A DNA stretch of 63,270 bases. Origin: Elusimicrobia bacterium CG_4_9_14_3_um_filter_62_55. GTDB taxonomy: Bacteria > Elusimicrobiota > Elusimicrobia > UBA1565. Of this stretch, positions 1 through 63,270 are shown piece by piece; position 1 is the stretch's first letter; each line of letters begins with the position of its first letter. The position numbers and the translations under genes were made by a program. Location: the NCBI GenBank assembly GCA_002790095.1, contig PFUL01000129.1:1-63270 (forward strand), given 5' to 3'. The notes below the pieces were generated by a model. It was not told where the DNA came from. It ran no database searches and saw only the letters and a program-made list of their open reading frames with translations.

Positions 1-274
1 CGGACCCGTTGCGGCGCAGGCCCTGCAGTTCCCGCGTGGGCCCGATGCGGCGGTCGCGGGGTTCGTGTTGGAAGGATGTCCGCAAGCGCTCGTGTCTCTC
101 CCGGAAACGGAGGGGGACGAGGATTTCGACGCTTTTCCCTCGGAGCATGCCCTTCGGATAGCCGAACAGGGAATGGGCTTCCTGGTTCGCGAACGCGATC
201 GACCCTTTTTCGTCGACCAAGAACAGCGGCGACGGAGCCGCTTCGAGGATTCGCTCCCAGCCGCCCTGCGGCAT
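1..274 (-). CDS. PAS-domain sensor protein, N-terminus only (cut by the window edge)
   Basis: Only the first 91 codons are visible; the gene continues past the left edge. The translation begins MPQGGWERILEAAPS and reads as a PAS fold: PLFLVDEKGSIAFAN, then LFGYPKGMLRGKSVEILVP, then RFRERHERLR. The run RRIGPTRELQGLRRNGS is typical of the middle of PAS domains in bacterial sensor kinases and diguanylate cyclases. The PAS spans roughly residues 8 to beyond 90. No membrane segment precedes it, so this end is cytoplasmic. The output domain lies outside the window, so kinase versus cyclase cannot be decided. The ATG at 274 has no strong ribosome site. The downstream neighbours are stress proteins. 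Confidence 0.75.
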   Translation of the reverse strand, partial: MPQGGWERILEAAPSPLFLVDEKGSIAFANQEAHSLFGYPKGMLRGKSVEILVPLRFRERHERLRTSFQHEPRDRRIGPTRELQGLRRNGS

Positions 275-349
275 AAGTGCGGTTTTTTCGCGGGGGATTC
301 GGCGAGGGGTTCGCTTCGATTGCGCAGTCTGCAAGTTCACGACGAGGAA

Positions 350-355
350 ATTATA
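350..355 (-). promoter_or_regulatory. -10-like TATAAT, possible promoter of the PAS gene
   Basis: A perfect TATAAT on the minus strand lies about 75 nt upstream of the PAS gene start. No good -35 hexamer sits 16-18 nt away, so this is only a candidate. Confidence 0.3.
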
Positions 356-468
356 CAACGATTCGGGCAAGGATCAGGTGTTCGTTTTCGAGACGTCCGG
401 GCGCAGCCCGGGCGGAGGTGTTGCGACTGAGAAGGGGAGCCGGCGATTCGGCCCGGCCCGGAGGCGCT

Positions 469-807
469 ATGAAAAATTGGGAAATCCGTTCGATCCTCGT
501 TCCATTCGACTTTTCGGCCCCTTCAAAGGCCGCGCTCGCGGCGGCGAAGGCGGCGGCGCAGCGCTCGGATTTGATCGTGTTGGCCGGCCATTCGCGCCGC
601 GTGGGAACGGAGTGGATGATCGGAACCACGGCCGAGCGGGTGCTGCGGCATTCCCCCGTTCCGGTACTGGCGGTTCCCACCAAGGCCAAGCTTCCGAAGC
701 GCCGCAAGCGGTTGATGGCTCGAAACGGCATCCACCGGCTCCCGGTGATGCACGGATCGAGGGTCGTCGGGATGATCGCCGATTCCGACATTTTCGAACT
801 GCTCTGA
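469..807 (+). CDS. Internally deleted universal stress protein fused to a half CBS motif
   Basis: This 112-residue protein starts at the ATG preceded by GGAGG-like sequence. It opens as a Usp domain (IRSILVPFDFSAPSKAALAA) and jumps directly to the last Usp strands (DLIVLAGHSRR ... IGTTAERVLRHSPVPVLAVP). The normal middle of about 80 residues is missing. After a basic linker (KLPKRRKRL) it ends with the second half of a CBS motif, GIHRLPVMHGSRVVGMIADS. The Usp tail closely resembles the second domain of the convergent gene at 863-1792. The ATP-loop motif G-x2-G-x9-G is degraded. It could be a decayed paralogue or a functional mini-protein; the reading frame is intact. No activity should be assumed. 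Confidence 0.6.
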   Translation: MKNWEIRSILVPFDFSAPSKAALAAAKAAAQRSDLIVLAGHSRRVGTEWMIGTTAERVLRHSPVPVLAVPTKAKLPKRRKRLMARNGIHRLPVMHGSRVVGMIADSDIFELL

Positions 808-817
808 CGCGGCGCGG

Positions 818-844
818 GCGGCCTCGCCGTTAAGGCGAGGCCGC
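818..844. terminator. Hairpin between convergent stress genes
   Basis: A perfect 11-bp stem (GCGGCCTCGCC with its complement) closes a 5-nt loop, GTTAA. It lies between the 3' ends of the two convergent Usp genes. No clear T-run follows on either strand, so a bidirectional terminator is likely but not proven. Confidence 0.5.
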
Positions 845-862
845 TCCGGCAGCGGCCCCTCG

Positions 863-1792
863 TCAGCCGATCGCTTCGTGCGCCTTCCGAATTCCCCGCA
901 GCAGAAACGACGATTCCCTGTCCTCGATCCGGGTATCGGTCGGGATCGAGAGCACCGGGACATCGCTGTGCAGCAGCACCCGTTCCGCGGTCATCCCCAG
1001 GTGGAAGCCCTTCCAGAACGTCTTGCGATGCGCGGCGAGCACGATCAGGTCGAAGCGGTCGCGTTCGGCGACCTTGAGGATCGTCGCCGCGGGGTCTCCG
1101 GATTCGATCGCCCATCCGAGCCGCGCCATCCGCTCCGCGCCCAACAGACTTTCGCAATGCTCCATGAGCGCGTGCGAGTCGTCGAAGGCGCTGTCTCCGT
1201 TTTTAAGCACATGCAAAAGAGAGGCCTTCGCTCGGAAGGCTTCCGCCAAAGATAAGGCGCATCGCAGCGCGACATCGGAGTGCCGCGTGAATTTGACCGG
1301 GATCAGGATGCGCTCAGGCCACGGCGCGGGAGGCGCGGCGTGTACGGTCAGGACCGGAATCTCCGAGGCGTACAGCGTCGAATGCGCGACCGAGCCGAGC
1401 AGAAAGCGCCAAAGTCCGCCGTGTCCGTGGGTTCCCATCACCACGCAGTCGAAGAGGCCTTCCCGGGTCAGACGGCGAAGTTCCTCCTTCGCCCCCCCTT
1501 CGATCACCTTCGTTGTTGTTCCCGGGTGTCCGCCGGCCAGGGCTTCTAGGCGGGCGCGGGTGTTTTCGTCGTAGCGCCGGAGCAGCTCACGGTTCGCGCC
1601 GCGGCCCAGATCCTGATCGAGCTCGGCCGGCGTCCACTCGTCGACGAACAACAAAGTGACCTTCGAGTGGAAGCGGCGGGCGAGATGCTTCGCCGCTTTG
1701 AAGCCCGCGAGGGACCGTTCGGAGAAGTCGACGGGAACGAGAATCGATTTCGGAGCGAAGGGAACTTCGTCGGCGTGTCCTTGCTTGGGCAT
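863..1792 (-). CDS. Tandem universal stress protein (two Usp domains)
   Basis: This is a 309-residue cytoplasmic protein with two Usp folds. Domain 1 (about residues 12-150) starts KSILVPVDFSERSLAGF and keeps the nucleotide-binding loop GTHGHGGLWRFLLGS, matching G-x2-G-x9-G-S. Domain 2 (about 165-300) starts ERILIPVKFTRHSDVAL; its loop is degraded (LAAHRKTFWKGFHLGMT), so only one site is likely to bind ATP. Usp proteins respond to starvation, redox and energy stress; a precise role cannot be read from sequence. The ATG lies one base after the stop of the YbaK-like gene (TAACATG), so the two are probably translationally coupled. Confidence 0.9.
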   Translation of the reverse strand: MPKQGHADEVPFAPKSILVPVDFSERSLAGFKAAKHLARRFHSKVTLLFVDEWTPAELDQDLGRGANRELLRRYDENTRARLEALAGGHPGTTTKVIEGGAKEELRRLTREGLFDCVVMGTHGHGGLWRFLLGSVAHSTLYASEIPVLTVHAAPPAPWPERILIPVKFTRHSDVALRCALSLAEAFRAKASLLHVLKNGDSAFDDSHALMEHCESLLGAERMARLGWAIESGDPAATILKVAERDRFDLIVLAAHRKTFWKGFHLGMTAERVLLHSDVPVLSIPTDTRIEDRESSFLLRGIRKAHEAIG

Positions 1793-1793
1793 G

Positions 1794-2297
1794 TTAAAAG
1801 GTCTCCGCCGGTTTGGGCGGCATCCGTCCCGGTTCCACCGCGAAGGACTCGACGCGGGGACGCGCCAGGTTGAACCACGCCTCGAACGGAATCCGGATCG
1901 CCTCGCGGTGATTGCCCGCCGGAAAGACGATTTGCTTCGGCGAGCGCATCGCGGGATCCAGCCAGATCGGGATCGCTTTCGCGTGCAGCAGCGGCGGCTC
2001 CGCGCCCACCTCGCAGTCGGGAAACAGCCGCCGCATGTCGTTTTCGGAGCCCAAATGCACTTCCTCGTCCCCGAGAATTTCCTTCACGCGGCCGATCGAG
2101 ACGCGATGCGTCGCGGGGAGCACCAGCATCAGCGCGCCCCCGTCGGCGTAAACGATCACGACTTTCGCGACGCGCCGTCCCTTGATGTGTTCCCCGTGCG
2201 CGAGCTGCTGGGCAGTGTAGGCGTTCGCGTGTGTGAGGATTTCGTAGCGGATCCCGTGCCGGTCGAGCAAAGAAGTAATCCAGGATTGTTCGGGCAT
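1794..2297 (-). CDS. YbaK/ProX-type aminoacyl-tRNA deacylase
   Basis: This 167-residue protein has the YbaK/aa-tRNA deacylase fold: LLDRHGIRYEILTHANAYTA at the start, AKVVIVYADGGALMLVLPAT in the middle, and DCEVGAEPPLLHAKAIPIWL near the end. The family removes mischarged amino acids (for example Ala or Cys from tRNA-Pro) in trans. The ATG at 2297 is chosen because CGGAGG lies just upstream; an earlier in-frame ATG at 2330 lacks such a site. It stands between Tpx upstream and the tandem Usp downstream, in the same direction. The specific substrate is not predictable here. Confidence 0.85.
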   Translation of the reverse strand: MPEQSWITSLLDRHGIRYEILTHANAYTAQQLAHGEHIKGRRVAKVVIVYADGGALMLVLPATHRVSIGRVKEILGDEEVHLGSENDMRRLFPDCEVGAEPPLLHAKAIPIWLDPAMRSPKQIVFPAGNHREAIRIPFEAWFNLARPRVESFAVEPGRMPPKPAETF

Positions 2298-2337
2298 AGC
2301 GCCTCCGTGAAACGGCAGATGCCCGAACATACGGCAA

Positions 2338-2361
2338 CGCCGCCGCCAGGGGGCGGCGGCG
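2338..2361 (-). terminator. GC hairpin downstream of tpx
   Basis: A 10-bp perfect stem (CGCCGCCGCC with GGCGGCGGCG) closes a 4-nt loop. It lies between the tpx stop and the YbaK start. The downstream flank on the minus strand is only weakly T-rich, so it may attenuate rather than fully terminate. Confidence 0.45.
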
Positions 2362-2395
2362 CGTGTTCCAACTTGGAAGCCGACGGAAGGAAGGC

Positions 2396-2890
2396 TTAAG
2401 CGAGGACTTTCAGCGCGGCTTCGTAATCCGGTTCGTTCGCGATTTCCGCGACCTGTTCGGTATGGAGGACCTTGTTGTCCGCGTCGAGCACGACGATCGC
2501 ACGCGAGCAGAGCCCCTTGAGCGGGCCGTCCGCGATTTCGAGTCCGTAGGCCTTCGCGAAATCCGAATTGAAGGCGGAGGCGGATTCAACCTTGTCGATG
2601 CCTTCGGCGCCGCAGAAGCGCTTGAAGGCGAAGGGAAGGTCCTTCGAGATGTTGACGACCGTCACTCCGTCGAGCGCCGCGGCGCGCTGATTGAAGGTGC
2701 GCACGCTGGTCGCGCAGGTGGGCGTGTCGACGCTGGGGAAGATATTGAGCACCTTCACGCCGGGATACGACGTGACGCAGACTTCGCTGAGGTCGAGCTT
2801 GACCAGAGCCGCTTCGGGGGCCTTGCTTCCGACGGCCGGCAAAGTGCCGACGGTGTTGACGGGATTTCCTTTGAGTGTAATCTTAGCCAT
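2396..2890 (-). CDS. tpx: Thiol peroxidase (atypical 2-Cys peroxiredoxin)
   Basis: At 164 residues this has the usual Tpx length. The peroxidatic cysteine is C59 in FPSVDTPTCATSVR. The resolving cysteine is C93 in KRFCGAEG, the spacing of Tpx-type atypical 2-Cys peroxiredoxins. Other Tpx hallmarks are a start of the type ITLKGNPVNTVGTLPAVGSK and GLCSRAIVVLDADNKVLHTE near the end. It reduces hydrogen and alkyl peroxides with electrons from thioredoxin. Tpx is often periplasmic in enteric bacteria, but no signal peptide is visible here. A strong AAAGGAGAA site precedes the ATG. The adjoining stress-protein genes suggest a shared oxidative or stationary-phase role. Confidence 0.95.
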   Translation of the reverse strand: MAKITLKGNPVNTVGTLPAVGSKAPEAALVKLDLSEVCVTSYPGVKVLNIFPSVDTPTCATSVRTFNQRAAALDGVTVVNISKDLPFAFKRFCGAEGIDKVESASAFNSDFAKAYGLEIADGPLKGLCSRAIVVLDADNKVLHTEQVAEIANEPDYEAALKVLA

Positions 2891-2913
2891 GTTGTTCTCC
2901 TTTGTTTTCTAAA

Positions 2914-3720
2914 TCACGGTCCGGACCATTCGGCGAGGCAGGACTCGATAAAATCCATCACCGCCTCGTTGGCCGCCTTCCCGCTACCTTCCACCGTCAG
3001 CGGCCGCCCGAATCGAAAATGAATGGTCCGGCTTCTGTCCAGCGATCCGATATCCTTGACGAGGCGGCCGTTTTCCATGAAATCCGTTTTCAGGGCCAGC
3101 GGAACGATGGGCGCCGCTGCGATTTTAGCCAACTTTACGCCCAGCGAGTTGAATGCCTTGCGCTCGAAGCGCGGACTGCGAGTCGCTTGAGGGAAAATGA
3201 CGATCGAACGGCCGTTTTCCAAGAATGCCTTGCCTTGTTCCAAGACGGTCTTTAGGTCCTCGCGCGGATTTTTCCGGCCGACCGTGATCGGATCGATGGC
3301 GCGCGTGATGGCTCCCAGAAGCGGATAGTGCAGGAGGCTTTCCTTCGCGACGGCCGCGACCTTATCGAGCGTCTGCAGCAGGACCGGAATGATGAAGCCC
3401 TCCAATCCGCTCATGTGATTGCCGATATAGACGGCGGTCCGGCCGAGTGCCGCCGGGTGCTCAAACCCGTTGATCTCCACCTTCCCGCCGCAGTCCTCGA
3501 CGATCTTTAAATAGGTGTAGGAGTGCGCCGCCCAAACCGGTTCCGTGTAGGTTCCGCGCGCGCAGTGGCGGGAGCCTTCCCACAGGAACTTGAAGAAACG
3601 CAGGTAGAACCAAAGATCGGAGCGCCCCCACGCGGAAACGGGGTGCGCCGGATCGGTCCGGTAGCCGCCGGTTTCCCGGAGGGCGTGTTGAAACGCGCGC
3701 GCTTCTTCGACGGGTCTCAT
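2914..3720 (-). CDS. PlsC-like 1-acylglycerol-phosphate acyltransferase
   Basis: This 268-residue protein of the LPLAT family transfers acyl groups to lysophosphatidate or a related acceptor at the membrane. Motif I is NHMSGLE (H102 and E107), an HX4E variant of the usual HX4D. Motif III is FPQATRS (176-182) in place of FPEGTRS. Motif IV-like APIVPLAL is also present. A hydrophobic N-terminal part (DLWFYLRFFKFLW) would bind the membrane. The ATG at 3720 is preferred over one at 3738 because a TATGAT -10-like box (3734-3739) overlaps the earlier codon and AGGGA lies between. The altered motifs mean substrate and activity are uncertain. The 340-bp repeat island lies directly upstream. Confidence 0.75.
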   Translation of the reverse strand: MRPVEEARAFQHALRETGGYRTDPAHPVSAWGRSDLWFYLRFFKFLWEGSRHCARGTYTEPVWAAHSYTYLKIVEDCGGKVEINGFEHPAALGRTAVYIGNHMSGLEGFIIPVLLQTLDKVAAVAKESLLHYPLLGAITRAIDPITVGRKNPREDLKTVLEQGKAFLENGRSIVIFPQATRSPRFERKAFNSLGVKLAKIAAAPIVPLALKTDFMENGRLVKDIGSLDRSRTIHFRFGRPLTVEGSGKAANEAVMDFIESCLAEWSGP

Positions 3721-3762
3721 GATCTGCGTCCCTATCATACGAATTCCGGCGGTATGGGTGTC

Positions 3763-4019
3763 AGTATGGGTGTCAGGCCGTCACTTTGTCACTTTCGCGG
3801 ATCAGCCCGGTGACTTATCACGCATATACTCCGTTCCCATCGACTACAAAACTCACGGATGTATTCGCAACGTCAACCAACGAGCAAAAGAAGTATGGGT
3901 GTCAGGCCGTCACTTTGTCACTTTTGCGGATCAGCCCGGTGACTTATCACGCATATACTCCGTTCCCATCGACTACAAGACTCACGGATGTATTCGCAAC
4001 GTCAACCAACGAGCAAAAG
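3763..4019. repeat. Two tandem 129-bp repeat units
   Basis: Unit 1 (3763-3891) and unit 2 (3892-4019) are direct repeats of 129 bp that differ at only two positions (C/T in CTTTYGCGG and A/G in CTACAARACTC). The sequence is AT-richer than the flanking genes. The period is a multiple of three, so a repeated open frame runs through it, but no ribosome site or protein family is apparent. This island fills the only gap larger than 300 bp in the window, between the PlsC-like gene and the zinc-ribbon gene. Confidence 0.9.
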
Positions 4020-4041
4020 TGACAAAGTGACGGCCTGACAC
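3899..4041. repeat. MITE/REP-like element with perfect 29-bp inverted repeats
   Basis: The arms are 3899-3927 and 4013-4041. Each is a perfect 29-nt inverted copy beginning GTGTCAGGCCGTCACTTTGT at its outer end, and they surround an 85-bp core. The second 129-bp unit thus becomes a symmetrical element. This architecture fits a short non-autonomous mobile element or REP-type repeat. No transposase is nearby and no target-site duplication could be assigned. Confidence 0.75.
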
Positions 4042-4102
4042 TAAGTTCCGCAACGTCAACCAACGAGCAAAAGTGACAAAGTGACGGCCTGACACTAAGT
4101 TC
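3995..4102. repeat. Two tandem 54-bp repeats
   Basis: Positions 3995-4048 and 4049-4102 are identical 54-bp direct repeats, each ending TGACGGCCTGACACTAAGTT C. They duplicate the right arm of the inverted-repeat element together with a short flank, so the island has grown by at least two different duplication events. Confidence 0.9.
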
Positions 4103-4108
4103 AAACCC

Positions 4109-4411
4109 CTAAAGGCTCCAGGGGCGCACGCGCAAGCCGTCGTCCGCGCCGCACTCCGAGCACGCGTCGACGCGAAATCCCTCGCGCGCGCGAAAAGACC
4201 AATAGAGAAACGCGGCCCAGCAGATCAAGGCGATCCCGGCCCCCGCAAGCCGAACGAACCCGCCCTCGATCCGCCACAATTCCCAGAGGCCGAAGGCGGC
4301 CACGGCGAAGCCGAACCCGGGCCAGAAGTAGACGCCCGGGCGATACCAATCCGCCTTCTTGACGTTGCGCACGACCCGCTGGGCCCCGCAGGACGGGCAG
4401 TCCAGGTTCAT
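4109..4411 (-). CDS. Small zinc-ribbon membrane protein
   Basis: This 100-residue protein carries CPSCG at residues 5-9 and CSECG at 84-88, two CxxC knuckles that can form one zinc ribbon. Between them are two hydrophobic helices (about 28-47 and 53-72). Its start codon overlaps the stop of the alcohol dehydrogenase gene (ATGA, 4408-4411), so it is the last gene of that transcription unit. The small size with cytosolic ribbons at both ends resembles other uncharacterised zinc-ribbon membrane proteins. The function is unknown. Confidence 0.75.
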   Translation of the reverse strand: MNLDCPSCGAQRVVRNVKKADWYRPGVYFWPGFGFAVAAFGLWELWRIEGGFVRLAGAGIALICWAAFLYWSFRAREGFRVDACSECGADDGLRVRPWSL

Positions 4412-5454
4412 TTCAGCGGCGCGAGATCCACGACGAAGCGGTAGCGGACGTCGCTGCGGACGACGCGTTCGTACGCCTCGTTGATGCGCTCCGGAGAGAC
4501 GATCTCGACTTGGGAGCCGAGAGAATGCTTTCCGCAGAAGTCGAGCATTTCCTGCGTCTCGGCGATGCCGCCGATCAAGGACCCCGAGAGATTGCGGCGT
4601 CCGCCGATGAGCGGAAACGGCGCGATTTTGTGCGGCTGTTCCGGGACGCCGACGAGCACCAAGGACGCCTCGCGCTTTAAGAGCGAGAGCAGAAGATTCA
4701 TGTCGTGCTCCGCGGAAACGGTGTCGACGATCAAGTCGAAGCTCCCCGCGAGCGAAGCAGCCGTCGCTTCGTCCATCCCGGCGACAAAGGCGCGGGCTCC
4801 GAAAGCGAGCGCGTCGTCCTTTTTCTTCTCGGAGTGGCTGAAGACCGTTACCTCGGCGCCCATCGCCGCGGCGATTTTGACGCCCATATGCCCGAGCCCC
4901 CCCATCCCGACAATCCCGACCTTCTTCCCCGGGCCGGCGCCCCAATGCTTCAACGGGGAATACAGCGTGATGCCGGCGCACATCAGAGGCGCGGCTTCCT
5001 CCGGCTTGATCGAGTCCGGGACGCGCAGGAGAAAGTTGTGATCGACGACGATCCGGGTGGAATATCCCCCTTGGGTCGCGGTCTCTTGGTCTTTTTCCAG
5101 GCCGTTGTAGGTGAGGACCATGCCGTTTTCGCAGTATTGCTCGAGTCCTTCGGCGCAGGCCGCGCAGCTCCGGCAGGAGTCCACGAAGCATCCGACGCCG
5201 ACGGTGTCGCCCTCTTTGAACCGGGAGACGTTGGCGCCGACCTTTAGGACGGTGCCGAGTATCTCGTGACCGGGAACCATCGGGAAGGCGGACCCGCCCC
5301 ACTCATCGCGCGCCTGGTGGATATCGGAGTGGCAGATGCCGCAGTACCGGATGTCGATGAGAACATCTTCATCCCCGGGTTCCCGACGGCTGAAGGTAAA
5401 GGGTTCGAGCGGCTTTTTCGCGGCGAGCGCGGCGTATCCTTTCGTTTCGATCAT
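4408..5454 (-). CDS. Zinc-dependent NADP alcohol/aldehyde dehydrogenase (YahK/CAD type)
   Basis: This 348-residue medium-chain dehydrogenase has catalytic zinc ligands in YCGICHSD and PGHE. A structural zinc site of four cysteines spans CFVDSCRSCAACAEGLEQYC. The dinucleotide loop GMGGLGHMGVK is of the GxGGxG type. The start MIETKGYAALAAKKPLEPF aligns with YahK and cinnamyl-alcohol-dehydrogenase-like enzymes, so I choose the ATG at 5454 rather than one at 5481. The family reduces a broad range of aldehydes with NADPH, often for detoxification. It lies 23 bp downstream of the YgiQ gene and overlaps the zinc-ribbon gene. Confidence 0.9.
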   Translation of the reverse strand: MIETKGYAALAAKKPLEPFTFSRREPGDEDVLIDIRYCGICHSDIHQARDEWGGSAFPMVPGHEILGTVLKVGANVSRFKEGDTVGVGCFVDSCRSCAACAEGLEQYCENGMVLTYNGLEKDQETATQGGYSTRIVVDHNFLLRVPDSIKPEEAAPLMCAGITLYSPLKHWGAGPGKKVGIVGMGGLGHMGVKIAAAMGAEVTVFSHSEKKKDDALAFGARAFVAGMDEATAASLAGSFDLIVDTVSAEHDMNLLLSLLKREASLVLVGVPEQPHKIAPFPLIGGRRNLSGSLIGGIAETQEMLDFCGKHSLGSQVEIVSPERINEAYERVVRSDVRYRFVVDLAPLK

Positions 5455-5477
5455 GGCGATAGGATACAAAACCCGCG

Positions 5478-7418
5478 TCAACCGCGCTCGCGGCGCCGCG
5501 CGCTCTTGCGCTTGGGACGATAGCCGCCGCCCTTTCGCTCCGAGGGAGGCATTTCGGAGGAATGCACGTGGTCGTGGAACTCCCGCTCGGCGCGGTCGCG
5601 GCGGGCGGCGGTCGCGGCGGGCGGCGGAGCGGAGGGGATCAGCGCGTCGCAGCCCTCTCCGATCAGGTCGCGGCGTTTGGCGCGGATCAGCGCTTCGCGG
5701 ACTTCGAACCAGTTCTCCGGCTTGAAAAACTGAAGCAGCGCGCGCTGCAGTTTGCGGTCCTTCAATCCTTTCGCCACCGGAATCTCCTTTCCCGTATGCG
5801 GGTCGCGCCCGGTGTAGTACATGGCGGTCGCCAAATCGTGCGGCGCCGGGATGAAATCCTGCACCTGGTCGGGTTTGTAGCCGCTGCGTTTGAGAAAAAC
5901 CGCGAGATCGATCATCGCGTTCAAGTCCGAACCGGGATGCGAGGCGATGAAGTACGGCACCAGGAATTGGCTCTTTCCGGCCTGTTCGCTTCCGGAGGCG
6001 AATTTCGCGGCGAAGTCTTCGAAGGTGTCGTGCCTGGGCTTCTTCATCAGATTCAGCACGTCGGGATTCGCGTGTTCGGGGGCGACCTTAAGGCGTCCGC
6101 TGACGTGATGGCGCGTCAGTTCCCGCATGTACTCGGGAGAAAGCCGCGCGAGGTCCATACGGATGCCGGAGGCGACGAAGACTTTTTTAATCCCGTCGAT
6201 TTCCCGGGCCCGGCGCATCAAGGCGACGAGCGGCGCGTGGTCGGTCCCGAGACATTTGCAGATCGTCGGATGGACGCAGCTTTGGCGTTTGCAGATCGCC
6301 TCGATCTCGGGCTTCGTGCAGCGCATCCGGTACATGTTGGCCGTCGGTCCGCCGATATCGGAAACGACGCCCTTGAATTCAGGATCGCGCGCCATCGCGT
6401 CCAATTCCCGAAGCACGCCCGCTTCGGAACGGCTTTGGATCGTGCGACCCTGATGGGCGGTGATCGAACAGAAGGTGCAGCCGCCGAAGCAGCCGCGCAT
6501 GATCGTGACCGAGTCCTTGATCATTTCCCAGGCGGGAATTTTTTCCGTGTAGGACGGATGCGCCCGCCGCGTGTACGGGAGCCCGTAGTAATAGTCCATG
6601 CGTTCCGTCGAGACCGGGAGATTCGGCGGCGTGACGACCACGACGCGCGTCCCGTGGCGCTGGAGGAGGCCTTTGGCGTTGAACGGATTTGTTTCCCGGT
6701 GCGCGAGTCTGGCGGCGTCCAGGAAGCGGTCCTTGCTGTCGCGCACCTCTTCGAAACTCGGAAGTTCGACCCAATCGTTTCCCTCGGGCGGGGGCTCCTT
6801 CGCGCCGAGAAAGTAAGCGACTCCGCGCAGGTCCCGGCACTCGCGCGGCGTTTTTCCGTCGCGCAGCCGGCGGGCGATTTCCGAAATCGTTTCCTCCCCC
6901 ATCCCGAAGCAGACGAGATCCGCTTTGGAATCGGAAAGAATCGAGGGGCGGACCTTGTCCGACCAGAAGTCGTAATGCGCGAGGCGGCGCAGCGAAGCTT
7001 CCACTCCGCCGGCGATGACCGGGACGCCCTTGAAGGCCTCTCGAGCCCGTTGGCAATAGGGGAGGGTCGCGCGGTCCGGACGGAGCCCGATTCGTCCTCC
7101 GGGGGAATACGCGTCGTCGTTGCGCACCTTCCTATTGGCGGTGTAATGGTTGATCATCGAGTCCATGTTCCCCGCCGATACGGCGAAGAAGAGCCGCGGC
7201 CGACCGAACCGCTTCCAGGGCTCGCAGCTGCGCCAATCGGGCTGGGAGAGGATCGCGACCCGGAAGCCGTCCGCCTCGAGCACCCTGCCCAACACGGCCA
7301 TCGCGAAGGAGGAATGATCGATGTACGCGTCCCCGGTGACGAAAACGACGTCGACCGCGTCCCATCCCCGGGCCGTGATTTCCTCGGGCGTCGTCGAAAG
7401 AAATCCGGTGGCGCTCAT
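5478..7418 (-). CDS. YgiQ-family radical SAM protein
   Basis: This 646-residue cytoplasmic protein matches the YgiQ family in length and order. An N-terminal domain contains [20 protein letters not shown] and [20 protein letters not shown]. The radical SAM core carries [11 protein letters not shown], whose CxxxCxxC binds the 4Fe-4S cluster and S-adenosylmethionine. A C-terminal part begins near [17 protein letters not shown]. The family's reaction is not established. The ATG at 7418 matches the usual YgiQ start; earlier in-frame codons run into a different, frameshifted gene. It is the first gene of a minus-strand unit with the alcohol dehydrogenase and the zinc-ribbon protein. Confidence 0.92.
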
Positions 7419-7450
7419 CGTTTTAGGGTATCGGGAAACCGTGCTTCGCG

Positions 7451-7917
7451 CTACCCGGCGCTCGGATAGCGCCCCTTGCCAAATTCGCGGGAAGCCGATT
7501 TCAGATGCTGGTCCAATTCGAACAGGCCGCGCTGCAGCGCCGCGTTCGCCCAGAACGCGATCCCGCGCTCCATCAGCGCGTCGAGCCGTTGTCCGTCGGC
7601 GGCGCCCAGAGAGTCCCCTCCGGGGAAATCGTCGTCCCACCGGTATCCGAGCAGCGTTTTCCGGGGTGAAGCAGATCCCGGGACGCTTCGAACTCCACAG
7701 GGACGAACCAGGCGGAGGCGGTCCCCTCAAGTCCCCCCTCTTTCGTTTCCCGCAGACCGACCAAGGAGAGGGGGGAGCGGGGGACGGCGGATCCGGGCTC
7801 CAGGAACTTCCCGTGAACGCGCAGCGGAAACCGCGCGCGAGCGCTCGGCGGACTCTCGACGGCTTTACCGACCGCGACCAAAGCCGCGAGGACGAGAAGC
7901 CAGGCGTGACGGCGCAT
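7451..7917 (-). pseudogene. Small exported protein interrupted by a one-base frameshift
   Basis: The start [20 protein letters not shown] is a signal peptide. The frame continues to [20 protein letters not shown] and then becomes non-protein-like, stopping at about residue 114. If one base is added to the A4 run (minus strand, 7657-7660), it continues as [20 protein letters not shown] and ends GKGRYPSAG at 7451, giving about 155 well-formed residues. The downstream half has the codon bias of a real gene. I therefore read a one-base deletion or a sequencing error. No family is recognised. The start lies 33 bp from the divergent HAD gene. Confidence 0.7.
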
Positions 7918-7950
7918 GGATACAGTTTACTTTTCTATGATGGAGGGCGT

Positions 7951-8655
7951 ATGAACCTAACCGACTTCGAGGCGCTGTCCTTTGACTGCTACGGGACCTT
8001 GATCGACTGGGAGACCGGGATCGCCTCCGAGTTGGAACCGTGGCTGGCCCGGGCCGGGCGCGAGGCCGGTCGTGAGGAAATCCTCTCGGCGTTCGGCGAG
8101 GCGGAACTCGCGCGAGAACGTGAAGACCCCGCGGCGCTGTACCCTGAAATTCTCAAGCGGACCTTTTTGGATTTGGCGCGCCGCTTCGAGATTTCCGAGG
8201 ACGAACAGGAAGCGGAGCGCTTCGGTGCGTCGGTCGGACGGTGGCCGGCGTTCGACGATACGGCGCGCTCCCTGGTGGAGCTTAAGCGCCGTTTCAAGCT
8301 GTTCCTCATCTCCAACGTCGATCGCGCGTCGTTTGCTCAGACCGCGGTTCGTCTCGGGGTGGAATTCGACGGCGTTTTTACCGCCGAGGAAATCGGCTCG
8401 TACAAACCGGACCCCCGAAATTTCGCGTTCCTCGTGAACCGTCTCGAAGAGCACGGCATTGAACGCGGAAAGATTCTGCATACGGCCCAAAGCATGACGC
8501 ACGATATCCTCCCGGCGCGCGCGGCGGGACTCAAAACAGCCTGGATTCATCGGCGCTTTGGACGCTCGGGCTGGGGCGCGACCGCGCCGCCTCCCGCCTC
8601 CCAGGAACCCGACTTCATGTTCACGAGTCTCACGGCGATGGCTTCCGCGCTTTAG
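7951..8655 (+). CDS. HAD-superfamily hydrolase (2-haloacid dehalogenase-like)
   Basis: This 234-residue protein has HAD motif I FDCYGTLIDW with nucleophile D12, motif II LFLISNVD, motif III lysine in GSYKPDPRNF, and motif IV HDILPARAAGLKTAWIHR. The helical cap between motifs I and II resembles L-2-haloacid dehalogenases and phosphoglycolate-phosphatase-like enzymes. In motif IV the usual acidic pair reads MTHDILPAR, leaving one aspartate. The substrate cannot be fixed from sequence. GGAGGG lies just before the ATG, and a TATGAT box ends 9 nt before it, so the transcript may have almost no leader. Confidence 0.85.
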   Translation: MNLTDFEALSFDCYGTLIDWETGIASELEPWLARAGREAGREEILSAFGEAELAREREDPAALYPEILKRTFLDLARRFEISEDEQEAERFGASVGRWPAFDDTARSLVELKRRFKLFLISNVDRASFAQTAVRLGVEFDGVFTAEEIGSYKPDPRNFAFLVNRLEEHGIERGKILHTAQSMTHDILPARAAGLKTAWIHRRFGRSGWGATAPPPASQEPDFMFTSLTAMASAL

Positions 8656-8769
8656 CGGTCGACTATGGAGAGCCAGGGGCGGGGATCGGCAACAACGTTG
8701 CTATCCGATTAAGCGGTCCGGCGACGCAGTGCTCCGGGCTAAATCTGCGTTCGCCGTGAGAGAGCCCCC

Positions 8770-11196
8770 ATGTTCCCGAAACCCTCCGTCCGGGCCAGCC
8801 TCGATCGAGGCTGGATCATCGCCAATCATAAGCTCGTGTCCTTTCACGCCGCATTTTTAACGTCGCTTTTGAGTATTTCCGAAAGCATCACCTCCCGGGC
8901 GGACGTGCTGCGGGAGATGTTTTTCAGCGTCGAACTCCCCCTTTCCTGCGCGATGTGGTACGCGGCCTGGCACGCGAACATCGCGATCCACGAAATGGGA
9001 CATTATTTGGCCGCCGTGCGCACCCACAACCTCCGTTCCGAGTTCCTCGAAGAGGCGCAGGCGAAGCTCGCCGCAGGGTTCGTTGCCCGCTCGTGGTGGC
9101 TCGCGACGATGTTCCTCAAAATCCCCTACGGGGCGTTCCCCGGGGTTTCGAAGGAATCGGGAAGTTTCCATCCCGACGTGAAGTCTCAGAATTTGGCCGT
9201 CTCCGCGGCCGGGCCGCAGGCGAGCAAAGCGCTCGCTTGGGTGACGCTTCCGGCGGGAACCGCGCTCGCGCTGTGGGGACGCTTCGCGTCTCAGGAGGCG
9301 GTCGTCTATTTTGGACGATTCCTCTTCACGATCGGAATCGTGGCGCTGTTTGATTTCCTGCTCTCCGATCCCGGCAAGTACGCCGCCTACCGCGAACGCC
9401 TGGATGAGGCCCGCCGAAAAACGGAAGGGGCGCGATCCTCGGCGGCGGCGGATGCGACCGGCGTCAAGAGCGGGGGCTATCGCTGGAACGACGTGAAGCC
9501 TTCGGAACTCAAGCGGAAGCTTCAGGTGCACCGCCTCCAGGAAGTCGAACTCGCCGACGGGCGCTTCGTGTTCGCCCCGTGGGAGTTTCGCAACTCCATC
9601 ATGGGCGGACGCCATACCGAGGAAATGGGCGGAAATCTCAGTTTCCAGGAATTGATGTTTCTTCCCCTGACCGCGAAGGACTATATCGAGGCGCAGCGCG
9701 TCACGAACGCGCTGCAAAGCCGCGTCATCCAAATCATCCAGGATTCCGAAGGGCTGAACTTCGTGGGAATCGGACTGGAAGGCGGCGTCGTCGCGTCCTA
9801 TTCGAAGCGGCCCGACGAACTGCTGCCTGAGGAGCGCGCGCTGAAGGTCGCGGTCCAGGCCATCGAGGAATGCGGTTTCGTCCCCGACCGGGACGTGGTG
9901 CTCGCCCTCGATTCCGCCGCCAGCGAACTCAGTCTCGCCTACCGCGAGAAGACCGGAGAGCACCGCTCCATCGGGCAGTACCTCTTCTGGAGAGCTGAAG
10001 ATCCGAAAGTGATGTCGACCGATGAGTTGATCGCGCTTTACAAGCGTTGGGTGAAGGAGTATCCGATCGTTTCGATCGAAGATCCGTTCGCCGAGGACGA
10101 TCCCGAAGGATGGAAGTCGTTGATGAAGGAGCTGGGCGACGAACTCCTGATCATCGGCGACGATTTAGTCACGACGAAGGATTCGACGATCGCGCGCGCG
10201 GCCAAAGAGGGTCTGATCAACACGGCGCTGATCAAGGCGAATCAAATTGGAACTCTGAGCGAGACGCTGTTGGCGACCCGAACCGCGAAGGAACTGGGTT
10301 TGGCTCTGGTGGTTTCGCATCGTTCCAAGTCCCCCAACGAAGTGATGGAAGCCGACATCGGATTCGCCGTGGGGGCGCTCGGGCTCAAGTGCGGCGGCGG
10401 CAGCAACACGGAGCGCCTGATCAAATACGGGCGGATCGTGGAGTTGATCGGGTTGGCTCAAAAGGAATCGCATGCGACGCGAAAACTCGACGGGGACCTG
10501 ATCATTTCCGATATCACCGCTCACGAAGAGCCGACCAACGCGGGCATCCCGACGGTGGGCGTCACGGTGCGTCTGGACAACGGGATGAAATTCACGGCGG
10601 CGACCCCCTTGGGGACCTCGGCCGGAACCGACGAGGCGATCCATCTCGTCGACAGCATGATCGAGGAAAACCCGCTGACGCGCAAGTACCCGAAACTCTT
10701 CGAATTCCGCGAAGGCGAGAAAACCTATCGCTTCGCGCGCAGCGTGCGCGCCGACACGATCTCGGCGGAAAACGACGACGAGTTGTCCGGACTCTGGATG
10801 CGCGCCGTGCGCTACGGCGGCAAGGGTTGTCTCAACGCGGTCGCCAACGCCGAAGAAGTGATCGCGCCCCGCTTCCTCGGCAAGCGCCTCTCGGAGTTGG
10901 GCGGACTCGACGAAATCGACCGGGAACTCCTCGCGCTCGAACTCGATCTGGCCGTCAAACGCGGGAAAATCGCGCCGGACGCGAACGCCGAGGAGCGGAT
11001 CGCGGTGATGCAGCGCAAAGCGAACCTGGGCATGAACGCCGTTCTCTCGGCCTCTCTCGCCTTGGGACGGCTGTTGGCCGCGCGAGAAGGGAAGGAACTC
11101 CCCCATATCCTGCAGGAATTGGAGCCGCGGTTGGACCGGAAATTCCTTTATGGATTAAGGACAGAGCCGGCGAAGCTCGAGACCGTCGCCGCTTAA
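8770..11196 (+). CDS. M50-like membrane metalloprotease domain fused to a circularly permuted enolase
   Basis: This 808-residue protein has two parts. Residues 1-205 look like a membrane M50 protease: HEMGH at 74-78, then SAAGP at 145-149, then a hydrophobic segment ending FDFLLSDPGKY (194-204). Residues 260-560 match the enolase barrel, with QE294, E337 in LEGG, D381 in LALDSAASE, E437 in SIEDPF, D464 in GDDL, K489 in LIKANQIG, and H517 in SHRS. Residues 581-785 match the enolase N-terminal domain (IPTVGVTVRLDNG, TPLGTSAGTDEA, RYGGKGCLNAVANAEEVIAP, NAVLSASLALGR), so the domain order is reversed. All main catalytic residues appear present, suggesting 2-phosphoglycerate to phosphoenolpyruvate conversion at the membrane. 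The substrate loop is altered. The 114 bp upstream hold only a short GCAAC/GTTGC hairpin. Confidence 0.85.
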   Translation: MFPKPSVRASLDRGWIIANHKLVSFHAAFLTSLLSISESITSRADVLREMFFSVELPLSCAMWYAAWHANIAIHEMGHYLAAVRTHNLRSEFLEEAQAKLAAGFVARSWWLATMFLKIPYGAFPGVSKESGSFHPDVKSQNLAVSAAGPQASKALAWVTLPAGTALALWGRFASQEAVVYFGRFLFTIGIVALFDFLLSDPGKYAAYRERLDEARRKTEGARSSAAADATGVKSGGYRWNDVKPSELKRKLQVHRLQEVELADGRFVFAPWEFRNSIMGGRHTEEMGGNLSFQELMFLPLTAKDYIEAQRVTNALQSRVIQIIQDSEGLNFVGIGLEGGVVASYSKRPDELLPEERALKVAVQAIEECGFVPDRDVVLALDSAASELSLAYREKTGEHRSIGQYLFWRAEDPKVMSTDELIALYKRWVKEYPIVSIEDPFAEDDPEGWKSLMKELGDELLIIGDDLVTTKDSTIARAAKEGLINTALIKANQIGTLSETLLATRTAKELGLALVVSHRSKSPNEVMEADIGFAVGALGLKCGGGSNTERLIKYGRIVELIGLAQKESHATRKLDGDLIISDITAHEEPTNAGIPTVGVTVRLDNGMKFTAATPLGTSAGTDEAIHLVDSMIEENPLTRKYPKLFEFREGEKTYRFARSVRADTISAENDDELSGLWMRAVRYGGKGCLNAVANAEEVIAPRFLGKRLSELGGLDEIDRELLALELDLAVKRGKIAPDANAEERIAVMQRKANLGMNAVLSASLALGRLLAAREGKELPHILQELEPRLDRKFLYGLRTEPAKLETVAA

Positions 11197-13892
11197 ACCG
11201 CCGTCGGGTCGGGCAGGGTCGAGCCCGCTTCGAGGCAGATCTGCGCGAATTTTTCTTTGGCCCAAGGGGCGGTGTAGTCGAAGAAATCCCCATAGGGCCG
11301 ATCGAGCAGGTCGAACAGCGCGGGCATTTGGGCGTCCGCCCACTCCGGGATCAGTTTCCGCGCCGCGGCGCGGTCGGTTCCCGCCAGTTTCAGCGTCACG
11401 AGATTGCGCGCGGTTTTGGGATCCAGAGGGATTTCCCCCAGGCCGTCTTTTAGAATCTGCTTGCGGGCCCGCGCGACGCGGCGTTCCCCCACGTCGTAGA
11501 GCACACGCATGTACTTTTCGAACAACAGCCATTCGTTGAGAAGCGCGGCCGTTTCCCCGGCGGCAAGCGCCTTCCAGAGAGCGACGCGCTGCGGCGCGTG
11601 GATGAAGCGGCCGAGCATAAACGCCCCCGCGGCGTATCCGGAGCGCCGTTCGGCGCGGCAAAGCCTCAGCGCGGTCTGGAAGAACCGCACCTTGCGCTCC
11701 GGAGCGAGCATCTCGAATACCGTGCTCTGATTCAGATGATCGCCCATGTCGCTTTTGAACACTTCCCGGACGTACAGCTCCTCGCGCCCGTCGAACCAGC
11801 CGTTGACGAAGCGCCGGGCTTCGTCCTTCTCTCCGCGCAGGTCCAGATTGACAAGACGGATGAGTTCCTTGAGCGTCGAAATCTGATCGAGCTTGAGGGC
11901 CCGCACGAGTTGGCAGTAGTACCGGTAGGCGTAGGCCATCTCGGTGAAGACGCGGCGTTCCCGATCGTCGAGATCCGTCGATTCCCCCTTGAGAAACCGG
12001 GCGAAGCGCGCAGGCGTGAAATTCGCGCGTCCCTTGAACAGCTTCTGACGGCGCGAGGACAGCGTGACCCAGTCCCCTTCCGCGAGTTCGAGTCCCTGCG
12101 CGTTCACGAGGCGGTTGTCCTCCGTCAGCGAGACGCCCTCCCGCTCCAGGTTGAGCAGGCCGGGGGTTCCGTAGGTCTGGCAGATCGTGACCAAATGGAT
12201 GGCCGCCGAGGTGAGGCTGACGATGGCGTCCACCTCCCGCATGACGATCGTGTCGGTCGGCAGAAAGGCGCGCTTGCAGAAGCAGACCCGCTCGCCGCGC
12301 TTTTTGGCCTTCATCGCCTCTTCGGCCTGGAAATAGAGTTTGGCGCAGACCGCCGAACTCGGGAGAATCGCGACTCCGGAGCAGAAGACGCTCAGGGTTT
12401 GAAGCGCCCCTTCCGGTATCGAGTCCGATTCCATTTGCTTGACGTGATAGGGCTGAATCAATTCCGCGACCCGCTTGCGGGAGATGACGCCGCTCTGATG
12501 CAAATCGACGACGGAAACGAACGCGGCCCGTCCGGTCATCCCGGTTTCGTTGACCTGCAGCAGGGCGAAGAGTTCGTTGCCGCGGTGGGTTTCGGCCGCG
12601 AATTCGACCGTGACCGGAGACTGGAATTCCTTTTCCAAGGAGTCGGCGAGCGGGGCGAAGTGATACACCGCCGGGAATCCCCTTCTCAGGTCTCGGATGT
12701 CGCCGGAGGCCGTCCGCTGGGTTTCGGCGGTTCCGGTCATGATGTCCTCGCCGAAAATGTTTCTTCCCGTTTCCAGCAGGAAACCCTTCCCCGTTCTCGG
12801 ATTGCGGGTCGAAAACACGCCCGCATAGGAGCGTTCGTCGCGCACGCTGCAGACCATTTTTTGCAGGATCAGCGCCGGGTACTGGCGTTCTCCCCGGGCG
12901 ACCGTAAAGAGCAGATCGCGAAGCCCGTGATACTGCCGATAGCAGAGCAAAGACAGCAGATGAAGCTGGAACAGAGAATCGTCCAGCAGCCGAGGCGCCG
13001 CGGCGCGGATATGATCCGACGCCGCGCGAATGCCTTCGATCAACTCGGCGTCGGAGAGGGCGGTGGAAGGGCCGTCCGCGAGGATTCCGCGCCCCCTCGT
13101 TCCGAGGCAGAGCAGAAGGTTCCTAAGGTTGTTCAGATACATCCGGTCCGCCGCCCGACGCCCGTAGACGCGCGCGAGGGCCGGCAGCGTGCGTTCGCAA
13201 ATTCCCACATTGAGGTAGGTCGGCAGCATGCCGGGGGCGTAGCGGGGCATCGCGCAGCGCAAGGCGATCACCAGAGGATCCGACGCCGATCCGAGCCGCT
13301 GTCCGGTCAATCGCTCCAGGTTTTCGACGGCACGGGCAAGACTTACGTTAAACGAGCGTCTCCGATCCCGGTAGGCTTCGGCGGTTAAAATCGAGAAATC
13401 CGGGACTGGGTAGCCGAGCCGGCTCAAACGCAAAAGGGTCGCGCCTTTATGGCTGACTTCTTCGTCGGGAAAGTCGCGCGAGGTCGATGAGGGGACTACG
13501 AAGCGGTCTTCGAACGCGGGCGCGAGCCTAAACCGCGCGCTGATCGCCTGATAGTGTCCCTCGGTCTCTTCGAGGAGAGACCGGTTCGCGTCGTCGCTTC
13601 CGATCCTGGCGCGTAGAATCCGTTCGAGATGGCCCCGAACGTCCCCATCGGACGCCTGCATGAGGAGCGGAAGGTCGATGTCGCGCAGCCGCATTTCCTT
13701 CCAAACGGAATTTTGGCCGTCCGCCGGGATGAAAGAGACGCGTGCGACGGGTGGAATATACCCGGGGAGTCGGGAACTCCCATCCCTGTTTTGACGGAAT
13801 CGTTGATCGAGGCTGGCGAAGATGCTCCGTTGGGTCGGATAATTCCCGCGGACTTGGACGGACTCGATCGCCTTAAAAAGGAGCTCCGGCAC
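11193..13892 (-). CDS. PPDK/PEP-synthase-like protein with a degenerate phosphohistidine motif
   Basis: This 899-residue protein starts at GTG. Its N-terminal half resembles the ATP-grasp part of pyruvate phosphate dikinase: KGATLLRLSRLGYPVPDFSI, then VIALRCAMPRYAPGMLPTYL, then ILQKMVCSVRDERSYAGVFS. The swivel domain follows near residues 540-590 (LPTDTIVMREVDAIVSLTSA ... TYGTPGLLN). The normal GGxTSHxA sequence reads SLTSAAIH, so the phosphorylated histidine is not in its usual place. The final 270 or so residues do not look like the PEP-binding barrel. It may be an inactive or repurposed relative. Its stop codon overlaps that of the convergent permuted enolase by 2 bp, which makes a PEP-related link tempting but unproven. 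Confidence 0.7.
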   Translation of the reverse strand: MPELLFKAIESVQVRGNYPTQRSIFASLDQRFRQNRDGSSRLPGYIPPVARVSFIPADGQNSVWKEMRLRDIDLPLLMQASDGDVRGHLERILRARIGSDDANRSLLEETEGHYQAISARFRLAPAFEDRFVVPSSTSRDFPDEEVSHKGATLLRLSRLGYPVPDFSILTAEAYRDRRRSFNVSLARAVENLERLTGQRLGSASDPLVIALRCAMPRYAPGMLPTYLNVGICERTLPALARVYGRRAADRMYLNNLRNLLLCLGTRGRGILADGPSTALSDAELIEGIRAASDHIRAAAPRLLDDSLFQLHLLSLLCYRQYHGLRDLLFTVARGERQYPALILQKMVCSVRDERSYAGVFSTRNPRTGKGFLLETGRNIFGEDIMTGTAETQRTASGDIRDLRRGFPAVYHFAPLADSLEKEFQSPVTVEFAAETHRGNELFALLQVNETGMTGRAAFVSVVDLHQSGVISRKRVAELIQPYHVKQMESDSIPEGALQTLSVFCSGVAILPSSAVCAKLYFQAEEAMKAKKRGERVCFCKRAFLPTDTIVMREVDAIVSLTSAAIHLVTICQTYGTPGLLNLEREGVSLTEDNRLVNAQGLELAEGDWVTLSSRRQKLFKGRANFTPARFARFLKGESTDLDDRERRVFTEMAYAYRYYCQLVRALKLDQISTLKELIRLVNLDLRGEKDEARRFVNGWFDGREELYVREVFKSDMGDHLNQSTVFEMLAPERKVRFFQTALRLCRAERRSGYAAGAFMLGRFIHAPQRVALWKALAAGETAALLNEWLLFEKYMRVLYDVGERRVARARKQILKDGLGEIPLDPKTARNLVTLKLAGTDRAAARKLIPEWADAQMPALFDLLDRPYGDFFDYTAPWAKEKFAQICLEAGSTLPDPTAV

Positions 13893-13931
13893 GTCCCCTA
13901 ACTAGCAACAATTTTACCTCCTTGGAGGAAC

Positions 13932-13965
13932 AAAACGCCCCCGCCGCGTCGGCGGCAGGGGCGTT
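13932..13965 (-). terminator. Rho-independent terminator after the membrane-anchored basic-tail gene
   Basis: A stem of about 14 bp with one mismatch (AAACGCCCC-C/T-GCCG) is followed on the minus strand by GTTTTG. It sits 18 bp past the stop of the gene at 13983-14396, and it also precedes the PPDK-like gene. Confidence 0.7.
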
Positions 13966-13982
13966 TGCGAGGACGCGGGTAT

Positions 13983-14396
13983 TTAGGCGGCTTTCTTCGT
14001 GCGGCCGGCGGCGGCGCGGCGGCTCTTGACCTTTTTCGCGGTCTTCTTGCGCTGCGCGACGACGTCCGAACCATTCACCAAATGCTTGACGGGGACCTTC
14101 TTGAGAATCCGTCCCCAAAAACTCTTCACTTCCTTGACGAGTCCGCTCAGTTCCTTGCGGTCCACTTCTTTGAGCTTCTGATAACGGGACGCGACGGTGT
14201 CCACGATCTCGTGATACTTCTTCTCGTTGAGTTCGCGCATCGTCTCGAGGCTTTCCAGCATTTCGCCCCGGGCTTTCAGGGTCCAGCTCCGAACCTTTTT
14301 GCGGTTTTCCGCGCCGTCTTTTCCGTAGAGAAAGTATGCTCCGGCCGATAAGGCCGCGAGTCCGACTCCCGCTCCTACGACTTTCTTCTTGTTCAT
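13983..14396 (-). CDS. Membrane-anchored small protein with basic C-terminus (YtxH-like)
   Basis: This 137-residue protein starts MNKKKVVGAGVGLAALSAGA, one N-terminal membrane helix, then GKDGAENRKKVRSW. The layout resembles YtxH/gas-vesicle-type anchored proteins. A long amphipathic helix follows (about 35-105), and a Lys/Arg/Ala tail (RKKTAKKVKSRRAAAGRTKK) could bind nucleic acid or acidic lipids. GGGGGA precedes the ATG at 14396; an earlier in-frame ATG at 14432 is less convincing. It lies 51 bp downstream of the HtrA gene. The function is unknown. Confidence 0.75.
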   Translation of the reverse strand: MNKKKVVGAGVGLAALSAGAYFLYGKDGAENRKKVRSWTLKARGEMLESLETMRELNEKKYHEIVDTVASRYQKLKEVDRKELSGLVKEVKSFWGRILKKVPVKHLVNGSDVVAQRKKTAKKVKSRRAAAGRTKKAA

Positions 14397-14447
14397 GAGG
14401 TCCCCCCTCGAATCCGTGAAGTACGGCTCCATCCTAACAAATCGAAG

Positions 14448-15536
14448 TCACTCGAGCGCCTGCAGCTTGATGCGAACCCGCCGCTCGTTCCCCTCGCGGA
14501 GAATCGTGATCTCCACCGTATCGCCGACTGCGTGAGGATCGAGTCTCTTGTAGAGATCGTTCAGGGTCTCGATCGGCTTCCCCTCGACGGCGACGATCAC
14601 GTCCCCGAGTTCCGGGCGTCCGCCCACGCCGCGCATCGTTCCGCGCAATCCGGCTTTCGCCGCGGCGCTGCCGCGGGGAACGTTGAGAATCAGCACCCCG
14701 CGCACGCCGATCTCCCGCGCGAGGCCGTCCTCGGCGATATTGACCCCGAGTCCGGCGCGGATGACGCGTCCGTAGCGGAGCAATTGGGGAACGATCCGGC
14801 GCACGGTGTCGACGGGAACGGCGAAGCCCACGCCGGCGAACGCGCCGGAGGGACTGTAGATTTGAGTGTTGATCCCGATCAGGCGTCCGGACGAGTCCAA
14901 CAGCGGCCCCCCCGAATTGCCGGGATTGATCGCCGCGTCCGTCTGAATCACTCCCGTGATGGGCCGCCGCGTCAGCGACGTGATTTCCCGTCGGAGCGCG
15001 CTGATCACCCCCGTGGTCAGGGTTTGGTCGAGCCCGAACGGGTTCCCGATTGCGAGGACTTCCTGGCCGACCTCGAGATCGTGCGAGGTCCCGACCGCCA
15101 AGGGCTTGAGCAGCGCTTTGGGCGCCGCGATCCGGAGTACCGCGAGATCCTTGTCTGGAGCGACTCCGACCAATTCGGCGTTCCAGGTGGTATGGTCGGA
15201 AAGGGTCACCTCCGCGCCGTTCGCGTTTTGAATCACGTGATTATTGGTGACGATGTGCCCCTGCTCGTCCCAGACGAACCCCGAACCCGCGCCTTGGGGT
15301 ATTTCGTAGATATTGGAGGTCCACACATCGCGGCGCCGCACGAGGGTGGTGATGTAGACGACCGAGGGGGCGGCCCGCTTAAACAGCGCGATCGTGCTGC
15401 GCTCCCGGGGCAGAAGTTCCTCCCGGGGCGTCGGTTCAGGGACGACGACGGCGTCCTGTTTGGCGGCGGTGCAGAATTGGAAGGCGGCGACGGCGAGCAT
15501 CGCGCCGAGCGAGACGTAGAGAAGCGGTTTTTTCAT
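14448..15536 (-). CDS. HtrA/DegP-family serine protease with one PDZ domain
   Basis: This 362-residue exported protease has an N-terminal hydrophobic segment (LLYVSLGAMLAVAAFQFC) as signal or anchor. The trypsin-like domain shows the full catalytic triad: His in TNNHVI, Asp in DKDLAVL, and Ser in NPGNSGGPL. A single C-terminal PDZ domain (about 260-360) contains RGVLILNVPRGSAAAKAGL and GDVIVAVEGKPI. Such DegS/HtrA proteins degrade or sense misfolded envelope proteins in the periplasm. It follows the zinc-ribbon coiled-coil gene by 49 bp. One PDZ makes it closer to DegS or HtrA than to the two-PDZ DegP. Confidence 0.93.
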   Translation of the reverse strand: MKKPLLYVSLGAMLAVAAFQFCTAAKQDAVVVPEPTPREELLPRERSTIALFKRAAPSVVYITTLVRRRDVWTSNIYEIPQGAGSGFVWDEQGHIVTNNHVIQNANGAEVTLSDHTTWNAELVGVAPDKDLAVLRIAAPKALLKPLAVGTSHDLEVGQEVLAIGNPFGLDQTLTTGVISALRREITSLTRRPITGVIQTDAAINPGNSGGPLLDSSGRLIGINTQIYSPSGAFAGVGFAVPVDTVRRIVPQLLRYGRVIRAGLGVNIAEDGLAREIGVRGVLILNVPRGSAAAKAGLRGTMRGVGGRPELGDVIVAVEGKPIETLNDLYKRLDPHAVGDTVEITILREGNERRVRIKLQALE

Positions 15537-15585
15537 TGCTGACCGGATTTTAGGAAATTATCCGGAACGGGTGAACGGTCGGAAT

Positions 15586-16245
15586 TCAGCCTAGGACTTG
15601 CAGCTGTTTGGAAATGCGCTCGCGCTGCTTCCGATAGGCGGGATCGGACTTTCCTTCCTTGTCCAGGCAGTCGAGGGCCTGCGCATAGAGTCGTTTCGCG
15701 CGTTCCGCGTCCGAGGACTCTTCGGCTTGCCGCGCCTCTTCCAGGCGGAAGCTTAGGCGGATGCGGTAAGAGGCCGTTCGAATCCGCTTCTCGAGGATTT
15801 CGATCGAAGGGCCGTCCCCGCAGCGGGCGCGGTATTCCCGGAGTTTGAGCCGATAGGTATCGAGAATCTTCAGCCTTTCTTCCGCATCCGGAACGTCTCG
15901 GACCCGTTCCAACGCTTCAACCGCCTCCTCACGCGCGGTCTTCAGCAGGAGCGCGTCGCGCTCGGCCTCGGTCCGGCTCAACTGCATCGCGGCGGAAGCG
16001 ACGGGAGTGGCGATTCCCTTCCCCTCATACCCGGCAAGGGCTTGCAGTTCGGATACGGCGCGGTCGAGATTGGCGATCTTCGACTGCGCGTTGAGCGTCC
16101 GCTGCGCCGCTTCCTGCGCCGATTCGGCGAACGAGGCCCGTTGGCGCATGTCGGTTTCGGCCAAATTCGAACAATTGCGGCAGAGCCCATCGGGGCCGGT
16201 CCAGAACAGCCAGCCGCTGCAGCGGCAGAGTTTGCAATCGGACAT
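15586..16245 (-). CDS. Zinc-ribbon plus coiled-coil protein of unknown function
   Basis: This 219-residue protein begins MSDCKLCRCSGWLFWTGPDG and continues CRNC, giving CxxC plus CxxC for one zinc site. From residue 30 onward it is charged helix with heptad character; the tail DAERAKRLYAQALDCLDKEG could be one TPR-like hairpin. There is no signal peptide, so it is cytosolic. The ATG at 16245 has GGGAG before it; a GTG at 16248 is the alternative. A near-consensus promoter (TTGCAC-N17-TATAAT) ends 9 nt upstream, so its mRNA should begin almost at the start codon. No family is recognised. Confidence 0.7.
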   Translation of the reverse strand: MSDCKLCRCSGWLFWTGPDGLCRNCSNLAETDMRQRASFAESAQEAAQRTLNAQSKIANLDRAVSELQALAGYEGKGIATPVASAAMQLSRTEAERDALLLKTAREEAVEALERVRDVPDAEERLKILDTYRLKLREYRARCGDGPSIEILEKRIRTASYRIRLSFRLEEARQAEESSDAERAKRLYAQALDCLDKEGKSDPAYRKQRERISKQLQVLG

Positions 16246-16254
16246 CACGCTCCC

Positions 16255-16283
16255 ATTATAGGGTCCCGAACCCGCGAGTGCAA
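16255..16283 (-). promoter_or_regulatory. Sigma-70-type promoter TTGCAC-N17-TATAAT
   Basis: The -35 TTGCAC (16278-16283) and perfect -10 TATAAT (16255-16260) have the ideal 17-bp spacing. The expected transcript start is near 16248, within about 3 nt of the gene start at 16245, so the message would be practically leaderless. Confidence 0.7.
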
Positions 16284-16294
16284 TGTGACTTTAG

Positions 16295-18625
16295 TTAGGA
16301 CTTCGCGCGCCGCGCGGCGTGGAAGTCGCGCGCGCGGGCAATCACCCAATCCGCGTAGCGGCGATAGAAGGCCGCGTGCGCGGGGCGAGACAGGAGAGCG
16401 AGATCCCGTTCGATCATCTGAATACGGGCCTGCAGGGCGTGGAGTTTGCTTTCCGTCCCGGTGATCTCGTCGCCCCGGTAGTAGCGAAGCTGTTCGTGCT
16501 TGATGCGCTCTTGGCGCATAAGCCGATAGGTGGCCCGGCGCGCCTTCAAATAGGCCTGCAGGCGATCCCGCCGCCCGACCGCCGCCGCGAGACGGCGTTC
16601 GAGCGAGGCGATAATTTCCCCCGCGTCGCGTTCCGTGACGAGCATCTTCGTGCGCTGGCGACCTCGGTACCAGCGCATGAATCGTGAAAAGTCCCGGCGG
16701 AACGCGCGGTCCGCGGCGTAGAGCGGGTGCCCCTTGCCGACAGAAACGTCCAAATCCCGCGCGGCCATCAAGGCGGTCGTGAGCCCTTCGATGCCGGTTT
16801 CGAGGGCGTAGTCGATGAGACGCCCGTGGTGAAGAAGATCGCTGATCAATCCCGCGAAGATCGGCGCGAATTCGCGGGGAGTCAGGCGCAAATGATTGGA
16901 ATTGATTTGAAAGACCCCGTATTCCGCCTGATAAGAAGACGGTTGACCGTGCCGTCCTTCGTAGACCTCGACGAGCCACGGAATTCCCGTCCGTCCGGCG
17001 CGGCGCTCGAGCGCGTTTAAGTAGGGAGCGGCGGCCCGACTGCGCCGGAGTTCCGCGACGACGGCGCCGAGCCAGGCGGCGTGAACCCCGCGGGCCGGGC
17101 GCAGCGAGGCGGGCAGGGGCGCCGGTGTTCCGGGAATCTCAGGCGGAGCCTTCCTGCGCACCGTCCCGCGTTCGCGCGCCTCGGGCAAGGGTTCGTAGCG
17201 GTCGACGAGGGCTTGGGTCGGCAGCCGCAGGCGGATCTTCCTGCGTGAGGCGCCCTTCTTGTCCGCGCGATTGACCGCCGCGCGGAAAGCGCGGGCTTCC
17301 CTTAATACGCGGCGCGAGAAATCGAGGTACCGATGTCGGCCGACCGGGGTGCGGAGAATCCGGAGATCGCGGCGAACGCGGTGGATTTCGAGTTCCCAGG
17401 AGACGAGAATCTCCTCGCTTGCCAGCACCTCCTTCCCGCGGTACGCGTCGGAGCGGCGCTCGGAAACGCCGAGTTTGCGCAGGCGCTTGAGCGTCGCCTC
17501 GCGATCCTTCAAGTACGCCTCCATTTGGTCGGCGGTCCGCTGGGCCTTGCGCTCCATGCCGCGCAGTTGTTCCTCGAATTTTCGAAAATCGCTCCCGATC
17601 AAAGAGAGCGAATCTTTATACTGCGGCTGGGCGACGAGCATCTTCAAGAAACCTTCGACCGAGGCCTTGAGGCTGCGGTACGCGCCATGGTGGAAATCAT
17701 CTTTGCCCCAGACCGCGCCGAGTTCGCGCACGACCTTGAACTGGGCGATGTAGGCTTCGAGTTCCAATTCGACGCCGTAAAACGGGAGATCTTCGCCCTT
17801 CTGCAGCACGTGAACCAGTTCGTGGATCAGCGCGGCGGCGGCCTTTTCGTCGGAGTCCGCTTTATAACCCTTGGACATCCGAACGACTTCCCAATCGAAG
17901 GTGAAGCTGCCGCCGTCCTCTTCGGCGAATTCGACGATGACGGGTTCTCGTCCGTTGCCTGTGTATTCCTCGACGCGCTGGAGCACCGCGCGGCCCGTTT
18001 TCGATCGCAAAGCGGCGGCGTAGAGCCGGGAGAGGTAGGCGGCGTCCTCGGCGTCGGCGATCTTGAGGTAAGGCGGCAACGCGGCGGAAGGGTCCGCGGC
18101 GAACGCCGGGTCGGCGGCGCTCGGGGCGTTCGCGTCGAACAGCGTTCCAAGCGTCGCTTGGGCCCGTCCTTTGATTTCCACCCCGGCGGCCGCTTCCCGC
18201 AGCACTTCGATCGCCGCCGGGCGCGCGCGGCGGGGCGCGCGTGGAGCGGGAGCGTCCGCGGCGTTGCCTCGGACGGGACCCGCCGCGGGCGCCGGGGACC
18301 GCGGGGCGATGGACGCGTTCGCGCCGGGAGCCGACCGGAGAGCCGGGGCGGCAATCGCGGCGCGAACCGCCGCCGCTGCAGGCGCGGCGATCGCCGAGGG
18401 CAAGGTCAGCGTGGGGAGCGCTCCGTCGGAAAAGAGAGACGGCGCCGCGAGGGGCGCCGTCGGTGAGAGGGAGAGAGCGGGGGCCGAGGGCCCGAGCGTC
18501 GCGGGCGCGGAGCCTGCGCGCGGCACGGTCGGCGCGGAGAGTACCCGCGCCTCGCAAGGAGAGGAGCCGGCAAGCCAAAAGAAGGCAATAAACAGACTTC
18601 GCTGGACGATCCCCGTTCCGATCAT
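16295..18625 (-). CDS. Exported HExxH protein with an internal tandem duplication
   Basis: This 776-residue protein has a signal peptide (about 1-27), an Ala/Pro/Ser-rich stretch to about residue 135, then two related halves. Half 1 holds [20 protein letters not shown] with HELVH at 268-272 and VELELEAY (E290 region), a plausible gluzincin zinc site. Its helical tail includes [16 protein letters not shown] and [12 protein letters not shown]. Half 2 (about 500-776) repeats that tail ([19 protein letters not shown] ... [12 protein letters not shown]), but the HELVH position reads SDLLHHGRL, so the second site is lost. I infer a periplasmic or surface peptidase with one active and one structural copy. 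It is transcribed divergently from glgB across 154 bp. Confidence 0.7.
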
Positions 18626-18779
18626 CGTGGAGGCTATGGTACTTTCTCCCGCCTCGACTCATTCGGGTCGATCGGGTCGAATCTTCGAGGAAATAGGCCT
18701 AGAAGCATTTAGGCCCCCGGGACCGCGCTGCAGCCGCGGCTTTGTCCGGAATTTCATACAATTCTGCGCAGCAGGCGAG

Positions 18780-20690
18780 ATGATGAAAACAACGAAAACG
18801 GGATTATCCGATCAGGACCTATACCTCTTCAATGAGGGCTCCCATGTGCGGCTCTATGAGCGGCTCGGGGCCCGGGTTGTTCGCGAGGGAGCCATCAACG
18901 GGGTGCGCTTCGCGGTCTGGGCTCCCGACGCGGAGCGGGTTTCGGTGATCGGTGATTTCAACGGGTGGAAGGGCGGCGCGCACTCGCTGCACCCACGAGG
19001 CAGTTCCGGCATTTGGGAAGGGTTCGTTCCGAGCATCGGCAAAGGCACGCATTACAAGTACAAGGTGAACTCCCGGTATCGCGGGTATTCGGTGGAGAAG
19101 GCGGATCCGTTCGCGTTTCGCGCCGAGATACCGCCGAAAACCGCATCGATCGTTTGGGATCTCGACTACGAATGGAAGGATCAGGAATGGATGGCGCGCC
19201 GCGGCAAGCTCAACGCGCTTGACGCTCCGATGTCGATTTACGAGGTTCACCTCGGTTCCTGGATGCGTTCCCCCGAGACCCCGGACCTCCCCTTGGGCTA
19301 CCGGGATTTGGCCGACCGGCTTGCCGACTACGCGGCGGAGAACGGGTTCACGCACATCGAATTCATGCCGCTGATGGAACATCCGTTCTACGGTTCGTGG
19401 GGATATCAGACGACCGGATATTTCGCCGCGACCAGCCGCTACGGCACGCCCCAGGATTTCATGCACTTGGTGGACGCGCTTCACGCACGCGGCGTCGGCG
19501 TGATTCTGGACTGGGTTCCCTCTCACTTCCCCGAGGACCAGCACGGCCTCGGCTTCTTCGACGGAACGCATCTCTATGAGCACGAAGATAAGCGCAAGGG
19601 CTTCCACCCCGATTGGAAAAGCCTGATTTTCAACTACGGCCGCAACGAGGTCCGCAGCTTCCTGCTCTCGAGCGCGCTGTTTTGGGTCGAGAAATTCCAC
19701 GCCGACGGTCTGCGCGTGGACGCCGTCGCCTCGATGCTGTACCTGGACTACTCGCGGGAAGCGGGAGAGTGGATTCCCAACGAACACGGCGGACGTGAGA
19801 ACCTGGAGGCGATATCCCTTCTGCGTCGGCTGAACGAGGAGGTCTACAAGCATCACCCGGACGTGCAGACCTTCGCCGAGGAATCGACCGATTGGCCGAT
19901 GGTCTCACGGCCCGCGTACGTCGGAGGGCTGGGATTCGGTCTCAAATGGGACATGGGCTGGATGCACGACACCCTCGAGTACATGAAGAAGGACCCCGTG
20001 CATCGGCGCTTCCATCACAACGTCATCACCTTCCGGATGGTGTACGCCTTCCACGAGAATTTCATTCTCCCCCTCTCCCACGACGAGGTCGTTCACGGGA
20101 AGGGGTCCTTGTTGGACCGCATGCCGGGAGACGGCTGGCAGAAGTTCGCCAACCTGCGAGCGCTTTACGGCTATATGTTCGCCCAGCCGGGGAAGAAGCT
20201 CCTGTTCATGGGATGCGAGTTCGCGCACGGCGCCGAGTGGAAGCACGACTTCAGCCTCGATTGGAATCTTCTCGAACGCCCGCAGCATCGCGGCGTGCAA
20301 TCGTGGGTCGCGGATCTCAACCGCCTGTACCGCGGCGAGCGCGCCCTGCACGAAATGGACTGCGACCCGCACGGGTACGAGTGGATCGACTCCAACGACA
20401 GCGCCCAGAGCGTTTTGAGCTTTTTGAGGTGGCCGCGGGGGCGGCGCGAGGCCGTGGCGATTCTGATTAATTTCACGCCGGTTCCCCGCGAACATTACCG
20501 GGTCGGGCTGCCGTGGGGCGGAGCGTGGACCGAACTGCTCAATTCCGACGCGAGGGAATACGGAGGCTCCGGGATGGGCAACGGCGGCGCCGTAGAGGCG
20601 GGACCCCAACCCTATCACGGGCGTCCGTTCTCGGCGCTTGCGACTTTGCCCCCTCTCTCGGTCGTCTTCTTGAAGGGCCGCGCTTCATGA
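18780..20690 (+). CDS. glgB: 1,4-alpha-glucan branching enzyme (GH13)
   Basis: This 636-residue enzyme creates alpha-1,6 branches in glycogen. An N-terminal CBM48 domain is seen in [20 protein letters not shown] and FNGWKGG. In the GH13 barrel, the nucleophile Asp lies in [18 protein letters not shown] and the acid Glu in [29 protein letters not shown] is diagnostic for branching enzymes. The C-terminal beta domain includes [20 protein letters not shown]. Either of two adjacent ATGs (18780, 18783) could start it, preceded by AGGCGAG. Its TGA overlaps the treZ ATG (ATGA), so the two are coupled. It heads the glucan operon. Confidence 0.95.
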
Positions 20691-22573
20691 CTCCCTCTCC
20701 GCGTTCCCCCTCCAAGCCGGTCGCGCCCGAATCCGTGCTGGGCGCGGCGATGGTCGCACGCCGCAGCTGCCGTTTCGGCGTTTGGGCGCCTAAGAGCCGG
20801 AGCGTGGACGTTCGGCTCGTGCATCCGTTCGAGAAAACGGTTCCGCTTCAGCCGGTCGGTGACGGCTATTTCGCCGGGGAAGTGGAGAATGTCGAGCCCG
20901 GTTCCCGCTATTTTTTCCGTTTGGACGACGGCAAGGATCGGCCCGATCCGGCCTCGCGCCTGCAGCCGGATGGCGTTTTCGGGCCGTCGCAGGTCGTCGA
21001 TCCGCGTTTCGAGTGGAAAGACGATTACTGGTGCGGCATTCCCCTGCAGGATTTCGCGATCTACGAACTCCACGTCGGGACCTTTACGCCGGAGGGAACG
21101 TTCGACGCGGCCGCGGGCAAGCTCGCGTATTTAAAGGAACTGGGAATCACGGCGATCGAGTTGATGCCCTGCGCGGCTTTTCCGGGTTCGCGGAATTGGG
21201 GCTACGACGGGGTTTTCCCGTTCGCCGTTCAAAGTCATTACGGAGGTCCGGACGCTCTTCGCCGTTTTGTCGACGCCGCGCACGGAAAGGGCATGGCGGT
21301 TCTCATGGACGTCGTCTACAACCACATCGGTCCGCGCGGCGCCGTCCTCGCGGATTTCGGTCCCTACTTCGACAGCCGCTACGATACCCCCTGGGGGCGC
21401 GGGTTCAATTTCGACGGAGCGGGCGCGGACGGGGTGCGGCGCTTCTTTCTGGAAAACGCGCTGATGTGGGTGCGCGACTACCGGTTGGACGGGCTTCGCC
21501 TCGACGCGGTGCACATGATTTACGACGCGGACGCGAAGACCTTCCTGGAATGTCTGGGCGACGCCGTGCGGCTGCATTCGCGCGCGTCGAACCGCCTTGC
21601 GTATACGATCGCCGAGGCGATGCACAACGATCCGCGTCTCGTGCGCCAGACCGAGCTCGGAGGGTTGGGACTCGATGCCGTCTGGAACGACGACTTCCAC
21701 CACGCCCTCCACTCGCTCTTGACCGGGGAACGCAACGGCTATTACGCCGACCACGGCGGCATCGCGGAACTGGCGAAGGCGTTTCGAGAGGGCTTCGTTT
21801 TGACCGGCGGCTACTCGCGCTACCGCAAACGCTCGTTCGGACGCTCCTCGGCCTCGCTTCCGGGACGGAAAATGGTCGTCTACGCGCAAAACCACGATCA
21901 AGTCGGCAATCGTCCCGGCGGGGACCGATTCGGAACGCGGCTTTCCCCCGAGGCGCAGAAACTCGCCACGGGCGCCGCGCTGCTGTCTCCGTATCTGCCG
22001 CTCTTGTTCATGGGCGAGGAATACGGCGAGACCGCCCCCTTTCACTTCTTTACCGATCACGGCGACGCCGAGCTCGACGCGGCGGTTCGGGAAGGCCGCC
22101 GTCGGGGATTTACAAGCTTCGAATGGGAAGGCGCGTTCGCGGATCCCGCCGCGCTCGAGACCTTCGAGGCCTGCCGTTTGGACTGGACGAAGCCCGAAAA
22201 AGCCGCGCACAAAGCCCGTCTTTCCTTCGTCCGCGAATTGCTCCGCCTGCGTCGCGACGAGTCGGCGCTTCGCAGCTTGGATAAGGAACGCATGAAGGTC
22301 GAAGCGATTCAAGAACCGCCCGCGCTGTGCGTCGTTCGCGGCGGGCAGAGATCGGAAGTCGCGGTCTTGCTTCACTTCGGCGATAAGGACGCGAATTTTG
22401 CCGCCCCTTTGCCCGATGGGAACTGGGCGCGGGTACTGGACTCTTCGGAGAAGCGTTGGGGCGGCCCGGGGGAATTGACTCCCGAGGTCGCCGGCTCCTC
22501 CGGAGGAGCCCCACTGACGATGCGGGCGAAATCCTTGGCGGTATTCCGCCGATCGGCGAGGCAATCGAACTGA
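20687..22573 (+). CDS. treZ: Malto-oligosyltrehalose trehalohydrolase (GH13)
   Basis: This 628-residue enzyme releases trehalose from maltooligosyl-trehalose. The N-terminal CBM48-like domain contains [20 protein letters not shown]. In the barrel, [31 protein letters not shown], catalytic Asp in [13 protein letters not shown] and Glu in TIAEAMHND are all present, along with [16 protein letters not shown], which is characteristic of TreZ. A partner treY is not in the window. It overlaps glgB by 4 bp and the following GH57 gene by 1 bp (TGATG), so the three are cotranscribed and probably coordinated for making or breaking trehalose from glycogen. Confidence 0.93.
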
Positions 22574-24996
22574 TGCGCGGCTACATTTGCGTTCACGGCC
22601 ATTTCTATCAACCCCCCCGGGAGAATCCCTGGATCGAAGCGATCGAGCGTCAGCCGTCCGCGCACCCGCACCGCGACTGGAACGCTCGGATCACCGCCGA
22701 GTGCTACGGACCCAACGCCCGCGCGCGGATTCTCGACGGGCGCGGACGGATCGCGAATATCGTTTCCAATTATTCGCGGATGAGCTTCAATTTCGGACCG
22801 TCTTTGCTCTCCTGGATGCAAACACATGCGGCGAAGGTTTACGGCGCGATCCTCGCGGCGGACCGCGACAGCGCGGTCCGCTTCGGCGGCCACGGTTCCG
22901 CGATGGCGCAGGTGCACGGGCACCTGATCCTTCCGTTGGCCAACGAGCGGGATAAGAGAACGCAGGTGATCTGGGGAAAACGGGATTTCGAGAAGCGCTT
23001 CGGGCGTCCCCCCGAAGGGATGTGGCTGGCGGAAACCGCCGCGGACACGGCGACGCTCGAGGCGCTCGCCGAGCAGGGAATCCTCTTCACCATCCTGGCG
23101 CCCCGCCAGGCCGCCCGCATACGAAAAATCGGAGATCCCGAATGGCAGGACGTTTCCGAGGGCCGCGTGGGACCGCGCCGTCCCTACCGGGTCTCTTTGC
23201 CTTCGGGACGGTCGATCGTCATTTTCTTTTACGACGGCAACATCTCCCAGGGGGTTGCCTTCGAGAATCTTCTGGAGCACGGCGGGCGTCTGCTCGACCG
23301 GCTGACCGGCGCCGTCCTCACCGACCGCGACGAGGCCCAACTCGTGCATATCGCGACGGACGGGGAAACCTACGGGCATCACCACCGCTTCGGCGAGATG
23401 GCGCTCGCCGTCGCGCTCGACGATCTCGAGAAAATTCCCGACGTGACGCTGACCAACTACGGACAGTTCCTGGCGGAGCATCCTCCGGGTTGGGAAGCCG
23501 AGATCGTGGAAGGATCCTCTTGGAGCTGCGCCCACGGCGTCGAACGCTGGCGTTCGGATTGCGGATGCCGCACCGGCGGAGATCCGTCGTGGAATCAAAA
23601 ATGGAGAAAACCCCTGCGCGAGTCGCTCGACTGGCTGCGGGACCGCTTGGCGGAGGATTACGAGCGTCTCTGCGAGGGGCTGTTCCCGGATCCTTGGGCC
23701 GCGCGGGACGCCTACATCGCGGTCTTGCTTGACCGGAGCGATTCCGTCGTCGAAGGCTTTCTCGCCGCGCACGCGGGCCGCGCGCTTTCCGGCGCGGAAA
23801 CGGTCAAGGCGCTGCGCCTGCTCGAGATGCAGCGGCACGCGATGTCGATGTTCACCAGCTGCGGATGGTTTTTCGACGAATTGGCCGGGATCGAAGGCGT
23901 TCAGATCCTGCGCTACGCGGATCGCGCGGCCGTGCTTTGCCTGGAGGCCGGCGGCCGGGACCACGAACCTGATTTTCTCGCGCGTCTCGCGGAAGCGAAG
24001 AGCAACTTAAGGGAACATGCGGACGGTCGTCGCGTGTTCGAGGGACCCGTCAGATCCTCCCGCGTGGACCTGGCCGGTGTCGGCGCGCATTTCGGCGCGA
24101 GCACGCTGTTCGAGTCGCCCCCCGAGGAAACCGTGTTCCACGCCTTTCGCATCCGGCGCAAGGACGCCCGCGTGCAGAGCGGGGAACGCGCGAAGCTGGC
24201 GGTCGGGCTGGCCTCGGTGGCGTCGACGATCACCCGCGAAGCGACCGAGGTCGCCTACTGCTTTTTCGATCCGGGAGACCACGCGTTGATCGGGGGCGCG
24301 CGGATCTTCCGAGGGAAGAAGGCGTACGAAGAAATGGTTTGGGCGATCACCGACCGCTTTTTCAAGGGTGAATTGGAAGCGATCGGGCCCCTGCTCGCCG
24401 AGCATTTTCCCGGGTCGACCTGTTCGCTCTCTTCGTTTCTGCGCGACGACCGCAACCGCATCGTCGAGCGCGTCCTCGCGGAAGCCCGGGCCGAAGCGGA
24501 GCGCGTTTACGCGACGATGTTCGAATCGCGCGCGGGACTCTATCGCTTTCTGCAGGACCACGGCGTCGAACGACCGCGCGAGCTCGACGCCGCCGCTGAA
24601 ACCGCGATCGCGGCCAAAATACGAGACAGCCTCGCGGCCGAGCCGCCGGATTTTGAGACGGCGGCCGCCGCGCTGGAGTCGGCCCGCAAAGCGGGACTTC
24701 CCCACCAAAGGGAAGAGGCGGTGTATCAATTCGAACGGGCCCTGGAGCGCATCAGCGCGGCCTTCCGTTCGGATCCGAACCGCCTCGATCTGCTGGAGCG
24801 CCTCGAGCGCGGCGCCGCGCTGGTCGGCGTGCTCAACGGCTCGGTCAATCTCTGGCAGGTGCAGAACGATCATTGGTTCCTGCGCCACCGCACCCTTGAG
24901 ACGGTTCAGGGAAGGGCCGCGACCGGGGACTCCGCTTCGGCGCGTTGGGTGGAGTTGTTCGGCTCCCTCGCGGAAAAGCTACACTTCGCGGTATGA
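22573..24996 (+). CDS. Glycoside hydrolase family 57 protein (DUF3536 type)
   Basis: This 807-residue protein has GH57 signatures: the start [20 protein letters not shown] with the conserved His, the nucleophile region GMWLAETAADTATLEALAEQ, and the acid/base Asp in HIATDGETYGHH. A cysteine-containing stretch SSWSCAHGVERWRSDCGC is typical of the DUF3536 group. The C-terminal 400 residues are mostly helical. GH57 members act on alpha-glucans (amylases, branching enzymes, 4-alpha-glucanotransferases); the exact reaction of this group is unassigned. Its ATG overlaps the treZ stop, placing it in glycogen/trehalose metabolism. Confidence 0.9.
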   Translation: MRGYICVHGHFYQPPRENPWIEAIERQPSAHPHRDWNARITAECYGPNARARILDGRGRIANIVSNYSRMSFNFGPSLLSWMQTHAAKVYGAILAADRDSAVRFGGHGSAMAQVHGHLILPLANERDKRTQVIWGKRDFEKRFGRPPEGMWLAETAADTATLEALAEQGILFTILAPRQAARIRKIGDPEWQDVSEGRVGPRRPYRVSLPSGRSIVIFFYDGNISQGVAFENLLEHGGRLLDRLTGAVLTDRDEAQLVHIATDGETYGHHHRFGEMALAVALDDLEKIPDVTLTNYGQFLAEHPPGWEAEIVEGSSWSCAHGVERWRSDCGCRTGGDPSWNQKWRKPLRESLDWLRDRLAEDYERLCEGLFPDPWAARDAYIAVLLDRSDSVVEGFLAAHAGRALSGAETVKALRLLEMQRHAMSMFTSCGWFFDELAGIEGVQILRYADRAAVLCLEAGGRDHEPDFLARLAEAKSNLREHADGRRVFEGPVRSSRVDLAGVGAHFGASTLFESPPEETVFHAFRIRRKDARVQSGERAKLAVGLASVASTITREATEVAYCFFDPGDHALIGGARIFRGKKAYEEMVWAITDRFFKGELEAIGPLLAEHFPGSTCSLSSFLRDDRNRIVERVLAEARAEAERVYATMFESRAGLYRFLQDHGVERPRELDAAAETAIAAKIRDSLAAEPPDFETAAAALESARKAGLPHQREEAVYQFERALERISAAFRSDPNRLDLLERLERGAALVGVLNGSVNLWQVQNDHWFLRHRTLETVQGRAATGDSASARWVELFGSLAEKLHFAV

Positions 24997-25030
24997 GGAA
25001 ACTCTCGGGCGGGGTCCTTTCTCTCTTCTG

Positions 25031-25786
25031 ATGTCCGCGGACCTGCGCATCTTTGAATCGGCCCCGGAGGCCGTCGACGCCGCAGCCAAGCTGTGGGCGG
25101 AGTGCGCGCATGAAGCCGCGCGCGCGCGCGGGACGTTTCGCATCGCGCTTTCCGGCGGGCGGACGCCGAAGGCGCTCTTTTTTCTGTTGGCGAAACCGGC
25201 GTTCGCGGATTTGCCGTGGGACCGTACGGAATTCTTTTGGGGAGATGAGCGCTACGCTCCGATCTCCCACGGCGAGAGCAATTTCCGCGGCGCGAACGAC
25301 CTTCTCTTGACGCCGGTCGGCGCCGTGGCGGACCGGATTCATAAGATGCCCACCGCCGGAACGGACCCCGTGAAAGACGCGCAGCGCTATGAAGAATCGT
25401 TGCGGCGGCATTTCGGAGAAGCTTTGGACCCGGACGGCTTTCCGGTTCTCGATTTTGCCTTGCAGGGACTCGGTGCCGACGGGCACACCGCGTCTTTGTT
25501 TCCGGAGAAACCCGCGCTTCAGGAGAACGTCCGTTGGGTCGTGGCCGCGCGCGCTCCGGGTTCGGCGACGATCCGCGACCGCCTGACTTTGACGGTCCCC
25601 GTTCTGCGTCGGGCTCGGCGCATCGTGTTTCTGGCGACCGGCCGGGAAAAGGCGGAGGCGGTCCGCGAGTGGCTCGAAGGAACCGAGCCTCCCGAGCGCT
25701 GTCCCGCGAAGTTGATTACGCCCTTGGGCGGATCCCGGACGGTGCTGCTCGACCGCGAAGCGGCCGATTTGCTCAAAAACCGTTAG
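25031..25786 (+). CDS. pgl: 6-phosphogluconolactonase
   Basis: This 251-residue protein is of the DevB/SolD type, hydrolysing 6-phosphogluconolactone in the oxidative pentose phosphate pathway. Hallmarks are RIALSGGRTPKALFFLL, EFFWGDERYAP, SNFRGANDLLL, and the diagnostic LQGLGADGHTASLFP. It lies 34 bp after the GH57 gene with no terminator between, so glucose released from storage glucan may feed the pentose phosphate pathway. The ATG at 25031 matches the usual family start. No glucose-6-phosphate dehydrogenase gene is seen nearby. Confidence 0.92.
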   Translation: MSADLRIFESAPEAVDAAAKLWAECAHEAARARGTFRIALSGGRTPKALFFLLAKPAFADLPWDRTEFFWGDERYAPISHGESNFRGANDLLLTPVGAVADRIHKMPTAGTDPVKDAQRYEESLRRHFGEALDPDGFPVLDFALQGLGADGHTASLFPEKPALQENVRWVVAARAPGSATIRDRLTLTVPVLRRARRIVFLATGREKAEAVREWLEGTEPPERCPAKLITPLGGSRTVLLDREAADLLKNR

Positions 25787-25857
25787 GCCCAACGCGCCCC
25801 CGCATTTGGGCCGAAGGGCTCTAGGGGCTTCGAGCCCATCACCCCTAATATAAGGAT

Positions 25858-28800
25858 ATGACGCGTTTGCTATTGGCATTCTGCGTTCTTATCTCCTCTC
25901 TGCGGTTGTCCGCGGCCGCGGTCGTCGTCCGTTCCGTCTCGGCTCCTCTTTCTCCCGCGCTCGGCGCTCCCGCTTTGATCGGAACTTCGGGAAATGCGCT
26001 TTCATTTTCCGCGCCCGCGTTGTCGGTTCCGACGCTCAACACCGGGGCGCTGCCCGTAATTCCGGTGTTGGAATCCGGGACGCAGCCCGCCGCTGCGCGA
26101 ACGGCTTCTCGGACGGTCCCAGCCCAGGCGCAATCCCCGGCGCCCCGGGCGTCAAGGCAGACCCCGGCTGCGCCGGCGTTTAAAAAGCGTCTGGCCGCGC
26201 TGACGCGCGGCGCCGCGCCGCTGGCCGAGGCCGCGCGCGACCGGAACGCAGCCGACGGGGACTCGCATGCCGCCGGTTCCCGACTGATTCGCCTGCTCAA
26301 CGGGGGCGAGGAGAACGAACTCGAGTCCGCGCCGGTTTCCCCCGGAGAACCAGGCTTGTTCAGTCGATTCGGCGCGCGGCTCAAGCAGGCGAACGCCGCG
26401 CACGCGCATTTCGACTTCATGCGGGCCGGCGTGCCGGTGGAGGAGACCGCCCGCGCGGAAACGCCGGCACCGGACCTATCTCCCCGGCAGAAAAAACAGT
26501 TTCGAGTCTACGCGACCGGTGTTTCCGCGGTTAAGGTCGGGATCGAGACCCTCCACTTCGTCGTTCCTTTGCTGCTCCTCTCGCAGTACGGCGCCGCGTC
26601 CTTGGTGGGCGGGCTTTTCGTCGCCTCCGATCTGGCGGGGCTGGTGCTCGGCTGGGCCGGATCGTCTTGGATCGATCGTCTCAAACCCGGCCGCGTGATG
26701 ACCGCTGCGGCGTTAACGCAATTCGCCGCCATCGGGGCGATTCCGGCGGCGTTATGGTTGGGGATGCCGCTCGGGCTTCCCGCGGTGATGGGACTCGTCG
26801 TCTTAAACGGGGCGGCGTCGGGACTCTTCGACATCGCCCGGCGCGCGCAGATGCCGCATCTGATCGGGACCGACGAAGGGACGCTGCGGCGCTACAACGG
26901 CGAACTCTATGTCTGGCGAGAGATCGCGGCGATCGCCGGGGTTTTTGCCGCGGGCGCGCTGCTCTCCGCGACCGGATACCTGGAGACTCTGATTCTCCAC
27001 CCGGCTTTTTACATGATCGCCGGTTATCTCTTCTGGCGCATGACGCGCGGGAATCGGCCGGGCGGCGGGGCCGCGGCGATTCCCGCCGGGCCGAAGGAGC
27101 CGAGCGGGATCAAGCACGCGTGGCGCGAGATCTCGCGAGGCGCGCGCATCGTCATCTCCAACCCGCGCCTGCTGCTCGCGGCCGTCGTCAACATCCCCGT
27201 CCTGACGATCCACAATCTTTTCCACAAGATGCTCGCCGCGGTCTACGCGACCGCGATGCTCGGCAGCCCTTCTTTCGCCGCCATTTTAATCGGCGCGTGG
27301 AATCTCGGGGAATTCGTTTCGGCGATCTACCTGCGCACCCGCGGCCACAAGGAAGGCTCGGCTAAATGGCTGGTGTACGCCGGTTTTGCGGGGATGGGAT
27401 TGTGGGCGATGACCTTCTTCCCTTCGATTTGGGTCGCGGCGCCCATGATTTTCCTGCTCGCAACCGCGACGCTGTCCAATGAACTGGGTCTCGTGTCCTT
27501 TTTCCAGTCCTCCGTGGGGAAAGAAGATGCCGGCGCCGTGAACGGCTTCGTGTACTCCTCGGCCAACGGGCTGTCGATGGTCGCCCTGCTGGCGCTCGGC
27601 TGGGCCTTCGACGCCTGGGGCGTGCCGGCCGGGATGACCGCCCTCGCGGTCGTGATGAGCGGGGTGTCGGTGTTCTACTGGCTCGCGGCGTTGAATCTCA
27701 AACGCTCCGGACGCGATCACCCCTCGGGGCCGGCGGTGAATTCCGCCGATGAGCCGCCGCCTGTTGCTGCAGGTCTGTTCTTGAAGCGATGGAAGCTGTG
27801 GCTGGTCGTCGCCGCGGTTCTCGGGGGCGGACTTTTCGGAGCCCATCAGTATTTCGCGCCCAGGCTCGATCCCGTCACGCCGCCCGACGCGGTGGTGATC
27901 GTGGACAAGTCCCCCTACGCGATGGCCGAGGTTCCAGGCGCCGCGATCGAGCGTTTCGGCGACTCGCCGAGGATCGTCCTGAGCGGCAACAGCTCTGCGA
28001 TTCTCGCCTTTACGATGCGAGCGGATCGAAAGGCCGCCGTCAGCGTATCCGAGGACGGAACCTGGAAGCTGTGGGATTTGGAAAGCGGCAAGGTCTACGC
28101 CCCGGAACATTACCCCGGCAAGGCGCGCACGGCGCTGTTCGCCGACGGCGGCCGCAAACTGATTCTCGTGGACGACGACGGAACCGTCCGAGTTTCGATG
28201 CTGCGCACCGGCGAGTTGCAGACGATCGAGCGGGATCTGGAAGCGGTCCTCTTTGACGCGATCAGCCCGGACGCCTGGCGCGTCGCGGTCGGAACCTCCG
28301 ACAATCAGGTTCACCTCCTGGAAATCGACGGGGCGAAGACGGCGGCGTTCGCCGTCGGGGGGAAAATCCTGGCGGTCGGATCCACCGAGGCGGGCGAGAT
28401 GGTACTGACCAGCAGCCGCGGGATCGTGAAGCTTTGGAAGGTCGCACCGGGACAAGCGCCGACGGTCGTCGTTGAAAAGTACCTTCCGGGACTCAAGATC
28501 AAGGGCAGCGCGCTCAGCCGCTCGGGCGACCGTTTGATCGCGCTGGCGGACATGGCGGGCGATCAGATCGTCCTGGCCTGGCGCTTCGGGACGCAGGAAG
28601 TTCAGATGCTGATGGGCGCCGATTTCGCGGGCGAAGACGCGCCGTTGGCCGCCGTGGCGGCGACGCCGGACGGGACACGCGTCGCGATTCTTGCGAAGGA
28701 CGGGCGGTTATGGACCTGGACCCCCGGGTCGGGCGAGCCCGCGCTCATCGGCAAGGCGGAGTCCGGGGTTCGCGTATTTTTCTCGAAGACCGGGACGATG

Positions 28801-28866
28801 ATCTGGACGGCCGATCAGGCCGGACGCCTGCAGGCGTGGATCATTCCCATGACGGGTTCTAAGTAA
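25858..28866 (+). CDS. Fusion: signal peptide, Ala/Pro-rich linker, MFS transporter, WD40-like propeller
   Basis: This 1002-residue protein has four parts. A signal peptide (about 1-21) is followed by a low-complexity Ala/Pro/Ser region and a charged helix to about 212. Residues 213-610 form a 12-helix MFS permease (ETLHFVVPLLLLSQYG, GLFVASDLAGLVLGWAGSSW, AVNGFVYSSANGLSMVALLA). After another membrane helix (about 645-665), residues 695-1000 form a WD40/YVTN-like propeller with blades such as VSVSEDGTWKLWDLESGKVY and VLTSSRGIVKLWKVAPG. A permease carrying its own exported leader and a large extracytoplasmic propeller is unusual. The substrate is unknown. A TAATAT box lies 6 nt before the ATG. 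Confidence 0.85.
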   Translation: MTRLLLAFCVLISSLRLSAAAVVVRSVSAPLSPALGAPALIGTSGNALSFSAPALSVPTLNTGALPVIPVLESGTQPAAARTASRTVPAQAQSPAPRASRQTPAAPAFKKRLAALTRGAAPLAEAARDRNAADGDSHAAGSRLIRLLNGGEENELESAPVSPGEPGLFSRFGARLKQANAAHAHFDFMRAGVPVEETARAETPAPDLSPRQKKQFRVYATGVSAVKVGIETLHFVVPLLLLSQYGAASLVGGLFVASDLAGLVLGWAGSSWIDRLKPGRVMTAAALTQFAAIGAIPAALWLGMPLGLPAVMGLVVLNGAASGLFDIARRAQMPHLIGTDEGTLRRYNGELYVWREIAAIAGVFAAGALLSATGYLETLILHPAFYMIAGYLFWRMTRGNRPGGGAAAIPAGPKEPSGIKHAWREISRGARIVISNPRLLLAAVVNIPVLTIHNLFHKMLAAVYATAMLGSPSFAAILIGAWNLGEFVSAIYLRTRGHKEGSAKWLVYAGFAGMGLWAMTFFPSIWVAAPMIFLLATATLSNELGLVSFFQSSVGKEDAGAVNGFVYSSANGLSMVALLALGWAFDAWGVPAGMTALAVVMSGVSVFYWLAALNLKRSGRDHPSGPAVNSADEPPPVAAGLFLKRWKLWLVVAAVLGGGLFGAHQYFAPRLDPVTPPDAVVIVDKSPYAMAEVPGAAIERFGDSPRIVLSGNSSAILAFTMRADRKAAVSVSEDGTWKLWDLESGKVYAPEHYPGKARTALFADGGRKLILVDDDGTVRVSMLRTGELQTIERDLEAVLFDAISPDAWRVAVGTSDNQVHLLEIDGAKTAAFAVGGKILAVGSTEAGEMVLTSSRGIVKLWKVAPGQAPTVVVEKYLPGLKIKGSALSRSGDRLIALADMAGDQIVLAWRFGTQEVQMLMGADFAGEDAPLAAVAATPDGTRVAILAKDGRLWTWTPGSGEPALIGKAESGVRVFFSKTGTMIWTADQAGRLQAWIIPMTGSK

Positions 28867-28884
28867 TTTTCGCTAGAATGCCGC

Positions 28885-29823
28885 ATGCGGCATTCGCGCG
28901 GAAAAACCGTCGTCATCGTCAACCCCGCCTCCGGCGCGGGCCGCTCGGGGCTGTTGTGGCCCGAACGCCGGGAGATTCTCGAAGCGATTTTACCCGAGTT
29001 CGAAGAGCACCTGAGCGAGCGTCGGGGACACGCCTCCGAACTGGCCCGCGAGGCGGTCGAAAACGGCGCGGCGCGCGTCGTGGCGGTCGGCGGCGACGGG
29101 ACCTGGCACGAGGTCGTTCAGGGATTCATGACCGCGCCCCGGGAATCCCGCCGCGACGCCGTGCTCGGACTGCTCCCCACCGGATCCGGCTGCGATTTCG
29201 CCCGGCATTTCGATATCCCGATGGACTTCCGCGAGGCCGCGCTGCGATTGGAGGCCGACACGCTGCGCCGTCTCGACGCGGTGCGTGCAGAGATCACCGC
29301 TGAGGACGGCAGCTCGAAAACGCTGTACTTCACGAACATGGCGGCCTTCGGTTTGGCGGGGCTGGTCGCCGAGGCCGTCGAGCGTGACGGCAAGGCCAGG
29401 GGCGGGACGCTTTCCTATCTGTTCGCCACGCTCGGGGCGGTGATGCGCTCTCAGGCGGCCGATTTCACGGTGCGCTTGGACGGGCGCAAATTAGACGGCC
29501 CTTTTCATACCGTCATTCTCGCCAACACCTCCAGTACCGGCGGCGGGATGAAGATCGCGCCGGACGCGGACGCCGAGGACGGCCGTTTCGAGGTCGTGAC
29601 GGTCGGCGATATGTCGAAACTGTCGATGTTGCTGAAGCTGCGCAAGCTGTACTCGGGAACGCATCTGGGGGGACGGGGGCTGGAGTGCCTGCGGGGAGAG
29701 CGTCTGGAAGCCTTTCCCCCTCCCGGCGGGGGCCGCTGGCCGCTGAACATCGACGGCGAGGCGTTCGGCCGTCTGCCCGCGGCGTTTACGATCGAGCCGG
29801 GCGTTCTTCCGGTGCTCGTCTAG
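28885..29823 (+). CDS. Diacylglycerol/sphingosine kinase-like lipid kinase (YegS/BmrU type)
   Basis: This 312-residue protein has the DAGK catalytic fold: VVIVNPASGAGRSGLLWPER at the start, the ATP loop AVGGDGTWHEVVQGF (GGDGT), and LGLLPTGSGCDFARHFDIP as the second motif. The C-terminal lobe includes LANTSSTGGGMKIAPDADAEDG, where acidic residues bind magnesium in the family. It phosphorylates a membrane lipid such as diacylglycerol at the cytoplasmic face. The start is 18 bp after the MFS-WD40 gene. A TAGAAT hexamer ends 5 nt before the ATG. Confidence 0.92.
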   Translation: MRHSRGKTVVIVNPASGAGRSGLLWPERREILEAILPEFEEHLSERRGHASELAREAVENGAARVVAVGGDGTWHEVVQGFMTAPRESRRDAVLGLLPTGSGCDFARHFDIPMDFREAALRLEADTLRRLDAVRAEITAEDGSSKTLYFTNMAAFGLAGLVAEAVERDGKARGGTLSYLFATLGAVMRSQAADFTVRLDGRKLDGPFHTVILANTSSTGGGMKIAPDADAEDGRFEVVTVGDMSKLSMLLKLRKLYSGTHLGGRGLECLRGERLEAFPPPGGGRWPLNIDGEAFGRLPAAFTIEPGVLPVLV

Positions 29824-29831
29824 CCTTTACT

Positions 29832-30398
29832 ATGATGGCGAGGATGCAGCGCGGTCGAATCGCTTCCGCCGTTGCGCAGGGTCTGTTGGCCCTGCTGTTC
29901 TGCCTGTGGGCTTCGGGTGCGGCGCGCGCGCAGAGCGGACCGGCCGGGTTCGCCGCGGCCTGCGTCTTGGCGCTTCCCGCGCTGTGGTTCGCGTTCCACG
30001 CGGTCAGGGTCGGACTCGGCCGGTCCCCGGCCTGGGGCTGGGGCGCGAAAACCGCGGCGGCGGCCGTCGTTCTTGTCGCCGGGATGGCCGTCGCTCGGGC
30101 GCCGCGCCGCGGCGGCGACCCGCTCGGCGCGTTGTCGGCGTTTCGCGCCGCGATCGGGACCTCGCCTCCGCCCCGCCCGTCGATGCTGGTGCCGGGGCGC
30201 CTTTCCGTGCTCCCTCGATTGCATCTCGCCGGCACGGGGCATCCCGCCACGCGGGAGGTGTTCTTCGGACGCCCCTCGTCCGTCCGCGACCGCGGAACCT
30301 GGCTGTACGACAACGACGAAAGCAGCCCGACCTTCGGCACCGTCGTCATCGACTGCACGCATACGGATCCCAAGGGCTCCGCGTGGAGTTCCTATTGA
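29832..30398 (+). CDS. Membrane protein with a pilin-like C-terminal tail
   Basis: This is a 188-residue protein with three hydrophobic segments in its first 100 residues (around QGLLALLFCLWAS, ACVLALPALWFAFHAV and AAAAVVLVAGMAVA), followed by an extracytoplasmic domain. The tail GTWLYDNDESSPTFGTVVID then CTHTDPKGSAWSSY resembles the ends of pilins/pseudopilins that I know from Elusimicrobiota, but no class III prepilin cleavage site is seen. Three possible starts exist (29832, 29835, 29844); a TATGAT box (29831-29836) would favour 29844. It follows the DAG kinase gene by 8 bp. The function is unknown. Confidence 0.6.
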   Translation: MMARMQRGRIASAVAQGLLALLFCLWASGAARAQSGPAGFAAACVLALPALWFAFHAVRVGLGRSPAWGWGAKTAAAAVVLVAGMAVARAPRRGGDPLGALSAFRAAIGTSPPPRPSMLVPGRLSVLPRLHLAGTGHPATREVFFGRPSSVRDRGTWLYDNDESSPTFGTVVIDCTHTDPKGSAWSSY

Positions 30399-30408
30399 GG
30401 ACAGCCGA

Positions 30409-31506
30409 ATGAAGCTCGCCCTCTACGTTTCCGGACACGGTTTCGGACACGCCACGCGGGAAGCGGCCCTTCTGGAGGCGCTCGACCCCGGGGGAGCGGA
30501 CAGGATATTGCTGCGCACGGTCGCGCCGCTGGGGATGTTCGGCGACGCGGGGAAGGCCTGCGAGCCTCTGTGCGATCCGTTCGACGTCGGGATGACTCAG
30601 GCGTCGGCGCTGTCGGTCGACGCTCCGGCGACGCTCTCCGCCCATCGGGAGCATCTCGCCGATTTCGACGCCGTCGTCGCCCGCGAAAGGGCCCGTCTGA
30701 CCGCCTTCGCTCCGGACGCGGTCGTTTCCGATTGCGGGCCCGCACCGATCGAGGCGGCCGCCGCTCTGGGTGTTCCCGCGTTTGTGCTCGGCAACTTCAC
30801 GTGGGATTGGATCCTCGACGAGTATGCCCGGACCGACCCGCGCTGGCGGCCGATCGTAGATCGATACGCTCGCGCCTACGCGCGGGCCGACGCGTATTGG
30901 CGGCTTCCCTTTCACGGGGACGAGACGGGGTCCTTTCGCAAAATCGTCGATTTCCCTCATCTGGTGCGCCGCCGTTCGCTTTCCCGCGAGGAAACGCTGC
31001 GCTCCTTGGGGTTGGAGCCGGGAGAGTCCCGTCCTTTGGTCCTCGTGTCCTTCGGCGGCTTCGCCGCGGACGAGTTCACCGGAGCGGACCCCGACGGGCT
31101 CTCCGAGTTCATCTTCGTCGGGTTTACCGATCCCCCGCCGGGTCTGCGGGCGACCTGGATTCGGCTCCCGACGCTTTCCCCGGTAAGCACCGTGGATTTA
31201 GTCGCGGCCGCGGGAGCGGTAATCGGAAAACTCGGATATGGAACGGCCGCCGAATGCCTCGTGTACGGGACCCGCATGCTCTTCGTTCCCCGTACGAGAT
31301 TTCGGGAAATCGGGGTGATCGAACGGGCGGTCGCGGAAGCCGGCGGTTTCCGCGCGCTCTCGCGCGGGGATTTCCTTTCGGGACGCTGGCGGGCGCCGCT
31401 GCGCCGCCTGCTCCAGACGCCTCCTCCTCGGTCCCAGCCCGGCGACGGCGCCGAGCGCATCGCGGCGGCCTTAGCCGAGTCCGCGATTCCGGGAAAATCC
31501 GCGTGA
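30409..31506 (+). CDS. GT-B glycosyltransferase (MurG/UGT-like)
   Basis: This 365-residue protein begins MKLALYVSGHGFGHATREAA, with a Gly/His-rich loop typical of GT28/UGT-like enzymes. The N-domain includes DAVVSDCGPAPIEAAAALGV and VLGNFTWDWILDEYA. The C-domain contains LVLVSFGGFAAD and AGAVIGKLGYGTAAECLVYG, the nucleotide-sugar binding region. The protein looks cytosolic or peripheral. GAGGA precedes the ATG. It overlaps the next gene by GTGA, so it is part of the envelope operon. The donor and acceptor are unknown; the adjacent lipid kinase suggests glycolipid or cell-surface glycan synthesis. Confidence 0.85.
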   Translation: MKLALYVSGHGFGHATREAALLEALDPGGADRILLRTVAPLGMFGDAGKACEPLCDPFDVGMTQASALSVDAPATLSAHREHLADFDAVVARERARLTAFAPDAVVSDCGPAPIEAAAALGVPAFVLGNFTWDWILDEYARTDPRWRPIVDRYARAYARADAYWRLPFHGDETGSFRKIVDFPHLVRRRSLSREETLRSLGLEPGESRPLVLVSFGGFAADEFTGADPDGLSEFIFVGFTDPPPGLRATWIRLPTLSPVSTVDLVAAAGAVIGKLGYGTAAECLVYGTRMLFVPRTRFREIGVIERAVAEAGGFRALSRGDFLSGRWRAPLRRLLQTPPPRSQPGDGAERIAAALAESAIPGKSA

Positions 31507-32372
31507 GAACCCTCGTCTGGGGCGTTCTCATTTTCGCGCTGCTGCTGGCCGGGCTGCGGCTGCTCGAACGGACGGGGCTTTATCTCCCGACTTCGGCTCA
31601 TTTGGCTCACCCCGGCAGCTATGGTTTTCGCTACGAGGAAAAAATCGTCGAGACCGCGGATGGAGAGCGATTGGACGCGTGGTGGATTCCCGCGGAAGGA
31701 AATGATCGCCCGAAGGGGGTCGAGGATCCCCCGCTCCCTCCGCTCCCTCCGCTCCCGAAGGTTCCGGGCGCTCCCGTGATCCTGTTTTTTCACGGCAACG
31801 GCGGCAATATCAGCCACCGCATCCAAAAAATACGCTATTTCCTGAAGATGGGTGCCTCGGTTTTGATTTTCGATTACCGCGGCTACGGTGCGAGTTCCGG
31901 CCGTCCGGACGAGCGAGGCACGTATCGCGACGGCGAAGCCGCTGCGCAGGCGGCTTTGGCGGAGGCGGGCGGCGATCCCGATCGGGTAGCGTACTACGGC
32001 GAGTCGCTGGGCTGCGCCGTCGCGTTGGAAACGGCCTTGCGCCTTCCGCCCCGCGCGCTCATCCTCGACAGCCCCTTTTCCTCCACCGCCGCGATGGGCG
32101 CTTTGATCTTTCCGTGGCTTCCGACGCGCTGGATCGTGCTCAATCGCTACGACAATTTAGGGAAAATCAACGCGTTGTCCGCGCCGCTTCTGCTGCTGCA
32201 CAGTCCTGACGACGACGTGATCCCCTTCTCGATGGGCCGGGCCGTCTATGAGGCGGCGCCGAGCCCGAAGCGTTTCGTTGAGACGCGCGGGGATCACAAC
32301 GAGGGATTTTCCGAATCGCCGAACTGGGGACCTTCGATCGCGGATTTTTTAACGGAGATATTTTCCCGGTGA
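31503..32372 (+). CDS. Alpha/beta hydrolase anchored to the membrane (ABHD17/BEM46-like)
   Basis: This 289-residue protein starts at GTG, overlapping the previous stop (GTGA). It begins with a membrane helix (LVWGVLIFALLLAGLRLLE). The hydrolase fold includes VILFFHGNGGNISHR (oxyanion region), nucleophile Ser in YYGESLGCAVA, Asp in LHSPDDDVIPF and His in GDHNEGF, so the catalytic triad is complete. A short Pro-rich insert (PPLPPLPPLPKVPG) precedes the fold. Family members hydrolyse esters or thioesters of lipids. The gene is coupled at both ends to its neighbours. Confidence 0.88.
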   Translation: MRTLVWGVLIFALLLAGLRLLERTGLYLPTSAHLAHPGSYGFRYEEKIVETADGERLDAWWIPAEGNDRPKGVEDPPLPPLPPLPKVPGAPVILFFHGNGGNISHRIQKIRYFLKMGASVLIFDYRGYGASSGRPDERGTYRDGEAAAQAALAEAGGDPDRVAYYGESLGCAVALETALRLPPRALILDSPFSSTAAMGALIFPWLPTRWIVLNRYDNLGKINALSAPLLLLHSPDDDVIPFSMGRAVYEAAPSPKRFVETRGDHNEGFSESPNWGPSIADFLTEIFSR

Positions 32373-33166
32373 AGCGTTTCTTGACCGCGGGGGTTCTGTT
32401 CGCCTGCGCCGCCTGCGGTGCGTTGGCGCCCAAAGGCCGACTCGGGGAGACGATGGGGCTTCTCGCCCGCGTCGAGGGAGCGCTGCCCGGTTCAAGACTG
32501 GGCCCGGTGCGCGGGGGCGTCGTTCTCGCGGATTGGAAAGACGAGGACGGCCTCCCGCTGCACGTCCTGGCCGTCGATCTTGGGAGGAAGGAACTGCGTT
32601 TTCGAGCCGCTTTGGCCCACGACCGTCTTCAGGTCCGGCCCGAACGCCTCGACGCGCTCGCTCGCCGCCATGGGGCCTTCGCCGCGCTTTCCATGGGGCA
32701 CGCGGAACGCGGATTGTCCGTTTCGGGGTTGACGGTCATCGATCGTCGCCTTCATCTCGCGCCGAATCCCCCGAAACGCGTTTCGATCGTCATCGGTCGG
32801 GACAACACGGTCGCGGTCGGGAAATTCCATCCCGAAGTGAATTCGGATTTGGATTACGATCAAGCCCTCGGCGGGCTTTGGGGACTGGACGAGCCGGACG
32901 TCGAAAACACGCTTCATGCGGCACCATGGTCGATGATTTGCCGCTGGAACGCGTTCAACGCGCTGTTGTGGGTGTACGCACCCCAAGGCGGGTCGCCCGC
33001 TGAGACCGTGAAACGGCTCGGCTGCGAAGACGCGTTCATCGCCGGGGCGGGGCGGCGCGCCGGAATGGTCGTGGACGGCGTTTCCACCGCGCGGCGCGGC
33101 GGGCTGTCGCTTCAACCCGGGCGTGCGGACTCGGCGCTGCTGCTTCGGGCGGCTAACGGTTTTTGA
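32369..33166 (+). CDS. Lipoprotein with a phosphodiester-glycosidase-like (NAGPA) domain
   Basis: This 265-residue protein starts at GTG, overlapping the previous stop (GTGA). The signal FLTAGVLFACAACGALAPKG contains a possible lipobox at C13 or C16. The body resembles the NAGPA/DUF2233 family (LHVLAVDLGRKELRFRAAL, FAALSMGHAERG, LLWVYAPQGGS, RRAGMVVDGVSTARRGGLS). Such enzymes cleave sugar-phosphodiester bonds, and bacterial members are linked to exopolysaccharides. With the preceding glycosyltransferase and hydrolase it suggests envelope glycan modification. Its 3' end overlaps the convergent thioesterase by 14 bp. Confidence 0.7.
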   Translation: MKRFLTAGVLFACAACGALAPKGRLGETMGLLARVEGALPGSRLGPVRGGVVLADWKDEDGLPLHVLAVDLGRKELRFRAALAHDRLQVRPERLDALARRHGAFAALSMGHAERGLSVSGLTVIDRRLHLAPNPPKRVSIVIGRDNTVAVGKFHPEVNSDLDYDQALGGLWGLDEPDVENTLHAAPWSMICRWNAFNALLWVYAPQGGSPAETVKRLGCEDAFIAGAGRRAGMVVDGVSTARRGGLSLQPGRADSALLLRAANGF

Positions 33167-33635
33167 GTCGGTCTTCACGCCGGCGGACGGCGGCGGCGTG
33201 GCGTTCCTTTTCGCCGCGGGTTTCCAGAGAGAGCGGCGGGACCGGCGAGGGGCGTCCCTTCGCGTCCAGCGCGACCATCGTCACCAGGCAGTTGTTCGCA
33301 TGGCGGCGAGGCCCTCCCAGCATGCTTTCCGCGTGGACCTCGACCCCGATCTCCATCGAGGTTCTGCCGGCGTGATGGATCCGGGCTTCCACGACCACCA
33401 AGTCTCCCAGCTGGATCGGCACGAGAAATTCAACGCGTTCCATCGCGATGGTGGCGCAGGGCTTTGCGGCGTGCCGCGAGGCGCAAACGGCGGCGGCTTT
33501 ATCTACGAGGGCGAGAATGCGTCCCCCGAAGACGGTGCCGTTGATGTTGGCGTCCGGGGGCGACATTAGGTCCGCGAGGGTCGTTTCCGACGCGCGGACG
33601 GGTTTGGGCGAGAGGCTGGTTTTCGGGCGGGCCAT
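33153..33635 (-). CDS. Acyl-CoA thioesterase (YciA-like hotdog fold)
   Basis: This 160-residue hotdog protein reads SETTLADLMSPPDANINGTV, with FGGRILALVDKAAAVCASRH as the central helix and catalytic Asp/Gly region, then VEFLVPIQLGDLVVVEARIH. YciA-type enzymes hydrolyse a broad range of acyl-CoAs. The ATG at 33635 has TTGGAGAA upstream and is preferred over one at 33674. A TATAAT box (33655-33660) 19 nt before it overlaps the divergent pyruvate kinase promoter. The tail ends EKERHAAAVRRREDRLKNR. Confidence 0.88.
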   Translation of the reverse strand: MARPKTSLSPKPVRASETTLADLMSPPDANINGTVFGGRILALVDKAAAVCASRHAAKPCATIAMERVEFLVPIQLGDLVVVEARIHHAGRTSMEIGVEVHAESMLGGPRRHANNCLVTMVALDAKGRPSPVPPLSLETRGEKERHAAAVRRREDRLKNR

Positions 33636-33664
33636 TTGAGCGGGATTCTCCAAAATTATAGACT
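33636..33664. promoter_or_regulatory. Overlapping divergent promoters of thioesterase and pyruvate kinase
   Basis: On the plus strand TTGAGC (33636-33641), a 17-bp spacer and TAGACT (33659-33664) form a candidate pyk promoter ending 8 nt before the ATG. On the minus strand TATAAT (33655-33660) precedes the thioesterase. The two -10 boxes share bases, so the promoters would compete within a 37-bp intergenic space. Confidence 0.55.
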
Positions 33665-33672
33665 GAGTGTCC

Positions 33673-35118
33673 ATGGAAGCATCGAGAAAGAAGCGGGTTA
33701 TTAGAATGGCGAAGATCGTCGCGACGCTGGGGCCGGCCTCCGGAACGCTCGAGATGATCGACAAATTGACTCAGTTCGGGATGGATGTGGTCCGGCTCAA
33801 TTTTTCCCACGGCGATCACGAAGCGCACGCGAAGCTTATCGGCCATGTACGGGAGAACTCCCGACGCTACGAACGCCCGATGTCGGTGATCGCGGACCTT
33901 CAAGGGCCGAAGATCCGCACCGGAAAACTCGTCAACGGCGTTCCGCTCGAACTCGTCGAAGGCGAGGCGTTCACAATTACGACCGACCCGGTTCTCGGGG
34001 AGGGGTCTCGTGTTTCCACCACTTTCAAAGAGCTTCACGAGAACGTCGGCAAGGGCGACCGGATATTGATGGACGACGGCCTCCTCGAGATTCTCGTCGA
34101 GAAGGTGACGGGCCGGGACATCTCCTGTCAGGTCCTCACGGGAGGATTGCTCAGCGAACATAAAGGGATCAATCTCCCGGGAGCGAAGCTGCGCATCCCC
34201 GCCCTGACCGAAAAGGATAAGCGCGACCTTAAATTCGCTTTGGAGAACGACTGCAACTACATCGCGGTCAGTTTCGTTCGCAGCGCCGACGACGTCCTCA
34301 TGGCCCGTCAGGAAGCGCTTCGCTACGGAAAACAGCCGCAGATTATCGCGAAGCTCGAAAAACCGGAGGCGCTCGACAACCTCGAGGAGATCCTGCAGGC
34401 TTCCGACGGGGTGATGGTAGCTCGCGGCGACTTGGGCGTCGAGATGAGCCCCGAAAAGGTCCCGGCCGCTCAAAAGCACATTATTTCGCGTGCGCGCGAT
34501 TTCCGGATCCCGGTCATTACCGCGACCCAGATGCTCGACTCGATGACCCGCAACCCCCGCCCGACGCGCGCCGAAGCGTCGGACGTCGCGAACGCGATTT
34601 TCGACGGGACCAGCGCCGTGATGCTCTCCAACGAGACCGCTTCCGGCAAGTACCCGCTGGAATCGGTGGAGATGATGGACCGGATCATTCGCGAGGCGGA
34701 AGGCGTGCCGCGCGACACGCAACGGATGCGCCGTCTGTGGCGGTTGAGCGTCGCCGAGGCGATCAGCGAGGCCGTCTGCAACGCCGCCGACGTTCTCCCC
34801 GTGAAATGCATCGCGGTGTTCACTGAGACGGGGACGACCGCCCGCTTGATCGCGCATTACCGCCCGCCCGTCCCCATCATCGCGTTTTCCCCCGTTCAGG
34901 AAACCCGGAGGCGGATGTCCTTGTTCTGGGGAGTGCTTTCGCGCAAGATCAGCCCGGTGTCCGACATCGACGAACTGTCGGCGCTCGCTGAAAAGCGGCT
35001 GATCGAAGAGAATTTAGTCGAACCCGGCGACATCGTCGGCATCGTGGCCGGCACGCCGCTCGGCGTGCGGGGCACGACGAACATGGTCAAACTTCACACC
35101 GTCGGCTCCGGCAATTAA
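33673..35118 (+). CDS. pyk: Pyruvate kinase
   Basis: This 481-residue glycolytic enzyme converts PEP and ADP to pyruvate and ATP. Family motifs include IVATLGPASGTLEMIDKL, VVRLNFSHGDH, IADLQGPKIRTG, IIAKLEKPEALDNLEEIL (catalytic Lys), and ATQMLDSMTRNPRPTRAEAS with DVANAIFDGTSAVMLSNETA. The allosteric C-domain is present (CIAVFTETGTTARLIAHYRP). The ATG at 33673 gives an extra 11 residues; a second ATG at 33706 (MAKIVATLGP) is the other possible start. It is divergent from the thioesterase and 21 bp upstream of hflK. Confidence 0.95.
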   Translation: MEASRKKRVIRMAKIVATLGPASGTLEMIDKLTQFGMDVVRLNFSHGDHEAHAKLIGHVRENSRRYERPMSVIADLQGPKIRTGKLVNGVPLELVEGEAFTITTDPVLGEGSRVSTTFKELHENVGKGDRILMDDGLLEILVEKVTGRDISCQVLTGGLLSEHKGINLPGAKLRIPALTEKDKRDLKFALENDCNYIAVSFVRSADDVLMARQEALRYGKQPQIIAKLEKPEALDNLEEILQASDGVMVARGDLGVEMSPEKVPAAQKHIISRARDFRIPVITATQMLDSMTRNPRPTRAEASDVANAIFDGTSAVMLSNETASGKYPLESVEMMDRIIREAEGVPRDTQRMRRLWRLSVAEAISEAVCNAADVLPVKCIAVFTETGTTARLIAHYRPPVPIIAFSPVQETRRRMSLFWGVLSRKISPVSDIDELSALAEKRLIEENLVEPGDIVGIVAGTPLGVRGTTNMVKLHTVGSGN

Positions 35119-35139
35119 GCCGGACCGAATGGAGGTCCT

Positions 35140-36165
35140 ATGCCTGAACCCTGGGAAAATCCCGATGAGGAAATTAAGGATTTACTGGAAGGACTGCAAA
35201 AGCGGTTTAAGAACGGCTGGCTGCTGCAGCGCGGGCTAGTCCTCGTCGCGTTTGCCGGCGTATTCGTCGTTTTGGGAGTTTTGACCTCCATGTACACCGT
35301 GGAGCCGGAAGAAAAAGCGGTGATCATGCGTTTCGGCCGGTACCTCGCGACCCAGGGTCCCGGCCTGCACTTCAAGCTTCCCTTCGGCATCGATCGTCAC
35401 ATCAAGGTTCCGACGGAACGGATTCTCCAAGAGGAGTTCGGGTTCCGCTCAAGTGCGGCGAAGGGAAACCGGACCCAGTACGAGGATCAGGCCTTCGACG
35501 AAGAAAGCCTGATGCTGACCGGGGACTTAAACGTTGCGGACGTTGAATGGATCGTTCAGTACAAAATCGCCGAGCCGCAAAAGTACCTGTTCAACACCCG
35601 CGACGTACGGAAAAACCTTCGCGACGTGTCTTTATCCGTGGTGCGCCGCGTGATCGGCGACCGCCGCGTCGGCGAGGTGCTGACCACCGGACGCGTCGCC
35701 ATCGCCGAAGAGGCGCAGCGTCTGATGCAGGAAGTGCTCGATCGTTATGCGATGGGCGTGCGCATTGTGACGCTGAAGCTCCAGGACGTCAATCCGCCGG
35801 AGTCGGTGCGGCCCGCGTTCAACGAGGTCAACGCCGCCAAGCAGGAGCAGGAGAAAGTGATCAACCAGGCCGAGCGGGAATACAACAAAGTGATCCCGGA
35901 AGCGCGCGGCAAGGCCGACGAGACGGTCAGCAAGGCCGAGGGCGAGGCCGAACGCGTCGTGAATACGGCCAAGGGCGATGCGGCGCGCTTTGAGAACGTG
36001 CTGCGCGAATACCGGAAGGCTCCGGCCATCACGCGTACGCGGCTTTACTTGGAAACGCTGGAAGACATCTATTCCCGCTTCTCCGAGATCACGATCGTCG
36101 ACAAGGGCGTAAAGGGCGTGCTCCCCGTTTTCGACAACCCGACCCCGTCGGCCGGAGGGAAATAG
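35140..36165 (+). CDS. hflK: HflK, SPFH-domain modulator of FtsH
   Basis: This is a 341-residue membrane protein with one N-terminal helix (LVLVAFAGVFVVLGVLTSMY) followed by an SPFH/Band 7 domain (VEPEEKAVIMRFGRYLATQG) and a long coiled-coil (AAKQEQEKVINQAEREYNKV). DVNPPESVRPAFNEVNAAKQ is a hallmark of HflK. With HflC it forms a periplasm-facing cage around the FtsH protease and restrains degradation of membrane proteins. A strong GGAGGTCCT site precedes the ATG. The HflC gene begins one base after its stop. Confidence 0.94.
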   Translation: MPEPWENPDEEIKDLLEGLQKRFKNGWLLQRGLVLVAFAGVFVVLGVLTSMYTVEPEEKAVIMRFGRYLATQGPGLHFKLPFGIDRHIKVPTERILQEEFGFRSSAAKGNRTQYEDQAFDEESLMLTGDLNVADVEWIVQYKIAEPQKYLFNTRDVRKNLRDVSLSVVRRVIGDRRVGEVLTTGRVAIAEEAQRLMQEVLDRYAMGVRIVTLKLQDVNPPESVRPAFNEVNAAKQEQEKVINQAEREYNKVIPEARGKADETVSKAEGEAERVVNTAKGDAARFENVLREYRKAPAITRTRLYLETLEDIYSRFSEITIVDKGVKGVLPVFDNPTPSAGGK

Positions 36166-36166
36166 C

Positions 36167-37159
36167 ATGAACAACTCTCAGAAAGCCATCCCGGTGCTTC
36201 TGGCCTTGGCGTTGGGCCTATTCCTGTTCCGGGTTTCCGCGTATCAGGTCTCAGAATGGGAGCAGGCGATCATCACCCAGTTCGGCCGTCCCGTCGGAGA
36301 TCCGGTGACTCAGGCCGGACTTCATTTCAAGATTCCGTTCATTCAAGAGGTGCGCCGTTTGGACAAGCGCATCCTCAACTGGGACGGCTATCCGAACCAG
36401 ATCCCGACTAAGGACAAGAAGTACATCTGGGTGGACACGACGGCGCGCTGGCGCATCAACGATCCGTTGCTGTTCATCCAAAGCGTGCGTGATGAGGACG
36501 GCGCACGGTCGCGCTTGGACGGCGTGCTGGACTCGGTGACGCGCGACGTGATCTCCAACAACAACTTGGTCGAATCCGTCCGCAATTCCAACACGCTTTT
36601 GGAAAATCTTCAGATAAGAGAGGCTGCGGTCAAGGCCAAGTCTCCGGATGAGCGGCGGCAAATGACCCCTGAAGAGGAGGAGGTCGTCGGCGAAATCGAG
36701 AAGATTGAGGTGGGCCGGGAACAGCTTTCCGCGCGCATCATCGAGAAGGCCCGGGTCGGCTTGGCTGAATTCGGGATCGAGATCATCGACGTGCAGTTGC
36801 GCCGCATCGCCTACGAGAAATCAGTCGAGGCGAAGGTGTTTGAGCGGATGATTTCCGAACGGATGCGCGTGGCGGAGAAGATTCGCTCCTACGGGCAAGG
36901 CGAACGGGCGAAGATTACCGGAAAGATCCAAAAGGACCTCGCGAAGATCCAGTCAGAAGCGTATCGCCAAGCGGAGATGGTTCGAGGAAGGGCCGACGCC
37001 GAAGCGATCAAGACCTACGCGGGGGCGATGAACGCCGATCCTAAGTTTTATGAGTTCCTGCGGACGCTTGAAGCCTATAAAAAAGCGCTTCCGAAGGACA
37101 CGAAGTTCATCCTGTCGACCGACAACAAGTTCTTGGACATTCTTCGAAACAAAGAATAG
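36167..37159 (+). CDS. hflC: HflC, SPFH-domain modulator of FtsH
   Basis: This 330-residue partner of HflK has one N-terminal helix (VLLALALGLFLFRVSAYQVS) and an SPFH domain (SEWEQAIITQFGRPVGDPVT, AGLHFKIPFIQEVRRLDKR). The typical HflC region IDVQLRRIAYEKSVEAKVF and the coiled coil ERMRVAEKIRSYGQGERAKI follow. A linker of about 20 acidic residues (SPDERRQMTPEEEEVVGEIE) sits inside the SPFH region, a common HflC insertion. The ATG is one base after the hflK stop, with GGAGGG inside the end of hflK. Its stop lies 9 bp from that of the convergent DusB gene. Confidence 0.94.
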   Translation: MNNSQKAIPVLLALALGLFLFRVSAYQVSEWEQAIITQFGRPVGDPVTQAGLHFKIPFIQEVRRLDKRILNWDGYPNQIPTKDKKYIWVDTTARWRINDPLLFIQSVRDEDGARSRLDGVLDSVTRDVISNNNLVESVRNSNTLLENLQIREAAVKAKSPDERRQMTPEEEEVVGEIEKIEVGREQLSARIIEKARVGLAEFGIEIIDVQLRRIAYEKSVEAKVFERMISERMRVAEKIRSYGQGERAKITGKIQKDLAKIQSEAYRQAEMVRGRADAEAIKTYAGAMNADPKFYEFLRTLEAYKKALPKDTKFILSTDNKFLDILRNKE

Positions 37160-37168
37160 GAAAAGACG

Positions 37169-38173
37169 TCAGGCGGGAACGGGGTCTGCGAGTCTCTTGG
37201 GCTCGAAATTCGCGACGTAGTCGCGCATTACGGCGAGGGTCGGCAGGCGCGTGAAGGTTCTTCGGAACTCCACCGCGCCGGGGATGCCTTCGACGTACCA
37301 GCAGCCGACGCGCCGCATCTGAAGGTTGCCGTTGCGCTCTCCTTCGAACTCCAGTTCGTATTCGAGGTGCTGGAGCAAAGTCGCGCGGATTTCCTCGAAC
37401 GATGGGATGTATTCCGGCTCCGGCGAACCCTTTAAAGCGTTCTCGATGTTCCGGTACAGCCAAGGGTTCCCCAGGGCTCCCCGCGCGACCATGACCGCGT
37501 CGCAGCCGGAAATCTCGCGCAGCCGCAGCGCATCGGCGGAAGTCCGGATGTCTCCATTTCCGATCACCGGGATGGAGAGCGCGCGTTTGACGCGGCCGAT
37601 AGCTTCGTAGTTCGCGCTGCCGCGGTACTTCTGAGCGCGGGTACGCCCGTGCACGGCCACCGCGCAGACTCCGGCGTCCTGGGCGCGCCGCGCGATCTCG
37701 ATGGCCTCGTCGCCGCTTTCATCCTCGTAGCCCAGACGCATCTTGACGGTGACAGGAATCCGCTTCACCGCCTTCACGACGGCTTCGAAAATTTTCGAGG
37801 CGTCCTCGGGGCGACGAAGGAGCGCGGAGCCGGCGCCGTCCTCCCCGCCGGTGATCTTCGGGACGGGGCAACCGAGATTGAGGTCCACGAGATCGTAGCC
37901 CATGTCCTCGATCATCGCGGCGGCGATGCCCATAAACTCCGCGTCGCAGCCGACCAGTTGCGCCCCGAGCGGGCGGTCGCTCTCGCGGGTCTTCATCATC
38001 TCAAGCGTCCAGTGATTGCGCATCGCGAGAGCGCGGGCGGAGACCATTTCCAGGAAGGCGAATTCCATTCCTTTTTCCCGGGCGATCAGACGAAACGCGA
38101 GGTCCGTGCAGGCCGCCATAGGGGACTGCATGACGCCGGAGCGAAGGATCAAGCCGTTTAACTTTAAAGGCAT
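37169..38173 (-). CDS. tRNA-dihydrouridine synthase (DusB-like)
   Basis: This 334-residue flavoenzyme reduces uridine to dihydrouridine in tRNA. Motifs include GVMQSPMAACTDLAFR, the active-site cysteine in DLNLGCPVPKITGGEDGAGS, VKMRLGYEDES, HGRTRAQKYRG, and VIGNGDIRT followed by DAVMVARGALGNPWLY for FMN phosphate binding. The short C-terminal helical domain is typical of DusB. A TATAAT box lies 8 nt upstream of the ATG, where the HNH gene also ends, so it may have its own near-leaderless promoter. Confidence 0.93.
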   Translation of the reverse strand: MPLKLNGLILRSGVMQSPMAACTDLAFRLIAREKGMEFAFLEMVSARALAMRNHWTLEMMKTRESDRPLGAQLVGCDAEFMGIAAAMIEDMGYDLVDLNLGCPVPKITGGEDGAGSALLRRPEDASKIFEAVVKAVKRIPVTVKMRLGYEDESGDEAIEIARRAQDAGVCAVAVHGRTRAQKYRGSANYEAIGRVKRALSIPVIGNGDIRTSADALRLREISGCDAVMVARGALGNPWLYRNIENALKGSPEPEYIPSFEEIRATLLQHLEYELEFEGERNGNLQMRRVGCWYVEGIPGAVEFRRTFTRLPTLAVMRDYVANFEPKRLADPVPA

Positions 38174-38182
38174 GAACCTATA

Positions 38183-39175
38183 TTATACGGGTGAATCGCC
38201 GTTTTGGACCCTCGGAATCTTGTTTCGATCGGTTGTACGTTCTGCGCCAAACGCCTTTCTTGCCTCAAGCTGGTTGTGTTCGCGGCACAAAAGGCGCAGG
38301 TTTTCAGGGGTGTCGGATCTTCCGCCCCGAGCCCATGGGATGATGTGATCGATTTCTAAATATTGGGTGCCTCGACAACGATCTCCCTCCCTGTTGATGA
38401 ATGTGCATCTGCCGCCATCGCGCTCCCAAACTTGATCCCGTACAATCTTAGGTACGCGTCGTGAACGTTTGGCTGATTGGCGCGATTTGGAGGCTGAAAC
38501 CGGCGAGAAAGCGGCCCTTGGGCGTTCGCGTCCTCGCGGCGATTTTGGTTTTCGAATCTTTTCATCACTGTGGAGCAAGGCTTCAAGTGCTTCCCGAAAA
38601 ATATCCTCCAATTTCCCCCTCGGATATTTCCGTTCGAGCCTCTTTTTAGCACGCTGAAGCAGGTCGTGAAATTCTTTGTTGCCTGTAAAAGTCATTTGAA
38701 TCATGGGAGATTCTTCACCATCAGAGGAGGAGGTTCGAATCCATCGGATTCGCTCTGCCGGAGGCGGTTCTGGAATCCCGAATTCACCCAAGAGTCTTCG
38801 GGCTTCCGTTACACGCTTCCATTGCGCGCGCGCCATGAGTTCCGCGTGATTCGCGGGAGTCAAATGCGGAGCAATTCCGGTCGCGACCGATAGCGAGATC
38901 GAGCCGTCTGCCAGGTACGAGAGAATTGCCGGATACTTTCGAGATATCCTTGCGACCCGTATTCGTCGGAAAGCCTCGTCTTCCGATAGGAGCAGGTTGT
39001 CCACGCAATATGAAAATAGTGAAGAATATCCTTCTTGCGCATGGAGTCTCCTGTGATCAAACTCCGCCAATGCGCAGAGGGTTTCGACGAGATTTTGTCT
39101 CCCGTCCCGAATCGCTTCACGCAAGCGCACAATGAGTTCCTCATCGCTTATAGAATTTAGGCTTGAGTGGTTCAT
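38183..39175 (-). CDS. HNH endonuclease-like protein
   Basis: This 330-residue protein has a helical N-terminal region (EELIVRLREAIRDGRQNLVE, DEAFRRIRVARISRKYPAIL) and a basic linker (KSRQSAKRSRRVPK). The C-terminal HNH nuclease motif has EIDHIIPWARGG, then ENLRLLCREHNQL, with an extra CTFINREGDRC pair that may bind zinc. Codon use is noticeably lower in GC than neighbouring genes, suggesting acquisition by transfer. The architecture is like the DUF222-HNH proteins common in bacteria, whose role is unknown. It is 9 bp from the DusB start. Confidence 0.85.
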   Translation of the reverse strand: MNHSSLNSISDEELIVRLREAIRDGRQNLVETLCALAEFDHRRLHAQEGYSSLFSYCVDNLLLSEDEAFRRIRVARISRKYPAILSYLADGSISLSVATGIAPHLTPANHAELMARAQWKRVTEARRLLGEFGIPEPPPAERIRWIRTSSSDGEESPMIQMTFTGNKEFHDLLQRAKKRLERKYPRGKLEDIFREALEALLHSDEKIRKPKSPRGRERPRAAFSPVSASKSRQSAKRSRRVPKIVRDQVWERDGGRCTFINREGDRCRGTQYLEIDHIIPWARGGRSDTPENLRLLCREHNQLEARKAFGAERTTDRNKIPRVQNGDSPV

Positions 39176-39222
39176 ATCTCATGTACGAATGAGTTGCTCT
39201 AAAGTTCCCCCGGTCGAGCGGA

Positions 39223-39263
39223 GTTGTCCCCGAACTGGGTTTAGACCCAGTTTTGGGGATAAC
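39223..39263. repeat. 41-bp imperfect palindrome between divergent genes
   Basis: The sequence reads GTTGTCCCC...GGGGATAAC with inner arms AACTGGGT and ACCCAGTT around a TTAG loop. The two halves are almost fully complementary, with a mismatch and one bulge. It lies in the 169-bp space between the divergent HNH and PilT-like genes. It could be an operator, a transcription terminator or a REP-type repeat. The rest of this gap shows no gene. Confidence 0.6.
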
Positions 39264-39344
39264 ATGTGCAGTATGCAAGCTCAAATTGAGCTCCTCATAC
39301 ATCATGGCCTTGAAAAAGCGGGATTTTTCGGGTAGCCTGTCGTT

Positions 39345-40448
39345 ATGCAGCCCGCGCCGACCGGAGCGGGGGCCGGGGCTGGTCCCGGACCCTCGCACCC
39401 CCAGAACCAGATGGAGGTCATCCTGAAAGACCTCGTGGGCCGTGGGGGCTCCGACCTCCACCTGCTTCACGGATACGCCCCGATCTACCGGATTTCGACC
39501 GAGGTCACCGCGTATTCGAGCACCGCTCTCAACAGCGACGAAATTTGGAAACTGCTCGCGCCGTATATCGACGCGAAGAGCAAGGAGACCTTCGACCGGG
39601 ACTGCCGGGTCAATGTCTCGTTCACGGTGAACGGCGTCGGGCGCTTCCGCATGAACGTCGCCAAGGCGCAAGGCACGGTATCGGCTTCGATCCGGGCTAT
39701 CCCCAACAAAATCTACCCGCTCTCGGCCCTGGGCCTCCCCCCGATCGTCGGCCAATTGACCCAGAAACGCAAGGGCATCATATTGATCACGGGGGCGACC
39801 GGAAGCGGGAAGAGCACGACGATGGCCGCGATGCTCGATCACATCAATAAGGTCGGCAGGCCGGGCAAGGTCGTCACCATCGAGGATCCGATCGAGACGC
39901 TTTTCGCCCCGCAGAAGTCGTTTTTCCTGCAGCGCGAAGTCGGCGTGGACACCCCCTCCTTCGAACTCGGAATTCAGGACGCGCTGCGCCAGGACCCCGA
40001 TATCATCAGCATCGGCGAGCTGCGTTCGGCGGAATCCATCCGCGCCGCCCTGACGGCGGCCGAAACGGGACATTTGGTTCTTTCGACCTTGCATACGCCC
40101 GACTCCGCGAAGACCGCCCAGCGCATCATCAGCAGCTTTCCCGGAAACGAGCAGGAAACGATCCGCGATCAGGTCGCCACCACGCTCGAGGCCGTCATTT
40201 CACAGTATCTCCTCCCGCGCGCCGACGGGAAAGGACTCGTTTTAGCGATCGAGGTTTTGTTGGCCACGCCGGCGGTGCGCCAGTTGATCAAGAAAGGCGA
40301 TTTGGGGCAGTTGTACGACATCCTTCAAACCGGGACGAGCCAGGGAATGATCTCTATGGACGCTTCGATCAAGTCGCTGCTGCAGCGGCAGATCATCAAG
40401 CGTGAGATCGCTCTCGGCATCATTCGCAATACGTCCCTGCTCGATTAG
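39345..40448 (+). CDS. PilT/PilU-type pilus retraction ATPase
   Basis: This 367-residue secretion ATPase carries the Walker A GATGSGKSTTMAAMLD, the Asp box VVTIEDPIE, the Walker B DPDIISIGELRS and the His box GHLVLSTLHTPDSAKTAQRI. Family members retract type IV pili by hexameric ATP hydrolysis at the cytoplasmic base. The N-terminus has a Gly/Pro-rich tail (APTGAGAGAGPGPSHP). The Walker B reads GELRS where PilT has GEMRD. No other pilus genes are here. The exported Cys-repeat gene follows 1 base after its stop. Confidence 0.9.
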   Translation: MQPAPTGAGAGAGPGPSHPQNQMEVILKDLVGRGGSDLHLLHGYAPIYRISTEVTAYSSTALNSDEIWKLLAPYIDAKSKETFDRDCRVNVSFTVNGVGRFRMNVAKAQGTVSASIRAIPNKIYPLSALGLPPIVGQLTQKRKGIILITGATGSGKSTTMAAMLDHINKVGRPGKVVTIEDPIETLFAPQKSFFLQREVGVDTPSFELGIQDALRQDPDIISIGELRSAESIRAALTAAETGHLVLSTLHTPDSAKTAQRIISSFPGNEQETIRDQVATTLEAVISQYLLPRADGKGLVLAIEVLLATPAVRQLIKKGDLGQLYDILQTGTSQGMISMDASIKSLLQRQIIKREIALGIIRNTSLLD

Positions 40449-40449
40449 C

Positions 40450-41550
40450 GTGCGGCGCGTCGCGGCGATCGGCGCGATCACCTGTGCGCTCGTCTTCCCC
40501 CCATCGGTCTCCGCTCGACCGAAATTTGAAAGAAAACTTCGCGAGACGGTGACGAAGTGTCCGAAGGACACAAAACCCGTGCGCACCGCCGATTCCCGTG
40601 AGCCTTGGGCCTGCGCGTTGACCGACGAGAAATACCGGGAAGGAATCGAATGCCCCCGGGGTAGCCGGGTGATCACGACCAGCAATACCTACGATCCGTT
40701 TAAGTGCGCGCTCAAGGACATACGCCTTCTCGCACCTCGGGGCATGTGCCCTCCCGGGGAACGCGCGATTCCGACCAGCGACCCCGAAAAGGATTACGAC
40801 TGCGAAAAGATGGGAAAGGGATTCCGGGGCGGCCCCCGTTGTCCGCGGGGAACGCGTCCGGTTCCGACCCCGGAGGCGCTTCAGCCGTTTTCCTGCATCG
40901 CCGACAGCTTCAAGCCGCAACCGGTGGAGCCGACGCTCGATCCCGCGTTTCAAAAAAAGGGAACCGCCCTAACCCCTGAAAATCGGCTGACGGGAGAGCC
41001 CTCCCACAAAACCGTCCGATCGAAGCGCTGCGGGAAAGGCACTCGGCCGGTCGACAGCGGCGACCCCTTCGACCCGATCCGCTGCGTTCCCTCACAACGC
41101 GCTCGGCCGGTTCGCCTGCATTACACGGTGTACCGCATCGGAGGAGAGATGTCCTTTCGCTATCCGAAGGGCTGGAGCCTCAACGACGCCTGGCGCAAAA
41201 CGCCGCCGTCGGTGTTGATGATGCCCGACGAGTCCAGCGACGGCAGACCCGTGACGCTGGGCATTTCGCGGGAACGTGAGGGAACGCCGGACTACGCGGA
41301 CTTGAAAACCAGGGTTTGGCAGGAGAAGGATTGGCATGGGGCGGTGGAAAAAGGCACGGCACGCGTCGCCGGCCGCGAGGCCGTTCTCCTCGAGGTCCCG
41401 TCGTCCGCGGCGATGGCGCTGGTTCCCATGAAGGACGGTTACTATGTACTCTCCTACAGCGCTCCTTCCGAGCTCTTCGTGCATTTTGAGCCCGCGTATC
41501 GGACGCTGCTGAGTTCGTTCAAGCCTTTGAAGACCGGAGAGAACAAATGA
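40450..41550 (+). CDS. Exported protein with five Cys-loop repeats
   Basis: This 366-residue protein starts at GTG, with a signal peptide (RRVAAIGAITCALVFPPSVS). Five repeats of about 20-25 residues follow between about 35 and 215, with pattern C-P-x-G-[ST]-[RK]-x-[VI]-x-T-x-[DE]...[PF]-x-C: CPKDTKPVRTADSREPWAC, CPRGSRVITTSNTYDPFKC, CPPGERAIPTSDPEKDYDC, CPRGTRPVPTPEALQPFSC, CGKGTRPVDSGDPFDPIRC. Each has two cysteines, probably a disulphide. The C-terminal half (about 230-366: YRIGGEMSFRYPKGWSLNDA) resembles a PsbP/DUF1795-like fold. It is coupled to the PilT gene upstream and to the enoyl-CoA hydratase downstream (ATGA). The function is unknown. Confidence 0.75.
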   Translation: MRRVAAIGAITCALVFPPSVSARPKFERKLRETVTKCPKDTKPVRTADSREPWACALTDEKYREGIECPRGSRVITTSNTYDPFKCALKDIRLLAPRGMCPPGERAIPTSDPEKDYDCEKMGKGFRGGPRCPRGTRPVPTPEALQPFSCIADSFKPQPVEPTLDPAFQKKGTALTPENRLTGEPSHKTVRSKRCGKGTRPVDSGDPFDPIRCVPSQRARPVRLHYTVYRIGGEMSFRYPKGWSLNDAWRKTPPSVLMMPDESSDGRPVTLGISREREGTPDYADLKTRVWQEKDWHGAVEKGTARVAGREAVLLEVPSSAAMALVPMKDGYYVLSYSAPSELFVHFEPAYRTLLSSFKPLKTGENK

Positions 41551-42335
41551 CGGACCCCCTGACCGGCCTGACGGTTTCCCGCGACGGCGCGGTACTCCGT
41601 TTGACGCTGAACGCCCCCCCGACCAACGCGCTTTCCGCGCAGCTTTTGGCGTCTCTCGACGCGCAGATCGCGTCGGCTGCAGAGGACGCTTCGATCCGGG
41701 CGGTTCTGCTCGAATCCGCGGGAGGGAAGTACTTCTCCTCGGGCCTGTCGCTAGAAGACCTTTTCGCCAAGCCCGCCCATCGCCGCGTCGAGCTCTTTCA
41801 AGCGCTGCTTCAAGCACATCGGCGGCTGGCGGAACTCGACAAGCCCACGGTCGCCGCCGTCGGTGGGCGCGCGATTCTCGGCGGCTGGATTTTGGCGATG
41901 GCCTGCGATTACCGGCTCATGGATCGCTCGGGCCGGATCGCGCTGAGCGAAGTCCGCTACGGGCTGACGCCGACGGAGATCCTGGTGCGGCGGATGCTTT
42001 CGATTTCAAACCGTCCGTCGGCCGTAAAGGAACTGGTTCTGCGGGGCAAGACCTTCACCGCGGAAGCCGCGCGCGACGCCGATTTTGTGGACCGTCTCGT
42101 CGCGGCGGAGGATCTGCCCGGGGAAGCGATCGCGCACGCGCGGGCTTTGGCGCGCAGCGCGCCCGCCGCCTACGGAAAGGTAAAGCGCGCTTTGCGAGAC
42201 GCCTCGGGAGCCTACGCGGACCCGGTTTGGGCGAGGGAAATGACCGATTTCGCGGCGCTGCTGGGCACCGCCGAGGCGGCGGAAGGTCTTGCGGCGATGA
42301 ACGAAAAGCGCAAGCCGCGCTGGGAGGCCGCGTGA
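41547..42335 (+). CDS. Enoyl-CoA hydratase/isomerase family protein
   Basis: This 262-residue crotonase-fold protein has oxyanion-hole segments GKYFSSGLSLEDL and GGRAILGGWILAMACDYRL. The acidic residue in RIALSEVRYGLTP sits where the family keeps one catalytic Glu. C-terminal helices include LARSAPAAYGKVKRALRDA. Likely reactions are hydration of trans-2-enoyl-CoA or isomerisation; this cannot be fixed from sequence. Its ATG overlaps the Cys-repeat gene stop, and its TGA overlaps the GTG start of the SDR, so all three share an mRNA. Confidence 0.88.
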   Translation: MTDPLTGLTVSRDGAVLRLTLNAPPTNALSAQLLASLDAQIASAAEDASIRAVLLESAGGKYFSSGLSLEDLFAKPAHRRVELFQALLQAHRRLAELDKPTVAAVGGRAILGGWILAMACDYRLMDRSGRIALSEVRYGLTPTEILVRRMLSISNRPSAVKELVLRGKTFTAEAARDADFVDRLVAAEDLPGEAIAHARALARSAPAAYGKVKRALRDASGAYADPVWAREMTDFAALLGTAEAAEGLAAMNEKRKPRWEAA

Positions 42336-43180
42336 ACGCCGGATCCCGTTCCCCGTTTCGCCCGGATCTCCTTGCGGGAAGCGTCGCGATGGTGACCGGC
42401 GCCGGAACCGGCATCGGCAAGGTCATCACTCTGGAACTCGCGCGCCACGGGGCGGACGTGGCTCTCGCGTCCCGCGGCGTCGAGCGGCTGGAAGAGACGG
42501 CTGCGGAGATCCGCGCCCTCGGCCGCCGCGCGGCGGTCTGCCCGACCGATGTTTCCGATCCGAAGCAGGTGAAGGCCGCCGTGGAAAGGGCGGAGTCGGA
42601 ACTCGGGGGCCTGGATCTTCTCGTCAACAACGCCGCCGCGAATTTCATCCGGCCGAGCCGAATGCTTACGCCCGTTCGCTGGAACAAGATCGTCGACATC
42701 GTCCTCAACGGCACCTTTTACGGGTGTCTCGAGGCGGGCAAACGGATGCTCGACCGGAGACGCGGCAGCATCGTGAACATCGTCGCCGCCTACGCGTGGA
42801 CCGGGGCCCCGGGACTCGCGCCCTCGGCGTCCGCGAAAGCCGGCGTCGTCACTTTGACCCGTTCCTTGGGCGCCGAGTGGGCTTCAGCAGGCGTGCGTGT
42901 GAACGCGATCGCTCCTGGATTGATCGACACGCCGCAAACCCGCGAACGCCTTTGGCCGGATGAAACGATGGTCGAGCGCATGTTGAAAACGGTTCCCGCC
43001 GGGGGATTCGGCAGCGAGTACGACGTCTCGAATCTAGTCTTGTATTTGGCGTCGGAAGCGGGTTCCTACATCACCGGAGAAGTGATCACCGCCGATGGAG
43101 GGCAATCGCTCGGCAAAGGCGCCCTCGATATGCTCGAGTCGCTCAAGCCCGTGCGGCGCCGGACCGTCGACGGGAAATGA
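42332..43180 (+). CDS. Short-chain dehydrogenase (2,4-dienoyl-CoA reductase-like)
   Basis: This 282-residue SDR starts at GTG (GTGA overlap). The NADPH loop is TGAGTGIGK, followed by NNAAANF. The active-site segment reads PSASAKAGVVTLTRSLGAEW, lacking the usual YxxxK tyrosine but matching dienoyl-CoA reductases (SASAKAG). Next comes VRVNAIAPGLIDT. This group reduces 2,4-dienoyl-CoA in unsaturated fatty acid degradation. Together with the enoyl-CoA hydratase it suggests beta-oxidation. The last 25 residues are a tail that varies in the family. Confidence 0.85.
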   Translation: MNAGSRSPFRPDLLAGSVAMVTGAGTGIGKVITLELARHGADVALASRGVERLEETAAEIRALGRRAAVCPTDVSDPKQVKAAVERAESELGGLDLLVNNAAANFIRPSRMLTPVRWNKIVDIVLNGTFYGCLEAGKRMLDRRRGSIVNIVAAYAWTGAPGLAPSASAKAGVVTLTRSLGAEWASAGVRVNAIAPGLIDTPQTRERLWPDETMVERMLKTVPAGGFGSEYDVSNLVLYLASEAGSYITGEVITADGGQSLGKGALDMLESLKPVRRRTVDGK

Positions 43181-43193
43181 TAGACTCGGTGCA

Positions 43194-43820
43194 ATGAATC
43201 CGGCTCGCGATCTCAAGCGCTACCTCGTCACAGGCTTTCTCGTCGTCGCTCCCGTCAGCATCACGATCTTCCTTCTGTCGTGGTTCGTCGGGTGGATCGA
43301 TCACATGCTCTCTCCGGTCGTCTTCACGATCCTGGGGCGGCACGTACCCGGTCTCGGGATTGCCGTCGGCCTGGCGCTGCTCTTGACCATCGGCTTTCTC
43401 AGTTCCAACATGATCGGGCGCCACTTGCTCGAGGTCATCGAGGATCTGCTGCTTCGGATTCCCGTTTTCAATTGGCTCTATCGAACGGTGAAGCAGTTGA
43501 CCGAGGCGTTTACTCCCGCGGGCTCCCGACACTTCCAGAGCGTCGTCATGGTGGAGTACCCGCGTCCCGGCGTGCATCAACTCGGTTTCGTCACCCGCCG
43601 GGTCGAAGTCGAAACGGACCAGGGAATCACCGCGCATTACTGCGTCTACATCCCGACGAATCACCTCTACATCGGCGACATCGTGCTGGTTCCCGTCGAG
43701 AAAACGATCGAAACCGATATCCCCCTGCAGGAAGGCGTCCAAAGCTTCCTCTCCGCCGGCGCCTCTTTGCCGGCCCGATTTAAAGGTCTCCCTTACAAAG
43801 ACCGAGGCCCCTCCGCGTGA
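43194..43820 (+). CDS. DUF502 family membrane protein
   Basis: This 208-residue protein has two N-terminal membrane helices (YLVTGFLVVAPVSITIFLLS, GLGIAVGLALLLTIGFLSSN) and conserved DUF502 features: IPVFNWLYRTVKQLTEAF, SVVMVEYPRPGVHQLGFVTR, and VYIPTNHLYIGDIVLVPVEK. No reaction is known for the family. It starts 13 bp after the SDR stop. A TAGACT hexamer ends 7 nt before the ATG, so it may also have its own promoter. A hairpin overlaps its stop codon. Confidence 0.9.
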   Translation: MNPARDLKRYLVTGFLVVAPVSITIFLLSWFVGWIDHMLSPVVFTILGRHVPGLGIAVGLALLLTIGFLSSNMIGRHLLEVIEDLLLRIPVFNWLYRTVKQLTEAFTPAGSRHFQSVVMVEYPRPGVHQLGFVTRRVEVETDQGITAHYCVYIPTNHLYIGDIVLVPVEKTIETDIPLQEGVQSFLSAGASLPARFKGLPYKDRGPSA

Positions 43821-43835
43821 GCGGAAGGGCCTCGG
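43802..43835 (+). terminator. Hairpin overlapping the DUF502 stop codon
   Basis: A 15-bp stem with one mismatch (CCGAGGCCC-C-TCCGC) closes the loop GTGA, inside which the stop codon lies. No T-run follows, so termination strength is uncertain; it may instead protect the 3' end. Confidence 0.5.
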
Positions 43836-43864
43836 GTACTGCGCGCTGACCTAGCGCCCAGCAC

Positions 43865-43884
43865 AGCGGCACTTCCGTGCCGCT
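43865..43884 (-). terminator. Hairpin downstream of ytxH-like gene
   Basis: A perfect 8-bp stem, AGCGGCAC with GTGCCGCT, closes the loop TTCC. It lies 23 bp past the stop of the YtxH gene, between two convergent genes. There is no clear T-run. Confidence 0.45.
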
Positions 43885-43906
43885 TGATTCTCGGTGAGGA
43901 TCGCGC

Positions 43907-44239
43907 TTACGCTTCGACTTCCTCGTGCTTGCTGTTGCGGCGCAGCGCGTCGCGTCCGGCGCGGATCGCGCTGACGACCTTTTCCTTCTGTTCCGGGAAC
44001 TTTTCCTTAAGGTCTTCGACGACTTCCGTCCCCTTGTCTTTGAGCTCGTTGAGCGCTTCCCCGCTTTTTTCACGCCACTCGTGCAGCGTTTCCGTGCCGG
44101 CTTCGCGCTTGGCTTTCAGCCATTCGGCGACGTCCTCACGGGTCTCTTCGCCTTTCTTAGGGGCGAACAGAAGTCCGAGCGACGCGCCGGCGATTGCGCC
44201 GAGCAGGAACGCGAGAAACGACTTGCTTCCGTTGTTCAT
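43907..44239 (-). CDS. YtxH-domain membrane-anchored protein
   Basis: This 110-residue protein has an N-terminal helix FLAFLLGAIAGASLGLLFAP, then the YtxH signature KKGEETREDVAEWLKAKREA. The rest is a charged amphipathic helix ending NSKHEEVEA. YtxH proteins are small stress-related cell-envelope proteins without known activity. A good GGGAGG site is found upstream, and a TTGACT-N16-TATATA promoter about 60 nt upstream. It is the second protein of this type in the window (compare 13983-14396). Confidence 0.85.
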   Translation of the reverse strand: MNNGSKSFLAFLLGAIAGASLGLLFAPKKGEETREDVAEWLKAKREAGTETLHEWREKSGEALNELKDKGTEVVEDLKEKFPEQKEKVVSAIRAGRDALRRNSKHEEVEA

Positions 44240-44297
44240 ATTAAGGCCTCCCTGAGTCCATGCGCCGGGCGCCCTGAATCGCTCGGCGTAACCCCGT

Positions 44298-44325
44298 TAT
44301 ATAAAGCCCGGCAGCGTCGAGTCAA
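44298..44325 (-). promoter_or_regulatory. Promoter of ytxH-like gene, TTGACT-N16-TATATA
   Basis: The -35 TTGACT (44320-44325) and -10 TATATA (44298-44303) are separated by 16 bp on the minus strand. The predicted start near 44291 gives a leader of about 50 nt before the ATG at 44239. The surrounding 112-bp gap contains no gene. Confidence 0.6.
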
Positions 44326-44351
44326 GTCTTTGGGCCCGGCTTGGGTTAGGG

Positions 44352-45068
44352 CTAACGGCCCAGGGAAACGCGCCAGCCCGTGCCTTGCGGAGCGAAGACT
44401 TCGATGGCGAGCGGGGTTTCCCGATAGCGCTCCGGGAGAGGACGGTGGTTGCCGAGCCGGGCGACGAAGCGGCCGTCCCGGGCCTGGACGTAGATCGCCT
44501 CACTCCATTCGCCGGCGCGAAAGCGGAGCAGATAATTTCCGGTCATCGGACGTCCGGCGCGGTCGCGCAGTTCCCCCGGGTAGCGGCGGACCAAGGATCG
44601 GGGCGCCGGCATGGGAGAAGGCCTTGGACGCGTGGTGAACAGAGCGGGCGCTAAAGGCGCGAGGGCGTCTCGGAGGTCCAGTTCGACGTCGCGTTCGAGC
44701 AGCAGCGTAAAATGCGGACCGTTCCAAAAGCCGCGGTGGACGACGTTCGCTTCCAGATCGAGGACGACTCGCGTCACCGGGGTCACCCCTCCGTCGAATT
44801 GCGAAGACCGGGCTCTGGAGAATTCGCTGCCGCGGCCGGGCCAACGGCCTCCCCCGCCCGGGTGCACGGTGTTGTCGAAATCGAGGACTAAGCGGGACGG
44901 GTTCAACAGGGAGTAGATGCGGGGTTCGACGCGGCGATCCAGTTCCACGCGCACTCCTCCGTCGAGAACCTGGACGCGGCGCAGCGAAGCCGTGAAGGGA
45001 TTCGCGGTGGAAACGACGGTCGCCGTTGTGAGAAGGGCGATCGCGTAGGCCGAGCGTTTGCGCAGCAC
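44352..45068 (-). CDS. Exported AMIN-domain protein with a beta-rich C-terminal domain
   Basis: This 238-residue protein starts at GTG with a signal peptide (AIALLTTATVVSTANP). Residues 25-125 look like an AMIN domain (RVQVLDGGVRVELDRRVEPR, LLNPSRLVLDFDNTV, VTRVVLDLEANVVHRGFW); this fold targets amidases and secretins to peptidoglycan. The C-terminal 80 residues (YPGELRDRAGRPMTGNYLLR, IYVQARDGRFVARLG) repeat a domain seen twice in the LysM protein at 46894-47964. A TATGAT hexamer lies 6 nt before the GTG. It is the last gene of the minus-strand envelope cluster. Confidence 0.75.
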   Translation of the reverse strand: MLRKRSAYAIALLTTATVVSTANPFTASLRRVQVLDGGVRVELDRRVEPRIYSLLNPSRLVLDFDNTVHPGGGGRWPGRGSEFSRARSSQFDGGVTPVTRVVLDLEANVVHRGFWNGPHFTLLLERDVELDLRDALAPLAPALFTTRPRPSPMPAPRSLVRRYPGELRDRAGRPMTGNYLLRFRAGEWSEAIYVQARDGRFVARLGNHRPLPERYRETPLAIEVFAPQGTGWRVSLGR

Positions 45069-45156
45069 GGTTCAATCATAACAGAGGGTTGTGAAAAAAG
45101 CTAGAGGAATGCGACATAATGCGACATTATTCGGAAGCTTCGCCGAGGGCCGCTGT

Positions 45157-46833
45157 CTAGAAGGCCATGCGGACGGTGAGCGTCGTGCGGTCGTCGATGT
45201 AGTTGAATTGGTCGGCGAAGACGGAGTGACGCTGCTGCCGGGTATGCGACAGTCCCATCTGCAGCCACGGCCGGAGTTGGTAGTCCGCTTTGAGTGCGCC
45301 GCTGTAGAGATCGTCCCGGCGATTGCGCGAACGGCCCGCGATCGTCGTTGTTTCCGGATACCGATCGGTTTGGAAACTTCCGTCGAGCGAAAGGCTGAGT
45401 TTCCGGAAGCGATGGGTCGCGCCCAGAGCGCTGCGGTTGGCAACGTAGAACCGGTTGACGGAGAACGTCGTCTCGGTGATGGAGCGCGAGGCCGCGAAGC
45501 GAAGCTCGAAGCGACGACCGGGGCGGTACGCCAAATCGAGCGCGCTGGTGAAGGTATTGACCGAGCGGTCTCCCACCGTGACGGGGACGTCGTAGCGGCG
45601 CAAAGTGAGATCCGTCCGGATGGATCCGGTCACTCTCGGGGCGATCTGCCCTTCGACGCCGAGTCCGGCCATATGGCTTTTCGAATGAATCACGCGCCCC
45701 GCCGAATAGTGAATCAGTCTGCGCCCGTACGACGCGAAGACTCGGGTCTTCGGCTGCACGCGAAGCCCGATGTCGGCGCCGAAGTCGGTTTCGTATCGGT
45801 TGAGCGACGCGGCGAGGGTCCGGCTGACGTACTTATGAACCGTATGCGTGGCGCGAGGGCGGATAAAAAAGCGGCGGCTCCGCGCGTGGTCGTATTCGAA
45901 TCCGACCGTGTTTTGGAAGCGGCGTTCGCGAGCGACGAGTTCGCTGAATGCCGGATCTTCGGTGTTCAGATAATGCTCCCAGAGTTTCCAGGAAGTCCCC
46001 CGGCGTCCTTCATGCTTGAAGTCGAAGCGCAGGGTTTGATTGACCGCATTGTTGGCTTTCGGCTGGGTTGCGTACAGCACGAATTGCGCGTTGTAGAGCA
46101 GGTCGAGTTTCGAGCGCTTGCTGAAGGGGAGATGCATCTTCGTCCCGACATCGTGCGTCGTGATCCACGACCCGAGCACGCCTCCGCCGGTCTTCACCCC
46201 GTTGGCCCGGTCCTTGGGAACGAGATAGATGTTGGAATCGTAGGTTTCCGAGAGGGCGTAGTGGGGCCGGACCTCGACGACCATATTAAGAGTCGGGCGC
46301 TGAAACTTCGAGAGTTTTTCGATTCCCGAGGCCAACGCCGTGAGCGGGTCGAATTCCTTTGCGGGGGCGGTGACGGCGGGAATCGGCGCTGCGGCGGCGG
46401 GTTCGGGGGTCGGTGCGGCGGGGCGTTGCAGCGGCGGGGCCGCGTGAACGGCTCCGGTCAACGGGGCGAATTCTCCCGCGACGACGGAGTAGGCGCCGCC
46501 GCCGGGCGGCGTGATGGAGACCTCGCCGGATTGAACCAGAATTTGGCCGGGGCCGTCGGCCGCCACGTACATGAAGCTGTCTCCCGAATCGACGCTGAGG
46601 ATCGCCCCCTCCGCCAACAGGGACGCTTCGCCCGAGCGGATCGTCGCGCGGGCGCCGGCCGGTATTTCATAGCCCGCCGATCCGGCGGCGAGGTCGATGG
46701 ATTCTCCATCAACGCGCAGACGGACGCTGTCGGAGAATCCGATGATTTGGAGTCCCTGCGCGAACGCGACTCCCGTTCCCGCGCAGGCGAGCGCAGCGAG
46801 AATCGAGACGATGCGAATCGGTCTTCCGATCAT
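45157..46833 (-). CDS. FecR-like domain plus outer-membrane beta-barrel protein
   Basis: This 558-residue exported protein has a signal peptide (1-25) followed by a FecR-like region (DGESIDLAAGSAGYEIPAGA, ILVQSGEVSITPPGGGAYSV; about 30-125). A Pro/Ala linker (about 135-160) leads to a long beta-rich domain from about 185 to the end, with many alternating strands and a final aromatic residue (TTLTVRMAF). The last feature is typical of barrels inserted by Bam. I infer an outer membrane barrel with a periplasmic plug or sensor domain. It shares its direction with the LysM and response regulator genes. The substrate is unknown. Confidence 0.75.
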   Translation of the reverse strand: MIGRPIRIVSILAALACAGTGVAFAQGLQIIGFSDSVRLRVDGESIDLAAGSAGYEIPAGARATIRSGEASLLAEGAILSVDSGDSFMYVAADGPGQILVQSGEVSITPPGGGAYSVVAGEFAPLTGAVHAAPPLQRPAAPTPEPAAAAPIPAVTAPAKEFDPLTALASGIEKLSKFQRPTLNMVVEVRPHYALSETYDSNIYLVPKDRANGVKTGGGVLGSWITTHDVGTKMHLPFSKRSKLDLLYNAQFVLYATQPKANNAVNQTLRFDFKHEGRRGTSWKLWEHYLNTEDPAFSELVARERRFQNTVGFEYDHARSRRFFIRPRATHTVHKYVSRTLAASLNRYETDFGADIGLRVQPKTRVFASYGRRLIHYSAGRVIHSKSHMAGLGVEGQIAPRVTGSIRTDLTLRRYDVPVTVGDRSVNTFTSALDLAYRPGRRFELRFAASRSITETTFSVNRFYVANRSALGATHRFRKLSLSLDGSFQTDRYPETTTIAGRSRNRRDDLYSGALKADYQLRPWLQMGLSHTRQQRHSVFADQFNYIDDRTTLTVRMAF

Positions 46834-46893
46834 GTCAGCTCAAGTCCGACTTAAAACGTAATATCATGGCAAAAATGCGGTGTCTCCGGAAAA

Positions 46894-47964
46894 TCATCGT
46901 GTCGCCCCCGCCGGGATCAGCAGCTTTTGCCCGGGGACCAACTCGCCCCCCCGCAGCACCCGGTCCTGATTGGCTTGATAGATTTCCACCCATCGGGCGT
47001 CGCTGCCGAAGAGCTTTTTCGCGATTTCCCGAAGCGTTTCCCCGCGCTGGACCACATAGATGCGGCTTTGGCGCGCGGGGGTCCCGGAGGACGCGGGTTG
47101 CGTCAAAAGTCGATCCTCCAGCGCCTGGACCTGTTTTCTCGAAGCGTCGGCGGAGTGCTTGGCTTTACGCGCCTCTTCGCGAACCCGTTCCATTTCCTCG
47201 CGCATCCGATCGAGCACCGAAGAGGCCGCGTCTCCGGATGTGACGGGTAAGGGGGTCACGGGCGCAATGCCGAGGACCTGAGGGATCCCGGTCGCCTTCG
47301 CCGTCCATCCGAGCCCGGCCGGTCCCGACGCCAGAATACGATAGCTCCCCCGCAGGGTTTCCACCGGCAACGGCGTGCTTTCCCCAAGCCGCGTTCGGAA
47401 GCGTCCGTTTTCAACGCGTACGTAGCGGGCGGACTCCCAAACCGGTTTTTCTCCCGAAATTCCAGGATAAATCCGAAAATTCATCAGGAAGGTTCCCGAC
47501 TTGGGGACTCCCGAGGCATCCATGAGCGTCCCTTCGAACTCGATGCTCGGCTTATCCGAACTCCGGGCGGGAGCGGCTTTCGATGCCGAAGAGGCGGTCG
47601 ATTTCACGGAACCGCCGCGAACCACCATCGGCGCGTTGACCTGGCGACTGATCCAATCGGCCCCGGTCGGCGCCGCGGCGTTGACGGTGAACCCGGCGGC
47701 GAGCGCCGCGTCTGGAATCGGTTTCTGTGCTCCCAGCGTCATCCGATAGCGTCCTTCCCGCGCGCGGACGAACACCGTTTCGCGCCAGGACTCCGCCCCC
47801 GATCCGATTTGGAAGTTGAGGAGGAAGGTTCCGGTCTTCGGCGTTCCGGAGGCGTCGGTCAAGGTCCCTTCGTAGAGGATCAGGGCCCCCGCCCGCGCCG
47901 CCGCCGGAAGGGCGGCGATCAGCGCCGTCAGAAGCAGCCGCATCGCTAGGGTGTCTCGTTTCAT
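46894..47964 (-). CDS. Exported protein with two beta-rich repeats, coiled coil and LysM
   Basis: This 356-residue protein has a signal peptide (MRLLLTALIAALPAAARA). It has two copies of a roughly 80-residue domain: ILYEGTLTDASGTPKTGTF at about 30 and IEFEGTLMDASGVPKSGTFL at about 140. A short coiled coil (MREEMERVREEARKAKHSAD) follows. A C-terminal LysM domain (YVVQRGETLREIAKKLFGSD, NQDRVLRGGELVPGQKLLIP) should bind peptidoglycan. The same beta domain occurs once in the AMIN protein nearby. The start codon follows the response regulator stop by one base (TGACATG). Confidence 0.85.
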   Translation of the reverse strand: MKRDTLAMRLLLTALIAALPAAARAGALILYEGTLTDASGTPKTGTFLLNFQIGSGAESWRETVFVRAREGRYRMTLGAQKPIPDAALAAGFTVNAAAPTGADWISRQVNAPMVVRGGSVKSTASSASKAAPARSSDKPSIEFEGTLMDASGVPKSGTFLMNFRIYPGISGEKPVWESARYVRVENGRFRTRLGESTPLPVETLRGSYRILASGPAGLGWTAKATGIPQVLGIAPVTPLPVTSGDAASSVLDRMREEMERVREEARKAKHSADASRKQVQALEDRLLTQPASSGTPARQSRIYVVQRGETLREIAKKLFGSDARWVEIYQANQDRVLRGGELVPGQKLLIPAGATR

Positions 47965-47965
47965 G

Positions 47966-49204
47966 TCAGTCCCTCAATTGTCGCACTTCAAAGGCCGCGA
48001 GTGGAATGCGGGAGAAGCGCCCGCTCCCGTCGCGTCCTATCCAGGCGTTCGCCCCTTGGATCGTGAACGCCGAAAGCGGCGCCGATCCCGCATCGAGCCC
48101 GGGAGCAAGCAGTTCCTCGATGGCTTTCAGATCCCGATCGAGCCGATGCTTGTAGACCCTTCGCGTCTGTGCGTCGGCGGACCAGAAGAAGTTTTCATCC
48201 TTGTAGATCGACGAAGGGGACCGGGCCGGGGCCGCGTAGCTCTCCAAAACCGCCAGGTCGGCGTCCACGCCGTGACGGTAGAAGCGCTTTGTCGCGGCGT
48301 CGCTGGACCAAAGATATCGTCCGTCGAAGAAAAGCCCGGACGGTTTTGCCCCCGGACTCTTCCGGGCGGCGATCAGCGAAAGGGTCTCGTCGAGCTTGCG
48401 TTCCTGAATCTCCCCTTTCCAGGAATCGCAGACCCAGAGGCGGTCTCCGGACACCGCGAGTCCCGTGATGTGCGTGTCCGGCAGGCTCACGGAGCGAACC
48501 GGTTCGAGCCGATCTCCGGCGAGTTTATACTGGGTCACGGTTTGCGCGACCCAGTCCGCCGTCCAGAGCTCCGGACCGTTCCATACCAGCGAGGTCGGGT
48601 TCTTTTGAGCGACCGGGAAGTCCCGCACGCTAATCGGCGCGCGTTTCGCCGCGAACAGAGCGGCGCCCAGAACGACGGCTCCGAGCGCGCCGAAAAAAGC
48701 CCAGGCGACGGCCGAGGTCTCAGGATCGGTCCTGCGCAAAACGGGAAGTCCGGCCTCCCGGACGGAAACCGGCGCCGTTGAGGAAGGGCCGCGCACCTGC
48801 GCCTCGAGCCGCTTCCCTAAAACGCCGACGGGGTCGGCCGCGCGCTCTCCTCGGAGCACGCGCTCCACGGTGTTGACGAGTTCCTGATTGCTGAACGGCT
48901 TCGCGAGGTAGTGGCTCGCGCCGAGCTGCATGACCTCCACCGCGGACTCCAGGCTCCCATAGCCGGTGACCATCACGACGGGCGTTTCCTTGTCGTTTTC
49001 CCTCAGTTTCTTGAGGATTTGCACGCCGTCCATTCCCGGCAATCTCATGTCGAGCAGGACGATGTCGGCCCCCTCGGAGTGAAGGAATTTCAGGGCGGTG
49101 GGGCCGTCGCCGGCCTCGTACACCTGATGTCCCCCGCGACTGAGCACATTGCCCAGCGCCATGCGCATGTCGCTTTCGTCGTCCACCACTAAGATGCGTG
49201 CCAT
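47966..49204 (-). CDS. Response regulator receiver fused to a membrane helix and a beta-propeller-like domain
   Basis: This 412-residue protein has a complete receiver domain (1-125): acidic pair VVDDESD, phosphoacceptor Asp in IVLLDMRLPGMDG, Thr in VMVTGYG and Lys in YLAKPF. A linker precedes one membrane helix (SAVAWAFFGALGAVVLGAALF, about 165-185). The rest (about 195-412) has NHL/YncE-like repeats such as PTSLVWNGPELWTADW, ITGLAVSGDRLWVCDSWKG and PSGLFFDGRYLWSSDAATKR, a propeller that would lie outside the cytoplasm. No DNA-binding domain is present. The gene starts one base after the giant kinase stop, so that kinase is the likely partner. Confidence 0.8.
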   Translation of the reverse strand: MARILVVDDESDMRMALGNVLSRGGHQVYEAGDGPTALKFLHSEGADIVLLDMRLPGMDGVQILKKLRENDKETPVVMVTGYGSLESAVEVMQLGASHYLAKPFSNQELVNTVERVLRGERAADPVGVLGKRLEAQVRGPSSTAPVSVREAGLPVLRRTDPETSAVAWAFFGALGAVVLGAALFAAKRAPISVRDFPVAQKNPTSLVWNGPELWTADWVAQTVTQYKLAGDRLEPVRSVSLPDTHITGLAVSGDRLWVCDSWKGEIQERKLDETLSLIAARKSPGAKPSGLFFDGRYLWSSDAATKRFYRHGVDADLAVLESYAAPARSPSSIYKDENFFWSADAQTRRVYKHRLDRDLKAIEELLAPGLDAGSAPLSAFTIQGANAWIGRDGSGRFSRIPLAAFEVRQLRD

Positions 49205-49205
49205 G

Positions 49206-52200
49206 TCACCCTCTCTTGCCCGCGGGCAGCGTAATCGCCGCCGCGCTTCCTTCGCCGACTTCGCTTCTGAACTCGAAGCTCCCGCCGTGAGCCGTGGCGA
49301 TGCGCTTGGCGATCGCGACTCCGAGCCCTACGCCTCCGGCCTTGGTCGTGAAGAAGGGGACGCCCACTTCCTTGGCGTGTTCGGGGGGCAAACCGCCTCC
49401 CTCGTCGAGCACTTCCACACGGACCTTCTTTTTTCCGGGAGCCGATGCCCGGACGCGCAGCGTTCCACCCTCGGGCGTCGCCTCGATCCCGTTGATCATG
49501 AGATGCAGCAGCGCTTCCCGGAGTTTGGCAGGGTCCCCCGTCAATTCGGGGAGATTTTCATCGACTTCGATGGAAACGCCGACCCCTAGATCCTCGCAGC
49601 GCTTCGCGATCGCCGCCCGCGCCTCTTCGATCCATTCCGACACGACGACGCGCTCCTCTTCGAGGACGAGCGGACGCGTATACTCCACCAGCTGTTCGAG
49701 ACGCTCGTGCAGATTCTCGATCGCCCGGAGAATCGCTTCCATCGCCCCCCTCTCCCGCGGACGCAGCCAGCGTCCTGAGAGACGGTCCTCGGCCAAACTC
49801 TTGATGATCCCCAGGGGATTGCGGATTTGATGCGCGACCCCGAAGACGAGATCCTTGAGCTCGGTTTCGAAGGCCACTTGCGGCAGTCGGCCGCTTTCCG
49901 CCTCGGGTTTGAGGCCTTCGACGAGACGGTTGCGAAGTTCCGAGAGCTCCGCTTCGCGGCGTCGCAATTCGGCCTCGCGGCGAGTCGCCTTCTCCTCCGC
50001 GCGAGCCGTTTCCTGCTCGCGGCTCTCGAGTTCCCGCTCTTTTTGCGCGAATCGTTCGGCGATCTCGTGGCTCACATCCTCTTCACGCGCGGCGACGCCG
50101 CGCTCGCGTGCTTCCAGCGCGGCTTCCCGCCGCCGCACCCGTTCGCGTTCGCTTTCAAGCTCGGCCTGCAGTTCTTCACCGCGAGAGCGCAAGGACTCTT
50201 CGAGGCGATCCGCGGCGCGGCGCTCCAGCTCCTCGCGCTTCGCTTCGATTTCCGCCTGCAGACGCTCCCGGTCCGCGGTGAGGATTCGCCGGTTTTCCTC
50301 GGCAACGGCGGTTTCCCGGGAGGCGAGCGTCTCGCGCATTTCCCGCTCCAGCTCCCGCTTACGTTCCACGCTCCGTTCCTCGTCGGCCCGGCGCTGTTCG
50401 CGCAGCAAAGAGCGCTCCTCTTCCAGCCGGATTTCGAGGTCCTTCTCCATCGCGTTGCGCTGCTCCTGCGCTTCGGCCTCGAGCGATTCGCGGCGCTTGC
50501 GAACCTGAGATTCAAGCGCCTCGGCGTGCCGCGCGAGTTCCTCTTCCTTTTCCGCCATACGGCGGCGCATCGCTTCGTCGCGTTCCCGAAGTTCGGTTTC
50601 GTAGCGCACCCGCTCTTCCCGGCTCACGCGGCGCCGGAGCGCTTCCTCACGGCGTTCGAATTCTTTGCGAAGAGCCGCGCGTTCGAGCTCCAGGCGCTCC
50701 TCCCGCCGCTGCAGTTCCTCATCGAGAGCCTTCTGCATCTCTTCGGAGGAGGACTTGAGCCCCGTTCGATTCCGTTCCTGCGCTGCGGCCACTTGGAGCA
50801 GGAGTTCCTTTTCCCGCTCCTTCCAGGACTCCTGCATGCGCTCTCCTTCGGCGAGGTGCTCCCGCTGCAGTCCCGTTTCCCGTTCCCGGAAATCGCGTTC
50901 CAGTTCCGCTTTGCGCGCGTCCAGCGCCGCGCGGGCGCGATTGAGTTCCTCGCGTTCCTTCGCGGAGGCGGCCCGCAGTTCACTTCGCTCCACTTCGAAT
51001 TCCCGTTCGCGTTTCGCCATCTGCTCTCGGAGCGCGGATTCCTTTTTGGAGAAGTCCTCGCGGAGTTCCGCTTCCCGTTCCTTGAGCCGCGCGCGGGCCT
51101 CCTCGAGTTCCCGGTCGACCGCGACCTTCGCTTCGCTCCATTCCGCGCGGAGGGCTTCCCGCGCTTTCTCGTGGCGCGCGGCCCCTTCCGCCTCGGCCGC
51201 GTCGAAGGCTTTGCGCATTTGAGCCTCGCGTTCGAGCATCGACTTCTCGAGCGCGGATTCTTTGTCGCGGAAGCTGCGCAGCAATTCGTTCTTGGCGCGC
51301 TCCAAATCCCGTCCTGATTTCTGCAGCGCGGCTTCGCGTTCCGCCGCGGCGCGATCCAGTTCGGCTTGTCGTTCGCGAAACACGCCTTCAAGCTCCTCGC
51401 GCCGCCGTTCGAGATCCGCGTCCAGCCCCGCGCGTTCCGATTCGAGCGCCTGAAGCTTTTCCTCGTATTCCCTGCGGCGCTTCTCGAGTTCCGCCCCCGC
51501 CTCCGCGCGCTCGCGCTCGGCGGCTTCCCGAAACTCCTCCTCGCGAGACGCCAGTTCCCGACGCAGCGCGTCCGCTTCCTTCGCCGCCGCTTTTTTGATC
51601 TCGGCTTCCCGGCGCGCGAGCGTGTCGCTAAGCCGCTGCCGCGCCGCGTCGAATTCCAAGCGCTTGCGTTCCGTCTCCTCCTGGCGCCTGCGGTCCTCGG
51701 ACTCCAGTTTCCGCTTCTCCTCCTCCAAAGCGGCCTGCTCGGCTTTGACGGACTCCAGGAGTTCCGCTTCGCGCCGTGAAAGCGACGCGCGCTGCTCCTG
51801 TTCGCGCCGCTCTGCGACGGCTTCCAGTTCGCGTTCCTTCTCTTCCATCGCGCGGGCCCGTTCTTCGAACTCGCGTTCGTATTCCCGGAGCCGTCCCGCC
51901 ATTTCCGCCTTGGATTCGGCCAGTTCCCGCTCGCCCTGTTCCTTCCTCCGGGCCGCCTCTTCCTGGATCTCGCGCCGCTCCCGCTGCAGCCGCTGGTTTT
52001 GTTCGGCCTCTCGCTGCGCCGCCGCGGAGCGAAGTTCGTCCTCGCGGGCCGCCGCCGCTTTTTCGAGTTCGTCTTTGCGCTGAATCAAACGCCGCTCTTC
52101 GGCGGCCTGGCTTTCGCTGAGCGCCCGTTCGCGCTTGTGCAGTTCTTCGAGGCGCCTCTCGTGCTCCTTTTTGAGACCCGCTTCGCGCTTTTCGAATTCA

Positions 52201-55200
52201 TCCCGACGCCGGGCGAATTCCGCTTCGAGAGCGGCTTTCTGGGCCGCAATCCCTTCCGCGAGCGCTTTCCGCTCGCGGTCGAATTGCTCCTTCGCCGCGG
52301 CCTCGCGCTTCGCCGCCAGATCGCGCAGTTCGGCTTCCTTTTGGGCGAGAACTTTCTCGATTTCCTCAGCCCGCTCCTGCGAGCGCTCCGTCAACGCGGC
52401 GAGAGCCTCGTCGAGTTCGCGTCGTTTCGCGGCGTATTCCGCTTTCTCGCGTTCGGAGGCCGCGTGAATATCCCGTTCATAGCCTTCGAGTTCCGACCGG
52501 CGGATCTCGAGGGTGTTTTCGCGGGCTTCGATTTCCTGGCGCAGCTTGCTTTCGAGATCCCCCGCGAACGCCTGCGCGTCCGCGCGGAGACGGTTCTCAA
52601 GATCCTCAAGCTGTTTCTGCCGCTCGTTGATCTCCCGTTCCTTGGCCTCTTGCCCGGCTTGCAGCCGCCGCCTTTCCGCCGCGAATGAGGCGCGCAGTTC
52701 CTCTTCCCTCGCGGCCAGAGCCGCGCGGGCGTCTTCGCGTCTCTTCTCGAATTCGCGTTCGAGCGCGGCTTCGTTCTGCTTGCCTTCCTTCTCGGCTTCA
52801 AGGCGCAGGGTCTCGATCTGCCGCCTCTTCTGAGCGTACTCCTCTTCCAGCTTGACCCGTTCCCGTTCGAGCGATTCCTCGCGTTCCCTCAGCGCCGCCT
52901 CCAGCGCCTGCTGGTGCTGGGCGAAGGCATTCTGCTGTTCGATGCGCTCGGCTTCGATCTCCTGGGCGCGGCGCTCGAGGCGCTCGTTGTGCTGCAGCCG
53001 TTCCCGAACGGCGGCCTGCTCCCGCTTGCGGAATTCCGCTTCCAGTTCGGTCATGCGCAACGTGCGCGCCTTCTCGAATTCGACCGACTTGTCCTCGGTT
53101 TCTTTTCGCAGTTCCAGCCGAGCGGATTCGAGATCCTTCTCTTTACGTTCGAACTCCAAGCGCAGCGCCGCCGCTTCCTTCTCGCGGGCCAATTCCAGCT
53201 TCCGGCGGCTTTCCTCTTCCCAGCGCGCCTCGCGTTCATTCATGCGTTCGGTGAACGAGCGCAGTTCTGCGGCGAGCCGTTCCTCCGCCTCTCGCTGGGC
53301 GAGTTCCTGGCGGTGCTCCCATTGGCTCTTCAATTCGCGTTCGAGCTGCAGGTAGTTCTTTTGGAGCGCCTCCTCTCTCTCCCTATAAATGGCGTCCAGC
53401 GCCGCGCGCTCGCGCTTCTCTTTTTCCACGGCGGCGACGACGATTTCCTGTTCGCGCCGGCGGAATTCCGCGACGAGCTTCTCTTCCCGGCTCTTTCCCT
53501 CCGCTTCGACGGCTTCGCGCCGAACGTCGACATCGGCGAGACGGCCCTCGAGTTCCTTGGCCTGTTTCGCCAGGGCGCTCTGATGCTCGCTCTGGAGCCT
53601 CGCGCGTTCCTTCGCGAGTTCCCGGCGATGATGGTCGAGCCAAACCTCGTTTTGCTTCTTCAACTCCTCGCGGGCCTGCGCCAGCTTCAGGTTGTAATCG
53701 GCCTCGAGCTTTTCCGAACGGGTCTTGAGTTCGCTCTCCCGAGCGGAGATCGTCTCGAGCATCTCTCCGCGGACGCGTTCGGTTTCGTAGCGCAGACGCG
53801 CCCGATAGGATTCTCGCTCTTCATCGACCTGCGCGATCAACTCGGCCTCGCGCTCTTTCCACTGTTTCTCGAGTCCCTGTTCCGCCGCGAGGAACGCCTG
53901 GTCCAGTCTCGCTTCCTTTTCCCGCATCTTGCGGCGGAATTGGGCCTGCAGTTTGTCCAGATCAAGCCGCTTTTTCTCGAATTCTTCATCCAGAGACTGG
54001 CGCTTGGACTCCAGTGACGCTCGGTGCGCGAGCGCCGCTTCCTGAGTGGTTTGCCGCGCGTTGCGTTCGATTTCGTCTTCGAGCTCCTTGCGGCGGCGAT
54101 TCAATTGCGCGTGGGCTTCCTCTTCAAGAAGCTGATGCTTGTGCGCCCAATCGTCCTTGAGCTGCTTTTCCAAGCTGATGTAGTTGGCGTGCAGCGTCTC
54201 TTCCCGGTCCCGGTACAATTCGTCGAGGGCCTGGCGGTCTCGGATGCCGAGGGCCTGCTGCTCCTCGATGAAGCGCTTCTCCTTCACGCGCCACTCTTCG
54301 GACAGCTCTTCCTCGCGCTTGCGGTAGCGGCTCTCGAGCGCCTCGCGCCGCTGGGCGAGCTGCGCTTCGCGCTGCGCGTGTTCGTTGTTCAGGGTTTCCT
54401 GATGCGCGTGCGCTTGGGCGCGGGCTTGCTCTCCCTCGCGTACCAGCATGCGGCGCTGACGTTCCAGCCAGGTCTGCTTTTCTTCTTCGAGCGCGGCTCG
54501 GTGCTCATTCTTGAGCGCTTCGAGTCGGCTGTCCACGACGGCTTCCTGTTCGGCGAGCGCCTTCGCGTGAAGCTCCCGTTCCTTTTGGTGTTCGGCCTCC
54601 AACGCCTGGATCGTTCGCGAGAAGCCCTTCGCCTGCTCCTCGAGCGCGTCCTGATGCCGGGCGAGATACTCGTTTTCCTTTTCCGTCCAGAGACGTTGGA
54701 GGCGGGCCTCCATTTGGATGTACTTCTCTTCCCGGACTCTTTCGCGTTCCTTTTGGTTTTTCTGCAGAGAGACCCGCTCCGCCTCCCAACCGCGTTCGCG
54801 GCCCTGAAGTTCTTCCCACAGGGCGGTTTTCTCCGTCTTCAGCCTTTCGAACTCCTCCCGGACTCGCTGGAGCTCCAGGTCCTTGGCGGCGAAATTCTGT
54901 TCCTGCGTGATCAGTTCGCTCTGATGCCCTTCGCGAAGTTTCTTGACCCGGAGCTTCCACTCGGCTTCGCGGCCTTCGTGATGCGCCTCGAGCGCGCGGG
55001 CCTGTTGGGCCGTCCGGCGCGCGTGCGTTTCCTTCAGCGCCCGGATTTCCGCCGAATGCTTGTCGGCGCTTTCCGCCTCGCGGGTTTCATAGCGGTCGCG
55101 CAGCTGCGCTTCGAGCCGTTCGAAATCCGTCTTGAGGTTTTCCGCCTTTCGGAACAGTTCCTCTTCCTGCTCCTGACGCCGGCGGTCGAAAGCCTCCTTT

Positions 55201-56852
55201 GTCTTTTCGGATTCGATCTTGGCCGCGCGGCGCTCCTGTTCAAGCGCGATTTCGTAGCGGCGGATCAACTCCTGTTCGCGCAGATGCCATTGCTTGTCGA
55301 GGTTTTTTTCCTTTTGGATGAACTCGGCGACAAGGCCGCCCTTCCAGTCCCGGAATTGTTCCTCGGCGGTTCGCATGTTCTTGTCGAGTTGTGCGGCGCG
55401 CGCGGCGAATTCCTCTTCCACCGCCCGGGTTTTGTTCTCGTATTCGGCTTGCAGAGAGTCGCGTTCACCCGTAACCGCCTTTTCCTGCTCTTCGAGGAGC
55501 TCCATCTTGCGGCGGGTCCAGTCGTCCCGAAGCCGATTTTCCTTCTGAACGAACTCTTCCTGCAGCGAGAGTTGGCGTTTTTGAAAGGCGGCTTCCAACC
55601 CGGACTCGCGTTCTTGAACCCGCGTTTCGAGATCGGCGGATTTGGAATCGAATTCCGCCTGGAGGTCGTTGCGAACGCGGACGGCCTCGCGCTCGATGCC
55701 GCGCTCCCTCCGTTCGAGCTCTTGCGCCCGAGCCTGGTATTCCTCTTCAAGCGCCCGGCCCTTTTGTTCGACTTGGGTGCGGACCGCGTGCTTTTCCTTT
55801 TCGATTTCCCGTTCGAAGCGCTCAAGCAGTTCCCCTTCGCGCCGTTCGACGCGGGCGTTGAGCGTCTTCTCCATCTGCGCGTAGCGCTTCTCGACGTCTT
55901 TGACCTTGGTTTGGAATTCCGCATCGAGCTCCGCCCGGCGGCGTTCGATTTGAGCGTCGAGTTCCTTCGTGCGGTCGGCCAGGGCCCGGGCCCTCTCGTC
56001 GAACTGGTTCTGGACGGCTTGGTCGAGCTTGGTTCGCGCTTCCTTCGTCCGCTTCCAGAGCCCGTTTTCAAGGTCGGCCCACGACGCCTGAAGTTCGGCT
56101 TCGCGCTTGGCGTATTTATCCTGAAGGGCCATCTCGCGGGAACTGAATTCCCGCACGAGCGCCTCCTCTCGCGCCTTAAGCTTCAATTCCGACTCTTGGG
56201 CGGTCGCGGCCAGGACGCGCTGGAACTCCTCGTTTTTGCGCTTGAGGTCGAGGATCTCGGTTTCTTTGAGCTCGAGTTCCGCCTCGCGGCTCTTGACGGT
56301 GTTGAGGATCTCTTTGTCGCGCTGCTCGCGCATCCGGCGGACGGTCTCCGAATCGCGGTGGAAGCGTTCGACCAGCGCGGCCTTCTCCCGTTGGGAGGCC
56401 ATCAACTGAGCGTCGCGTTCTTCCAAAGTGCGCCTCGCTTCCAGCCATTGCTTCTCTTTGGCGGAGGCGGAGCCCTTCCAGCGTTCGACTTCGGCACCGA
56501 CTCCGGCGAGGGCCTCTTCCAAGCTGCGCTGCGCGGCCAGCACTTTCTCGCGTTCCTCTTCCCGTACTTCCAGACGAATGCGGTCGCGGAAACGCTGCTC
56601 TTCGCCGGCTTTGCGCGAACGCTCCTCCTCCCAGCGTTCCCCTTCCTTGCGCCAGGAGTCGATTTGAAGCTTGAGTTCGGAGTTTTCGGAGCGGAGAGAT
56701 TTCCCTTCGTTGCGGGCTTCCTGGAGTTGGCCCTTGAGGGTGACATGGAGGTCCTGGAGGTCGCGGATCGTGGCCACGGCCCCCCGCAGCGCGAGGCGCG
56801 CCGCGTCAAGATCGTTGATCTCTTTGTATTGTTCGTCGTCGAATGGGTTCAT
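49206..56852 (-). CDS. Giant coiled-coil histidine kinase
   Basis: This 2548-residue protein starts at MNPFDDEQYKEINDLDAARL, chosen because AGAGGA lies just before. From about residue 40 to 2290 it is an uninterrupted, highly charged heptad-type coiled coil, built from Glu/Arg/Lys/Ala/Leu runs and many recurring RE-A-EL segments. The end is a full histidine kinase core: H2341 in GVAHQIRNPLG, N-box LMINGIEATPEGG, G1 LDEGGGLPP, F-box PFFTTK, G2 GGVGLGVAIAKR. No membrane helix, PAS, GAF or signal peptide is seen, so it appears cytoplasmic, and any signal would act through the coil or partners. The response regulator lies one base downstream, and a PAS kinase lies upstream. Confidence 0.85.
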   Translation of the reverse strand: MNPFDDEQYKEINDLDAARLALRGAVATIRDLQDLHVTLKGQLQEARNEGKSLRSENSELKLQIDSWRKEGERWEEERSRKAGEEQRFRDRIRLEVREEEREKVLAAQRSLEEALAGVGAEVERWKGSASAKEKQWLEARRTLEERDAQLMASQREKAALVERFHRDSETVRRMREQRDKEILNTVKSREAELELKETEILDLKRKNEEFQRVLAATAQESELKLKAREEALVREFSSREMALQDKYAKREAELQASWADLENGLWKRTKEARTKLDQAVQNQFDERARALADRTKELDAQIERRRAELDAEFQTKVKDVEKRYAQMEKTLNARVERREGELLERFEREIEKEKHAVRTQVEQKGRALEEEYQARAQELERRERGIEREAVRVRNDLQAEFDSKSADLETRVQERESGLEAAFQKRQLSLQEEFVQKENRLRDDWTRRKMELLEEQEKAVTGERDSLQAEYENKTRAVEEEFAARAAQLDKNMRTAEEQFRDWKGGLVAEFIQKEKNLDKQWHLREQELIRRYEIALEQERRAAKIESEKTKEAFDRRRQEQEEELFRKAENLKTDFERLEAQLRDRYETREAESADKHSAEIRALKETHARRTAQQARALEAHHEGREAEWKLRVKKLREGHQSELITQEQNFAAKDLELQRVREEFERLKTEKTALWEELQGRERGWEAERVSLQKNQKERERVREEKYIQMEARLQRLWTEKENEYLARHQDALEEQAKGFSRTIQALEAEHQKERELHAKALAEQEAVVDSRLEALKNEHRAALEEEKQTWLERQRRMLVREGEQARAQAHAHQETLNNEHAQREAQLAQRREALESRYRKREEELSEEWRVKEKRFIEEQQALGIRDRQALDELYRDREETLHANYISLEKQLKDDWAHKHQLLEEEAHAQLNRRRKELEDEIERNARQTTQEAALAHRASLESKRQSLDEEFEKKRLDLDKLQAQFRRKMREKEARLDQAFLAAEQGLEKQWKEREAELIAQVDEERESYRARLRYETERVRGEMLETISARESELKTRSEKLEADYNLKLAQAREELKKQNEVWLDHHRRELAKERARLQSEHQSALAKQAKELEGRLADVDVRREAVEAEGKSREEKLVAEFRRREQEIVVAAVEKEKRERAALDAIYREREEALQKNYLQLERELKSQWEHRQELAQREAEERLAAELRSFTERMNEREARWEEESRRKLELAREKEAAALRLEFERKEKDLESARLELRKETEDKSVEFEKARTLRMTELEAEFRKREQAAVRERLQHNERLERRAQEIEAERIEQQNAFAQHQQALEAALREREESLERERVKLEEEYAQKRRQIETLRLEAEKEGKQNEAALEREFEKRREDARAALAAREEELRASFAAERRRLQAGQEAKEREINERQKQLEDLENRLRADAQAFAGDLESKLRQEIEARENTLEIRRSELEGYERDIHAASEREKAEYAAKRRELDEALAALTERSQERAEEIEKVLAQKEAELRDLAAKREAAAKEQFDRERKALAEGIAAQKAALEAEFARRRDEFEKREAGLKKEHERRLEELHKRERALSESQAAEERRLIQRKDELEKAAAAREDELRSAAAQREAEQNQRLQRERREIQEEAARRKEQGERELAESKAEMAGRLREYEREFEERARAMEEKERELEAVAERREQEQRASLSRREAELLESVKAEQAALEEEKRKLESEDRRRQEETERKRLEFDAARQRLSDTLARREAEIKKAAAKEADALRRELASREEEFREAAERERAEAGAELEKRRREYEEKLQALESERAGLDADLERRREELEGVFRERQAELDRAAAEREAALQKSGRDLERAKNELLRSFRDKESALEKSMLEREAQMRKAFDAAEAEGAARHEKAREALRAEWSEAKVAVDRELEEARARLKEREAELREDFSKKESALREQMAKREREFEVERSELRAASAKEREELNRARAALDARKAELERDFRERETGLQREHLAEGERMQESWKEREKELLLQVAAAQERNRTGLKSSSEEMQKALDEELQRREERLELERAALRKEFERREEALRRRVSREERVRYETELRERDEAMRRRMAEKEEELARHAEALESQVRKRRESLEAEAQEQRNAMEKDLEIRLEEERSLLREQRRADEERSVERKRELEREMRETLASRETAVAEENRRILTADRERLQAEIEAKREELERRAADRLEESLRSRGEELQAELESERERVRRREAALEARERGVAAREEDVSHEIAERFAQKERELESREQETARAEEKATRREAELRRREAELSELRNRLVEGLKPEAESGRLPQVAFETELKDLVFGVAHQIRNPLGIIKSLAEDRLSGRWLRPRERGAMEAILRAIENLHERLEQLVEYTRPLVLEEERVVVSEWIEEARAAIAKRCEDLGVGVSIEVDENLPELTGDPAKLREALLHLMINGIEATPEGGTLRVRASAPGKKKVRVEVLDEGGGLPPEHAKEVGVPFFTTKAGGVGLGVAIAKRIATAHGGSFEFRSEVGEGSAAAITLPAGKRG

Positions 56853-56884
56853 GCGGTCCTCTTCATGTCGGTTCTCCAGGTTGC

Positions 56885-56982
56885 GGCCCCCCACGATGGG
56901 GCCTTGTGCGGCGTCTCTCTCACTCGTTAGTTTAGGTCCGAACGTCCAAATGGCAATACCGCAAGGCGCGCTTTCGCGCGCC
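56885..56982 (-). other. Leader region with two stable hairpins before the giant kinase gene
   Basis: In the 176-bp gap between the two kinase genes, GGCGCGC/GCGCGCC (56965-56982) forms a perfect 7-bp stem with a GAAA tetraloop on the minus strand. GGCCCC/GGGGCC (56885-56903) forms a second hairpin. Neither has a T-run. They may be part of an untranslated leader or uncouple expression of the two kinases. Confidence 0.35.
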
Positions 56983-57028
56983 GCGCGACTCGGCGGGGAC
57001 TGCACTAAGGAAGGATAGGGTGAGGAAA

Positions 57029-58108
57029 TTACGGATGTATTGCCGAATTTGGCCCCGGGAAAAGAACGGAAACGAGGGTTCCCCCCTCATCGGGGCAGGA
57101 AAAGTCCAAAACGGCGCCGTGTTCGGCGAGGACCCGGTTGGCGAGATACAGTCCGAGGCCCGTGCCGTCCTCCTTGGTGGTGAAGAAGGCCGTTCCTGCC
57201 TTGGCCAGCACCGATTCGGGCATGCCGGGGCCCGTATCGCAGACGGTCAAGAGGGCCCCGCCGTCCTCGAGGGCCTTAGTGACGACGGTCAAGGTCCCTC
57301 CCTCCGGCATCGCTTCGACCGCGTTGACGAGAATGTTGTGCAGCACCGAGCGAAGCGAGTTCGCGTCCATCAAAAGCGGCGGCAATTTCGGCAGATTCGA
57401 AATCAGCAGAATTCCTTGCTTCTGGCACAATTTTTCGATCCAGCAAAGAACGGATTGCACGACCGCCGTGAGCGAATCCTCCCTCAAGCGGGATTTCCCC
57501 GATTTAGCGAACTCCAGAAGCGCGAGTACGGAAGAGGATGCCTGATGCGCGTTGCGCAGGATCATCGAAAGATCATCGCGTTCCCGCGAACCCTCCGCCG
57601 AATCCTCGAGCGCCAATTCGGCGGTACTGGAAATCACGTGGAGCGGCGTGCGCATTTCATGCGCGAACGCGGCGGTGATTCGTCCGACGCTGCTGAAGCG
57701 TTCCATGCGGACGAGGGCTTCCCGCAGGGATCGTTCTCCGGGGGCTTTCTCGAAGTCGCTTTGAACCGGCGCGAAGCGAACGATAAATCCGCGTGGGGGG
57801 TCCTCCCCCAAGCGGTTCACTGACAGCGACGCGGGATTTACCCCTCCGTCGGCGTGGACCAGGCGAACTTCGAAATTGCGGACGGCCCCTCGCTGGCGAG
57901 TCGCCTCGAAGACGTTTTCGCAATCCGTCGGGTCGTGGAAAAACGATTGGAGCGGTTTCCCTTCGGCTTCGCAAGCGGGCGTTCCGAGCAAGGATCGGCA
58001 GCCGCGGGACCAGAACGCGACGCGGCGCTGCGCGTCGAGTCCGGCGACCGCCTCATCGGTATCGATGAAGGCGGAGCGGAACATCAGTTCCGACAATTCA
58101 TCTCGCAT
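57029..58108 (-). CDS. PAS-domain sensor histidine kinase
   Basis: This 359-residue cytoplasmic kinase has a PAS domain at about 10-110 (DEAVAGLDAQRRVAFWSRGC, EVRLVHADGGVNPASLSVNR). The HisKA helix has the phosphoacceptor in TAAFAHEMRTPLHVIS. The ATPase domain has N-box HNILVNAVEAMPEGG, G1 VCDTGPGMPE, F-box FFTTKEDG and G2 GTGLGLYLANR. There is no membrane helix. The ATG at 58108 is preferred to a TTG at 58117; a TATATT box (58116-58121) lies 7 nt upstream. It is the first gene of the large minus-strand signalling cluster. Confidence 0.92.
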   Translation of the reverse strand: MRDELSELMFRSAFIDTDEAVAGLDAQRRVAFWSRGCRSLLGTPACEAEGKPLQSFFHDPTDCENVFEATRQRGAVRNFEVRLVHADGGVNPASLSVNRLGEDPPRGFIVRFAPVQSDFEKAPGERSLREALVRMERFSSVGRITAAFAHEMRTPLHVISSTAELALEDSAEGSRERDDLSMILRNAHQASSSVLALLEFAKSGKSRLREDSLTAVVQSVLCWIEKLCQKQGILLISNLPKLPPLLMDANSLRSVLHNILVNAVEAMPEGGTLTVVTKALEDGGALLTVCDTGPGMPESVLAKAGTAFFTTKEDGTGLGLYLANRVLAEHGAVLDFSCPDEGGTLVSVLFPGPNSAIHP

Positions 58109-58144
58109 TTGTCTCAATATACGAAATCCCGAGGAGCGCGCCTA

Positions 58145-58173
58145 TTGCGGGGAGGCCGTATATCCTCTACAAT
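58145..58173 (+). promoter_or_regulatory. Promoter TTGCGG-N17-TACAAT
   Basis: The -35 TTGCGG (58145-58150) and -10 TACAAT (58168-58173) have 17-bp spacing. The expected start near 58180 is only about 6 nt from the ATG at 58186, so the GAAGGA ribosome site would overlap the transcript start. Confidence 0.6.
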
Positions 58174-58185
58174 GAAGGACACGCG

Positions 58186-59094
58186 ATGCCCAAACCCGAC
58201 GCGACGGCCGCTGCGCCGAAGATTACCGAAGTTTCCAACGGTCTGTTCAAGGTTAAATCCACCAGCCCGAAGGGAATGTTTCGTTTCGGCTTGGGGAAAA
58301 AGCACGCGCAGGCCAATTCGCTCTTCTTCGAAATCAACGGCAAGCGCCGTTTCGAAGTGGGCAACGACTGCGACACCTGCCATTTCTGGTTCAAATGCCT
58401 CCAAGAGCCTAAGGCCTTCGCGGAGAAAAAGATCGTCAATCTTCCCAAGGCCGTCTCCATTCCCCGCCCGTTGGACCGCAAACTGGTGCGGGAGTTGGGA
58501 CCGTTGATCGAACTCCAGGAAAAGGGCGAGTACTACATTTTCAACACCCGGCTGAACCTGACCGGGCCTTACGGCTCCGATGATGAGGAGTCCTATTTTT
58601 ACAACTCGGAGTTCATGGAGATCTGGGACATCGAAGACCCGGCCTCCGAGGACCTTCTTTCCGGCTGGGAGCACTACGAAGGGAAGACCCCCCGCGTTTT
58701 CCGCCACGCTAACGGTCTGCTCGAAAAGCAATTCGATTTCGTTGTTCCGCTGGTGCCTGCCGTTAAGCTGAAGCAGGAAAACATCCGTCTCTATCAGCAA
58801 ATGATTCAGAGCGGGGACCGTCCGCGCGTGCTTTTACTGGGGATGCTGCACCGGGCCGTTCCGGAAAGCGTCTCTTCCGGGCAGTCCAAGAATCTTCATT
58901 CCTTCTTCGCGTCCTTCGTGCTCGACGGTCATCACAAGCTCGCCGCCTACCGGCGCGCCGGCGTTCCCGTGAACGCCTTGGTGATTCTCTCGCAAAAAGC
59001 GTCGAAGTATTTCCTCGTCGACGGCGAGGAATCCCCTCCCCGCGCCCGTTTCGAGGCCCGCCTCGGAACCCTTGCCGAAGAGAACGCGGCTTAG
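58186..59094 (+). CDS. Uncharacterised protein with a Cys cluster and a ParB-like segment
   Basis: This 302-residue cytosolic protein contains NDCDTCHFWFKCLQ near residue 60, with three cysteines spaced C-x2-C-x5-C plus a His that could bind metal. Near residue 245, SFFASFVLDGHHKLAAYRRA resembles the ParB/sulfiredoxin-like VLDGHHR signature. The middle region is acidic (YGSDDEESYFYNSEFMEIWD). It is divergent from the PAS kinase and has its own promoter. I do not recognise the family; a metal-dependent or nucleotide-binding role is possible but not shown. Confidence 0.65.
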   Translation: MPKPDATAAAPKITEVSNGLFKVKSTSPKGMFRFGLGKKHAQANSLFFEINGKRRFEVGNDCDTCHFWFKCLQEPKAFAEKKIVNLPKAVSIPRPLDRKLVRELGPLIELQEKGEYYIFNTRLNLTGPYGSDDEESYFYNSEFMEIWDIEDPASEDLLSGWEHYEGKTPRVFRHANGLLEKQFDFVVPLVPAVKLKQENIRLYQQMIQSGDRPRVLLLGMLHRAVPESVSSGQSKNLHSFFASFVLDGHHKLAAYRRAGVPVNALVILSQKASKYFLVDGEESPPRARFEARLGTLAEENAA

Positions 59095-59108
59095 GCCTTA
59101 AGGCCTAA
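59091..59108 (+). terminator. 18-bp perfect palindrome at the stop codon
   Basis: TTAGGCCTTAAGGCCTAA is a perfect palindrome that contains the TAG stop of the preceding gene. It could form a hairpin at the 3' end or serve as a binding site. The T-run that follows is weak. Confidence 0.4.
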
Positions 59109-59166
59109 ATAAGGCCGGGTCGTTCGCGACTGGCGGCCTAGGTCCTCCCGGATCACCTTATTGGAG

Positions 59167-62100
59167 ATGAGGTGGTGGGAACCGATTTCGCGGCAGGGAT
59201 TGCGCGTCGCCGTTTTCGCGGCGAGCTTCGCTCTCTCCCCCCTGCACGCCGCCGAAACAGAGAATCCCGAGACCCTGCGCGACGCGGTCGCCGCGCTCCC
59301 CGTCTCCGCCGCTCCGGCGATCGCGTTTGCGTCGCGCGCGCCGCTGCCTCCGAAGCCTCCGCTCAGTCCCGAGTCGGCGATCCGCCTCGCACTGGACGAA
59401 GTGTGGAGCCGTTTTCGCGAAGCCCTTAGTCCCCGGGGCAAGGATCAAAAGCCCGCGCCCATCATCTTGGCGATCCAGGACGCCCGGGCCGGGTTTACGG
59501 CGGTCGAACCCCGCATCGACGCCGAGCTCCGCGGGGAAGAGGAAAAAGCCCCCTTGATCAGGATCCTGACCCGATATCGCCGGCTGCTCGACATCATCGA
59601 GCCCAGCGCCGCATCCGCCGAAGGTTCCCGCGCGGAGCGGTTGACGCTGATCCTCCGCCTCCTCGACGGCTTGGGCAAATCGGAGGAACGCCGCTTGGCC
59701 GCCTTCGCGAAACAAGTGCGGGATCTGGATCGGGCCCGGGCCGGCGATCCCGCCGTGTTGTTGGAACTCTTCGAAGGCGGAACGGGCGGCGCGCCGGTGT
59801 CGATGAATTTCCCCGCGGTGGACGCCCGCGGATTGAGTTCCGTCGGAAAGATCGTTCCGGACACCTATCCCCGTCCCGGGGTCGGAGTCAGCGTGGAAGG
59901 CGCGGCGGTTCCGAGTCCCTCGGAAGCGGCGGATTTGTTCGCGAGGGCCGCCGCCCCCGAGACTGGGGATGAACCGGATCTTTGGGAACGCCTCGCCGAA
60001 TCCGTGAAGGCGGGCGCGGAGCCGTTCGCGAATATGACGTCCGTCGGCCGTCGGCTTTCGTTCGAAGCGCAGCGCCAGGCCGCGCGCGGCGAACTGCTCT
60101 TCGCCGGAAACGCGGCGTTGGCGGCTTCCGGGGAGAAGGCTCCGGGCACGCTCGATGCGGTCGACGCCGCCATGTCCTTGCTCAAGCGCCGGATTCTCTA
60201 CAAGCACAAACTGGACGGGGCTCCGAAAGACGCCGCGGAGCGCCTTGAGCGCAGTCGAGTCCTGCGCGAGGAATCGCCCGAAGCGGCGCTCTATTTCGCC
60301 CGCCGCGGACTCTATCAGATGTTCGTCCATAAGGGGTTGGCCTCGGATTCCGTCGCGATGGGAACCCACTTCTCGTCCTGGGAATTGGGGTTGGACGGGG
60401 GCAAGGAGACCGGGGCGGTTCTGACCCGTATTGAGGAGGCGGGCGCGGGCTTTACCGGATTGAAGCGCGAGTACGAAGACGGCTCGACGCGTTTCGAGGC
60501 CGTGGCCGGGGGGAAAGCGCTTTCCATCGTGACCGCGCCCGGCGAGGGCGTCGAAATGCGCTCCTTGGTTGAAATGGACGCCGAAGGCAAGCCCTCGAAA
60601 GAGAGGACCACGGTCTTCACGCTGGAACGGCGCCGCAAGGTGCGCGAGTCCCTGCGGGACTACTCTCAGGCGCTGCTGCGGATGACCGAATACAAGGACG
60701 ACGGGGTCGCCGTGAAGTGGATCCAAACCTGGAATACCGTCACCGGCGCCCGGATTTTCGAGGATCGCGAGGCCGGAACCCGCATCGCTTCGGACAAAGA
60801 CGGCAAGAACGCGGTCGTCGTTCCCATCGGACGGGAGTCCGGCGCGTGGAGGCAGGAGGGGCGCGTCGACGATAAGGGCCGCTTCGTGATCGAGCGCTTG
60901 ATTCAAAAGGACGGCGTTAAAATCGACTTTCTCAGCGAGCACGTAATGCGCGTCGAGAAGAACGGGCAGTCCCAGGGACTCGAGGTTCGCCTCGACGATC
61001 TTCATGCCGGCGTGAAGGGGCGGGAACGGGAGCGGCTGTCGAAAAAGATCGCCCAAGAGATCATCGCGGCGTTCGGCTGGGAAGACAAAGACGAGTGGCG
61101 ATCCCGGCCTCTTCATAACTACCTGTTCGATACCTGGACGAAAGACAAGCGCAACCTTTCGCTGCGCATGTCCGTGGACGCGCGCGGCGATTTTCAGCTC
61201 GTCTACTCGTACGCGGACGGGACGAAGCGCATCGAGCAATCCAAGTACGCGTGGGCTACGCCGATTTATTCGTCGGAGTACAAGAATAAGCCCCGGAGCC
61301 TGATGGTTCTTCGGCCGACGCATACCGACCGTCAAGGGCGCGGGACGCTCGACCCGCGCCGCTGGCGCGAATACCTGTCCAACGGCGGCTACAATCATTT
61401 CCATTCGCAATTCGGAACCGAGGACTCCGGCTGGTTTTCGAACGCGAAGTCCGTCGAATACCCCTCCGTCCACCGCTACGCCTGGTCCGGCGATTTCGAC
61501 AACGGCGGCTGGACGCATCGCGCGAAAAGGGAGTTCCCGAAAATCGAAACGGAGGCTCCCGGAACGTCCACCTTCGGCATCATCGGAGGCGCGATTCACG
61601 ACACGCCGGTCGTCGGGCATGTCCTCAAGGGCGGCGAGTGGGTCGGGAAATCGCTTTATACCGGGTTGGTCGCGGCGCCCCCCACCATCATTTACGCGAT
61701 CACGGGGGACACGGATTACGGGGTCGAGATGTCCGGAAGTTGGACGAAGAACCCCGCGATGAATCTTCTCGTTTCGGACGAAGAGCATCTGGCGAAGATG
61801 GACGGCGACATGTGGTTCGTCGTCCTCGTTTCGGCGCGCGAAAATCGCGAGAAGGATCTCGCGGGCATGGGCTATACCGACGCATTGACGGATTGGCAGG
61901 AAAAGCAAAAGTTGATGAACCAGTGGCGCGGCGACGAGTACGCCTCTCGAGCGGAATGCGAAAAGTTCCACTCCTCGAAAGTCTGCGACCGCTACATGTA
62001 CAGCATTGAAGAGCGCATGCGCGCGGTGCGCGGCTACGGCGCGCTCACCTGGGGCGACCGCGTGATCGAAGGCGCTCAAGATAAGGAAGGCGCCGCTTTT

Positions 62101-63270
62101 TACGCGCAGAACGCCGCGGGTTGGGGTCTCAAGGTCTTTGAGAACGTCGGCGAAACGATGTTCAACCCGGTCATCTGGGCGACGTTCGGAGTCGGTAAAG
62201 GCGTCCAGGCGCTTACGGCGCTGCGTGCGGCGGGGACAGGAGCGCGCTTTCTTCCCGCAGCGGCCGTGCCCGCCGCGCTTTCCACCGCCCGGGTCACGCA
62301 TACCGTGCTGGCGAGCACGCTGTACGCGACCTGGGGAGTGTCCGGCATCGACAACCTCGGCCAAACCATCGTCGCGATCAAGGACGGGGACAACGAGAAG
62401 GCGTGGAAGAAGGCCGCCGATTTCAGCACCGACTTGTTCTTCGTCTGGATGATGGCGCGCGAGGCGCGCAGTCAGAAGGCCAAGGGACAAGCGGGTGAAG
62501 CGCTGCTGCAGGAGAAGACCCTCCTGTCCAAGGAGCTCAAGGCCGCCGAAAGCGCCGTGCGCGCGAAGAAGACCCGCGTTCGTCCCGCGATGCCGGAGAC
62601 GGCGGCGCCCGAAGCGCCGCGGCTGTTATTTTCCGAAGGGAGGACCGCGCCGACGCGCGGAAAGGGCGCGCCCGCCGTGGAAATCCGGTCCCAGCCCTCC
62701 CGTCCCGGGCAGGGGTTGGTGGATACGGCCCCCCGCGCCCGGACGATTACACTCGCCGAGGGGCGCGTTCGCTCGGGGGTGGAAATGGGACCGCGCGGCG
62801 AGCCGACCGCGCTCGTTCAAGGCAATCTTGCCTTGAAGCCTCGGGTCGCCGCCGAAGCGCGCCCGCTGCAAGTCGTGGACGCGCGCCCTTCCTCGAAGCC
62901 TTCGGCCCGTCCCGAAGCGCGCGTCATCAATTTCGCGGAGGCGAAAGCGAAGCTGGGCGCCGAATCCCGGCCCGCCGCGCGTCCCGTCGAGATTGCCGAC
63001 GGCCGGGCGAACGGCAAGACCGCAGCGAAGGCGGACTCACGAATCATTAACTTCGAAGAAGCCCGGGCCCGCCTGGCCGCCGAGACTCGCCCCGGCGCGC
63101 GGGGCGTGGAACTCGCCGAGGCGAAGGCCGTCGCGCAAGCCCCTGCGATCTCTAAGGGACGCGTCGCGCGTTTCTTCGAAGGGATTCTGGAGTCGAGGCA
63201 ATCGACCGCGTTGCGCGAACGGGTCGCGAAGCTTTTTGAATCCAAGGCCGCCAAGGAAGCAAAGACGGAA
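59167..63270 (+). CDS. Very large exported protein, C-terminus outside the window
   Basis: From the ATG at 59167 the frame is open for 1368 codons to the right edge. A signal peptide (QGLRVAVFAASFALSPLHAA) leads into a Pro/Ala-rich stretch. A long mixed region follows (for example SLLKRRILYKHKLDG, TYPRPGVGVSVEGA) and then a conserved-looking core around GGYNHFHSQFGTEDSGWFSN and GWTHRAKREFPKIETE. Later it has repeats such as RVINFAEAKAKLGAE and RIINFEEARARLAAET, each followed by SRP or TRPG-type turns. GGAG abuts the ATG, so the exact start is uncertain. No family is recognised. A long open frame on the opposite strand is considered a shadow. Confidence 0.75.
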   Translation, partial: MRWWEPISRQGLRVAVFAASFALSPLHAAETENPETLRDAVAALPVSAAPAIAFASRAPLPPKPPLSPESAIRLALDEVWSRFREALSPRGKDQKPAPIILAIQDARAGFTAVEPRIDAELRGEEEKAPLIRILTRYRRLLDIIEPSAASAEGSRAERLTLILRLLDGLGKSEERRLAAFAKQVRDLDRARAGDPAVLLELFEGGTGGAPVSMNFPAVDARGLSSVGKIVPDTYPRPGVGVSVEGAAVPSPSEAADLFARAAAPETGDEPDLWERLAESVKAGAEPFANMTSVGRRLSFEAQRQAARGELLFAGNAALAASGEKAPGTLDAVDAAMSLLKRRILYKHKLDGAPKDAAERLERSRVLREESPEAALYFARRGLYQMFVHKGLASDSVAMGTHFSSWELGLDGGKETGAVLTRIEEAGAGFTGLKREYEDGSTRFEAVAGGKALSIVTAPGEGVEMRSLVEMDAEGKPSKERTTVFTLERRRKVRESLRDYSQALLRMTEYKDDGVAVKWIQTWNTVTGARIFEDREAGTRIASDKDGKNAVVVPIGRESGAWRQEGRVDDKGRFVIERLIQKDGVKIDFLSEHVMRVEKNGQSQGLEVRLDDLHAGVKGRERERLSKKIAQEIIAAFGWEDKDEWRSRPLHNYLFDTWTKDKRNLSLRMSVDARGDFQLVYSYADGTKRIEQSKYAWATPIYSSEYKNKPRSLMVLRPTHTDRQGRGTLDPRRWREYLSNGGYNHFHSQFGTEDSGWFSNAKSVEYPSVHRYAWSGDFDNGGWTHRAKREFPKIETEAPGTSTFGIIGGAIHDTPVVGHVLKGGEWVGKSLYTGLVAAPPTIIYAITGDTDYGVEMSGSWTKNPAMNLLVSDEEHLAKMDGDMWFVVLVSARENREKDLAGMGYTDALTDWQEKQKLMNQWRGDEYASRAECEKFHSSKVCDRYMYSIEERMRAVRGYGALTWGDRVIEGAQDKEGAAFYAQNAAGWGLKVFENVGETMFNPVIWATFGVGKGVQALTALRAAGTGARFLPAAAVPAALSTARVTHTVLASTLYATWGVSGIDNLGQTIVAIKDGDNEKAWKKAADFSTDLFFVWMMAREARSQKAKGQAGEALLQEKTLLSKELKAAESAVRAKKTRVRPAMPETAAPEAPRLLFSEGRTAPTRGKGAPAVEIRSQPSRPGQGLVDTAPRARTITLAEGRVRSGVEMGPRGEPTALVQGNLALKPRVAAEARPLQVVDARPSSKPSARPEARVINFAEAKAKLGAESRPAARPVEIADGRANGKTAAKADSRIINFEEARARLAAETRPGARGVELAEAKAVAQAPAISKGRVARFFEGILESRQSTALRERVAKLFESKAAKEAKTE

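Follow-up and report, generated by a model that had tools for sequence, protein, structure and literature searches.

We identified a fusion of an M50-like membrane module to a circularly permuted enolase in a 63,270-nucleotide stretch of DNA (the window) from Elusimicrobia bacterium CG_4_9_14_3_um_filter_62_55. The protein is probably a working membrane-bound enolase, because several bacteria have the permuted protein as their only enolase. There are no activity data and catalysis is inferred; we give an active enolase with this permutation and a membrane tether a probability of about 0.73. Few enzymes of central metabolism are as conserved as enolase, which is ordinarily soluble and has its N-terminal domain first. 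The features of the locus, in window coordinates, are the following.

8770-11196, plus strand: fusion protein consisting of an M50-like membrane module and a circularly permuted enolase (open reading frame, Pfam, homologue alignment, order test)
8770-9474, plus strand: M50/site-2-protease-like module, residues 1-235 (hydropathy, AF2 model, PF02163, hhalign)
within 8770-9474, plus strand: about four membrane helices, near residues 17-38, 55-82, 142-172 and 176-199
within 8770-9474, plus strand: predicted beta hairpin, residues 126-135 (AF2 model)
8989-9003, plus strand: HEMGH at residues 74-78, putative zinc motif, present in every member except one
9205-9216, plus strand: AAGP motif, residues 146-149 (homologue comparison, hhalign)
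9352-9369, plus strand: invariant D195 and D200, closing the last helix; NxxPxxxLDG is absent and these residues may supply the third zinc ligand (homologue comparison)
9553-10467, plus strand: residues 262-566, enolase barrel, which is C-terminal in ordinary enolase and here precedes the other enolase domain, carrying H282, E294, E337, D381, E437, D464, K489, H517, R518, S519 and K540 (Pfam, residue alignment, order test)
10495-11154, plus strand: enolase N-terminal domain, after the barrel, residues about 576-795, carrying S617 (Mg loop)
within 10495-11154, plus strand: insertion of about 45 residues in the enolase N-terminal domain, near residues 630-678
11193-13892, minus strand: convergent partner gene, 899 amino acids, derived from pyruvate, phosphate dikinase (PPDK), with ATP-grasp and phosphohistidine domains and an unknown C-terminal part
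12195-12197, minus strand: codon of the invariant H566 of the partner, aligned by motif with the PPDK phosphohistidine

The open reading frame starts with ATG and encodes 808 amino acids without an internal stop, and its domains follow the order M50-like module, enolase barrel, enolase N-terminal domain. Enolase_C (PF00113) matches residues 270-558 with 187 bits against a cut-off of 21.5, and Enolase_N (PF03952) matches in two stretches from residue 579 onward with 50 bits against a cut-off of 35. The window protein was also scored, in its native order and in a swapped order, with a profile built from 53 conventional enolases. The native sequence aligns in three pieces, covering profile positions 149-348, then 10-60, and then 62-142. 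When residues 567-808 are moved ahead of residues 240-566 the profile segments become collinear, and this test rules out an enolase of normal order. Both the Pfam order and the swap confirm the claim of the initial annotation that the barrel precedes the usual N-terminal domain, and the motifs quoted there were found where it had placed them. The rearrangement is a circular permutation whose new chain ends lie in the linker that separates the two enolase domains, and a linker around residues 560-577 now connects the former C- and N-termini.

The permuted protein has about 37% identity to ordinary enolase in the barrel. It reaches 236.5 bits with TIGR01060, the NCBIfam enolase equivalog, and so misses the 300-bit cut-off. 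The AF2 model of the barrel, based on a 15-sequence alignment, is of low confidence. A Foldseek search with the full-length model was flooded by enolases with low TM, owing to the different domain order and the poor quality of the barrel model.

All twelve catalytic, magnesium and substrate positions are identical in 26 of the 27 permuted proteins compared, including the window protein, for which the initial annotation had stated that nearly all were retained. In window numbering these are S617, H282, E294, E337, D381, E437, D464, K489, H517, R518, S519 and K540, which we take to be equivalent to S39, H159, E168, E211, D246, E295, D320, K345, H373, R374, S375 and K396 of the yeast enzyme, with roles in magnesium binding, substrate binding and chemistry. 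R14 is changed and E20 is mostly changed in the permuted proteins. These are dimer-interface residues of ordinary enolase, and the quaternary structure is therefore probably different. The N-terminal domain loop also carries changes of S36 to L and T40 to A. The one exception among the 27 is a paralogue (L110:2-2959, minus strand) that lacks all twelve enolase positions and has HMxxH instead of HExxH; the two sites were therefore lost together. This double pseudoenzyme keeps many other family positions, and its genome (G602) also carries an intact copy (L109).

The first 235 residues contain four hydrophobic segments with a positive-inside pattern, in which lysine and arginine number 3, 2, 7, 0 and 14 from the N-terminus through the successive loops to the C-terminal side. 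From this pattern we infer that both ends of the module, and hence the enolase part, would be cytosolic. HEMGH lies at the inner end of helix 2 and is followed by the predicted beta hairpin, AAGP, and D195 and D200 on the last helix. HExxH and the two aspartates are kept in all members except the HMxxH paralogue, across 33-73% identity; zinc binding is inferred. NxxPxxxLDG, the usual third motif, is absent from the module, which has only the invariant D195 and D200. Peptidase_M50 (PF02163) gives about 23.6-23.9 bits for the window copy, below the cut-off of 27.2, and matches 15 of 15 members tested with a best E-value of 1.6e-6. In addition, hhalign against five M50 proteins of the window's genome gives a probability of 95% and an E-value of 3.4e-8, with HExxH through GP aligned. 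In contrast, the model of the M50 part (pLDDT 79) has no significant Foldseek match, the site-2 protease mjS2P (3b4r) being second with an E-value of 0.53, and a search of PDB sequences with the M50 profile gave no matches. The relationship to M50 proteases is therefore supported by sequence profiles but not yet by fold. Thus the M50 assignment of the initial annotation stands as far as the profiles go and lacks support from the fold search, and its proposal of membrane tethering agrees with the four helices, the charge pattern and the predicted cytosolic placement of the enolase part.

About 35 genomes share this architecture, from Acidobacteriota, Planctomycetota, Elusimicrobiota and one "Deltaproteobacterium". 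A genome scan found the fusion at 16 loci with 48-73% identity. Five of these carry the label Planctomycetales, Phycisphaerales or Phycisphaerae, one Elusimicrobia and one Deltaproteobacteria, and the rest are Acidobacteria or Terriglobia; a further match (L049) is an ordinary enolase. An HMM search with the M50 part found the family in 3 of 341 genomes of Elusimicrobiota, the window's own phylum, in 11 of 396 genomes in a sample of Acidobacteriota, in 3 of 392 in a sample of Planctomycetota, and in 9 of 60 close relatives of one planctomycete carrier. The permuted enolase family is rare, yet taxonomically wide. In a tree of the un-permuted sequences all 27 permuted proteins form one clade with a support of 1.0 and a long stem. 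The groups within it are Acidobacteria/Elusimicrobiota, planctomycete, long-fusion and divergent members. Both the M50 part and the enolase are under purifying selection, with dN/dS of about 0.08-0.2.

The window is metagenome-assembled sequence, and the initial annotation had allowed that the reading frame might be an assembly join. Since full-length homologues of the same domain order occur in many independent assemblies, the fusion is neither chance nor such a join. An architecture of some 800 residues that recurs across several phyla, with codon-level purifying selection acting on the fusion, leaves practically no room for an assembly or binning artefact that fused two genes. Origins in a phage, a plasmid or a defence system were also discarded: no viral relative was found, no plasmid record covered 80% of the query, and PADLOC gave no match to a defence system. 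Three irregular or unusual copies were seen. One (L044:8001-10259) lacks about 50 residues in the enolase N-terminal domain after RYGGKGCL, by deletion or assembly error; a planctomycete copy (L048:1379-3774) lies in two frames, owing to a frameshift or a sequencing error; and a divergent permuted enolase (L108:3417-7492) adjoins a convergent conventional eno, both apparently intact.

The relation of the permuted gene to conventional eno differs among carriers. The search for eno suggested by the initial annotation found one in the window's genome (C101:23578-24417, 399 bits), and most acidobacterial carriers also keep a conventional eno. In these many carriers the permuted copy is therefore not the sole enolase. 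Among 60 relatives of one planctomycete carrier, however, conventional eno is present in none of the nine genomes with the permuted enolase versus 44 of the 51 others (Fisher p about 8e-7, not corrected for relatedness). Phosphoglycerate kinase is present in 11 of 12 carriers without conventional eno, so glycolysis is otherwise represented in them. The permuted enolase is likewise the only one in G776, an acidobacterial genome whose contigs are 600-800 kb long. All named carriers are metagenome-assembled genomes, and missing eno could therefore partly reflect incompleteness. In the absence of activity data, the genomes with the permuted protein as sole enolase are the strongest indirect evidence for activity.

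A convergent gene derived from PPDK, which the initial annotation had missed, is found at 10 loci of the window's subtype and is present wherever that subtype was checked, although some copies are broken by contig ends and in one case (L035) two genes intervene. The window's partner aligns to PPDK structures over residues 19-510 with an E-value of 1e-34. There is no match beyond about position 510 of PPDK, and an unrelated region stands where the PEP/pyruvate barrel would be; the protein falls far below the TIGR01828 cut-off. The motif that follows H566 was used to align it with the phosphohistidine of PPDK, and the HMMER alignment places the gap slightly differently. In the long-fusion subtype the permuted enolase and a second PPDK derivative share one frame of 2050-2184 amino acids (L046, L104, L105 and L107), and at L106 this second derivative is a separate gene beside the permuted enolase. 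It matches PPDK 9-340 and the mobile domain with an E-value of 1e-66 and also lacks the barrel. The ATP-grasp region is common to both partner types (hhalign 95.7%). Planctomycete carriers have matches to the partner profile only at the level of ordinary PPDK. The link to PPDK is real by neighbourhood and by fusion, but its chemistry is unknown, and physical or metabolic coupling is inferred.

We propose that the conversion of 2-phosphoglycerate to phosphoenolpyruvate would be carried out by an enolase anchored on the inner side of the cytoplasmic membrane by a four-helix module derived from an M50/site-2 protease. With the chain break moved to the inter-domain linker, the barrel follows the membrane module and the N-terminal domain, which would close the active site, follows the barrel through the new linker (about residues 560-577). 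For cells of one planctomycete clade this protein would serve as the enolase. Where the subtype is that of the window or the long fused one, its proposed place is the PEP node, alongside a PPDK-derived ATP-grasp/phosphohistidine protein whose own PEP-binding barrel has been lost. In favour of activity we count the twelve conserved residues, the order test, the exclusion of eno, phosphoglycerate kinase, the acidobacterial genome with the permuted enolase only and purifying selection, together with a homologue carrying triosephosphate isomerase in frame and the adjacent or fused PPDK-derived partner. Against it we count the retention of eno in many carriers, the changes at R14 and E20, the TIGR01060 miss, the low-confidence barrel model and the restriction to metagenome-assembled carriers.

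The role of the M50 module is less certain than that of the enolase. It may be a dead remnant that only anchors an active enolase, as the weak M50 score (23.9 bits), the missing third motif, the non-significant fold match and the persistence of the HMxxH paralogue would allow. This is possible but doubtful, as HExxH and D195/D200 are kept in all other members over a wide range of divergence, the M50 part is under purifying selection, and the HMxxH paralogue is also without every enolase residue. Alternatively, the fusion could be a regulated intramembrane protease in which the enolase part senses 2-phosphoglycerate or PEP and thereby governs the cutting of a substrate in the membrane. The CBS domain of SpoIVFB, which is thought to sense ATP, offers an analogy. 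HExxH, GP and the two aspartates are invariant or nearly so in very distant members, beyond what a passive anchor needs; no member was found without a fused M50 part, and hhalign matches that part to genuine M50 proteases. However, a sensor would not require all the catalytic residues of enolase, and the protein is the sole enolase in some planctomycetes. NxxPxxxLDG is missing, the fold search is non-significant, and no conserved substrate gene was seen at the loci. We regard a sensing protease as unlikely, and protease function remains an inference. Both of these readings overlap with that of an active enolase, with M50 catalysis the less certain part.

The barrel might also have a specificity that differs from that of enolase while staying within the enolase superfamily, its substrate being a phosphonate, a phosphosugar acid or a product of the PPDK-like partner instead of 2-phosphoglycerate. 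The pairing with PPDK derivatives that lack a PEP barrel, the frequent retention of normal eno, and the loop changes S36 to L and T40 to A together with the 45-residue insertion could be read in this way. All residues that contact 2-phosphoglycerate in ordinary enolase are kept, however, and nine planctomycetes, most of them with phosphoglycerate kinase, have no other enolase-like gene; we regard a changed substrate as distinctly improbable. A more elaborate proposal, which we consider quite unlikely, joins the PPDK derivative without a barrel to the permuted enolase in one membrane-bound PEP machine, where the enolase barrel would produce or retain PEP at the membrane and replace the missing PEP/pyruvate barrel, and the M50 site would cleave a membrane protein in response to the state of PEP or ATP. 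If true, a glycolytic enzyme would have been turned into a membrane signalling or phosphotransfer complex.

The permuted protein shares with enolase (EC 4.2.1.11; PF00113, PF03952, TIGR01060) both domains and all catalytic, magnesium and substrate residues, but differs in its swapped order, its membrane module, its dimer-interface residues, its N-terminal domain insertion and its score below the TIGR01060 cut-off. With M50/site-2 proteases (RseP, SpoIVFB, mjS2P; PF02163) the module has in common HExxH near the inner end of a helix, a beta hairpin after it and the GP motif, but it lacks NxxPxxxLDG, scores below the Pfam cut-off and has no significant fold match. A cytosolic C-terminal domain is present in both the fusion and SpoIVFB, enolase in the former and CBS in the latter. 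The partner shares with PPDK the ATP-grasp and phosphohistidine domains and the invariant histidine, but has an unrelated region in place of the PEP/pyruvate TIM barrel. We found no description of a permuted enolase, of a permutation in the enolase superfamily or of a site-2-protease fusion of this kind in open-access papers; subscription literature and preprints were outside the scope of the search. The chemistry of enolase is known, and it is the topology, the tethering and the replacement that would be new. A natural membrane-tethered permutation that replaces the normal enzyme in a clade would show that the enolase fold tolerates a new chain topology. It would also place a glycolytic step at the membrane and explain genomes apparently without enolase. 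The repeated association with PPDK derivatives suggests a PEP-handling module not yet described, and with an M50 module fused to a glycolytic enzyme a direct connection between carbon flux and membrane proteolysis becomes testable.

Several other observations were made in the window and in related genomes. In an Elusimicrobiota genome (G909, contig C50; L130:7061-16000, minus strand, and L131), a frame of about 3,100 codons with a signal-peptide-like start carries the M50-permuted-enolase unit and, after it, a triosephosphate isomerase domain, which scores 157 bits without a match to the profile's first quarter; further downstream the frame contains a short run of N. Several large proteins of the window's genome, a transporter-like one (25858-28866, plus strand) and two M50 proteins (L122 and L125), have a signal-like start and then a low-complexity stretch rich in serine, alanine, proline and leucine. 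Such starts before a conserved domain are perhaps a habit of the lineage. By eye, an open reading frame near the locus (18171-20690, plus strand) resembles glycogen branching enzyme. A 2599-residue coiled-coil-like protein with a GTG start is encoded at 49206-57005 (minus strand), with a strong AT skew over the gene.
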